Assembly: GCA_938020445.1 (NCBI GenBank)
Contig: CALIIC010000122.1
Span: 1-36,890, forward strand
Direction: 5' to 3'
Source of the DNA: an uncultured Flavobacteriaceae bacterium
GTDB lineage: Bacteria; Bacteroidota; Bacteroidia; Flavobacteriales; Flavobacteriaceae
Length of the DNA stretch: 36,890 nucleotides
Shown here: positions 1-36,890 of the stretch, in pieces
How the letters are laid out: every line of letters starts with the position of its first letter
Position numbering within the stretch: position 1 is the stretch's first letter
The notes under the pieces: model-generated
What the model was told of the DNA's origin: nothing
What the model saw: only the letters and a program-made list of their open reading frames with translations
Databases searched by the model: none
Program-made: the position numbers and the translations under genes

Positions 1-19
1 TTCTTCTTTATACACAAAA

Positions 20-1048
20 TTAAAAAACCATTTTACGTCGCCGTACCAATAACCAAATAACTACCGGTGCTCCCAGCATACTGGTAATGGCATTAATGGG
101 CAATACGCTTGCGGAATTGGGTAACTGTGCTACCGTATCACAAAGCAGCATTAATATAGCACCGTATATGAGCACGGCCGGTACAAGAACTTTATGATTG
201 GTCGTATCGAACAATTGACGCGCAAGATGCGGAACTGCCAGCCCTACAAAGGCGATGGGTCCTGCAAAGGCGGTAATACTGCCTGCCAACAAACCCGTGG
301 ACAAAATGACCATATAACGGGATTTTTTTAGGTTGACTCCTAGGCTCCTTGCATAGTTTTCGCCCAACAACAGTGCGTTTAGCGCTTTTATAGAGAGAAT
401 ACTGAGTATCGTTCCGATCAAAATGATTCCAAGCAATAGGATGAGTTGTGACCAAGACAAATTACCCACACTTCCAAAAGACCAAAAGATGTACTGTTGC
501 AATTCTTCGGCCCTAGAAAAGTAAGATAATACACTTACAATGGCGGCCGTAATACTCCCGAACATTAACCCGATAATAAGCAAGGCCATCGTATCTTTTA
601 CTTTTGAAGCAATGGTCATCACCGCTAGCAATACTAGAAAACTACCGATGCTAGAAGCAATCGCAATAGAAACATCGTTTACCAAACTGAAGGCCGTAAT
701 ACCCGAGAAAATCGAAGACCCCATGATCAACAATGCGGCACCCAAACTTGCTCCAGAACTAATTCCCAGTACAAACGGACCGGCCAAAGGGTTACGGAAT
801 AATGTCTGCATCAACAATCCGCTCAATGATAAACCACTGCCCACAAGAATAGCCGTAAACGCCTTGGGAATACGATAATTCCATACAATATAATACCAAG
901 ATTCATTCGCTTCGTTACCAAAAAGAATGTGCAAGGTGTTTTTAAACGGAATAGCCACGGAACCTAAACTCAAATTCAATACGAAACTTGCCAAAAGTAC
1001 GATGAACAACAGCAGGAAAGAAAAACGATATGTTCTAGAACGCTCCAA
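20..1048 (-). CDS. btuC: FecCD/BtuC-family ABC transporter permease (probable cobalamin importer)
   Basis: Inner-membrane permease of a type II ABC importer, predicted to pass cobalamin or cobinamide from the periplasm to the cytoplasm. The 342-residue length and roughly nine to ten hydrophobic helices fit the family. Hallmarks are the NPLAGPFVLGISSGA segment (residues 86-100) and the FVGLAVPHLAR loop (about 267-277) that contacts the ATPase. The start codon follows directly on the stop of the upstream substrate-binding protein gene, so the two are co-transcribed. The B12 assignment, rather than siderophore or heme, rests on the cob genes of the same operon. The partner ATPase (btuD) is not seen and may lie beyond the left edge. 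Confidence 0.88.
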   Translation of the reverse strand: MERSRTYRFSFLLLFIVLLASFVLNLSLGSVAIPFKNTLHILFGNEANESWYYIVWNYRIPKAFTAILVGSGLSLSGLLMQTLFRNPLAGPFVLGISSGASLGAALLIMGSSIFSGITAFSLVNDVSIAIASSIGSFLVLLAVMTIASKVKDTMALLIIGLMFGSITAAIVSVLSYFSRAEELQQYIFWSFGSVGNLSWSQLILLLGIILIGTILSILSIKALNALLLGENYARSLGVNLKKSRYMVILSTGLLAGSITAFAGPIAFVGLAVPHLARQLFDTTNHKVLVPAVLIYGAILMLLCDTVAQLPNSASVLPINAITSMLGAPVVIWLLVRRRKMVF

Positions 1049-2218
1049 TTAATCCAAGGGCTTAAAAAAGTACAGTTCGTGTTCTGGTAAAAGGGTTGGG
1101 TGAAAAATATGGATTAGATCTTTGAGAACCAAATCGGGACGTTGCGGTGCAAGTTCATAGAAAAGAAGCCCACCCGTAGATCCTTTGGCAATGGCGTTTG
1201 AAAATATATTTTTGTTGTTATAAGCATCGAACTGTTGGTAATGTCGGTTGGCCGAAGCTATTTCAGAATAGGAGGTATGCATGGACGGATTCAACCAAAA
1301 CTCGGCCTTTTGCCCCATGTCCAGTACACTTTCAACACTCAAGGAAATACTGCCCGCTTCTGGCGTGCTTTTCCATAGATATGCTGTTTGAGCATCTTTT
1401 AAAAATTGCGCCATCCAGCTTTTTCCCCCGGCAACATACCATACGTCCTTGTATAGCCCCCCTGTCAGAACTGTGGGGGTGTCGGTAGCTTTGGTGGCCA
1501 ATAGCTTTGTTGCCGTATAATCGGATTCGATTTTTTTAAAAATACTGTCTGCTTCCTTTTCCTTGCCGAAGAAAGGCGCGAAAAACTTGATCCATTCCGC
1601 CTTGCCCAGGGGAGTTTCTTCGGTCCAATCCCCATTATACACCACCGGAACTTTGGAACGTATCAGTGTTTGATAGGCTTTGTTTTGGTTATTGATTCCA
1701 AAACCGATCAGGACATCAGGATTTAAAGATATGGTCATTTCCGTATTAATGGTCTCATTGTTTCCAAGCTCTTTGATCTGGCCTTTTTCAATGCGTTCTC
1801 GGGCTTTTTTTGAAGAAACAAAGGCAGTGTTGGGAAAACCCAAAAGATGATCAAGCACTCCTAAAGCCTCTAAGGCAGGGATATGTGTGGTAGAAGTTAC
1901 TACGATTCTCTCTATTGGCGTGATGACAATAGCATCGTATTTTTCCTTGTTTAAGGCCAAACTAGCTGCCAGATTTTTAGGAACCAAGGCATAAGTGAAT
2001 GCGCTTTCGGCATTGGGCCAAGGGGTACGCACGGTAATCTGGGTAATACCAGAAGCAGGTTTTTCAATAGTAAAACCTTTGGCATACAAAACATCCGTAC
2101 TTGTTACCTTACCAGAAACCTCAATAGTCATGTTTTTGGGTGTCTCCTTACAAGAATTGAAGAGGGCGAAAAGGAATACGAGTGCGAAAATGAATTTATT
2201 AAATTTAGTCATTATCAT
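1049..2218 (-). CDS. btuF: BtuF-like ABC transporter substrate-binding lipoprotein
   Basis: Probable periplasmic, lipid-anchored binding protein that delivers corrinoid to the permease encoded next. The N-terminus has a short basic stretch, a hydrophobic core and a lipobox ending in LFNSC, followed by KETPK; the lack of acidic residues there suggests retention on the periplasmic side. The central part has class III binding-protein features: YDAIVITPIERIVV, then THIPALEALGVLDHLLGF, and NPDVLIGFG. The 389-residue length is slightly longer than E. coli BtuF because of an N-terminal extension. The gene lies 3 nt after cobC and abuts btuC. A second possible start is the ATG at 2212. Ligand identity is inferred from the operon only. 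Confidence 0.85.
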   Translation of the reverse strand: MIMTKFNKFIFALVFLFALFNSCKETPKNMTIEVSGKVTSTDVLYAKGFTIEKPASGITQITVRTPWPNAESAFTYALVPKNLAASLALNKEKYDAIVITPIERIVVTSTTHIPALEALGVLDHLLGFPNTAFVSSKKARERIEKGQIKELGNNETINTEMTISLNPDVLIGFGINNQNKAYQTLIRSKVPVVYNGDWTEETPLGKAEWIKFFAPFFGKEKEADSIFKKIESDYTATKLLATKATDTPTVLTGGLYKDVWYVAGGKSWMAQFLKDAQTAYLWKSTPEAGSISLSVESVLDMGQKAEFWLNPSMHTSYSEIASANRHYQQFDAYNNKNIFSNAIAKGSTGGLLFYELAPQRPDLVLKDLIHIFHPTLLPEHELYFFKPLD

Positions 2219-2221
2219 ATT

Positions 2222-2788
2222 TTATTTCAAATGAAATCCTTTTGTTATGGTAAAGGTAGCATCTTTATATGCTAGCTTTAACACATGGCCATAGTTTAGT
2301 TGAATACTGAAAGAATCTTTCAATGGCATATTATTTATATGTGCGAGTAGCGCTCTTATGGGGCCGGCATGGGATACAATGATGCTGTCTTTTTTAGAAG
2401 GGAGGATAACTTCATTAAAAAAATCGACCATGCGTGCCTGAAGGGCTATATAAGATTCTCCACCGGGTACGTTCGTGTTCACAAAGTCGTTCATCCAAGG
2501 CTTTATTTCTTTAGAAGGAATGTCGTTCCAAGCCTTCATTTCCCAATGGCCAAAGTCTAGTTCCATTAGGCGATCATCTTTTCGAACATTCGTACTTATG
2601 GTATTTGCAAGCTTGCTACACCGCTGGAGCGGGCTACTGTAAACAATAGTGTCGGTATCGAATCTTAACTGTCTGTGAACCGCTTTTGATTCGTTTTCAA
2701 AATCGGTGGTAACATCTAGGTCGGTTTGTCCGTAGCAAATCCCTTTTTGTATGTCTGGAGTGGTATGCCTGATCAAATAAATTTCCAT
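2222..2788 (-). CDS. cobC: Alpha-ribazole phosphatase (histidine phosphatase family)
   Basis: Predicted to remove the phosphate from alpha-ribazole-5'-phosphate (or from the cobalamin phosphate) in nucleotide-loop assembly. The 188-residue protein starts MEIYLIRHTTP, with the phospho-accepting histidine at residue 8. It continues with ICYGQTDLDV, SSPLQRC and the C-terminal VSHAGPIRALL motif of the phosphoglycerate mutase-like fold. I chose the ATG at 2788 because the longer reading frame up to 2872 adds 28 arginine-rich residues ahead of the first beta strand and would overlap cobS much further. With this start the gene overlaps the end of cobS by 16 nt, which suggests translational coupling. 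Confidence 0.88.
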   Translation of the reverse strand: MEIYLIRHTTPDIQKGICYGQTDLDVTTDFENESKAVHRQLRFDTDTIVYSSPLQRCSKLANTISTNVRKDDRLMELDFGHWEMKAWNDIPSKEIKPWMNDFVNTNVPGGESYIALQARMVDFFNEVILPSKKDSIIVSHAGPIRALLAHINNMPLKDSFSIQLNYGHVLKLAYKDATFTITKGFHLK

Positions 2789-3534
2789 AGGACTAAAATG
2801 CTTAGATAAAAGACAATTTCTGATAACTGTTGAACGGCGCCGGCGCAATCCCCTGTTTGCCCTCCAATCCATTTTTTAAATTTCACACCTAAAAATACTT
2901 TTGCAAGATATGAAGGGATAAGGGTTAGAAATATGTAGGGGGTATTGAAAAAGAGGAGCGGTACACAACCAAAAATCCCACTGATGATAAGCAAACCTAT
3001 TGAAAGACTTTCAGCTGCGGGCTTCGCCTTACTATCCCCGCTATCGCGCACATAGGGGTGCGTGTAAATAAGGGTAGTCGCTATAAACCTACTTACAGTA
3101 TGCCCTGAAATTAAAACTATTGGGATGGTAACCGACGAGATTTGGAGCAGCGCAAAAAACTTTAATGCCAACACCGCTATAATTCCTATTACGCCATAAG
3201 TTCCCAACCGGGAATCCTTCATGATCAACAGTATTTTTTCTTTGGTCCACCCACCGCCGAAACCATCACATACATCAGCGAAACCATCTTCATGAAAGGC
3301 GCCGGTAGCATAAATGGTAGCTACCATGCTTAAGAGAATGGCAATTTCTTTGGGTAAAAGAAAAGCCGTTCCATAAAAAACCAATGCGCCAATGCCCCCA
3401 ACGATACCACCAACTAAGGGAAAGTACTTGGCACTTTGTCTTAGGTAATCAGGGTCATGGGTTATCCATTTTGGGCATGGAATCCTTGTAAAGAACATCA
3501 AAGCGGTAAAAAAAATATCGATTTCTTTTCTCAT
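2773..3534 (-). CDS. cobS: Adenosylcobinamide-GDP ribazoletransferase (cobalamin synthase)
   Basis: Polytopic inner-membrane enzyme that joins adenosylcobinamide-GDP and alpha-ribazole (phosphate) to give adenosylcobalamin. At 253 residues it has the usual length. The family signature FHEDGFADVCDGFGGGW, with its acidic metal-binding residues, is followed by KDSRLGTYGV. The N-terminus FFTALMFFTRIPCP matches the usual opening of CobS. Its ATG overlaps the cobT stop by 4 nt, and its 3' end overlaps cobC, so the cob genes are packed as one translationally coupled block. Confidence 0.95.
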   Translation of the reverse strand: MRKEIDIFFTALMFFTRIPCPKWITHDPDYLRQSAKYFPLVGGIVGGIGALVFYGTAFLLPKEIAILLSMVATIYATGAFHEDGFADVCDGFGGGWTKEKILLIMKDSRLGTYGVIGIIAVLALKFFALLQISSVTIPIVLISGHTVSRFIATTLIYTHPYVRDSGDSKAKPAAESLSIGLLIISGIFGCVPLLFFNTPYIFLTLIPSYLAKVFLGVKFKKWIGGQTGDCAGAVQQLSEIVFYLSILVLWKFI

Positions 3535-4562
3535 AAACCACTCACTTTTGCATCGGTAAAACTAGCCATGTCTTCGAGGAAAGCTACAGCACATTTAACA
3601 ATGGGAAATGCCAAGGCCGATCCAGTGCCTTCCCCTAAGCGCAAACCCAAATCTAAAAGAGGTTCTTTTTCTAGGAACTGCAACATTTTGTGATGTCCTT
3701 TTTCTCCCGAAGTATGCGAAAAAATACAATAGTCCAAGACATTTTTTTCCAGCGCATGTGCCACTAAGAGGGCAGAAGTAACTATAAATCCGTCTATGAT
3801 AAGTGGCATGTTTAATTCCGCTGCTTTTAAAATGGCACCGGTCAACATTGCAATCTCAAACCCCCCGAACGTAGCGAGGGTTTCCAATGCTCCCGATGGT
3901 TGGTGCTTTTGAAGAACTTTTTCAAGAATGGTTACTTTTCGAGTGATTCCATTCTTTGCCAAACCAGTTCCTGCGCCAACACATTCCTTCACATTTAACT
4001 CGGTAAAATGGGCCATCAGTAAAGCTGCTGAAGATGTATTGCCGATGCCCATTTCTCCAAAACCTAGTATGTTGCAGCCATCGGCATGTACCTGACTTAC
4101 AATTTTTGCACCTTCTTTAAGCGCTTTTTTGCACTGTTCCATACGCATTGCAGGTTCGAAGGCGTAGTTTTTTGTTCCAAAACCAATTTTAGCATTAACA
4201 AGGCCCGGTACGTTTTTAAAAGAATGGTTTACTCCCGCATCCACAATATGCAATTCCAGACCATTTTGTTCGCAAAACGAATTTATTGCAGCGCCCCCTT
4301 TCAAGAAATTATAAACCATTTGAGCCGTTACCTCTTGAGGATACGGATTTACCGCTCCTTCCTTTGCAATTCCATGATCTGCGGCAAAAACAAGTATGGT
4401 CGGTTTCTTTAGTGAAGGGGAGGCGGTATTTTGAATCAACCCTATTTGTAAAGCAATTGCCTCTAAACGGCCTAGCGAACCCAAAGGTTTTGTTTTGCCA
4501 TTTATCTTATCCTCAAGACTTGATTTAAAACGGGTTGAAATAGGGGTGATGTTGAAATTCAT
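3531..4562 (-). CDS. cobT: Nicotinate-nucleotide--dimethylbenzimidazole phosphoribosyltransferase
   Basis: Activates the lower-ligand base by transferring ribose phosphate from nicotinate mononucleotide, giving alpha-ribazole-5'-phosphate in the cytosol. The 343-residue protein carries GSLGRLEAIALQIGLIQ near the N-terminus, AADHGIAKEGAVNPYPQEVT, FGEMGIGNTSSAALL and the C-terminal RLGEGTGSAL; Glu311 of that last motif corresponds to the catalytic glutamate of the family. It starts 7 nt after the cobU stop and overlaps cobS by 4 nt. Presence of cobT and cobS without early corrin-ring genes nearby points to salvage of cobinamide or remodelling of imported corrinoids. Confidence 0.96.
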   Translation of the reverse strand: MNFNITPISTRFKSSLEDKINGKTKPLGSLGRLEAIALQIGLIQNTASPSLKKPTILVFAADHGIAKEGAVNPYPQEVTAQMVYNFLKGGAAINSFCEQNGLELHIVDAGVNHSFKNVPGLVNAKIGFGTKNYAFEPAMRMEQCKKALKEGAKIVSQVHADGCNILGFGEMGIGNTSSAALLMAHFTELNVKECVGAGTGLAKNGITRKVTILEKVLQKHQPSGALETLATFGGFEIAMLTGAILKAAELNMPLIIDGFIVTSALLVAHALEKNVLDYCIFSHTSGEKGHHKMLQFLEKEPLLDLGLRLGEGTGSALAFPIVKCAVAFLEDMASFTDAKVSGL

Positions 4563-4569
4563 TCTTACT

Positions 4570-5076
4570 TTATTCTTTGATTACTACCGGTATTCCAGAG
4601 ACCATTAAAATTGCTTTATCGGAGTGTTCGGCAATATACTGATTCATCCAACCTTGCAATTCCGTGAATTTCCTACCAACCTCTGTGGCGGCATGAACAC
4701 CCATTCCTATTTCATTGGATATGATGATGATAGTAGCATCTATTTGAAGTAATTTATTGAATTCAATTTTAGCAAACCGGAGTGCTTTTTCGACATCATT
4801 TTTGGTATCGACAAAAAAGTTGGTAAGCCACAATGTAACGCAGTCTATAACAACGGTCTCTTTTGGGTTTATGACATCGAATAGTACTTTTTCCGCCTCT
4901 ACGGAGATCCAATGTTTATCTCTTTCTGAAATATGACGATCAATTCGTGCGCGGTGATCAGCGTCCCAAATACGGGATGTAGCTACATATTTAGGTTGAT
5001 TGCTAAGTTGCTTTGCTAGGTTCTGGGCATACCTACTTTTTCCTGAACGTTCTCCTCCTGTAACGTAGTAAATCAT
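4570..5076 (-). CDS. cobU: Adenosylcobinamide kinase / adenosylcobinamide-phosphate guanylyltransferase
   Basis: Bifunctional enzyme that phosphorylates adenosylcobinamide and then transfers GMP to it. The sequence shows the P-loop GGERSGKS at residues 7-14, then VIDCVTLWLTNFF, the ISNEIGMGVH motif and a C-terminal GIPVVIK. I place the start at 5076, which gives MIYYVTGGERSGKS and 168 residues, the normal CobU beginning. In-frame ATGs at 5112 and 5163 would add 12 or 29 residues without family character. The 5163 codon overlaps the plus-strand promoter box of btuB. This is the first gene of the minus-strand cob/btu operon. I could not find a clear promoter for it. Confidence 0.93.
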   Translation of the reverse strand: MIYYVTGGERSGKSRYAQNLAKQLSNQPKYVATSRIWDADHRARIDRHISERDKHWISVEAEKVLFDVINPKETVVIDCVTLWLTNFFVDTKNDVEKALRFAKIEFNKLLQIDATIIIISNEIGMGVHAATEVGRKFTELQGWMNQYIAEHSDKAILMVSGIPVVIKE

Positions 5077-5158
5077 TTCAATACTTTTTTTTGAGACTTC
5101 AATATTAGACATTTTTTTAGGAGCAAAACAAGGGGAATCATATTGAATAAAAAAGAAG

Positions 5159-5166
5159 TACATTTG
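5159..5166 (+). promoter_or_regulatory. Promoter -7 box of the btuB riboswitch transcript
   Basis: TACATTTG matches the Bacteroidota -7 consensus TAnnTTTG exactly. With the usual 5-7 nt to the start site, transcription would begin near 5171-5173, where the 5' strand of riboswitch helix P1 starts. No good TTTG -33 box is seen at the expected distance; ATTG at 5142-5145 is too close. Confidence 0.6.
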
Positions 5167-5170
5167 TGCT

Positions 5171-5376
5171 GAATTTTGGTTCCCATCAAATTTTTATGAT
5201 GGGATTAAAAGGGAATTCGGTGAAAATCCGAAGCTGTTCCCGCAACTGTAAGCTTAGTTTGCCAAAGGGCAAATGTTTGTTGCTAACTACGAAACCACTG
5301 TCTTTTTACAATTAGGATGGGAAGGTAAGTAACAAAACGCAAGTCAGGAGACCTGCCTTATTCGGAACTAAAATCG
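5171..5376 (+). promoter_or_regulatory. Cobalamin riboswitch controlling btuB
   Basis: All main conserved blocks of the cobalamin aptamer are present in order: AAAAGGGAATTCGGTGAAAA (about 5207-5226), the TTCCCGCAACTGTAAGC core (5237-5253), CCACTG (5295-5300), GGATGGGAAGG (5315-5325) and the B12 box AAGTCAGGAGACCTGCC (5341-5357). Helix P1 can be drawn as an 11-bp pairing of 5173-5183 with 5364-5374 (one G-U). It lies on the plus strand, 32 nt before btuB, and so should lower expression of the uptake genes when adenosylcobalamin is plentiful. The reverse strand shows no second aptamer for the cobU operon. Confidence 0.95.
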
Positions 5377-5378
5377 AT

Positions 5379-5399
5379 AGACTTTCGGGTAAAAGGTCT
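5379..5399 (+). promoter_or_regulatory. Hairpin between riboswitch and btuB start (candidate expression platform)
   Basis: AGACTTT (5379-5385) pairs with AAGGTCT (5393-5399) with one G-U pair and a 7-nt loop, ending 8 nt before the btuB ATG. The 3' arm can instead pair with GGAGACCT of the B12 box (5347-5354 with 5394-5401, 8 bp). The two structures exclude each other. No U-run follows, so control of translation is more likely than termination. Confidence 0.45.
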
Positions 5400-5407
5400 T
5401 CCATGAT

Positions 5408-7246
5408 ATGAAGCTAATTATTTCCATTTGGGTGGTGCTTTTTTGTGCACCCTTTCTTCAAGCACAAGACGATCGTGTATTCGTTCTTGATGAGGTAATA
5501 TTGACCGATGTTAAATTACGGCAGTTCTCGGACGGGGTGAAAACGACAGTCCTGAATGATTCCGTTGCGCTTCGAAACCAAGGTACTTTTACAGACAACC
5601 TTCGCAATAACTCTCTGCTGTATTTTAAGGAGTATGGGTATGGAATGACTTCTACTGTTTCTTTTCGCGGTACTGGGGCTTCTCAAACAGCTGTGGTCTG
5701 GAATGGGATCAATATTAATTCGCCTATGAGCGGTCAAACCGATTTCAACACCCTGCTCTCACAAGGAAGCAATGAAGTGACCATTCGCAGTGGTGGGGGC
5801 AGTACCCAATATGGTACGGGCGCTATTGGTGGTAGTGTGCATCTGAACACTATTCTTGGGTTTAACAAACACAAAAACCATCAATTAAGTACGGGTTATG
5901 GAGCGTTTAACACTCGATCAATGTTCTATAATGGTTCTTTTGGAACAGGGCAAAGTGCTTTTAAAATTGGAGCAGGGCACTACGCGTCCGAAAACGATTT
6001 TAAATACTTGGGAACTGATTTACGAAATGAGAATGGAGGGTTTGAAAATTCCAGTGTTGATGTGGCGTATGGTCGTTTGTTGGGAAAATCCAACATAGTG
6101 AAGGTATACAATCAGACGTTTTTTGGGAACCGCGATTTTTCCGGCACGTTGACGGCCCCATCAAATGACAATTATCGAGATTTGAACTCTAGATCTCTAG
6201 TGGAGTGGACGAATTTCGGATCAAAAAAGGTACAACGTTTAAAAGCGGCCCATTTATATGAGCGCTATCGCTACTATCCAAATCGGTTGCAAGATGATTT
6301 CAGTTTTGGAAAGGCGAATACCTTTTTGGTCAACTACGATTATAAATACCGCTTTAAGAAATTTGTGTTTAATGGAATTTCCGAACTACAAAGAATCGAT
6401 GCCGATGGATCCTCAATTCTTCCAGAAAACCGTACCCTTTTTTCCGGTATTCTTTTGGTAACGCATGCCCCGACGGACAAGCTTAGTTATGGCTTAAACC
6501 TGCGGAAGGACTGGATCAGCAGTTATGAGAGTCCGTTTGTATTTTCTGTGAACAGTCGTTATGCAATCAGTGATCGCTACGAAGTAAGTGTACTTGCGTC
6601 AAAAAATTTTAGAGCCCCCACCTTCAATGATTTATACTGGGAAGGTGCTGGCGCAACTGGCAATAGTAGCTTGGTTCCCGAAACGGCCTTACAAGGGGAG
6701 CTTGGACAGCGTTTCAAATTTAAACACGGTCATATCAAACTAAACGGCTACTATATTGCTACGAAAGACCTTATTCAATGGCGTCCGGATCTGTCGGGAG
6801 TTTGGTCTCCGGTAAATGTGAAGGATACGGAACAGTACGGACTCGAAATTGAAAGTGGATGGAAGAAGGAGCTGGGGGCACATCAAATGTCTTTAGATGC
6901 CGCATATGCGTTTACAAAATCGATTGATGCAAGTACAGACAAACAATTGCTTTATGTGCCCCTGCATACGGCTCGTGGTACCATAACTTACGCATTTGGG
7001 AAGTGGTTGGCATACCTACAGACAATCTATAATGGATATGTGTATACCACAACGGACAACCAACAAGATCTCCCAGGGTATCTCGTGGGGAATTGGGGTT
7101 TGGAATATCAGCTACCAAGCGTTTGGGGAGTTGCGGCCACAATGGCTTTGAAACTTAATAATATAGGAAATACACGATATCAAAATGTTGCGTTCAGGCC
7201 CATGCCGAACAGACACCTTTATTTTCAACTTAATTTTAAATTTTAG
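5408..7246 (+). CDS. btuB: TonB-dependent outer-membrane cobalamin receptor
   Basis: Outer-membrane beta-barrel predicted to import cobalamin using TonB energy. The 612-residue protein has a signal peptide (about 1-19, ending QAQ), a TonB-box-like DEVILTD just after it, a plug domain (about 35-145, with FRGTGASQTAVVWNGININSP and GGGSTQYGTGAIGGS), and a barrel whose last strand ends in phenylalanine (FQLNFKF). It lacks the N-terminal carboxypeptidase-like domain of SusC receptors, as is usual for BtuB. B12 specificity follows from the riboswitch directly upstream and from the BtuG-like gene 3 nt downstream. A two-codon ATG-ATA-TGA frame at 5403-5411 overlaps its start codon. Confidence 0.93.
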   Translation: MKLIISIWVVLFCAPFLQAQDDRVFVLDEVILTDVKLRQFSDGVKTTVLNDSVALRNQGTFTDNLRNNSLLYFKEYGYGMTSTVSFRGTGASQTAVVWNGININSPMSGQTDFNTLLSQGSNEVTIRSGGGSTQYGTGAIGGSVHLNTILGFNKHKNHQLSTGYGAFNTRSMFYNGSFGTGQSAFKIGAGHYASENDFKYLGTDLRNENGGFENSSVDVAYGRLLGKSNIVKVYNQTFFGNRDFSGTLTAPSNDNYRDLNSRSLVEWTNFGSKKVQRLKAAHLYERYRYYPNRLQDDFSFGKANTFLVNYDYKYRFKKFVFNGISELQRIDADGSSILPENRTLFSGILLVTHAPTDKLSYGLNLRKDWISSYESPFVFSVNSRYAISDRYEVSVLASKNFRAPTFNDLYWEGAGATGNSSLVPETALQGELGQRFKFKHGHIKLNGYYIATKDLIQWRPDLSGVWSPVNVKDTEQYGLEIESGWKKELGAHQMSLDAAYAFTKSIDASTDKQLLYVPLHTARGTITYAFGKWLAYLQTIYNGYVYTTTDNQQDLPGYLVGNWGLEYQLPSVWGVAATMALKLNNIGNTRYQNVAFRPMPNRHLYFQLNFKF

Positions 7247-7249
7247 TAA

Positions 7250-8311
7250 ATGAACATTAGAAATGTAGTAATGGCCTTGGCCGGGGGATTTTTATTCATC
7301 GCTTGTGAAAATGATGACAATGGCAGTGGAAGTTTGCCTTTGGGAGATTATGAAAATGGGATATTGATTACACACGAGGGGCCTTTTAACAATGGGACCG
7401 GAACGGTTTCATTTATCTCGGATGACTTAACGATCACCGACAATGCGATTTATAATAAGGTAAACAATGCCGATTTGGGTAACATTGTACAGTCGATGGC
7501 CTTTGTGGGACAAAACGCATATATCATTGCCAATGTTTCCAACAAAATAACAGTGGTGAATCGCTATACTTTTGAAGAAGTGGCAAGTATTGATACAGGA
7601 TTGAACAATCCTAGGTATTTTGTAGCAGTAAATGGCAGGGGCTATGTAACCAATTGGGGGGATTCGGGCGATGAGACCGATGATTTTATAGCTTTGATAA
7701 ATTTGGAAACCAACAGCGTTGAAGGGACGATTCCGGTTGACTTTGGACCAGAAGACATTCTTGCCCAAGGCAGTACGGTATATGTAGCGCACCAGGGTGC
7801 TTTTGGGTACAACAACAAAATTTCTGTGATTGATACGGATACTGATACCGTTTCAGATACGATAGACGTGGGCTTGGTTCCCAATTCAATGCAGTTTGAT
7901 GCAGCAGGGAATCTTTGGGTGCTTTGCGGTGGAAAACCGGCATTTAGCGGAGAAGAAACTGCAGGGGCTTTACAGAAAATAGACCTACAGACGAATGCTG
8001 TTAGCAGTACGTTTGATTTTAATGTTACGGAGCATCCCAATCATCTTAGTCTGGATAACGGTACCTTGTACTACAGCCTTAGTGGCGATGTGTTCGGTTT
8101 GTCAGTTACAGCAAATAGCCTTCCTAGAGAAAGTGATTTTTCAGGTTTGAGTATTTATGGCATGACGACCAAAAATGGCGATCTGTATACGACAGATGCA
8201 AAAAACTTTGCGAGTAACGGGAGTTTGACCGTGCATTCGTTGGATTCAAAAACCGAAATCAAATCTTTTGAAGTAGGCTTGATTCCTGCCGGTATTTATT
8301 TTAATGAATAA
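7250..8311 (+). CDS. BtuG-like surface beta-propeller lipoprotein (DUF5074/YncE-like)
   Basis: Predicted surface lipoprotein that captures corrinoids and hands them to BtuB. The signal peptide ends at Cys19 (FIAC) and is followed by ENDDNG, an acidic stretch of the type that marks Bacteroidota lipoproteins for the cell surface. The rest is built of repeated blade-like units (for example NKITVVNRYTFEEVASIDTG, NKISVIDTDTDTVSDTIDVG, GALQKIDLQTNAVSSTF), as in YncE-type seven-bladed propellers. In Bacteroides, BtuG is a beta-propeller lipoprotein encoded beside BtuB that binds B12 very tightly. Position, fold pattern and anchor all agree here, but cobalamin-binding residues cannot be checked by eye. 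It is co-transcribed with btuB, 3 nt apart. Confidence 0.8.
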   Translation: MNIRNVVMALAGGFLFIACENDDNGSGSLPLGDYENGILITHEGPFNNGTGTVSFISDDLTITDNAIYNKVNNADLGNIVQSMAFVGQNAYIIANVSNKITVVNRYTFEEVASIDTGLNNPRYFVAVNGRGYVTNWGDSGDETDDFIALINLETNSVEGTIPVDFGPEDILAQGSTVYVAHQGAFGYNNKISVIDTDTDTVSDTIDVGLVPNSMQFDAAGNLWVLCGGKPAFSGEETAGALQKIDLQTNAVSSTFDFNVTEHPNHLSLDNGTLYYSLSGDVFGLSVTANSLPRESDFSGLSIYGMTTKNGDLYTTDAKNFASNGSLTVHSLDSKTEIKSFEVGLIPAGIYFNE

Positions 8312-8399
8312 GTGATTTATAGAAGGGTAGTGGTGAGTAAGTTAATGTCCTTTTGTATTGAATCGGGGTGTGTTACAAATAACCTAAAAGTGAAATAGT

Positions 8400-9341
8400 A
8401 TGATAAAAGTGTGTTCTTTCCTTCCAGCGGTCACCCAAATGTTATATGATATGGGATTGCAGGAACACTTGCATGGGGTGACGTTTGAATGTCCGGCTAT
8501 AGCACTTTTAGAAAAAAAAGTGGTAGTACGCTGTGTTTTAGAAGGGAAAGATTACACCAGTCAAGAAATTGACACGCTTTTTTCAGAAAGCAAGCGTTCA
8601 GGGAAAAGTTTATACTATGTAGAGGAAGAGGTTTTAGAAGAAATAGCGCCCGATATTATTTTTACCCAAGATGTATGCGATGTTTGCCAAATAGATACCG
8701 AATGCACTGCCGCTGCGGTAGCACATTTGGAAAAACAACCACTATTGATTTCCATAACACCAAATTCGTTGAACGATGTATTTGAAAATGCGTTGACTAT
8801 TGCGACTGCCTTGGGTAGAGCGGATGTGGGCCACAGGTATATAACTTCCCTGAACCAACGTATCGGCCATGTGGTTGATACCATACACTTGGGGAAGGCA
8901 CCAATAAAACGAATATCGTTGTTGGAGTGGATCAACCCCATTTTTAATTGTGGACATTGGATTCCGGATCAAATAAGGTATGCAGGAGGAGAAGACACGT
9001 TATCGAACCCGGATGGAGATAGTGTGGTCATCAAATGGGAGAAAATTGTCGATTATAATCCGGAGGTGTTAGTGATTGCCCCTTGCGGTTTTACGATTGA
9101 CAGAACAATGGAAGAACTACACCTGCTTACTGAAAAGCCAGACTGGAACAAGCTTGCAGCTGTGCGTTCTAACGAGGTTTATGTAGTGGATTTTGATTTA
9201 TTTACACAGTCGTCGGCCAGTACACTTGTGTCGGGAATTGAAGTACTGGCAGCCTTATTACACCCTGCGAACATAGAATTGCCCGAACAGCTGTCGCAAA
9301 AAGTGAAACGATTGCCAATGAGCGAAGCCCTATTAAAATAA
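8400..9341 (+). CDS. BtuF-like cobalamin-binding protein without signal peptide
   Basis: A 313-residue protein of the class III periplasmic-binding fold (TroA/BtuF type): it opens with IKVCSFLPAVTQMLYDMGL, has EEIAPDIIFTQDVCDVCQID (Cys93, Cys96, then Cys102), and SLLEWINPIFNCGHWIPDQI followed by RYAGGEDTL. No signal peptide or lipobox is present: the first beta strand starts at residue 2, so the product should be cytosolic. Similar leaderless BtuF relatives occur in other bacteria and are often called cobalamin-binding protein, but their role is unclear. It lies 88 nt after the BtuG-like gene, before the shared terminator, so it probably belongs to the riboswitch-controlled unit. A corrinoid chaperone or sensor is one possible role. 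Confidence 0.78.
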   Translation: MIKVCSFLPAVTQMLYDMGLQEHLHGVTFECPAIALLEKKVVVRCVLEGKDYTSQEIDTLFSESKRSGKSLYYVEEEVLEEIAPDIIFTQDVCDVCQIDTECTAAAVAHLEKQPLLISITPNSLNDVFENALTIATALGRADVGHRYITSLNQRIGHVVDTIHLGKAPIKRISLLEWINPIFNCGHWIPDQIRYAGGEDTLSNPDGDSVVIKWEKIVDYNPEVLVIAPCGFTIDRTMEELHLLTEKPDWNKLAAVRSNEVYVVDFDLFTQSSASTLVSGIEVLAALLHPANIELPEQLSQKVKRLPMSEALLK

Positions 9342-9378
9342 AAAGCCCCCAACGGTTATGAACTATTGGGGCTTTTTT
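9341..9378. terminator. Bidirectional rho-independent terminator
   Basis: AAAAGCCCC (9341-9349) pairs with GGGGCTTTT (9368-9376) and is followed by a T-run on the plus strand. On the minus strand the run of As before the stem gives a second T-run. It separates the convergent B12 unit from the S41 protease gene. Confidence 0.85.
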
Positions 9379-9465
9379 ATTCTTTTTTTCTACTTCAATT
9401 GAAGGTCGATAGGTTTGTCCAAGAACATTTTGTCTTTGTTAAATTAAGCCTATTGCCGGATACTA

Positions 9466-10953
9466 TCAATTTTGATTTTCTTTTTGTAGTGGAACACCTT
9501 TCAGGTACATATTATCCTTCATGGGCTGAAACATATCGCTATTAGTAAGTTCTGCGCTAATAGGCATCTTAGATACGAAAGATTTCTTAGAAGTAACTCC
9601 AGTAATTTCTTGTATAGTTCTTGCAAGAAGTGGTTCATTCAAATCACCTAAAACTCCCAAATCATCAAGTTCTTCTTCTAAGAGAACATCAGGAACTAGA
9701 CCGTTTGTGTACTCAAAGAACCCATCAGAATTTGCACTTCTCCCGATTAAGAGTTGTATGGCCCAACGATTATCAGAGTTGATTTGATTTTCCCTGGAGG
9801 GTGCGTACAAATATGAATTGCCCGGATCATCAACGAAAGTTGTCGAAAATTCATTTTTACCTCTTGTGGTATCGCCTACGTGTATAACATCCATGTACGG
9901 GGCCAGACCGTTAATAACTAATTCACTTGCAGAGGCCGAACTATTAATGGCAATAATATATACTTTGGACAAGTTCAAAGTATTAATACCAGCACCATTG
10001 ATTACATCTTGAAAATACCTAGTGCCATCAGGGTTGTCCTCACCGTATATTAACTGCCTTACTTTGTCATTTACAATCGAAGTTGTGAAAACATTATCGG
10101 TATCAGTATCGTAAATCATACTGGAAATTCTCTGAGTAGTTAAAACACTTCCTCCCGGATTGTATCTAAAATCTAATACCAAATCTGTTATTCCTTCTGC
10201 TTTGAATCTTCCAAATACCTCATTGAGTTGGGTGTCAAACTCGTCAACGAAACCATTGTATACTAAATAACCGATTTTCTGACCATTGAGTTCAAATACC
10301 TTTTCTAAAAAAATTGGATTTTTCTGAACACCTTCCTGTTTGGTAAGGGTTACGGACTTATCAGAGGGAGCAACTGAATTATTTTCAATCGTTGCCATAT
10401 TTAGCGTGTACGTGTTATTTTCGCCAAATAATAAATCTCGGTAATTGTCCCTATTCAATGTTTGGCCATCAACACCGGTAAATAAATCTCCCCGTTTAAT
10501 ATCCTTATTCGAGGCATCTGTGTTTGGATTTATGTATTTAACATAACCAAAAATGTCATTCCCTTCACTAAAAGCGACCAAACCAAACTCTACTCCATTT
10601 GTTCTAGCGATACCACTTTGACTTTCGGTAAGTTGTTTGAAATCATCTGAAAAATAGGTAAACCTATCATCTCTAAAGCGAATTTTGTTGTCGAAAAATT
10701 TACCAGGATCACTTTCTGTTTCCAAAAATGCAGTGTATTCTTCCGTAGTACTAAATCTATCATCTGCTAAATCTGGAACATCCTCAAACCAAAAATACCA
10801 TATATTAGAGGCTTTCCACATAAGGTTTTGGGCGGCAACATCCGCAGAGCCGTCGGGGTCTACACCACCTGGTTCAATAACACCATCATCATCATTTGAG
10901 CAACTGGCCAATACAAACCCTAGGGCCAAAAACAACATTAAATACTTTTTCAT
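9466..10953 (-). CDS. S41 family peptidase, lipoprotein (C-terminal processing protease-like)
   Basis: Exported serine protease of the Ctp/Tsp type. The 495-residue protein has a lipobox ending at Cys18 (FVLASC) followed by SNDDDG, an acidic stretch suggesting surface exposure. A PDZ-like region lies at about 110-205 (GVEFGLVAF ... IKRGDLFTGVDGQ). The peptidase core has DFRYNPGGSV (261-270) and the catalytic SASASE, with Ser341 and Lys366 exactly 25 residues apart as in E. coli Tsp (Ser430/Lys455). I chose the ATG at 10953 because the longer frame to 11025 puts 24 non-signal residues ahead of the signal peptide. It stands alone, convergent with the B12 unit. The substrate is unknown. Confidence 0.9.
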   Translation of the reverse strand: MKKYLMLFLALGFVLASCSNDDDGVIEPGGVDPDGSADVAAQNLMWKASNIWYFWFEDVPDLADDRFSTTEEYTAFLETESDPGKFFDNKIRFRDDRFTYFSDDFKQLTESQSGIARTNGVEFGLVAFSEGNDIFGYVKYINPNTDASNKDIKRGDLFTGVDGQTLNRDNYRDLLFGENNTYTLNMATIENNSVAPSDKSVTLTKQEGVQKNPIFLEKVFELNGQKIGYLVYNGFVDEFDTQLNEVFGRFKAEGITDLVLDFRYNPGGSVLTTQRISSMIYDTDTDNVFTTSIVNDKVRQLIYGEDNPDGTRYFQDVINGAGINTLNLSKVYIIAINSSASASELVINGLAPYMDVIHVGDTTRGKNEFSTTFVDDPGNSYLYAPSRENQINSDNRWAIQLLIGRSANSDGFFEYTNGLVPDVLLEEELDDLGVLGDLNEPLLARTIQEITGVTSKKSFVSKMPISAELTNSDMFQPMKDNMYLKGVPLQKENQN

Positions 10954-11081
10954 AGGTTCAATTTTAATTTTCAAGTCTTTTTTATCGATGTGCAACGTCG
11001 CAATTAAATACGCAGCACCGATCAAAAAAGATTATTTCAATTCTAAAGAATAACAACCCAAAAATCAAAAACCCTACCACT

Positions 11082-11114
11082 TTTGAAATTGCGGTACCAG
11101 CTTTGTTAATTTTG
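11082..11114 (+). promoter_or_regulatory. Housekeeping-type promoter upstream of the ECF sigma gene
   Basis: TTTG (11082-11085), a 21-nt spacer and TAATTTTG (11107-11114) fit the Bacteroidota primary-sigma consensus. It lies in the 306-nt gap between the divergent S41 protease and sigma genes and would give a leader of about 140 nt. Nothing else coding is seen in that gap. Confidence 0.5.
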
Positions 11115-11185
11115 CCTTCAGAGCCGTTATTCATTTAGTTAGCGAATGCCTAAAATACTTACATTAAAAGGAATAAAAAATATTT

Positions 11186-11211
11186 TGTAACAAAATTCGA
11201 TATATGTCGTC
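11186..11211 (+). promoter_or_regulatory. ECF-type promoter upstream of the sigma gene (probable autoregulation)
   Basis: TGTAAC (11186-11191), a 16-nt spacer and CGTC (11208-11211) match the general ECF layout of an AAC-containing -35 element and a CGTC -10 element. The sigma gene starts 48 nt after the -10 element. No other such pair was noticed in the window's intergenic regions. Confidence 0.55.
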
Positions 11212-11259
11212 TTCCTTATGTAAACCGCTTAAAACGGCTTTCAAAACAACCCAACCAGA

Positions 11260-11769
11260 ATGCAACAGTCAGAATTTTTAAATGTGGTAATGCCCTTTAA
11301 GGACAAGCTGTTTCGATTGGCAAAACGCTTGCTGGTCTCAACAGAGGAAGCTGAAGATGCTACCCAAGAGATATTACTGAAATTATGGTCAAAAAACAAA
11401 GTGATGGAATCGTATAACAATGTAGAAGCATTTGCAATGACGATGACGAAAAACTTTTGTTTGGATCGCTTGAAATCGAAGCAAGCAAATAACCTAAAGT
11501 TGGTACACAGCAATTATGCGGAAGAAAATTCTGGATTGCAGACACAATTGGAAGCAAAGGACAGTGTTGATTGGGTACAAAAAATTATGGAAGACCTGCC
11601 GGAACAACAAAAAATGGTACTGCAATTGCGAGACGTAGAACAATATGATTATGATGAGATTGCAGAAATGCTCGATATGCAACCAACGGCGGTTCGAGTG
11701 GCCTTGTCAAGGGCAAGAAAATTAGTAAGAGAAAAATTAGTGCAAAAACACAGCTATGGAATCGGATAA
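11260..11769 (+). CDS. RNA polymerase sigma-70 factor, ECF subfamily
   Basis: Alternative sigma factor of 169 residues. Region 2 (about 10-75) has the EDATQEILLKLW motif for core binding and promoter melting. Region 4 (about 114-161) has LPEQQKMVLQLRDVEQYDYDEIAEML, then a recognition helix and VRVALSRARKLVREKL. There is no extra C-terminal domain. Its 3' end overlaps the next gene by 14 nt, the common arrangement of a sigma with its regulator. An ECF-type promoter at 11186-11211 suggests it drives its own operon, including the DUF4252 envelope proteins. The inducing signal is unknown. Confidence 0.93.
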   Translation: MQQSEFLNVVMPFKDKLFRLAKRLLVSTEEAEDATQEILLKLWSKNKVMESYNNVEAFAMTMTKNFCLDRLKSKQANNLKLVHSNYAEENSGLQTQLEAKDSVDWVQKIMEDLPEQQKMVLQLRDVEQYDYDEIAEMLDMQPTAVRVALSRARKLVREKLVQKHSYGIG

Positions 11770-12199
11770 AAAAATAGAAGAATTACTGGAAAAGTATTTT
11801 GAGGCGACCGCTACCGTTGCCGAAGAAGAAACCCTGCGAACATACTTCTCCCAAGAAAGTGTCGCAACACATCTTGCGCAGTATGCCCCCATGTTTCAGT
11901 ACTTCACCAGTGCGAAAGAAGAACGTTTTACCAAGCAGGTGCCCCTAAAACCTAAAAGAAATTATTTCAAGTGGGCTTCTATTGCTGCGGCGGCGGTTCT
12001 TTTAGTAGGCTTGTATATGAATCGGCCAGAGGCAGATCCAACACCAGATGATCTTATGGCCATGTATACGCCTGAAGAAATCGAGTCTGCACAAGAGGCC
12101 TTGGCTATGCTCGGAATGAATTTGAACAAGGGAACGGCGCAATTGTCACACCTTGGAGAATTCGAAAAAACCACAAATAAATTTTTAACTAAAGAATAA
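11756..12199 (+). CDS. Single-pass membrane protein, probable anti-sigma factor
   Basis: A 147-residue protein with a cytosolic N-terminal part (1-70), one membrane helix at about 73-88 (WASIAAAAVLLVGLYM) and a short outer C-terminal part. The opening IEELLEKYFEATATVAEEETLRTYF resembles the start of many small Bacteroidota proteins encoded right after ECF sigma genes. It overlaps the sigma gene by 14 nt, so the two should be made together. It lacks a recognisable zinc-binding anti-sigma motif or FecR domain. The anti-sigma role is inferred from topology and position only. Confidence 0.65.
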   Translation: MESDKKIEELLEKYFEATATVAEEETLRTYFSQESVATHLAQYAPMFQYFTSAKEERFTKQVPLKPKRNYFKWASIAAAAVLLVGLYMNRPEADPTPDDLMAMYTPEEIESAQEALAMLGMNLNKGTAQLSHLGEFEKTTNKFLTKE

Positions 12200-12207
12200 T
12201 AGCAATC

Positions 12208-12759
12208 ATGAAAAAAGTAATAGCAATCTTCATTTTGACCATTTTACCCGTCCTTTCATACGGTCAGGATATATTTGACAAATATGAAGATGACGATAAG
12301 GTAACATTCGTTGCAATGCAACCTAAGATGTTCCAAATGTTAGGTAAAATGAGTGTAAGCTCTGATGATCCGGAAGCGAAGGAGTTCTTTCAATTGGTAA
12401 ATTCGATTACTAGTTTTAAAGTAATTACCACTGATGACGCCGCTATCTCCAAAGATGTGGGCAGTTGGGTGACCAAACGCTTAAAGAGCTCTTCTTTTGA
12501 AGAATTAATGCGGGTGCGAGATGGGGATTCGAACGTAAAGTTTTATGTAAAGGAAGGAAAAGATGATGACCATGTTAAAGAATTGCTCATGTTCGTTACC
12601 GGTATGAAAGAGCAAAATATAGAGGTCAATGGTAAAAATCTAGAGACCGTATTGCTTTCATTGACAGGAGATATCAATTTAAGGAGTGTCTCTAAGTTAA
12701 CAGAAAAAATGGATCTCCCAGGAGGAAAGCAGCTTGGTAAGGCCGGGGAGAAAAATTAA
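12208..12759 (+). CDS. DUF4252 domain exported protein (first copy)
   Basis: 183-residue protein with a signal peptide (MKKVIAIFILTILPVLSYGQ) and no lipobox cysteine, so probably periplasmic. The mature part is similar to the next gene product: SSSFEELMRVRDGDSNVKFYV, DDDHVKELLMFVTGM and VLLSLTGDINLRSV have close counterparts there. This matches the DUF4252 family, common in Bacteroidota and without known function. It starts 8 nt after the anti-sigma-like gene and is presumably part of the sigma factor's own regulon. An envelope-stress role is inference from the operon. Confidence 0.8.
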   Translation: MKKVIAIFILTILPVLSYGQDIFDKYEDDDKVTFVAMQPKMFQMLGKMSVSSDDPEAKEFFQLVNSITSFKVITTDDAAISKDVGSWVTKRLKSSSFEELMRVRDGDSNVKFYVKEGKDDDHVKELLMFVTGMKEQNIEVNGKNLETVLLSLTGDINLRSVSKLTEKMDLPGGKQLGKAGEKN

Positions 12760-12800
12760 AATTAGCATCATATATTCATCAATTAAAATCAATCAATCAT

Positions 12801-12821
12801 AAGCTTGCATATCGCAAGTTT
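12801..12821 (+). promoter_or_regulatory. Small hairpin in the leader between the two DUF4252 genes
   Basis: AAGCTTGC (12801-12808) pairs with GCAAGTTT (12814-12821), with one G-U pair and a 5-nt loop. No U-run follows, so it is not a terminator. It may be an mRNA stability or processing element in the 77-nt gap. Confidence 0.35.
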
Positions 12822-12836
12822 CAAAAAACAACAGTC

Positions 12837-13379
12837 ATGAAAAAAGGAATCGTAATCGTATTAATCGCAGTTTTTCCACTACTAGGTTTTTCCCAATCCG
12901 TCTTTGATAAGTTTGAGGAAATGGATCATGTAGCTTCCGTCACCATCAATAAAGGGCTCATAAACATGTTGAGCAATATTCAAGTTGAAGGCGATGAAGA
13001 TGCAGAAGAGTTTATTGAAATGGCCAAAGGTGTCAATGGTATTAAGGTTTTTGTTACTGAAGATAGCAAGGTGTCCACCGATATGCGGGCAACTGTAAAG
13101 AAGTACCTTAAATCTTCTTCCCTGGAAGAACTAATGCGTGTTCGGGCAGAGGAAGCCAATATAAAGTTCTATGTTAAAAATGGGAAAGATGACAATCATG
13201 TTGCAGAATTGCTCATGTTTGTATCCGGAATGAAAAACACCGATTTGGATATTAATGGGAGAAAATTCGAAACAGTTTTGGTCAGTATGACGGGCGATAT
13301 AGATCTTAGAAAAATAGGGTCGCTAACAAAGAGCTTTGATTTGCCCAAAGAACTCAACAAAGCGGAAAAAGGTAAATAG
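12837..13379 (+). CDS. DUF4252 domain exported protein (second copy)
   Basis: 180-residue paralog of the preceding gene product, with a signal peptide (MKKGIVIVLIAVFPLLGFSQ) and the same plan: SVFDKFEEMDHVASVTINKG at the mature N-terminus, YLKSSSLEELMRVRAEEANI in the middle and FETVLVSMTGDIDLR near the end. The C-terminus is lysine- and glutamate-rich. Probably periplasmic; function unknown. The tandem copies lie in the ECF sigma operon, which suggests dosage or specialised pairing of similar proteins. Confidence 0.8.
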   Translation: MKKGIVIVLIAVFPLLGFSQSVFDKFEEMDHVASVTINKGLINMLSNIQVEGDEDAEEFIEMAKGVNGIKVFVTEDSKVSTDMRATVKKYLKSSSLEELMRVRAEEANIKFYVKNGKDDNHVAELLMFVSGMKNTDLDINGRKFETVLVSMTGDIDLRKIGSLTKSFDLPKELNKAEKGK

Positions 13380-13411
13380 GAGTACTCTCTCCTAGTTAAA
13401 AAACAACCATT

Positions 13412-13951
13412 ATGAATAGGATTAAAATTAGTATGATTATCACATGTCTCCTTGGGCTTGTAGCTTGTTCTTCGACCCAAAGTTTACAGGAGTATTATGT
13501 AGATAATTCCGGAAATCCCAATTTCTTGACTGTTGATGTTCCCGTCGGCATTCTTGATATCGAAAAGACCGATTTAAAAACGGAAGAAAGAGAGGCGTTA
13601 GAGTCGTTGGATAAATTAAATATTTTGGCTTTCAAAAAGAGCGATACCAATGGAGCGGAGTATGAAATAGAACGCACTAGGATAAAAGCTATTTTGAAAA
13701 ACTCGAAGTTTACCGAGTTGATGCGCATGAATACCGAGTATGGCAAGGCCACCATTAAATATATGGGTGATGATGATGCTATTGATGAGGTGATTATTTA
13801 TGGAGATAGCAAAGAGAAAGGCTTCATAGTAGTTCGAGTCTTGGGCGATGACATGAACCCGGCGCATCTCGTGCAGTTTATCAAGGCGATTGAAAAGTCA
13901 AATTACAAGGGAGAAGGACTGGGGGAGTTAAGCGAGTTTCTACGCGGTTAA
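13412..13951 (+). CDS. DUF4252-like lipoprotein (third, divergent member)
   Basis: 179-residue protein with a lipobox (LGLVACSSTQ, Cys19) and no acidic residues right after the cysteine, so it should stay on the periplasmic face. The body resembles the two previous genes at low similarity: LKNSKFTELMRMNTEYGKATIKYMGD lines up with the ELMRV...FYV block and VRVLGDDMNPAHLVQFIKAIE with the C-terminal block. It is the last gene before a strong terminator and so closes the ECF operon. DUF4252 membership is likely but weaker than for the other two. Confidence 0.7.
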   Translation: MNRIKISMIITCLLGLVACSSTQSLQEYYVDNSGNPNFLTVDVPVGILDIEKTDLKTEEREALESLDKLNILAFKKSDTNGAEYEIERTRIKAILKNSKFTELMRMNTEYGKATIKYMGDDDAIDEVIIYGDSKEKGFIVVRVLGDDMNPAHLVQFIKAIEKSNYKGEGLGELSEFLRG

Positions 13952-13972
13952 CAAACGCTATCATAATATAAT

Positions 13973-14017
13973 AACTAAAATTCCCACTTCGGTTCTTCTG
14001 AAGTGGGAATTTTAGTT
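13973..14017 (+). terminator. Strong rho-independent terminator of the ECF/DUF4252 operon
   Basis: A perfect 18-bp stem, 13973-13990 with 14000-14017, with a 9-nt loop (GGTTCTTCT) and T-rich 3' arm. It lies 22 nt after the last DUF4252 gene. Confidence 0.9.
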
Positions 14018-14130
14018 TTAAGAAAGTCGCAAATACGATAGAAAATTCCCATTAGTTCATTTTTTCATCTTGAATTCTTATCTTGGGAAAATTCCTATAA
14101 AAAGTATTTCACTAACCTAAAAAAGAGAGT

Positions 14131-14946
14131 ATGGAAGATGCACAAGTATGGATAGACAAAGGTGTCGCATTTGCGGCAGAGTATGGCCCCAAGATTGTAG
14201 GGGCGATTGTCATTTATATTATTGGTTCATGGATTATTAAAAAGTTAATGGGTGTTCTTAGAAAGGTAATGAACGCAAAAAACTACGATGAATCATTACA
14301 GAAGTTTTTATTGAATCTGGTTTCCTGGGCTTTAAGGATATTTTTGATCATAGTCGTTGCGTCTAAACTTGGTGTGGATACCACCAGTTTTGCGGCAGTC
14401 ATAGCAGCAGCTGGTTTAGCAATTGGTTTGGCGTTGCAAGGGTCACTGTCTAATTTTGCGGGCGGGGTACTTCTCATTATTTTTAAACCTTATAAAATTG
14501 GAGACCTGATAGAGGCCCAAGGTGTTCTTGGCGTTGTAAAGGAGATTGAAATATTTACTACTAAACTGACCACCCCAGATAATAAATTGGCTATTGTACC
14601 CAACGGAGCGATGTCCAATGGTAATATTGTAAACTACACTGCCGAAGGTAAAATGCGCGTAGACACGACCATCGGTATCGGATATGATGAAGATATCAAA
14701 AAGGCGAAAGAGGTGTTGTTAGAAGTCCTGACTTCGAATCCGAAAGTGTTGCAAGATCCGGCACCGTCTGTTAATGTATCAGAACTGGCCGATAGTTCAG
14801 TGAATTTTGCTGTACGGCCGTTCTGTAAACCAGAGGACTATTGGGATGTTTATTTTGGTACACTTGAAGGCTGTAAATTGGCATTGGATAAAGCAGGTAT
14901 TGAAATTCCGTACCCACATGCTGTCGAAATTCAGAAGCAAGGATAG
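14131..14946 (+). CDS. Small-conductance mechanosensitive channel, MscS family (copy 1)
   Basis: Inner-membrane channel of 271 residues that should open under membrane tension to release solutes in hypo-osmotic shock. Three N-terminal helices are followed by the pore-lining TM3 region rich in Gly/Ala (FAAVIAAAGLAIGLALQGSLSNFAGG, about 87-112). The cytoplasmic beta domain has YKIGDLIEAQGVLGVVKEIE and PNGAMSNGNIVNYT. Size and domain order match minimal MscS (E. coli MscS has 286 residues). A terminator follows at once, and a paralog 89% identical in protein follows that. Confidence 0.94.
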   Translation: MEDAQVWIDKGVAFAAEYGPKIVGAIVIYIIGSWIIKKLMGVLRKVMNAKNYDESLQKFLLNLVSWALRIFLIIVVASKLGVDTTSFAAVIAAAGLAIGLALQGSLSNFAGGVLLIIFKPYKIGDLIEAQGVLGVVKEIEIFTTKLTTPDNKLAIVPNGAMSNGNIVNYTAEGKMRVDTTIGIGYDEDIKKAKEVLLEVLTSNPKVLQDPAPSVNVSELADSSVNFAVRPFCKPEDYWDVYFGTLEGCKLALDKAGIEIPYPHAVEIQKQG

Positions 14947-14991
14947 GTACTTGGTCTACCAATCTTATATATAATAGCTAGTGTGGCTATG

Positions 14992-15028
14992 AAAGAAAGG
15001 GGAATCTTAAAAAGATTCCCCTTTCTTT
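14992..15028 (+). terminator. Rho-independent terminator after MscS copy 1
   Basis: A 17-bp stem, 14992-15008 with 15012-15028, three-base AAA loop, followed by more Ts. It implies that the two tandem mscS genes are transcribed separately. Confidence 0.88.
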
Positions 15029-15117
15029 TTTTCGACCTTCTTGCCATAAAATGTGACTTTTAGAAAAGTGTTGGTGTCTAACATAAAAACACTACACCTT
15101 AAAATTAGAAACAACGT

Positions 15118-15933
15118 ATGGAAAATGCACAAGTATGGATTGACAAAGGAATTGGTTTTGCAACCGAGTATGGACCGAAAATTATCGGTGCAATTATTAT
15201 TTACATCATCGGTTCCTGGGTAATTAAAAAATTAATAGGCCTTATACGCAAGGCAATGCTCGCCAAAAAATATGACGAATCTTTGCAGAAATTTTTATTG
15301 AACTTGGTTTCATGGGCGTTGAAAATTTTCCTGATTATCATGGTAATTTCAAAATTGGGCGTTGAAACAACCAGTTTTGCAGCAATTATTGCAGCAGCCG
15401 GTCTTGCAATTGGCTTAGCCTTACAAGGGTCGCTTGCAAATTTTGCGGGAGGTGTTTTGTTGATTATTTTTAAACCTTATAAGATTGGGGATTTGATAGA
15501 GGCACAGGGGGTTACAGGAGTGATAAAGGAAATTGAAATCTTTACAACCAAATTGGTTACACCTGATAATAAATTGGCAATTGTACCGAACGGAGCCATG
15601 GCGAATGGTAATATTGTAAACTATACTGAAGAGGGGCAGATCCGGGTAGATACCACCATAGGTATCGGATATGATGAGGATATTAAAAAAGCAAAAGAGG
15701 TATTGTTGGCAGTGCTGACAACAAACCCAAAAGTATTGCAAGATCCTGCTCCCTCTGTAAATGTATCTGAATTAGCGGATAGTTCCGTCAATTTTGCGGT
15801 GCGTCCCTTTTGCAGGCCAGAAGACTACTGGGATGTGTATTTTGGCACGCTCGAAGGTTGTAAATTGGCCTTGGACAATGCAGGGATCGAAATTCCATAC
15901 CCACATGCGGTTGAAATTCAAAAACAAGGATAA
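15118..15933 (+). CDS. Small-conductance mechanosensitive channel, MscS family (copy 2)
   Basis: Same length as copy 1 (271 residues); by my count 30 positions differ, giving about 89% identity. Differences gather in the membrane part (for example VLRKVMNAKN against LIRKAMLAKK at 42-51) and at 171-175. The pore segment and the last 70 residues are nearly unchanged. Synonymous codon changes are frequent, so the duplication is not recent and both copies have been kept under selection. It has its own 171-nt upstream region and its own terminator. Confidence 0.94.
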   Translation: MENAQVWIDKGIGFATEYGPKIIGAIIIYIIGSWVIKKLIGLIRKAMLAKKYDESLQKFLLNLVSWALKIFLIIMVISKLGVETTSFAAIIAAAGLAIGLALQGSLANFAGGVLLIIFKPYKIGDLIEAQGVTGVIKEIEIFTTKLVTPDNKLAIVPNGAMANGNIVNYTEEGQIRVDTTIGIGYDEDIKKAKEVLLAVLTTNPKVLQDPAPSVNVSELADSSVNFAVRPFCRPEDYWDVYFGTLEGCKLALDNAGIEIPYPHAVEIQKQG

Positions 15934-15954
15934 CATTCAATTTGTTTTCAAAAG

Positions 15955-15979
15955 AAAAGACCGCCACTGGCGGTCTTTT
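15955..15979. terminator. Terminator between MscS copy 2 and purB
   Basis: AAAAGACCGCC (15955-15965) pairs with GGCGGTCTTTT (15969-15979) around a 3-nt loop, with T-runs on both strands. It can serve both convergent genes. Confidence 0.87.
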
Positions 15980-16001
15980 TTAGTTGTAGGTTATAAGTTT
16001 C

Positions 16002-17345
16002 TTAGATTCCCGTGTAGTTTGCGGGTGTAATCTGCTTGAGTTCGGTTTTAATATCCTCGGCAACCTCTAGCGTATCTATAAAATTGGCAATAGAAGATTG
16101 ATTGATGCGCTCATTGGTTCGGGTAAGTCCTTTAAGTGCTTCATAGGGGTTTGGATACCCTTCTCGTCTTAAGATCGTCTGTATGGCCTCGGCTACGACC
16201 GCCCAGTTGTTCTCCAAATCCTGCTCAAATTTTTCTTTGTTCAATAAGAGTTTTCCCAAGCCCTTCATTGTAGATTGAAATGCAATCATGGTATGGGCAA
16301 AAGGCATTCCGGCATTTCTTAAGACGGTGCTATCGGTAAGATCGCGCTGTAGCCTTGAAATAGGGAGTTTGGCAGATAAATGTTCGAACAAGGCATTGGC
16401 AATACCAAGGTTCCCTTCCGAATTTTCAAAATCAATAGGGTTTACCTTATGCGGCATCGCGGAGGAGCCTACCTCGCCTTTCTTGATCTTCTGTTTAAAA
16501 TAATCCATTGAAACATAGGTCCAGAAATCACGATCAAGATCTAGAATAATGGTATTGATGCGTTTCAGTGTGTCGAACAATGCCGCCATATGGTCATAAT
16601 GTTCAATTTGTGTAGTCGGAAACGAATGGTGTAGACCTAGTTTTTCTTGAACGAACCGCTCTCCGAAATTTTTCCAATCAATTGTTGGGTAGGCTACTTT
16701 GTGCGCATTAAAATTTCCTGTAGCACCACCAAACTTGGCTGCGCTGGGAATGTCATTTAAGAGGTTGAATTGTTCTTTAAGCCGCACAACAAAAACAGCT
16801 ATTTCCTTCCCGAGACGGGTAGGGGAGGCCGGTTGTCCGTGTGTTCTTGCAAGCATAGGAATGGCAGCCCATTCGCTTGCCAGCTCTTGAAGTTTTTTCA
16901 ACAAGTCTAAATAGGCGGGCACGTATACTTCATTCATTGCCTCCTTGATGGATAAAGGGATTGCCGTATTGTTGATGTCCTGAGAAGTGAGTCCAAAATG
17001 GATAAATTCTTTAAAAGATTGCAACCCTAACGCATCGAATTTTTCTTTGATGAAATATTCAACGGCCTTCACGTCGTGATTGGTAATTTTCTCAATTTCT
17101 TTGATCGCTTTTGCATCCTCTGATGAAAACGTTCCATAAATAGCGCGAAGGGCGTCAAAATTAGAATGGTTGAAATCGATCAGCTGGGGCAAGGGAATTT
17201 CGCATAAGGCAATGAAATACTCTATTTCTACCAGTACTCTATATTTTATAAGCGCTTCCTCAGAAAAATATGGGGCTAAGTTGGCTGTTTTGCTGCGATA
17301 CCTTCCATCAATAGGAGAAATGGCATTTAAGGGAGTCAAAGACAT
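16002..17345 (-). CDS. purB: Adenylosuccinate lyase
   Basis: Cytosolic enzyme of purine synthesis acting on SAICAR and adenylosuccinate. The 447-residue protein has the N-terminal SPIDGRYRSKT, LTSQDINNTA, ARTHGQPASPTRLGKE with its catalytic histidine, and the flexible-loop signature GSSAMPHKVNPIDFENSEGNL of the fumarase/aspartase superfamily. It opens and ends as in E. coli-type PurB. A promoter at 17378-17407 gives a short leader. It converges with the mscS genes. Confidence 0.96.
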   Translation of the reverse strand: MSLTPLNAISPIDGRYRSKTANLAPYFSEEALIKYRVLVEIEYFIALCEIPLPQLIDFNHSNFDALRAIYGTFSSEDAKAIKEIEKITNHDVKAVEYFIKEKFDALGLQSFKEFIHFGLTSQDINNTAIPLSIKEAMNEVYVPAYLDLLKKLQELASEWAAIPMLARTHGQPASPTRLGKEIAVFVVRLKEQFNLLNDIPSAAKFGGATGNFNAHKVAYPTIDWKNFGERFVQEKLGLHHSFPTTQIEHYDHMAALFDTLKRINTIILDLDRDFWTYVSMDYFKQKIKKGEVGSSAMPHKVNPIDFENSEGNLGIANALFEHLSAKLPISRLQRDLTDSTVLRNAGMPFAHTMIAFQSTMKGLGKLLLNKEKFEQDLENNWAVVAEAIQTILRREGYPNPYEALKGLTRTNERINQSSIANFIDTLEVAEDIKTELKQITPANYTGI

Positions 17346-17377
17346 GTTTTCGAAGTTGATTGCTGTTTTGAAAGTTG

Positions 17378-17407
17378 CAAAGATACCTATATACCAGAGA
17401 GTTTAAA
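17378..17407 (-). promoter_or_regulatory. Promoter of purB
   Basis: On the minus strand, TATCTTTG (17378-17385) fits TAnnTTTG, with TTTA (17404-17407) 18 nt upstream in the -33 place. The start site would be near 17371, about 25 nt before the purB ATG. Confidence 0.55.
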
Positions 17408-17467
17408 AGTAGGTTGAAGATTGTTTTCCGTAGGTTTTCAACTAAATAGTACTTTCATGCCCGACTT

Positions 17468-18037
17468 TTAGGAAATCTTTTCGAGTGTCATTCGGGCACG
17501 AGCCTTATAGGCGGCGCTACCAAAGGCATAGTTTCGCTCCAAAACCAGTTTTAATTCAGGATGTATCCAATCGAATTTACGCCCCAATAAGAGCAAACAA
17601 GTCATTGCGTAGGCTTGCGGGGCCACTTTTTGTTCTGTAATCAACCAGTCAAAACAAACGGTTGCTAGCCGCTCAAGATGTATCTCATTAAGTGCATTTT
17701 GTACAGCGTTCTTTTCCTTGGAGAAATAGGCTTTGACCAGATACTCACAAATTTTGGCCATCGGCCTTATAGAGGAATCGAGGCGCACCAGGCCACAGTT
17801 TTCAGTGAAAGTATCCAGATAGGGGAAAATAAAATCGATCGTTTCTTTCGCTGTAAACTCCAATACCCAGCAGGCACGGGAAGAAATAGGGTCATCTATC
17901 GTAAAGGCAATTTCCAATAAGAGGGGAACAAGGTTGGGATTTTTTTTTACAACAAGCGCCATTTCAAGTCTTTTTTCCCTTGAATGGTTCACATAGCTAA
18001 GCGAGTCATATAATTCGTCTTTGGTCACAAATTGCAC
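17468..18037 (-). CDS. Uncharacterised all-helical protein (HEAT-like)
   Basis: 189-residue protein with no signal peptide, membrane helix or recognised catalytic motif. It reads as successive amphipathic helices (ELYDSLSYVN; REKRLEMALVVKKNPNLVPLLLEIAFT; SSRACWVLEFTAKETIDFIFPYLDTF; APQAYAMTCLLLLGRKF), as in HEAT/armadillo-like repeat proteins. The aspartate-rich DDPISSRACWVLEF segment recalls HEAT turns. It lies 122 nt upstream of purB on the same strand, but purB seems to have its own promoter, so a functional tie is uncertain. I would keep it as hypothetical; a protein-binding scaffold role is only a guess. Confidence 0.75.
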   Translation of the reverse strand: MQFVTKDELYDSLSYVNHSREKRLEMALVVKKNPNLVPLLLEIAFTIDDPISSRACWVLEFTAKETIDFIFPYLDTFTENCGLVRLDSSIRPMAKICEYLVKAYFSKEKNAVQNALNEIHLERLATVCFDWLITEQKVAPQAYAMTCLLLLGRKFDWIHPELKLVLERNYAFGSAAYKARARMTLEKIS

Positions 18038-18257
18038 TTTTATACTTTCTTGTTAGGAAGGTATGAAATTAGTAAAAAAACTGGGTTTATAGTAATGATA
18101 AGAATCTGGCTTAACACCCTGAAAAACTTTTCTTTTGGTGAATAAACGGGCCTTGTTCTTTTAAACTTCAATTCATCTAAGAAAGTAGCTTTTGTTGTAA
18201 TATATAATTGTCATAAAACCCTGATAACATTTCAAGCAGTCCTTGGCCTTTTAGCGG

Positions 18258-18288
18258 CAAAGTTGCGTATGTAATGACAAAAGGCAAT
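18258..18288 (-). promoter_or_regulatory. Weak candidate promoter for the helical orphan gene
   Basis: On the minus strand, CAACTTTG (18258-18265, one mismatch to TAnnTTTG) is preceded after 19 nt by ATTG (18285-18288). It would give a leader of about 210 nt for the gene starting at 18037. The rest of the 258-nt gap (18038-18295) shows nothing I recognise. Confidence 0.3.
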
Positions 18289-18295
18289 GGAAAAA

Positions 18296-18991
18296 CTAGG
18301 ATATTTTATGAATCAAATCGTTAACAAGAGCTGGCACTCCTACGGAAGCTTTATTGGGTAAGACGGTCAAATTCCCATAATTGCTTTCAGATATACTTGG
18401 TTTAGGATCGATGAAAAAGACCTCGGTAGTATCTTTTGCGTAATCTACAAGGCCTGCGGCCGGGTACACCTGCATAGAAGTACCTATGATGATAATGATA
18501 TCCGCTTGCGCGACCAGTTTTGCCGCGGAATCAAGCAACGGTACCATTTCTCCAAACCATACAATATGTGGCCTTAATTGATGCCCTTCCGGACATTGCT
18601 CCCCAATGACTAAATCGTGCTTCCAATCCAGTACCGTTGACTCGTTTCCCGCACTCCTGACCTTGAAGAGTTCTCCATGTAAATGCATAACATTGCTGCT
18701 ACCTGCTCTTTCGTGCAGGTCATCCACATTTTGGGTAACAATATGCACTTCAAAATGTGTTTCCAAGGTTACAAGTGCCTTATGGGCGGCGTTGGGTTCT
18801 ACTAACAATAACTGCCTTCTACGTTGGTTGTAAAAGTCTAATACAAGTTCTGGGTTTTGCGCAAAACCCTGTGGAGAGGCCACCTCCATTACATCGTGTC
18901 CTTCCCAAAGGCCATCTGCGTCCCTGAACGTCTTAATTCCGCTTTCGGCACTCATACCAGCGCCGGTAAGTACCACAATTTTATTTTTCAT
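18296..18991 (-). CDS. cobB: Sir2-family NAD-dependent protein deacylase (class III, SIRT5/CobB-like)
   Basis: NAD-dependent lysine deacylase of 231 residues. Motifs in order: GAGMSAESGIKTFRD (10-24), TQNVDDLHERAG (86-97), catalytic His105 in HLHGEL, PHIVWFGEMVP and IIIIGTSMQVYPAAG. Tyr54 and Arg57 (FYNQRRR) form the YxxR pair that in SIRT5 and E. coli CobB binds the acid group of succinyl- or malonyl-lysine, so desuccinylation is likely. The zinc-binding region holds just one cysteine (Cys133, EQCPEGH) instead of four, so the structural zinc is probably lost. Despite the name, CobB here has no demonstrated link with the cob operon. It is divergent from trmH, whose start is 44 nt away. Confidence 0.9.
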   Translation of the reverse strand: MKNKIVVLTGAGMSAESGIKTFRDADGLWEGHDVMEVASPQGFAQNPELVLDFYNQRRRQLLLVEPNAAHKALVTLETHFEVHIVTQNVDDLHERAGSSNVMHLHGELFKVRSAGNESTVLDWKHDLVIGEQCPEGHQLRPHIVWFGEMVPLLDSAAKLVAQADIIIIIGTSMQVYPAAGLVDYAKDTTEVFFIDPKPSISESNYGNLTVLPNKASVGVPALVNDLIHKIS

Positions 18992-19035
18992 TGTACGATA
19001 TTAGGGTTAAAAATAGAGTTTTGTATTTTAGTTTT

Positions 19036-19704
19036 ATGGATAATGGGCATCTTTTAAAGTATTTGGAAGAATTTATTAGTCAAGAACGCAAAGAACGTTT
19101 TAAGGAAATTTTAAAGAAACGTACCAATTATATTACGGTGGCGATCGAAGATGTTTTTCAGATGCACAATACAAGCGCTGTCATACGCAGTTGTGAGGTT
19201 TTTGGTATTCAGGATGCACATGTTATCGAAGGTAGATTCGGGAAACGATTGGATAAGAATATCGCTATGGGAGCTGAACAATGGGTAGATGTACATCGTT
19301 ATGAAAATGCTAAAAATTGCATAGACGTATTAAGGGCGAAAGGGTACGCAATTATAGCTACGACACCACATAATGATTCCTGTCTTCTAAAAGATTTTGA
19401 GATTACCCAAAAAACGGCGTTTTTCTTTGGAACGGAAAAAGAAGGGCTTAGTGAGGAGGTGCTGGCAGCCGCTGATGGTTTCCTTAAAATCCCGATGATG
19501 GGTTTTACCGAGAGCCTTAACATATCGGTTTCCGCAGCGATTATTCTACAGGACCTGTCGGTTAAATTGAGGAACACAAATTTGGATTGGCAATTGTCCG
19601 AATCTGAAATGGTTGAAAAACAACTCGATTGGACTAAAAAATCTATCAAAAGTATCAATGCTATTTTGAGACGATATGAAAAAAGCAAGGGTATTAAAAC
19701 ATAA
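19036..19704 (+). CDS. trmH: tRNA (guanosine-2'-O-)-methyltransferase, TrmH/SpoU family
   Basis: SAM-dependent 2'-O-methyltransferase with the alpha/beta knot fold, probably acting on G18 of tRNA. The 222-residue protein carries motif 1 MHNTSAVIRSCEVFG, motif 2 FFFGTEKEGLSEEVL and motif 3 IPMMGFTESLNISVSAAIIL. The short N-terminus and the C-terminal helical extension fit TrmH better than RlmB or the longer SpoU paralogs. I chose the ATG at 19036 (MDNGHLLKYLEEF) over the frame start at 18991, which would extend to the sirtuin start codon on the other strand. Confidence 0.88.
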   Translation: MDNGHLLKYLEEFISQERKERFKEILKKRTNYITVAIEDVFQMHNTSAVIRSCEVFGIQDAHVIEGRFGKRLDKNIAMGAEQWVDVHRYENAKNCIDVLRAKGYAIIATTPHNDSCLLKDFEITQKTAFFFGTEKEGLSEEVLAAADGFLKIPMMGFTESLNISVSAAIILQDLSVKLRNTNLDWQLSESEMVEKQLDWTKKSIKSINAILRRYEKSKGIKT

Positions 19705-19799
19705 CCAGAATGCGCATCAGAGCTGAACGGAAAACTACTTCTTGATAAGGTTCATATTTTTTGATTATATTTAGATACAACTAACTAATTGATATACAA

Positions 19800-20327
19800 A
19801 TGACTACACTACTTTACATTCTTGTGGGGATTATCGGGTTAATAGTAATACTAGCCTTGATAGCACCTAAAAGCTACGATGTTTCTCGCTCTACCGAAAT
19901 AGCAAAACCAAAAGACGAGGTGTTTACTTACCTAAGGTCTCTTAAAAAGATGGATGAATGGTCGCCCTGGGCCAAAAAAGACCCTGAGATGCTTAAAAAG
20001 TTTACCGGTACTGATGGGGAGGTAGGAAGTATGAGCTATTGGAATGGCAATAAAGATGTAGGCGAGGGAGAACAGGAGATAAAAAAAATTATTGATGGGG
20101 AACGTATTGAAGCGGAACTTCGGTTTCTAAAACCTTGGAAATCAACTTCTGATTGTTACTTCGATGTAACTGATTCAGGCAATGGTACTACCAAGGTTAC
20201 TTGGGGTTTTTCTGGCAAAAATAAGTTTCCCATGAGCATTTTCTCGCTTTTCGTTAGCATGGATAAGATGGTAGGAAAAGATTTTGAGGAAGGGATGCGT
20301 AGCTTGAAATCAGTTATGGAAGGTTGA
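19800..20327 (+). CDS. SRPBCC (START-like) family protein with N-terminal membrane helix
   Basis: 175 residues: one N-terminal membrane segment (about 3-22, TLLYILVGIIGLIVILALIA) followed by a START-like ligand-binding domain with the common opening KSYDVSRSTEIAKPKDEVFTYL, MDEWSPWAKKDP and VTWGFSGKN. The family binds hydrophobic ligands, but no specific ligand can be read from the sequence. It stands as a single gene between trmH and the convergent amylase gene. Confidence 0.85.
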   Translation: MTTLLYILVGIIGLIVILALIAPKSYDVSRSTEIAKPKDEVFTYLRSLKKMDEWSPWAKKDPEMLKKFTGTDGEVGSMSYWNGNKDVGEGEQEIKKIIDGERIEAELRFLKPWKSTSDCYFDVTDSGNGTTKVTWGFSGKNKFPMSIFSLFVSMDKMVGKDFEEGMRSLKSVMEG

Positions 20328-20494
20328 TTTCGTAGGCTTCGTCAAACCGCTCGTGGTATTAATACTCGTTTAAAAGCACGGTATTTTAATACGACAGCTT
20401 TACTAGGTCAATACAAACACTCTTCCAGAAGTCCTACGTATTCAGATAACCACCAACCAAGTAGCGCCCTTAATAAGTATGGGAGAAATTAGGA

Positions 20495-22195
20495 TCAGTC
20501 AACAAGCTCGAGAAGGGCAATGTCATGCTCATTATCCAAAATTACTTTTCCATTTTTCACTTCAACCTTTGTTTGAGAGTAGGTGTCAAAAAGTTGTGTA
20601 CCATCTCCGAAAAATCCTTTCACCCAAAGCGATTTTTTTCCCTTTGGCAATTCGAGCCCTACAACCACTTTATCCTTGAAATCTCCCTGCATATAAGTTC
20701 TGCTAAACACATAGGGTTTTTTGCCCAAGCGTTTGTGTTTTCCCGCTCCAATTGCGGGATGATTATCTCTAAACTGCCCCAACTTCTGCCAATGCCGATT
20801 AATTTTTTGAATTTCCGGTACACTATCAAGCTCTTCCCAGTTCATCATTGACCGCAAGGTGGCATCTCCCTGCGTACCTTCAATAACAAGACTACGGGCC
20901 GTTTCATCGCCATAGTATATTTGGGAGGCACCAGGTGTTAATAATAAGACATTGGCGGCACGAATAGGGTCTGTACGGTCCTTGTCAAACGGAGCCCCAT
21001 CATCATGTGATGTCAAGTAATTTACGATACCCTTGTCTTTCAACTTGGTACGAAGTAATTTATGGTATTTACTAAAGATGGCATCATACGATTTGTTGGC
21101 CGCATCGTGTTTTAATTCAAAATTGATCAGGCTGTGAAAACCATGATTATAGAAGTCAACTTTTTTATCTCCAAAGTCAAAATCCCTTCCATTTGAAATA
21201 CCATAGTTATAGACTTCTCCAACCATATAAAAGGCATTGTCATCAAGTACCTGGGTAGGATTTCTTTTTTTCCAAGTATCAAATGCATGCGATGCTTCTT
21301 TGTATAGTTCGGCCCAGGCCTTTTCATCGGCATGTTTTACCGTATCTACTCTGAAGCCATCGATACCCAGATCGTTTACATAATCGGCCAACCATTTTAT
21401 GATATAAAACCTTGGGGCTCTGGGGTATCCGGTACGCTCAAAAAATAATTGTAGTTCATCAAGCTCATTGCTGAGCCTTCCTTCTTCTTTCCACTTAGCT
21501 AGCAGTGCATCTGGCAATTCTACGGGAGCATCGGATTCCGTGAGAATATCCGGCAGGTTAGCAACCAATGTACATGCTGTCGTATTTTCATAAGTTGTAA
21601 ATGCACACGGAGGTTCTGTTCGCACCCATTCGCTCGGCCAAACTGGGTCTTCTTCGGTTACGGGTCCCGTATGGTTTACAACCACATCCATCAACACCCG
21701 TATTCCCTTTTCATGTGCTTTTTTAACTAAAGCCTCCAGTTCTTTTTTAGTTCCGAAATTCGGATCTAAGGCGGTCCAATCTTTGGCCCAATAACCATGA
21801 TACCCATATGTATTACCGGTACCTTCATCGGTAGCACCATGAATTTGCTCCACGACCGGAGTAAACCAAATAGCGTTGACACCGAGGTCTGAAAAATAGT
21901 CATCATCGATTTTTTGTGTAATTCCAGCAATGTCCCCTCCCATAAAACCTCTTAAGGTCGCCGTTGAATCGGTACGCCCAAAGGTGGTGTCATTTTCGAT
22001 ATTACCGTTTTTGAAACGATCGGTAAGTAAAAAATAAATATTTGCACCATCCCATACAAAAGGCGCTTCTTTTTCAGGAACCTTGAGAATCGTATCTACT
22101 GCAGCAGCTATAGGCGGTGGAGTTGTGTCTTTTTTTACTTCCTTACATGAAAAAAACAAAAATAAAAGGGAAATAGTAATGAAGGTCTTCGTCAT
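20495..22195 (-). CDS. GH13 alpha-amylase family lipoprotein
   Basis: Glycoside hydrolase cleaving alpha-glucans, 566 residues. The lipobox ends at Cys17 (LFLFFSC) followed by KEVKK, which suggests anchoring on the periplasmic side. GH13 regions: DVVVNH (170-175), GFRVDTVKH with nucleophile Asp284, MVGEVYN with acid/base Glu327, and YLTSHDD with Asp398. The opening VWDGANIYFLLTDRFKNGN and MGGDIAGITQKID are typical of secreted amylases. A cysteine pair (Cys197, Cys208) sits in the B-domain. A C-terminal beta domain follows the barrel. No SusC/D or other PUL gene is adjacent, so it looks like a stand-alone maltodextrin-degrading enzyme. Confidence 0.92.
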   Translation of the reverse strand: MTKTFITISLLFLFFSCKEVKKDTTPPPIAAAVDTILKVPEKEAPFVWDGANIYFLLTDRFKNGNIENDTTFGRTDSTATLRGFMGGDIAGITQKIDDDYFSDLGVNAIWFTPVVEQIHGATDEGTGNTYGYHGYWAKDWTALDPNFGTKKELEALVKKAHEKGIRVLMDVVVNHTGPVTEEDPVWPSEWVRTEPPCAFTTYENTTACTLVANLPDILTESDAPVELPDALLAKWKEEGRLSNELDELQLFFERTGYPRAPRFYIIKWLADYVNDLGIDGFRVDTVKHADEKAWAELYKEASHAFDTWKKRNPTQVLDDNAFYMVGEVYNYGISNGRDFDFGDKKVDFYNHGFHSLINFELKHDAANKSYDAIFSKYHKLLRTKLKDKGIVNYLTSHDDGAPFDKDRTDPIRAANVLLLTPGASQIYYGDETARSLVIEGTQGDATLRSMMNWEELDSVPEIQKINRHWQKLGQFRDNHPAIGAGKHKRLGKKPYVFSRTYMQGDFKDKVVVGLELPKGKKSLWVKGFFGDGTQLFDTYSQTKVEVKNGKVILDNEHDIALLELVD

Positions 22196-22286
22196 AGATA
22201 CGGCTTTATCCTGCTATTGGGGAACATGCGAATGCATGCTATTATATTTTTCATAAAGCTATAAAATGATAGGGGAACTAGAAAAT

Positions 22287-23066
22287 TTATTTTTTTCTAT
22301 TAAGTACTTTGAATTCCTCGTAACAGCTGCTGATCGCATCTAGAATCTGAAGATCGTTCGCTGTAGTGATGAACGATTTGGAGTAGTTGCAATTATTTAA
22401 GATATCTTCGATGTCAACTTTTTTGATATGCAGTAGTTCCATAAGTACTTCCCTATCGAATTTAGTCGCCAGTAAGTCTCTTATTTCGTCTTCTTCCTTT
22501 ATTTTGCGGAGCTTTCGCATTTGGTTCGGCTTTTTGCCAAACAAGTTCCGAAGTAAATCAGCAGGGTTTAGAATAGCACCCAAAACCTTGGTAACCGCAC
22601 TAGGGTTTTTATTACCTCCTTCATAACCGACGGATAGGCCCGAAATACTATATTGATACGAAGTATTTATCGGTAGGTTCTTTACATCTATCTCCAAATA
22701 TCCAGTTAATTGATAGGGCGTAACGATTACTTCCTCGAGTGCGTAGGCCAATTCGGTAAGGGATATTTTAGTGTCCTTAAATTTGAACATATCGTTAGTG
22801 ACCCTCACTTTTTGAGGTTTAAAACCGAGATACGAAAAATAAAGCGTATCGTTTACAGCAGCCGAAATTGCAAACGCACCTTCCTTGTTTGTAATAGTAC
22901 CAACCACCTCATTTAAGTTGATAACGTGCACACTTTCTAAAGGAGCATCGGTCTGGGCATTGATTACCAATGCTTTTATTTCTTTAGTAACTACATTTTC
23001 CTCGGTATCTTGGCCATATGCTATGCAAGCTAAAAGAAGAACTATCCATCTAATGTGTTTTACCAT
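22287..23066 (-). CDS. Exported protein with carboxypeptidase-regulatory-like domain
   Basis: 259-residue protein with a signal peptide ending AYGQ (about 19) and then a CarboxypepD_reg-like beta-sandwich (about 30-105: ALVINAQTDAPLESVHVINL, GTITNKEGAFAI, LYFSYLGFKPQKV, LEEVIVTPY). In Bacteroidota this module is usual at the N-terminus of SusC receptors; here no plug or barrel follows. The C-terminal half is helical and charged (RKLRKIKEEDEIRDLLATKFD; ILNNCNYSKSF). I start at the ATG at 23066; the longer frame to 23105 adds 13 residues before the signal peptide and reaches the helicase terminator. Function unknown, probably envelope-associated. Confidence 0.78.
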   Translation of the reverse strand: MVKHIRWIVLLLACIAYGQDTEENVVTKEIKALVINAQTDAPLESVHVINLNEVVGTITNKEGAFAISAAVNDTLYFSYLGFKPQKVRVTNDMFKFKDTKISLTELAYALEEVIVTPYQLTGYLEIDVKNLPINTSYQYSISGLSVGYEGGNKNPSAVTKVLGAILNPADLLRNLFGKKPNQMRKLRKIKEEDEIRDLLATKFDREVLMELLHIKKVDIEDILNNCNYSKSFITTANDLQILDAISSCYEEFKVLNRKK

Positions 23067-23103
23067 GCTGTACGTATCGCTTGTAAAAATACTAAACAAA
23101 ACC

Positions 23104-23129
23104 AAAAAATACGCCGAAGCGTATTTTTT
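23104..23129 (-). terminator. UUCG-capped terminator of the DEAD-box helicase gene
   Basis: On the minus strand an 11-bp stem (AAAAAATACGC/GCGTATTTTTT) is closed by a TTCG loop on a C-G pair, an extra-stable tetraloop, and ends in a T-run. It lies 28 nt after the helicase stop. Confidence 0.9.
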
Positions 23130-23156
23130 AGTGAAGAATTAACATAATGTAATTTT

Positions 23157-24920
23157 CTAGAAAAAATCACTTCTACGGGTACTTCGTCTTTTCCCCGCAT
23201 TGGCTGCGTTCCCGCGATTTCCCCTTCTATCGTTGTTTTTTTTGCCGTATCCACCTTTTTCCTTGCGTCGTCCTTTATCCCTGCCGCCTGAACGTCTTTT
23301 GTTGCCTCCGCCACCGGGACTTTTGGAAACTTCTACATTCACAAAACGCCCATCTACCTTAAATTCGGTAAATGTTTTTAAAATCTGTTCGGTAACATCT
23401 GCCTCTGAATTGAAAAAAGAGAAGCTATCCTTAACATCCACTTTGAAAATATCTTCCCTGCCAAGGCCTACCGTATCCCGAACGAAATCTTTAAGCGACA
23501 TCCAATCATATCCATCTTTTTCTCCAACATTGATGAAATAGCGTACAGCACCATTGGTTGGAATGCGATCTCTACCTCCTCGGTCTTGTGAAGCACCTGT
23601 TGTATTTAGGTCTTTCGTCTTATTGTAATAATTGGAGAATCGTGTAAACTCAACAGATACTATTTTTTTGATCAGTTCATCTCTATCGATACCCTGTAAT
23701 ACATCATTGATTGCGGGGAGGTAGTTTTCCACATCCGCATTGATTTCAGTGTCCTTTATCTTATTGGCCAAATGATACAATTGTATTTCGCAAATTTCAG
23801 GACCCGTAGGAATCTTTTTGGTAATGAACTTTTGTTGTATTTTTTTCTCTATCGCCTGTATTTTACGCATTTCACTGCGGGTAACGATTACCATTGAGAT
23901 ACCTGATTTCCCGGCACGTCCTGTTCGTCCACTACGGTGGGTATAGGTTTCGATTTCGTCGGGTAGTTGGTAATTGATAACATGGGTGATATCATCAACA
24001 TCTATACCCCTGGCTGCTACATCGGTAGCGACCAACATCTGAATCTGTTTTTTACGAAAAGAGTTCATTACCAAGTCACGCTGGTTCTGGCTTAGATCTC
24101 CATGCAGCGCCCCAGCGTTGTAGCCATCTTCGATTAAATTCTCCGCTACTTTTTGGGTATCTCGTTTTGTGCGACAGAACACAACGGAGAATATATCGGG
24201 GTGTGCGTCCGCCAAGCGTTTTAATGCCGGATAACGATCTCTACCGCTGACCACATAATACTCGTGTTGTACGGTGCTTGCACCTGAATTTTTGGTACCT
24301 ACGGTAATCTCGATAGGGTTGTGCATAAACTTTTTGGCGATCACCGACACCTCTTTGGGCATGGTCGCTGAAAACAACCAAGTAGATTTTTCGTTCGGAG
24401 TGTTCGAAAGAATATCCTTGATGTCTTCATAAAACCCCATGTTCAGCATTTCATCGGCTTCATCTAACACACAGTAGTCTATTTTGGAAATATCTACCAG
24501 GCCACGGCCGATCATATCTTTCATTCTTCCTGGAGTGGCCACCACAATTTGCGCGCCTCTTCGAATTTGCCTAGCCTGTTCGGTAATGCTCGCACCTCCG
24601 TAGATTGCTACGACATTAATACTCTTTTCATACTTTGAATAAGCTTGTAACTCATTGGTGATCTGCAAACATAATTCCCTTGTTGGGGAAAGAATAAGTC
24701 CCTGGGTAGTTCTGCTTTCCGCTTCGATTTTTTGAATTAATGGGAAACCGAATGCAGCTGTTTTTCCTGTACCTGTTTGTGCCAGGGCCACTAAATCAAT
24801 TTCACCATCTAATAAGAGAGGAATGGCTTTTTCTTGTACTTCGGAAGGGGTTTCAAAACCCATATCGGTAACAGCATTCAATAGAGATTGCTGAAGCCCG
24901 AGTGCTTCAAATTTTGTCAT
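23157..24920 (-). CDS. deaD: DEAD-box RNA helicase with DbpA-like RNA-binding domain
   Basis: ATP-dependent RNA helicase of 587 residues. Motifs in order: AQTGTGKTAAFG, SPTRELC, TPGRM, DEAD, SAT, VFCRTKRDTQKVAENL, ATDVAARGIDV and HRSGRTGRAGKSG. After a helical linker comes a DbpA-type RNA-recognition domain (about 470-545, VRYFINVGEKDGYDWMSLKDF ... FVNVEVSK), then a basic Gly/Arg/Lys tail (about 547-587). This plan is that of CsdA/DeaD, active in ribosome assembly and cold adaptation. It has a promoter at 25031-25061, a leader of about 100 nt with a hairpin, and its own terminator. The leader could serve temperature control; that is inference. Confidence 0.93.
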   Translation of the reverse strand: MTKFEALGLQQSLLNAVTDMGFETPSEVQEKAIPLLLDGEIDLVALAQTGTGKTAAFGFPLIQKIEAESRTTQGLILSPTRELCLQITNELQAYSKYEKSINVVAIYGGASITEQARQIRRGAQIVVATPGRMKDMIGRGLVDISKIDYCVLDEADEMLNMGFYEDIKDILSNTPNEKSTWLFSATMPKEVSVIAKKFMHNPIEITVGTKNSGASTVQHEYYVVSGRDRYPALKRLADAHPDIFSVVFCRTKRDTQKVAENLIEDGYNAGALHGDLSQNQRDLVMNSFRKKQIQMLVATDVAARGIDVDDITHVINYQLPDEIETYTHRSGRTGRAGKSGISMVIVTRSEMRKIQAIEKKIQQKFITKKIPTGPEICEIQLYHLANKIKDTEINADVENYLPAINDVLQGIDRDELIKKIVSVEFTRFSNYYNKTKDLNTTGASQDRGGRDRIPTNGAVRYFINVGEKDGYDWMSLKDFVRDTVGLGREDIFKVDVKDSFSFFNSEADVTEQILKTFTEFKVDGRFVNVEVSKSPGGGGNKRRSGGRDKGRRKEKGGYGKKNNDRRGNRGNAANAGKRRSTRRSDFF

Positions 24921-24944
24921 AATGTGTTTTACTTAATCGCTAAT

Positions 24945-25001
24945 AGGTGTGTTGCATAGAGCGATTATCGTATATAACCCATTGGACTCCTCGCAACACC
25001 T
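24945..25001 (-). promoter_or_regulatory. Structured element in the DEAD-box helicase 5' leader
   Basis: AGGTGTGTTGC (24945-24955) and GCAACACCT (24993-25001) are complementary apart from a 2-nt bulge. They enclose a 37-nt loop region that contains the self-complementary CGATTATCG. It begins 24 nt before the helicase ATG. Possible control element, for example of cold induction or autoregulation. Confidence 0.4.
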
Positions 25002-25030
25002 GCCATACCGGCGGCGTTTATTTCGAGCGG

Positions 25031-25061
25031 CAAAGGTACTGCTAATAATTGATATAGTAAA
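25031..25061 (-). promoter_or_regulatory. Promoter of the DEAD-box helicase gene
   Basis: On the minus strand, TACCTTTG (25031-25038) fits TAnnTTTG, with TTTA (25058-25061) 19 nt upstream in the -33 place. The start site would be near 25024, a leader of about 100 nt. Confidence 0.65.
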
Positions 25062-25351
25062 CGTTAGGGTTTTTTAGTCTATGCGGAGATGGGATGACTA
25101 TCGGCAAAAAAGGAAATCCCAATTATTCCGAATACAAGATATTTTCTTTCACAAGGGGGTGTTATCCAGAATACCATATGGTGCTATCAAAATGTTAATT
25201 TGAAAGGATAGCAACCGAAGATCAAACATATTAGGTGTAGGGCGGTAAATAGCTTCCAACGATCCTCATTCTTTTAAGCCGTTGGCTGTGCCCTTACTTT
25301 TAGATATATGGCCATTGATGAGACCGAAACCTTGACAGTTTCGTTTTGTTC

Positions 25352-25936
25352 TTAAACATTCGATAGTTGTCTTAGATGGGTCATTAACTTTTGAATTGCT
25401 TTTCCCCTATGACTTATACTGTTTTTGGTTTTTAGTGATAACTGTGCGAACGTTTCTTCATATCCGTTTGGGCTAAAGATAGGGTCGTAACCAAAACCGT
25501 CACCCCCGGCTCTTTCGGAGGTGATTTCTCCTTCTACTATTCCTTCAAAAAGATGTGTTTCGCCTTTGAGGTTTAAGGCGATAATGGTCTTAAAATGTGC
25601 GCTGCGATCGGTAACGCTTCTCATTTCGCTTAGAAGTTTGGTCATATTATCCTCTGTATTTTTACCTTCACCGGCATACCTGGCCGAATACACGCCCGGC
25701 GCACCATTCAGGGCATTTACAAGCAGACCGGTATCGTCGGCAAAGCAAGGTAGGTTATAGTTTTCGGTAACATAATTTGCCTTTATTTGGGCGTTTTCTT
25801 CTAAACTTTCACCGGTTTCAGGAATATCTTCTAGGCATCCTATTTCAGAAAGGGATACAAGGTGTATGTGTACAGGCATTAATTTTTTGACCTCTTCTAG
25901 TTTATTTGTATTGTGGGTGGCGAAAACGAGTTGCAT
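25352..25936 (-). CDS. rdgB: RdgB/HAM1 family non-canonical purine NTP pyrophosphatase
   Basis: Cytosolic house-cleaning enzyme that hydrolyses ITP, dITP and XTP to the monophosphates. The 194-residue protein shows the family motifs: FATHNTNKLEEVKKLM at the N-terminus, ETGESLEENAQIKA, CFADDTGLLVNALNGAPGVYSARYAGE and the C-terminal GGDGFGYDPIF and SHRGKA. The ATG at 25936 is the only sensible start, as the first beta strand follows directly. A TAnnTTTG box sits 6 nt upstream. Confidence 0.96.
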   Translation of the reverse strand: MQLVFATHNTNKLEEVKKLMPVHIHLVSLSEIGCLEDIPETGESLEENAQIKANYVTENYNLPCFADDTGLLVNALNGAPGVYSARYAGEGKNTEDNMTKLLSEMRSVTDRSAHFKTIIALNLKGETHLFEGIVEGEITSERAGGDGFGYDPIFSPNGYEETFAQLSLKTKNSISHRGKAIQKLMTHLRQLSNV

Positions 25937-25941
25937 ATGTT

Positions 25942-25949
25942 CAAAATTA
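25942..25949 (-). promoter_or_regulatory. -7 box directly before rdgB (short or no leader)
   Basis: On the minus strand TAATTTTG matches TAnnTTTG and ends 5 nt before the rdgB start codon, so transcription would begin at or next to the ATG. No clear -33 box is seen, which lowers confidence. Confidence 0.35.
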
Positions 25950-26042
25950 CTAATTTTATAAAATGGGGACTTTTTCCATGGTAAAGATTTGACTTGTTTC
26001 TTTTTTACATATACTGAAAGTGTTTTCTAAAAAGCCTTTGAA

Positions 26043-26495
26043 ATGAAATTAAAAGTACCTCCTGTAATTATTCTTATTGTTTTTGGTGGGTTAATGTACT
26101 TACTTTCTAAATTTTTACCGGTGGGTGATTTTGACTTCTTTGGCAAGTATTACCTTATTTGGTTTTTAATTGTGATGGCTTTTGGTATCGGTACTGTTGC
26201 GTTGTTTCATTTTGTTCGTGCAAATACTACGGTTGATCCTACTACGCCGTCAAAAGCTGCGAATTTAGTTCATGACGGACTCTATCGTTTTTCAAGAAAC
26301 CCGATGTATTTGGCTATGTTATTGTTATTATTGGCTTGGGGTCTTTGGTTGGGAAATGCCTTCAACACTTTGTTGGCTGCAGGTTTTGTGGGATATATGA
26401 ACAGCTTTCAGATCAAGCCCGAGGAGGAAGCCCTTAGTATACTGTTTGGGAAGGAGTATCAACGATATTGTGGAAATGTACGTAGGTGGTTTTAG
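26043..26495 (+). CDS. Isoprenylcysteine carboxyl methyltransferase-like membrane protein
   Basis: 150-residue integral membrane methyltransferase-like protein with about four hydrophobic segments. The family signature is present: DGLYRFSRNPMYLAMLLLLL (about 79-98) and a C-terminal EEEALSILFGKEYQRYCGNV followed by RRW. In ICMT/PEMT proteins these parts bind SAM. Bacterial members of this size occur widely and their substrates, probably lipids or small molecules, are not known. It precedes the SatD trio, but a palindrome with a T-run in between could end its transcript. Confidence 0.85.
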   Translation: MKLKVPPVIILIVFGGLMYLLSKFLPVGDFDFFGKYYLIWFLIVMAFGIGTVALFHFVRANTTVDPTTPSKAANLVHDGLYRFSRNPMYLAMLLLLLAWGLWLGNAFNTLLAAGFVGYMNSFQIKPEEEALSILFGKEYQRYCGNVRRWF

Positions 26496-26510
26496 ATAAT
26501 TAGCTAAAAC

Positions 26511-26604
26511 GCTTATATGGCCATTTTATAAGCTTTTTAGATTATATTAATTAAATATTAGCATAAAAGCTTATAATTACATATATTAGCACTTTAGCTT
26601 ATAA
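26511..26604 (+). promoter_or_regulatory. Array of GCTTATA half-sites upstream of satD (candidate operator)
   Basis: Four copies of GCTTATA lie in the 110-nt gap: forward at 26511-26517, inverted at 26527-26533 (making a GCTTATA-N9-TATAAGC palindrome), forward at 26569-26575 and forward at 26597-26603, ending 2 nt before the satD ATG. The last two share GCTTATAA and are 28 nt apart. The palindrome with its trailing TTTTT could also be a weak terminator of the gene before. SatD has a helix-turn-helix, so autoregulation is possible. Confidence 0.5.
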
Positions 26605-26605
26605 A

Positions 26606-27217
26606 ATGATAGCAATTATAACAGGTGATATTATTAATTCAGAGAATCATAAGGCATCGGAATGGCTCGGTATTCTTAAGAGCTATTTTTCTAAACTCGG
26701 TGACGCCCCCGAAGATTGGGAGATTTATCGTGGAGATGAATTTCAATTGCGAGTGCCTTTTGCAGCGGCATTTGAGGTAGCCATACACATAAAAGCGTTA
26801 ATGAAAACAATAAAGGGTTTAGATGTACGCATGGGCATTGGTCTTGGTCAAGAAACTTTTATCGGGGTAGGTGTGAGTGAATCAAACGGTCCCGCTTACC
26901 AACGTTCGGGTCGAACTTTTGAGGCTCTTAAAGGTGATAAAACGAACCTTACCGTAGCAACAGGGAATGGTTTCTACGATGGAACCTTAAATTTGATGCT
27001 GCGTTTGGCCCTCGATTTTATGAACGATTGGAGTGTTGTTTCTGCTGAAATTGTTGTCATAGCATTGGAAAATCCAAAAGCCTCCCAACAAGAAATAGCG
27101 ACCAAACTTGGTATTCGGCAATCCGCTGTTAGCCAACGACAAAAAAGAGCACGTTTAGATTTGGTATACGAATTATTAAACTATTACAAAATGAGTGTTA
27201 AAGAGATTACTGCATGA
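26606..27217 (+). CDS. SatD family protein (palm-like domain plus helix-turn-helix)
   Basis: 203 residues. SatD was named from the acid-tolerance locus of Streptococcus mutans, and its biochemical role is not settled. The N-terminal part (1-125) shows, in order: TGDIINS with Asp8, YRGDEFQLRV with Asp44, VRMGIGLG (74-81) and GPAYQRSGR (95-103). This order and spacing resemble class III nucleotidyl cyclases (FADI, GDxxxxxF, RxGIHxG, GxxxNxAAR) and GGDEF proteins. The substrate lysine and the transition-state asparagine of cyclases are not kept (Gln99 stands for Asn; Arg103 remains). The C-terminal part (157-190) is a helix-turn-helix (QQEIATKLGIRQSAVSQRQK). Its stop overlaps the next start by 4 nt. 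Confidence 0.82.
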   Translation: MIAIITGDIINSENHKASEWLGILKSYFSKLGDAPEDWEIYRGDEFQLRVPFAAAFEVAIHIKALMKTIKGLDVRMGIGLGQETFIGVGVSESNGPAYQRSGRTFEALKGDKTNLTVATGNGFYDGTLNLMLRLALDFMNDWSVVSAEIVVIALENPKASQQEIATKLGIRQSAVSQRQKRARLDLVYELLNYYKMSVKEITA

Positions 27218-27912
27218 TATTTTTCTTAAAATTATTTTTAGCGCATCTTATCGGTGATTTTCTACTACAGCCCACTACCTGGGTGGTTGATAAAGACTCA
27301 AAAAAAATAAAGTCAAAATACCTATACTTACATGTTTTGGTGCATTTTGGTATTACGATGGTGCTTCTATGGGATATTTCTTATTGGGGTATTGCACTAC
27401 TAATCGCTATAGCCCATTATTTGATAGATTTAGTCAAATTATATGCAACGCCTCTTTTTAAACACGCGAACATTCCCTTTTTTATCGATCAGTTATTGCA
27501 TGTTTTGGTTCTATATGCTTTTGCATTTTATGGAACGTTTTGGGAGCAAACACTTTTACTCGCCGAACGCATCGACCTAGGTTTACTTGTGGCTGTGGTT
27601 TTTGTAAGTTTTCCCGCGGGAATTATCATGGGGAAACTGCTAGAGCCAATGGCGGGTCAAATAGAATTAGATCATGAATCTTTGCCCAACGCAGGGAAAT
27701 ACATCGGGATTATTGAACGAATTTTTGTGCTCATTTTTATTGTGCTGGGGAAATGGGAGGCCATCGGACTTTTAATAACGGCAAAGTCTGTATTTAGATT
27801 CAATGATTTAAAAGAAAGTAACAATCGAAAACTAACAGAATACATCCTTATAGGAACTCTTTTAAGTTTTGGTATGGCCATCGTAACTGGTTTAATCTAT
27901 GAAAATTTTTAA
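27214..27912 (+). CDS. DUF3307 integral membrane protein
   Basis: 232 residues with about six to seven membrane helices. The opening FLAHLIGDFLLQPTTWVVDK is the mark of DUF3307. Several His and Asp residues fall in or at the ends of helices: His11/Asp15 (HLIGD), His40 and His44 (LHVLVH), His68/Asp72 (HYLID), Asp92/His96 (IDQLLH). Such HxxxD spacing may form a metal site in the membrane, but no activity is known for the family. It is translationally coupled to satD (ATGA overlap) and overlaps the hydrolase gene by 14 nt. The satD-DUF3307 pairing seems to recur in other genomes, from general knowledge and not checked here. Confidence 0.85.
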   Translation: MIFFLKLFLAHLIGDFLLQPTTWVVDKDSKKIKSKYLYLHVLVHFGITMVLLWDISYWGIALLIAIAHYLIDLVKLYATPLFKHANIPFFIDQLLHVLVLYAFAFYGTFWEQTLLLAERIDLGLLVAVVFVSFPAGIIMGKLLEPMAGQIELDHESLPNAGKYIGIIERIFVLIFIVLGKWEAIGLLITAKSVFRFNDLKESNNRKLTEYILIGTLLSFGMAIVTGLIYENF

Positions 27913-28693
27913 GACACATCTATTTCCGTTTTTCGCTTTTTTATTGTTCGTCAATTTTGGCAACGGTCAAGAAGCGTCTTTTAATTCATTCGATGGTACC
28001 AAGATCGTATACACAGATGAGGGCCATGGGAAACCGGTACTTTTACTACATGGTTTTATAAACACCCGCAAAAACTGGGACAAAACCGAGCTAAAGAAAG
28101 ACCTGATTGCTGAGGGGTACCGCGTTATAGCCCCAGATCTAAGAGGGAACGGGGATTCGGAAAAACCGCAGGAAGATGATGCATATGCCAATGATGCTGA
28201 AGTAACCGATTTAATGTTGTTAATGAATCATTTAGAACTTAAAAAGTATAAAGCGGTCGGGTATTCCAGAGGCAGTATCGTCCTTGCAAAGCTCGTAACG
28301 ATCGACAAGCGAATCAAGAAAGCGGTTTTGGGAGGAATGGGGATTGATTTTTCAAATCCAAATTGCGAGCGTCGTCTCATGTTTGCCGAGGCGTTTGCTG
28401 GGAATACGAACGAAATTACCGAAGGGGCCGTGACCTATGCCAAATCGATAAATGCAGATTTAAGGTCGTTGCACTTGCAACAAAAGTATCAGCCCGTTAC
28501 TACAAAAGAAGCGCTTAAAACAATTAAAAAACGTGTTTTGGTAATAGCAGGTGAGAAGGACCTTGACAATGGTAGCCCTGCTGAACTTCAAAAAGCAATA
28601 CCAAGGGCACGTCTGCAATTGGTACCTGGGGATCACAACGGAACCTATAAAACGGCTGCTTTTTCGAAGGCCATTATTTCATTTTTGAGGTAA
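27899..28693 (+). CDS. Exported alpha/beta hydrolase
   Basis: 264-residue hydrolase with an N-terminal signal peptide (about 1-23, FLLFVNFGNGQ), so it acts in the periplasm. The fold shows the oxyanion segment LLLHGFINTRKNW, APDLRGNGDSEKP, the nucleophile elbow GYSRGS with Ser123, and candidate acid and base residues in GEKDLDNG and GDHNGTY. Substrate is unknown; the family includes esterases, haloperoxidase-like and lipase-like enzymes. It overlaps the DUF3307 gene by 14 nt and is probably the last gene of the satD operon. No clear terminator follows in the 169-nt gap. Confidence 0.88.
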   Translation: MKIFKTHLFPFFAFLLFVNFGNGQEASFNSFDGTKIVYTDEGHGKPVLLLHGFINTRKNWDKTELKKDLIAEGYRVIAPDLRGNGDSEKPQEDDAYANDAEVTDLMLLMNHLELKKYKAVGYSRGSIVLAKLVTIDKRIKKAVLGGMGIDFSNPNCERRLMFAEAFAGNTNEITEGAVTYAKSINADLRSLHLQQKYQPVTTKEALKTIKKRVLVIAGEKDLDNGSPAELQKAIPRARLQLVPGDHNGTYKTAAFSKAIISFLR

Positions 28694-28862
28694 GCAGGTT
28701 ATTTTCGGGTTTCTAGAATTTATTAAATCAATAATTTCACACCCCTTAAAAAGCGAAATTCCTATCAAAATAATTGGTTTTGGTGATAAGGATAACTTTT
28801 CATACTATTCCATCTGGTTCAACGGAATTAATTTTTACTTTTAACGCTTAATTTTCTTTAAA

Positions 28863-30755
28863 ATGATTGCAGTGGGGCGAAAGTATGTTTTTGATTTTGA
28901 CAGTACGCTTACCAGAGTAGAGGCGTTAGATGTTTTGGCTGAATTAACCCTTCAAGGGAAAACGAACAAGCAGGAAATAGTCGATGAGATTCAACGCATT
29001 ACCAACTTGGGTATCGATGGCGATATTTCGTTTACCGAATCGTTGGAAAAAAGGATAAAGTTATTGAACGCCAATAAGTCCGATTTGGCAGGCCTTGTGA
29101 GTGAGTTGAGGCAAAAAATATCCAAGTCAATTGAGTCTAACAAAGAGTTTTTTGAAAAATATTCAGATGATATTTATGTGATTTCATGTGGCTTTAAGGA
29201 ATTTATAGACCCTATTGTAAAAGAGTATAATATTCCTTCTGATCGTGTGTATGCGAATACATTCGAGTTTGATGAGGACGGAGCAATTGTAGGTTTTGAT
29301 GCGGAAAATCCTTTGGCTTTGCACAATGGAAAGATCGAATGCCTTAAAAGACTCGATTTGGAAGGCGAGGTACAGGTTATAGGCGACGGTTATAGTGATT
29401 ATGTGATGCGTGAAGCCGGTATTGCCGATAAATTCTTTGCCTATACCGAGAATGTGCATCGAGAAAAGGCCGCAGTGAACGCAGACCACGTGACACCGAA
29501 CCTTGATGAGTTTTTGTTTGTAAATGACCTGCCCCGAAATATTTCGTATCCCAAAAACCGAATCAAAATACTTTTATTGGAAAATGTACACCCAGATGCC
29601 TTTGAGAACCTTTCAGACGATGGTTTTTCGGTAGAATTGGTGAAGCACAGCCTTCCAGAGGAAGAATTGATAGAGAAAATAAAAGGAGTGCATGTATTGG
29701 GAATCCGTTCTAAGACACAGGTGACTCAAAAGGTGCTCGACGCGGCCAATAAACTATTGGTGGTAGGTGCGTTTTGTATTGGTACTACACAAATAGATTT
29801 GGAGTACTGCCGAAGAAAAGGGGTAGTGGTGTTCAATGCTCCCTATAGCAATACACGTTCGGTGGTAGAATTGGCCATCGGAGAGATCATTATGCTAATG
29901 CGCAGTATTTTTCCCAGAAGTACCGAAATTCATGATGGCCAGTGGCAAAAAACGGCCGCTGGATCAAGGGAAGTACGTGGTAAGAATCTTGGTATAGTTG
30001 GGTATGGTAATATAGGTAAGCAACTTTCGGTACTGGCGGAGGCCATTGGAATGCGTGTATATTATTATGATATAAATGACCAGCTTGCTTTGGGGAATGC
30101 CATTAAGTGCAATACCTTGGAGGATTTGTTGAATGTTTCCGATGTGGTTACGCTTCATATAGATGATAACAAGGCCAATAAAAATTTCATTGGGGAGCGA
30201 GAGATCAACCAGATGAAGAATGGCGCCATGCTCGTGAACCTCTCTAGAGGTTTTGTAATCGATATAGAGGCCTTGGCCACTGCTTTGAAAAGCGGAAAAT
30301 TAGGAGGTGCCGCGGTTGATGTATATCCAAAAGAACCAAGGGCCAATGGCGAGTTTTATACAGAACTTAAAGGGCTGTCAAACGTAATTCTAACACCTCA
30401 TATTGGGGGTAGCACTGAAGAAGCGCAACGTAATATTGCCGACTTTGTTCCCAGTAAGATTATGGGGTATATTAATTCCGGTGATACGGTGGATGCTGTG
30501 AATTTCCCGAATATACGGTTGCCGAAACAGTCAAATGCACATCGTTTTCTTCACATTCATAAAAATGTTCCTGGGGTCATGGCCAAAATCAATGAGGTAT
30601 TGGCGAAATACGAGATGAACATCACAGGGCAATACCTTTCAACCGATAGTGAGGTAGGGTACGTGATCAGTGATATGGACAAGGAATACAACAAAGATGT
30701 GGTGAAAGCACTTAAAAAAGTAGAACATACCATTAAATTCAGAGTGCTTTACTAG
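28863..30755 (+). CDS. serA: Fused phosphoserine phosphatase - D-3-phosphoglycerate dehydrogenase
   Basis: 630-residue fusion of two steps of serine synthesis. Residues 1-225 are a HAD phosphatase of the SerB type: DFDSTLTRVE (Asp11, Asp13), Ser108 in ISCGF, Lys157 and GDGYSD (Asp175). From about 232 on is an E. coli-type SerA: NAD-binding GIVGYGNIGKQ (377-387), Arg462 in SRG, Glu491 in PKEP, His513 in TPHIGGST, and an ACT domain (about 558-630) for serine feedback. The aminotransferase of the pathway (SerC) is not next to it. The single ATG at 28863 and intact reading frame across the junction show a true fusion. All key residues are present in both halves. Confidence 0.93.
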   Translation: MIAVGRKYVFDFDSTLTRVEALDVLAELTLQGKTNKQEIVDEIQRITNLGIDGDISFTESLEKRIKLLNANKSDLAGLVSELRQKISKSIESNKEFFEKYSDDIYVISCGFKEFIDPIVKEYNIPSDRVYANTFEFDEDGAIVGFDAENPLALHNGKIECLKRLDLEGEVQVIGDGYSDYVMREAGIADKFFAYTENVHREKAAVNADHVTPNLDEFLFVNDLPRNISYPKNRIKILLLENVHPDAFENLSDDGFSVELVKHSLPEEELIEKIKGVHVLGIRSKTQVTQKVLDAANKLLVVGAFCIGTTQIDLEYCRRKGVVVFNAPYSNTRSVVELAIGEIIMLMRSIFPRSTEIHDGQWQKTAAGSREVRGKNLGIVGYGNIGKQLSVLAEAIGMRVYYYDINDQLALGNAIKCNTLEDLLNVSDVVTLHIDDNKANKNFIGEREINQMKNGAMLVNLSRGFVIDIEALATALKSGKLGGAAVDVYPKEPRANGEFYTELKGLSNVILTPHIGGSTEEAQRNIADFVPSKIMGYINSGDTVDAVNFPNIRLPKQSNAHRFLHIHKNVPGVMAKINEVLAKYEMNITGQYLSTDSEVGYVISDMDKEYNKDVVKALKKVEHTIKFRVLY

Positions 30756-30805
30756 CGACTGTAATGCCCTCTTTGACAAACTGCGAAAATTGATTTGCCT
30801 GCAAC

Positions 30806-31279
30806 TTACCTGTGATGGTATGGCTCGTTTTTTAATATGGTAAAAGCGCGGTACAATTGCTCTACGACGAAAAGACGCACCATTTGATGTGAAAAGGTCA
30901 TTTTCGACAGACTTATTTTTCCTTGCGCTTTTTGATGAACCGGATCGCTAAAACCGTAGGGTCCACCTATTGCAAAAACCAATTGTTTTAGTCCGGCGTT
31001 CATTTTCTTTTGCAGATAGCTGGAAAAGCCAACGGAATCATATTGCGTACCATTTTCATCCAGAAGAATCAATGAATCGGTAGCAGCTAATTTTTTTAAG
31101 AGCAATTCACCTTCCTTTTCTTTTTGTTGGTTTTCCGAAAGATTTTTTACGTTTTTGATATCTGGTAATACCTCCAATTCAAATCGTACGTAATGCTTCA
31201 AGCGTTTTTCATAGTCCATTATCAACTGCTGTAAGTGCTTGTTGTCTGTTTTTCCTATTGCAATTATTTTAATGGTCAT
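30806..31279 (-). CDS. rlmH: 23S rRNA (pseudouridine1915-N3)-methyltransferase
   Basis: SAM-dependent SPOUT methyltransferase that modifies pseudouridine 1915 of 23S rRNA in the assembled ribosome. The 157-residue product opens MTIKIIAIGKTD and has LILLDENGTQYDSVGFSSYL, FAIGGPYGFSDPVHQKA, SLSKMTFSHQMVRLFVVEQLYRA and the C-terminal YHHR typical of RlmH. The ATG at 31279 is chosen because the longer frame to 31381 adds 34 residues foreign to the family and runs through the nadC promoter. A promoter box lies only 4 nt upstream of this ATG. Confidence 0.96.
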   Translation of the reverse strand: MTIKIIAIGKTDNKHLQQLIMDYEKRLKHYVRFELEVLPDIKNVKNLSENQQKEKEGELLLKKLAATDSLILLDENGTQYDSVGFSSYLQKKMNAGLKQLVFAIGGPYGFSDPVHQKAQGKISLSKMTFSHQMVRLFVVEQLYRAFTILKNEPYHHR

Positions 31280-31283
31280 GCTA

Positions 31284-31314
31284 CAAATGTACTCGGCAAA
31301 TCCTTTATGACAAG
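31284..31314 (-). promoter_or_regulatory. Promoter of rlmH (start site close to the ATG)
   Basis: On the minus strand, TACATTTG (31284-31291) with CTTG (31311-31314) 19 nt upstream. The expected start site falls at about 31279, the A of the rlmH ATG, so the mRNA may be leaderless. Confidence 0.5.
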
Positions 31315-31328
31315 TTGATTTCTTTAAA

Positions 31329-31362
31329 ATTGGAATAAGATCTTTTTCCGGAGGTATCTTTG
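31329..31362 (+). promoter_or_regulatory. Promoter of the nadC-yihY-DUF2147-priA operon
   Basis: TATCTTTG (31355-31362) fits TAnnTTTG; ATTG (31329-31332) lies 22 nt upstream. The start site would be near 31368, about 47 nt before nadC. Confidence 0.5.
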
Positions 31363-31414
31363 CCACCGAGAAGCCAAACAATTTAGTATTTTAGCGAACG
31401 TCAAACACCTATAA

Positions 31415-32272
31415 ATGATTTCACCAGCACAATTCCAAAAAGAAGTAGATTTAATTATTGCAAATGCCTTGCGAGAAGATGTTGGTGATGGGGACCATAG
31501 TTCCTTGGCCTGTATACCCGATACGGCGCAGGGAAAAGCGAAATTATTGGTCAAAGACAAAGGGATAATTGCTGGAATCGATTTTGCGAAACAAGTGTTT
31601 CAAAAGGTTGATGCAAACATGAAAGTAGAAGTATTGTTGCCAGATGGTAGTCCGGTAAAATATGGTGATATTGCGTTTTATGTAACAGGTGCCTCCCAAA
31701 GTATTTTAAAGGCTGAGCGTTTGGTGCTAAATGCAATGCAGCGCATGAGCGCCATTGCCACAAAAACCAATTCTTTTGTACGTTTGCTTGAAGGTACCCC
31801 CACCAAGATATTGGACACACGAAAAACAACCCCGGGCTTACGGGCACTTGAAAAATGGGCCGTAAAAATTGGGGGAGGGGAGAATCACCGTTTTGCTTTG
31901 TACGATATGATCATGCTTAAGGATAATCATATCGATTTTGCAGGAGGGGTAACGAGAGCAATTTCACAAACGCATGACTACTTAAAAAACACCGGGCGTG
32001 ATTTGAAAATTATTGTTGAGGCACGAAGTTTAGGGGAAATAGCAGAAATATTGGAATCGGAGGGTGTTTACCGAATTTTGATCGATAACTTTAATTACGA
32101 GGATACACGGAAAGCGGTGGAAATGATCGGCACTAAATGCCTTACCGAATCATCGGGAAACATTAATGAAAAGACATTGCGGGAATACGCGGAGTGTGGA
32201 GTTGATTATATTTCTTCGGGGGCGCTCACACATTCGGTCTATAACATGGACCTCAGTTTAAAAGCCGTATAA
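31415..32272 (+). CDS. nadC: Nicotinate-nucleotide diphosphorylase (carboxylating)
   Basis: Quinolinate phosphoribosyltransferase of NAD synthesis, forming nicotinate mononucleotide from quinolinate and PRPP. The 285-residue protein has LREDVGDGDHSS near the N-terminus, then ILDTRKTTPGLRALEKWAVKIGGG, NHRFALYDMIMLKDNH and IIVEARSLGEIAEILE, the usual substrate- and PRPP-binding parts. Its product is also the ribose-phosphate donor used by CobT, a metabolic tie to the B12 operon though not a genetic one. The next gene starts directly after its stop. Confidence 0.96.
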   Translation: MISPAQFQKEVDLIIANALREDVGDGDHSSLACIPDTAQGKAKLLVKDKGIIAGIDFAKQVFQKVDANMKVEVLLPDGSPVKYGDIAFYVTGASQSILKAERLVLNAMQRMSAIATKTNSFVRLLEGTPTKILDTRKTTPGLRALEKWAVKIGGGENHRFALYDMIMLKDNHIDFAGGVTRAISQTHDYLKNTGRDLKIIVEARSLGEIAEILESEGVYRILIDNFNYEDTRKAVEMIGTKCLTESSGNINEKTLREYAECGVDYISSGALTHSVYNMDLSLKAV

Positions 32273-33253
32273 ATGTCGGTTGAAATCGAAAAAAAACTGG
32301 AAAAAATACCCATTATCAATTGGCTTGTAAAGCTGTTGAAAACCATACGACTTCCAGGTTTTGAAGGCCTGTCCATCTACGATCTTTCGGAAATGTATAT
32401 TCGCGGAATTGTACAGGGAGCTTTATCCACAAGAGCAAGTTCTATTGCCTTTAGCCTGTTTATGGCCCTTTTTCCGTTACTAATCTTTATGGTTACCCTG
32501 GTGCCTTTTTTAGTTTCTTATATCAGTATTGGGAATGCTAATTTTGATACCGAATTTCTATCTTTTCTCGAATCGTTTTTACCAAATGCTACTGGGGAAT
32601 ATTTCGGGGAGATTTTTCAACAAATCAAAGATCAAAAGCGAGGAGGGCTTTTGTCATCATCTTTTATCATCTCTATTTTCTTGATGGCAAATGGCGTAAA
32701 TGCCATATTTGGAGGTTTTGAAAACTCCTATCATGTAAATTTAGAACGTCATTTTTTTAGACAATACTTGTATGCCTTAATGGTAGGATTGATACTCTCT
32801 ATTTTGATTATCGTAGGTTTTGTAGTCTTTGTCTACTTTGAAGTATATGTACTAGGGTATTTAAAGGAGTTTCTAGAGCGCACCAGTGGAAGTGTGTTGG
32901 ATGAAGATGAAGTTATTGGAATACAAGTGGCCAAATTCCTTTTTTTTATTATTCTTTCCTACTTCACTACCGCCATACTCTACTATTTTGGAACTGCGGA
33001 AGGCAAACAGGCGAAGTTCTTTTCTGCCGGCGCATTAATGACCACGATATTGTTTTTAGTTACCTCCTACCTATTTGGGGTGTATGTAGAAAAATTTGCG
33101 CGCTACAACGAATTGTATGGCGCCCTGGGCGGATTGTTGATATTAATGGTCTATATCTGGTTAAATTCAAATATCTTGCTACTCGGTTTTGAGTTGAATG
33201 CTTCCTTAAACTGGTTGCGAAAAAATTATAAGAAGAATGCCATTGAAGACTAA
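32273..33253 (+). CDS. YihY/UPF0761 (BrkB-like) inner-membrane protein
   Basis: 326 residues with about six membrane helices. YihY-family marks are ALSTRASSIAFSLFMALFPLLIFM near the N-terminus and the C-terminal YNELYGALGGLLILMVYIWLNSNILLLGFELNA. A charged N-terminal segment of about 60 residues and a long outer loop precede or separate the helices. The family was once called ribonuclease BN or virulence factor BrkB by mistake; its true function is not established. It starts at once after the nadC stop and overlaps the DUF2147 gene by 17 nt. Confidence 0.92.
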   Translation: MSVEIEKKLEKIPIINWLVKLLKTIRLPGFEGLSIYDLSEMYIRGIVQGALSTRASSIAFSLFMALFPLLIFMVTLVPFLVSYISIGNANFDTEFLSFLESFLPNATGEYFGEIFQQIKDQKRGGLLSSSFIISIFLMANGVNAIFGGFENSYHVNLERHFFRQYLYALMVGLILSILIIVGFVVFVYFEVYVLGYLKEFLERTSGSVLDEDEVIGIQVAKFLFFIILSYFTTAILYYFGTAEGKQAKFFSAGALMTTILFLVTSYLFGVYVEKFARYNELYGALGGLLILMVYIWLNSNILLLGFELNASLNWLRKNYKKNAIED

Positions 33254-33674
33254 GTTAATTGTTTTGTTCGTTCTAATTACCTGCTCAACAGGTTTTGGTC
33301 AAAGTATTTTTGGTAAGTGGAAAACCATCGACGATCGTACGGGAAAACCAAAGGCGATCATTAAAATTTATGAAAAAAACGACCTCATGTATGGGGAGGT
33401 TTTGAAGATTGTAGAAAAAGGAAAGGAGAATTCACGCTGCACGAAGTGCGATGGTGATTTAAAAGATAAGCCAGTCGTCGGTATGACGATCATAGATGCT
33501 GCCAAGCACAAAGGAGATGGCGTTTACAAGGGGAGTACCCTTTTTGATCCTGAACAGGCAATGACTTTTCGTTGTAAGATATGGTTGAATCCAGAGAATG
33601 GGGATGAACTCAAAGTACGCGGATATCTGGCTTTTATCTATCGCACACAAACGTGGGTTCGCGTAGACGAATAG
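33237..33674 (+). CDS. DUF2147 domain exported protein
   Basis: 145-residue protein with a signal peptide (about 1-21, LFVLITCSTGFGQ). The mature part starts SIFGKWKTIDDRTGKPKAII and has the family's cysteine pair (SRCTKCDGDL), then PVVGMTIID, GSTLFDPEQAMTFRCKIWL and YLAFIYRTQTWVRV. This is the small lipocalin-like DUF2147 fold, thought to act in the periplasm; no specific function is known. It overlaps the upstream gene and precedes priA by 12 nt. Confidence 0.88.
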   Translation: MPLKTKLIVLFVLITCSTGFGQSIFGKWKTIDDRTGKPKAIIKIYEKNDLMYGEVLKIVEKGKENSRCTKCDGDLKDKPVVGMTIIDAAKHKGDGVYKGSTLFDPEQAMTFRCKIWLNPENGDELKVRGYLAFIYRTQTWVRVDE

Positions 33675-33686
33675 GAATTGACAACT

Positions 33687-36143
33687 ATGCAACACTATAT
33701 CAATGTTATTCTACCAATACCATTGGAAAAGTTGTTTACCTATGCAGTTTCGAATGCAGAGGCAGACTTTTTAAAACCTGGTATGCGTGTTGCCGTACCC
33801 TTTGGGAAATCAAAAATATATACAGGTTTAGTAGCGGAAATTCATACAACGGCCCCAGCAGTGTATGAGGCCAAGGAAATTCATCAGATTTTGGATGAAG
33901 TACCCCTTGTTAACGAATTTCAACTGCGGCATTGGCAATGGATCGCCGATTACTACATGTGTACGATTGGCGAGGTATTTCGAAGTGCGTTGCCCAGTGC
34001 CTTCTTATTGGAAAGTGAAACAATTATTGTTAAGAACACTAATGCCCAGGTAGACGAAGCAAGTTTAAAGGATGATGAGTTCCTTATTTTTGAAGCTTTA
34101 CAGCACCAATCCGTCTTAAAAGTACATGAGGTAAGTACGATTGTGGATCGCAAACATATTTTGCCGATTCTGAATCGCTTGATTGAAAAGAATGTAATTC
34201 TCTTAAAGGAGGAACTGCATGAACAATACCGGCCGAAATTAGTACGGTATGTTCAGTTGGGGGAATCGTATCGATCAGAGGAAAGCCTAGAGGCCTTGCT
34301 CCATTCTCTCAGCAGGGCTCCAAAGCAGAGCCAGGTCGTTTTGTCATTGTTTCAATTACAGGCCACAGAAAATAAACCCATTAAGGTCAATGAGTTGGAA
34401 CGAGAGAGCGGCGGCTCTAAAGCGGTTATTAAGTCTTTGATAGAAAAGGGGGTCTTGGCAGAATATTTTATCCAAACCGATCGGGTAAACTATGAAGGAG
34501 GAGAGGAAAATGATTCTTTAAAGCGGCTTAATGTACATCAAGAGGAAGCTTTAGCGACTGTGAAACAACACTTTGAGCAGAACAAGGTAACCTTGCTGCA
34601 TGGGGTTACTTCTTCTGGTAAGACCGAGGTATACGTAAAATTAATAGAAGCGTGTATCGGCAATGGCCAACAGGCTTTGTACCTACTTCCTGAAATTGCT
34701 CTTACCACCCAATTAATAGGGCGTTTACAAGATTATTTTGGAGAAAAAGTGTCCGTTTACCATTCCAAGTACAGTGTACAGGAACGGGTAGAGGTGTGGA
34801 ACAATGTGCGCTTTGAGAAACATAAGGCCCAGGTGGTAATAGGGGCACGATCTTCCTTGTTTTTACCCTTTTCAAATCTAGGCTTGATCATTGTCGATGA
34901 GGAACATGAAGGATCTTTTAAACAGTTTGATCCAGCACCACGATACCATGCGAGAGATGCAGCAGTTGTCTTGGGTAATTTACATGGCTCCAATGTGCTT
35001 TTAGGATCAGCGACACCAAGTGTTGAAACTTTTTTTAATGCGCAAACGGGGAAGTACGGTTATGCAACTATCGATCGCCGATTTGGGAATGTTCTTATGC
35101 CAGAAGTAGAGCTTGTAGATTTAAAGGAGCAGACGCGAAAGAGAAAAATGAAAGGTCATTTTTCAGAACGTTTGTTTGAAGAAATCGAAGAAGCCTTGGC
35201 AGCCGGTGAACAGGTTATTCTTTTTCAGAATAGAAGAGGGTATGCGCCTATTGTGGAGTGTACTACCTGTGGTCATTCACCCCAGTGCCCGAATTGCGAC
35301 GTGAGTCTTACCTATCATCAGTATAAAAAACAATTGCGTTGCCATTACTGCAGTCATCATATCGCACTGCCCGAGAGTTGTGAGGCTTGTGGTAGCCCTA
35401 CTTTAGACAGTAAAGGGTTTGGAACGGAACAGGTTGCAGAAGAGTTGGGCAACCTATTTCCCGATGCTAGAATAAGCCGTATGGATTTAGATACCACACG
35501 CGGTAAACACGCCTATGAAAAGATAATAACAGCTTTTGAGCAACAAGAGATGGATATTTTGGTGGGCACTCAAATGTTGACGAAAGGCCTTGATTTTAGA
35601 AATGTTAGTCTTGTGGGGATTATGAATGCAGACTCGTTGTTGAATTTTCCGGACTATCGGGCACATGAACGTAGTTATCAGTTGCTCACCCAAGTGGCGG
35701 GTAGGGCAGGAAGAACCAAGAAGAGGGGGAAGGTCATTATCCAAAGTTATAACCCGTACCATCAAATTTTAAAGCAGGTATCGACCAATGATTATCTGGG
35801 GATGTTCAATGAGCAGCGCTATGAACGGGAGCAGTATAAATATCCTCCTGCCAACAGGATTATTAAAATTACTTTTAAGCACAAAGAATACAATCGTTTG
35901 AACGAAGCTGCCGAATGGTTTGCAAGAGGATTACGAAGTGTATTTGCGGCAAATGTTTTGGGTCCCGAATATCCACCGGTGGCCCGGATACGAAATCAGT
36001 ATTTAAAACATGTATTGTTGAAAATACCTCCGAATCAGTCGCTGCCAAAAACAAAAATAAGGATTCGTCGTATCGAAAAGTCATTCAATTCAATCGCCCA
36101 ATATAGAAGTGTACGTGTGCTATACAACGTGGATCATATCTAA
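33687..36143 (+). CDS. priA: Primosomal protein N' (replication restart helicase PriA)
   Basis: 3'-5' DNA helicase that reloads the replisome at stalled forks. The 818-residue protein has a 3'-binding N-terminal domain (HYINVILPIPLEKLFTYAV), Walker A GVTSSGKTEVYVK, DEEHEGSFKQ, GSATPSVETF, a zinc-binding region with four CxxC pairs (CTTCGHSPQCPNC ... CHYC ... CEAC), and helicase motifs LVGTQMLTKGLDF and QVAGRAGR. I start at ATG 33687; a TTG three codons earlier (33678) is possible but not needed. Last gene of the nadC operon. Confidence 0.96.
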   Translation: MQHYINVILPIPLEKLFTYAVSNAEADFLKPGMRVAVPFGKSKIYTGLVAEIHTTAPAVYEAKEIHQILDEVPLVNEFQLRHWQWIADYYMCTIGEVFRSALPSAFLLESETIIVKNTNAQVDEASLKDDEFLIFEALQHQSVLKVHEVSTIVDRKHILPILNRLIEKNVILLKEELHEQYRPKLVRYVQLGESYRSEESLEALLHSLSRAPKQSQVVLSLFQLQATENKPIKVNELERESGGSKAVIKSLIEKGVLAEYFIQTDRVNYEGGEENDSLKRLNVHQEEALATVKQHFEQNKVTLLHGVTSSGKTEVYVKLIEACIGNGQQALYLLPEIALTTQLIGRLQDYFGEKVSVYHSKYSVQERVEVWNNVRFEKHKAQVVIGARSSLFLPFSNLGLIIVDEEHEGSFKQFDPAPRYHARDAAVVLGNLHGSNVLLGSATPSVETFFNAQTGKYGYATIDRRFGNVLMPEVELVDLKEQTRKRKMKGHFSERLFEEIEEALAAGEQVILFQNRRGYAPIVECTTCGHSPQCPNCDVSLTYHQYKKQLRCHYCSHHIALPESCEACGSPTLDSKGFGTEQVAEELGNLFPDARISRMDLDTTRGKHAYEKIITAFEQQEMDILVGTQMLTKGLDFRNVSLVGIMNADSLLNFPDYRAHERSYQLLTQVAGRAGRTKKRGKVIIQSYNPYHQILKQVSTNDYLGMFNEQRYEREQYKYPPANRIIKITFKHKEYNRLNEAAEWFARGLRSVFAANVLGPEYPPVARIRNQYLKHVLLKIPPNQSLPKTKIRIRRIEKSFNSIAQYRSVRVLYNVDHI

Positions 36144-36203
36144 GAAATATACGTTGATTCTGTATTGAAGAACGGTGTTTTGGGTACGATTTATCCGTTT
36201 TTA

Positions 36204-36238
36204 ATAAAAAAACCGCCACATAATGGAATGCAGCGGTT
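36204..36238 (-). terminator. Terminator of the LytTR regulator gene
   Basis: AACCGC (36211-36216) pairs with GCGGTT (36233-36238). An inner CAT/ATG pairing is possible. On the minus strand the stem is followed by a run of Ts (As at 36206-36212 on the plus strand). It lies 24 nt after the regulator's stop and may also end the priA transcript, though with a poorer T-run. Confidence 0.65.
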
Positions 36239-36262
36239 CATTTTGTTCGTTGATGTAGTAGT

Positions 36263-36890
36263 TTAGACGTTGCTCAGCGCTTCTGCCAATTCAGTCTTTT
36301 TGTTCCTACTAAGGGGAATTGATCGCCCGCTTACCTCAACATTTTTACTGTTGAACTTCTCGATTTTCTCCAGATTAACGATGTATGATTTGTGAATCCG
36401 TAGAAATTTTTCTTCCGGCAGTTGCCTTTCAAAAGATTTCATGGTAGATAAAATTACGATATTGGCTTCGTCGGTTACCAATTTAATGTAATCTCCAAGA
36501 GCTTCGATCCACTTGATGTCGTTTAAGATAACCTTTCTCTTTTTAAGGTTACTCTTCACGAAGATGTGCTCTTCGTCTTCGGTAACTTTGTTAATTTGCT
36601 CATATTTGGCTACCGCACGTCTTACAGAAGCATCAAACCGGGCCATTGTAATCGGTTTGTGTAGGTAATCTGTTACGTCGTAATCAAATGCTTTTAGGGC
36701 ATAATCGGGTTTTCCTGTGATAAGGATGACTTGAGGACTGTTTTCCAGCGATTCGAGTAGGTCGAATCCGCTAATGATGGGCATTTCCACATCAAGAAAA
36801 ATCAAGTCAATTTCGTTGTTTCTGATGCCATTTTTGGCTTCTATCGCATTGCTGTACTCTGCTACCATAGCAAGGTTCGGGTGATTGTTC
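36263..36890 (-). CDS. LytTR family response regulator (5' end beyond the window)
   Basis: Partial gene: the frame stays open through the right edge, so roughly the first 20-25 residues are missing. The visible part has a receiver domain with the phospho-acceptor Asp in LIFLDVEMPIISGFDLL, the conserved Thr/Lys region (VILITGKPDYALKAFDYDVTDYLHKPI) and a C-terminal LytTR DNA-binding domain (about the last 100 residues: IFVKSNLKKRKVILNDIKWI, GDYIKLVT, FLRIHKSYIVNLEKI, GRSIPLSRNKKTELAEAL). It is an AgrA/LytR-type regulator; the partner histidine kinase should lie outside the window. The ATG at 36868 is internal and not the start. Confidence 0.93.
   Translation of the reverse strand, partial: NNHPNLAMVAEYSNAIEAKNGIRNNEIDLIFLDVEMPIISGFDLLESLENSPQVILITGKPDYALKAFDYDVTDYLHKPITMARFDASVRRAVAKYEQINKVTEDEEHIFVKSNLKKRKVILNDIKWIEALGDYIKLVTDEANIVILSTMKSFERQLPEEKFLRIHKSYIVNLEKIEKFNSKNVEVSGRSIPLSRNKKTELAEALSNV

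What the first reader, a model, noticed from the sequence alone, without database searches (positions are those of the whole stretch)
26511..28693. SatD / DUF3307 / periplasmic hydrolase: a coupled, uncharacterised three-gene module
The three genes overlap by 4 and 14 nt. SatD joins a palm-like domain to a helix-turn-helix, DUF3307 is a membrane protein with many His/Asp residues, and the hydrolase is exported. A DNA-binding regulator, a membrane enzyme-like protein and a periplasmic enzyme in one coupled unit look like a signalling or envelope-response system that no known pathway names. Seen: overlaps, domains, signal peptide. Inferred: that they work together.
Basis: partly seen in the sequence, partly recalled or inferred. 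Interest (0 to 1): 0.72.

Follow-up and report, generated by a model that had tools for sequence, protein, structure and literature searches.

The report
Palm-domain regulator and membrane-protein pair
Two side-by-side genes, a DNA-binding regulator shaped like a signal-nucleotide enzyme and a membrane protein, look like a compact switch found in many bacteria and some archaea, usually with the same unusual row of DNA sites in front; the third gene is a local add-on.

Summary
The three genes and their 4- and 14-nt overlaps are real. The pair satD–DUF3307 is a conserved unit: SatD lies directly upstream of DUF3307 in 80 of 80 fetched family loci, 80 of 80 named loci and 73 of 77 DUF3307 genes phylum-wide; it also occurs on proteobacterial and haloarchaeal plasmids and in proviral contigs. 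The hydrolase is a clade-limited passenger (15 of 38 close named loci, 0 of 42 others).

New here: the gap before satD is filled by tandem dyads repeating every 28–29 bp. The same architecture with other half-sites stands before satD (or before the membrane gene) in nearly all loci tested, archaea included. Half-sites covary with SatD recognition-helix residue 177, the strongest residue after matching for relatedness, so SatD very probably binds this array. SatD folds as a cyclase/GGDEF/Cas10-type palm; both metal-type aspartates are kept in 190 of 192 sequences. Its constant partner is an unnamed C-terminal membrane domain that carries DUF3307, another N-terminal part, or nothing.

Best reading: SatD is a nucleotide-responsive local repressor restraining a membrane effector. 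DNA binding is well supported by sequence; repression, ligand, toxicity and defence are inference.

The parts
26498..26517 (.). SatD-box dyad 1 AATTAGC-N6-GCTTATA
   Evidence: pattern search, 1 mismatch; array fits
26527..26546 (.). SatD-box dyad 2 TATAAGC-N6-GATTATA, 29 bp after dyad 1
   Evidence: pattern search, 1 mismatch
26556..26575 (.). SatD-box dyad 3 TATTAGC-N6-GCTTATA, 29 bp after dyad 2
   Evidence: exact pattern match
26584..26603 (.). SatD-box dyad 4 TATTAGC-N6-GCTTATA, 28 bp after dyad 3, ending 2 bp before the satD start codon
   Evidence: exact pattern match
26606..27217 (+). satD: palm domain plus C-terminal HTH; predicted regulator of its own operon
   Evidence: PF16264, fold, operator covariation
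26606..26965 (+). palm domain (about residues 1-120); metal-type D8 and D44 (RGDEF, residues 42-46)
27119..27148 (+). HTH recognition helix, residues 172-181; Q177 (27134-27136) is the predicted specificity residue
27214..27912 (+). membrane partner: DUF3307 domain (residues 4-105) plus conserved C-terminal membrane domain
   Evidence: PF11750, alignments, model
27676..27909 (+). C-terminal constant membrane domain (about residues 155-232: AG..IG..ER, AKS..RF, EY.LIGT..S), the part shared with SatD partners that lack DUF3307
   Evidence: no Pfam model reached its cut-off over it in the proteins
27899..28693 (+). alpha/beta hydrolase with a signal peptide by eye: clade-limited passenger, not part of the conserved pair

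Best explanation
A self-contained two-gene switch. SatD is a palm-domain (class III cyclase/GGDEF/Cas10-like) protein with a C-terminal HTH. Several SatD dimers sit side by side on the array of dyads spaced 28-29 bp apart, which fills the promoter region, and hold down the operon. The output is the membrane protein, whose constant C-terminal domain is the working or coupling part and whose N-terminal part (DUF3307 here) is variable. A nucleotide bound or made at the palm's two-Asp site changes the dimer or the row of dimers and so releases, or directly gates, the membrane protein, which then acts on the membrane, most likely in a growth-restraining way. Supported by computation here: conserved pairing, array, covariation of helix and half-site, clusters of sites only at satD in the genomes searched, palm fold, conserved aspartates, constant C-domain. 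Inferred: repression rather than activation, dimers, nucleotide ligand, cooperative row, effect of the membrane protein. The hydrolase is incidental.
For: Pairing: 80 of 80 fetched family loci, 80 of 80 named loci (the best 80 of 588), 73 of 77 DUF3307 genes in a 296-genome phylum sample; flanking genes differ between clades. Array: shift-28 self-identity 0.515 against mean 0.343, sd 0.033, in 81 upstream regions, no such peak in two control regions; 155 of 161 arrays beat the best of 10 shuffles; 29 of 34 plasmid, viral, archaeal or other-partner loci at p<=0.05, and 28 or 29 bp wins in 28 of those 29 though 26-31 was allowed. HTH reading: residue 177 tops mutual information with half-site positions 6, 4, 5 and the relatedness-matched scan (0.473; next 0.309; median -0.02). 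In one search, Q177 goes with TAT[TA]AG in 82 of 93, E with TATC[GT] in 16 of 17, K with CC in 15 of 17. In 27 loci outside that set, 17 of 22 with K177 have CC in the half-site against 1 of 5 others (hand tally). Local: 4 of 6 places in the own genome are at satD; in 8 relatives clusters of two or more sites lie only at satD, in 7 of 8. Membrane gene as target: array between satD and DUF3307 in L206 (scored) and L227 (by eye). TAnnTTTG in 79 of 161 upstreams against 22 in shuffles. Palm; D8 and D44 in 190 of 192. Natural loss: L209 SatD lacks both Asp, a membrane partner and an array. Restraint: satD essential in tested strains yet present in only 178 of 249 S. pyogenes genomes (PMC11323703, passages read).
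Against: No experiment. Foldseek E-values for the palm are not below 1e-3 (best 1.4e-3; TM about 0.4) although probability is 1.00 for the top rows. The cyclase Arg position is not kept (R in 101 of 192, E in 59), so the domain may only bind nucleotide. The membrane protein has no PDB fold match (best E 0.73). Covariation is partly inherited: palm residues also score (S101 0.309; E83 0.51) and the compared pairs are not independent. Eight of 81 array fits are less than 10 above the mean of three shuffles; five of 34 fail (L209, L210, L215, L227, L228), and L228 shows no array by eye in either place. Raw counts of the site pattern per genome are not above the backward-read control (own 6+4 against 7+2; similar in most); only clustering at satD is special. 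Stray single sites occur in 7 of 8 relatives, one exact (G026). The TATCAC pattern was at satD in 2 of 6 genomes, elsewhere in 2, absent in 2. TAnnTTTG is inside the array in 76 of 101 cases, about what the array's share of the region predicts. Single-copy, stable chromosomal inheritance in Flavobacteriaceae fits a housekeeping role as well. I could not check what lies beside streptococcal satD (one search failed).
Confidence: 0.6

Rival explanations
1. Ordinary local regulator plus transporter or membrane enzyme: SatD senses a nucleotide or stress metabolite and sets the level of a membrane protein that moves or modifies something, as MarR/TetR-type regulators do for neighbouring pumps.
For: One copy per genome in 92 of 149 family genomes and the same flanks within each clade; conserved polar residues H11, D15, H40, H68, D72, D92, H96 suggest an active or metal site in the DUF3307 half; S. 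mutans sat genes tied to acid tolerance (PMC11323703 and PMC12077213, passages read).
Against: The DUF3307 half is dispensable: other SatD partners have a different N-terminal half or little more than the C-domain, 69-155 aa, small for a transporter; the pair makes up much of 3.8-kb plasmids and sits on viral contigs, one with a terminase gene.
Confidence: 0.3
2. Defence or abortive-infection module: the membrane protein damages the membrane when SatD senses a phage-driven nucleotide change, in logic a transcription-level relative of Panoptes or Pycsar.
For: Sphingomonas plasmid: pair between Pycsar genes (PycC, E2, 2TM effector) and a ThsB-type TIR gene plus GajB; Enterobacter plasmid: GajA and GajB close by; P. 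fragi and Agrobacterium plasmids with toxin-antitoxin type genes nearby by annotation; viral contigs; lower-ranked palm matches include Cas10 proteins, PycC (rank 31) and OptS (rank 45).
Against: One to three neighbours scanned on each of five other plasmid loci (L113, L116, L117, L204, L207) gave no clear defence system; the remaining plasmid loci were not scanned. PADLOC has no confident model for the pair: SatD HTH parts hit CasR/CARF/mad1 models at E 9.5e-5 and weaker. In Flavobacteriaceae it is a stable chromosomal pair. 50,697 phage records gave no tblastn match.
Confidence: 0.3
3. Three-gene envelope signalling system including the periplasmic hydrolase.
For: 14-nt overlap and co-orientation here; hydrolase next in 4 of 14 same-flank family loci and 15 of 38 close named loci.
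Against: 0 of 42 more distant named loci and 0 of 66 other family loci have it.
Confidence: 0.05
4. The dyad arrays are RNA or transcription hairpins, or chance AT-rich repeats, rather than SatD operators.
For: Short inverted repeats in AT-rich DNA; simple dyad counts exceed shuffles only modestly.
Against: Fixed 28-29 bp period also in haloarchaeal and Sphingomonas plasmids; half-sites track the recognition helix; control regions show no peak.
Confidence: 0.04

Closest known systems
Panoptes (OptS-OptE)
   Same: Two-gene unit of a small palm-domain protein and a membrane protein; the palm protein restrains a harmful partner (PMC12657218, passages read). OptS 9pd0 is Foldseek rank 45 for SatD, probability 0.77.
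   Different: OptE has two TM segments and a beta-barrel nucleotide sensor; the SatD partner is modelled all-helical without such a domain. SatD has an HTH and an operator array; the passages read on OptS mention neither.
Pycsar (PycC-PycTM)
   Same: Cyclase-like protein with a neighbouring membrane effector; PycC-type 7r65 is a lower-ranked Foldseek match (rank 31); one SatD pair sits beside a Pycsar operon.
   Different: No PADLOC PycC or PycTM model hits SatD or its partner; cyclase Arg not kept; HTH and array.
Type II toxin-antitoxin operons
   Same: Overlapping genes, regulator first, predicted dedicated operator at its own promoter; satD essential in tested S. pyogenes strains although accessory.
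   Different: Partner is a 232-aa membrane protein, regulator has a palm domain, toxicity untested.
PucR/CdaR-type regulators (GGDEF-like plus HTH; description recalled)
   Same: GGDEF-like fold joined to a C-terminal HTH; BAD_0249 3onq is Foldseek rank 26, probability 0.54.
   Different: SatD keeps both metal-type aspartates, is 203 aa, nearly always has a membrane partner, and has the 28-29 bp array.
sat operon of Streptococcus mutans (ylxM, ffh, satCDE)
   Same: Source of the SatD name; the SatCDE, Ffh, YlxM cluster is stated in PMC12077213 (passage read). SatD's HTH is closest by profile to the UPF0122-type chain 1s7o (E 0.0096).
   Different: Whether streptococcal SatE is a membrane partner of this type was not tested; the original paper is not held.

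Membership tests
SatD family (PF16264) | Pfam gathering score 29 bits | tested here: met
   33.7 bits, residues 2-186
DUF3307 (PF11750) | Pfam gathering score 23 bits | tested here: met
   91.8 bits, residues 4-105; the C-terminal half is outside the match
Nucleotidyl cyclase / GGDEF / Cas10 palm superfamily | palm fold | tested here: met
   pLDDT 96 model; best matches GGDEF domains, class III cyclases, Cmr2 and Csm complexes; probability up to 1.00 but no E below 1e-3
Nucleotidyl cyclase / GGDEF / Cas10 palm superfamily | two metal-binding aspartates | tested here: met
   D8 and D44 in 190 of 192; exceptions a truncated gene (L075) and L209; that they bind metal is inferred from position
Class III adenylyl/guanylyl cyclase | transition-state Arg after beta4 (recalled) | tested here: not met
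   position 103 is R in 101 of 192, E in 59
Panoptes | S-2TM-beta (or CARF/SAVED 2TM) effector gene next to the palm gene | tested here: not met
   partner modelled all-helical; no Pfam or PADLOC hit of that type for the window partner or four plasmid partners (PADLOC)
Pycsar | PycC cyclase model and Pycsar effector | tested here: not met
   no such PADLOC hits for window proteins or four plasmid pairs
Toxin-antitoxin operon | regulator bound at its own promoter | tested here: inconclusive
   sequence evidence strong; no binding experiment
Toxin-antitoxin operon | second gene toxic unless the first is present | not testable with these tools
   only indirect: essential accessory satD in S. pyogenes
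Three-gene SatD-DUF3307-hydrolase system | hydrolase conserved as third gene beyond close relatives | tested here: not met
   0 of 42 distant named loci, 0 of 66 other family loci

The most novel reading that the evidence does not exclude
SatD modules are a separate, undescribed class of prokaryotic guard system shared by bacteria and archaea: a palm enzyme that both reads (or makes) a signalling nucleotide and, as a cooperative row of dimers wound on a 28-29 bp operator array, silences a membrane-killing effector with a constant C-terminal domain and swappable N-terminal parts; a transcription-level counterpart of Panoptes carried on plasmids and proviruses.
Probability: 0.22. Interest if true: 0.88.

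Novelty: new variant of a known kind. Interest (0 to 1): 0.7.

Why it matters
Two families of unknown function (SatD, DUF3307) and one membrane domain without a Pfam match become one testable system. It comes with a readable operator code (residue 177 against half-site) that predicts binding sites in bacteria and haloarchaea, a clear first experiment (gel shift with the array), and a candidate reason why satD is essential in S. pyogenes strains that have it. If the palm binds a signalling nucleotide, it is a new kind of nucleotide-responsive transcription factor. In the searches (open-licence PMC only; 40 of 319 papers listed) I saw no paper that treats SatD with DUF3307, the array or the C-domain.

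Tried and rejected
Hydrolase as a core member: rejected. RmuC, thioesterase, FecCD-like, mscL, globin and serA neighbours as partners: each limited to a part of the loci (names by my reading of the sequences except where Pfam was run), rejected. DUF3307 as a phospholipase C/P1-nuclease type enzyme (idea recalled): no support. DUF2652 cyclase-like proteins of PMC4886424 as the same family: no mention of SatD (outline and passages read). Phage homologues by tblastn: none in 50,697 phage records, while five viral contigs have DUF3307. The BFVD search returned, at the top, phage DUF3307 proteins of 119-131 aa, all with E above 0.1. The first dyad scan was noisy: AT-rich shuffles also give two or three short dyads; it was replaced. 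Three viral scans with single proteins found nothing. The pEC34A pair gave no match in the E. coli genomes.

Choices and slips that bear on counts: 80 of 91 non-own family DUF3307 loci were fetched. The family and named sets overlap in part (L082 and L120 are the same contig by length). SatD rows weaker than 2.1e-7 were left out (mostly matches to the HTH alone). Of the 32 SatD rows without adjacent DUF3307, 18 were fetched. The fit allowed only 28 and 29 bp and gave a bonus for TAT, in real and shuffled sequence alike; one search allowed 27-30, 26-31. Shuffles keep base content only. In one search the start point was set by hand for L113, L201, L204 and L206 after seeing the sequence; with 40 shuffles p cannot go below 0.024. 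The tally was made by hand, allows one base beyond the printed six, includes weak arrays, and nine of its K177 loci have similar helices; three viral loci listed there were part of the set and are left out of the tally. One search used 148 of 161 loci. In one search three of six genomes (G050, G060, G063) were chosen by a mix-up of locus and genome numbers. In one search the row L222 is a wrong ORF picked by my script, so its consensus line is diluted; the likely L222 partner is the 69-aa ORF. One search lists one DUF3307-type protein with a Colicin_V match at E 4.7e-4, not followed up.
Full report
What is in the window. satD (26606-27217), a DUF3307 gene (27214-27912) and an alpha/beta hydrolase gene (27899-28693) lie on the + strand and overlap by 4 and 14 nt. 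Families: PF16264 33.7 bits, PF11750 91.8 bits, Abhydrolase_1 69 bits. Upstream on the same strand is a PEMT/ICMT-like gene (26043-26495), downstream a serA-like gene with a HAD domain (28863-30755). The host is a flavobacterium near Pelagihabitans, Zobellia and Maribacter, judged by the named best DUF3307 matches.

The pair is conserved, the third gene is not. In 149 genomes of the family PF11750 is found in 92, one copy each, and PF16264 in 43; all 43 are among the 92. I fetched 80 of the 91 other DUF3307 loci. A SatD-like ORF lies directly upstream in all 80: 77 by blastp at E 1e-3, one at E 1e-2, two divergent ones by position and motifs. With longest-ORF starts, 46 of 81 pairs overlap by exactly 4 nt. 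In the best 80 named genome loci SatD is directly upstream in 80; the two sets overlap in part. In a 296-genome sample of the phylum, 73 of 77 DUF3307 genes have SatD within 600 bp upstream on the same strand. Flanking genes differ between clades. The hydrolase follows in 4 of 14 family loci that share the window's flanks and 0 of the other 66, and in 15 of 38 close named loci and 0 of 42 others. It is a local passenger.

The pair is mobile elsewhere. tblastn with the window proteins finds DUF3307 on 20 and SatD on 8 of 72,556 plasmid records. Pairs were seen in Segatella copri, Salinivibrio, Vibrio lentus, Sphingomonas insulae, Pseudomonas fragi, Enterobacter kobei, Agrobacterium pAt, the haloarchaea Natronosalvus and Haloplanus, Fusobacterium and seven 3.8-4.4 kb plasmids of E. 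coli and Klebsiella (two read), where little else is annotated besides Rop and, in pEC34A, MobA. Five viral contigs carry DUF3307, three with a full SatD; on L200 the pair lies among other genes between a DUF968 gene and a terminase gene. On the Sphingomonas plasmid the pair stands between Pycsar genes (PycC, E2, 2TM effector) and a ThsB-type TIR gene plus GajB; on the Enterobacter plasmid GajA and GajB are close by. One to three neighbours scanned on each of five other plasmid loci gave no clear defence system.

The operator-like array. The 110-bp gap before satD holds four 20-bp dyads at 26498, 26527, 26556 and 26584, steps 29, 29 and 28 bp, the last ending 2 bp before the start codon. Over 81 upstream regions self-identity at a shift of 28 bp is 0.515 against a mean of 0.343 (sd 0.033) over shifts 10-60, with 56 next; two control regions show no such peak. 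Three-dyad arrays beat the best of 10 shuffles in 155 of 161 distinct loci, 8 of 81 fits are less than 10 above the mean of three shuffles. Half-sites differ by clade: TAT[TA]AGC, TATCAC, TATCTGC, TATCGTT, TATTCC, TATTACC, TATATGC. The architecture recurs outside: Vibrio TTAGCC, Sphingomonas and Enterobacter TCAACC, Natronosalvus ACAACC, Haloplanus GTTCGG, viral TGGCCG. With the period free between 26 and 31, 29 of 34 such loci reach p<=0.05, and 28 of these 29 winners are 28 or 29 bp (four start points set by hand). In L206 (scored) and L227 (by eye) the array stands between satD and the membrane gene, which points to the membrane gene as the regulated target. The Bacteroidota promoter motif TAnnTTTG (recalled) occurs in 79 of 161 flavobacterial-type upstreams against 22 in shuffles; 76 of 101 occurrences are inside the array, about what the array's share of the region predicts.

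SatD reads the array. Over SatD residues 2-203 and 7 half-site positions the strongest mutual information is residue 177 with positions 6, 4 and 5, then residue 173 with position 6 and, close behind, E83 in the palm (0.51), so part of the signal is shared descent. Comparing pairs of loci within bands of palm identity, residue 177 has by far the largest effect on half-site similarity (0.473; next S101 0.309; median -0.02), and it holds for pairs under 30% identical (0.65 against 0.34; pairs are not independent). Q goes with TAT[TA]AG (82 of 93), E with TATC[GT] (16 of 17), K with CC (15 of 17). In 27 loci outside that set, 17 of 22 with K177 have CC in the half-site against 1 of 5 others, and the one E177 locus has TTCG (hand tally). 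Site clusters are confined to satD: own genome 4 of 6 places; 8 relatives, two or more sites at satD in 7 and no cluster elsewhere, but single stray sites in 7 of 8 and raw counts mostly like the backward-read control. With the TATCAC pattern, hits were at satD in 2 of 6 genomes, elsewhere in 2, none in 2. So SatD is very probably a local regulator of its own operon; repression is inferred from the position of the array.

SatD's palm. The model (pLDDT 96, pTM 0.92) matches GGDEF domains, class III cyclases, GTP cyclohydrolase III, Cas10 proteins and, lower, PycC and OptS (probability up to 1.00, best E 1.4e-3). D8 and D44, at the positions of the two metal aspartates, are kept in 190 of 192 sequences; the cyclase Arg position is not kept. 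One locus, L209, has lost D8 and D44, has no membrane gene next to it and no array (p 0.585), as if the features go together.

The partner. PF11750 covers only the first half. Eighteen of 32 SatD loci without adjacent DUF3307 were read: nine are followed by a membrane protein with a different N-terminal half but the same C-terminal domain, six by a short protein (69-137 aa) with little more than that domain, one by an apparently split copy (L218), and two by nothing of the kind (L209, L226). Natronosalvus (155 aa) and Agrobacterium also have a short form. The shared motif is roughly G..IG.LER, A.K...R, Y.LIGT..S (diluted by one wrong row). Three proteins with it gave no Pfam match over a cut-off. 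The window protein's model has pLDDT 89.8, ten helices and no PDB fold match (best E 0.73).

Mechanism. I favour restraint of a strongly acting membrane protein by a nucleotide-responsive local repressor. A step of 28 bp is 2.67 turns of B-DNA, so neighbouring dimers would be turned by about 240 degrees, which suits a protein helix around the DNA (inference). In S. pyogenes satD is essential in the tested strains but present in 178 of 249 genomes (PMC11323703, passages read), as expected of a gene that restrains its neighbour; whether that neighbour is of this type was not tested. Rivals are a regulator-transporter pair and a defence module; the data do not separate them.

Novelty. Full-text searches for the family names found one annotation paper that calls a Fusobacterium SatD an acid-tolerance protein, one phage genome table listing DUF3307, and the S. 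pyogenes essentiality study (passages read); I saw nothing on the pair, the array or the C-domain. Most subscription journals are not held. I class it as a new variant of a known kind (local regulator plus membrane effector), with an undescribed sensor and operator architecture.

Noticed in passing
L111 (NC_019077.1, 3770 bp) and L112 (4424 bp): Tiny E. coli/Klebsiella plasmids (Rop, ColE1-like) that carry a SatD-DUF3307 pair with a 332-aa partner and AACC-type dyads, and few other annotated genes.
   Followed up: partly
L206 (Sphingomonas insulae plasmid) 2192-11693: SatD pair lies between Pycsar genes and TIR/GajB genes, and its array stands just before the membrane gene.
   Followed up: partly
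L209 (G165:C8): A SatD with K and N in place of D8 and D44, no membrane partner and no array, but a Q177 recognition helix: looks like a natural loss of the system.
   Followed up: partly
L223, L224, L225: SatD partners of only 106-111 aa with a variant motif (ER, ALKIGTR, SNDYFLIGN), among the smallest versions of the membrane domain.
   Followed up: partly
L200 4337-5747: SatD-DUF3307 on a viral contig between a DUF968 gene and a terminase gene, with an IrrE-like gene nearby and GGCCG dyads.
   Followed up: partly
L062 (G028), L075 (G051), L218 (G416): Shortened or split members of the pair (187-aa DUF3307 frame; truncated satD; split partner), described only.
   Followed up: no
G026:C1:1104839-1104858: One exact SatD-type dyad far from satD; the only exact stray site of this pattern in the nine genomes.
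   Followed up: no
window 26043-26495: PEMT/ICMT-like gene upstream, seen next to satD in the window's clade only.
   Followed up: partly
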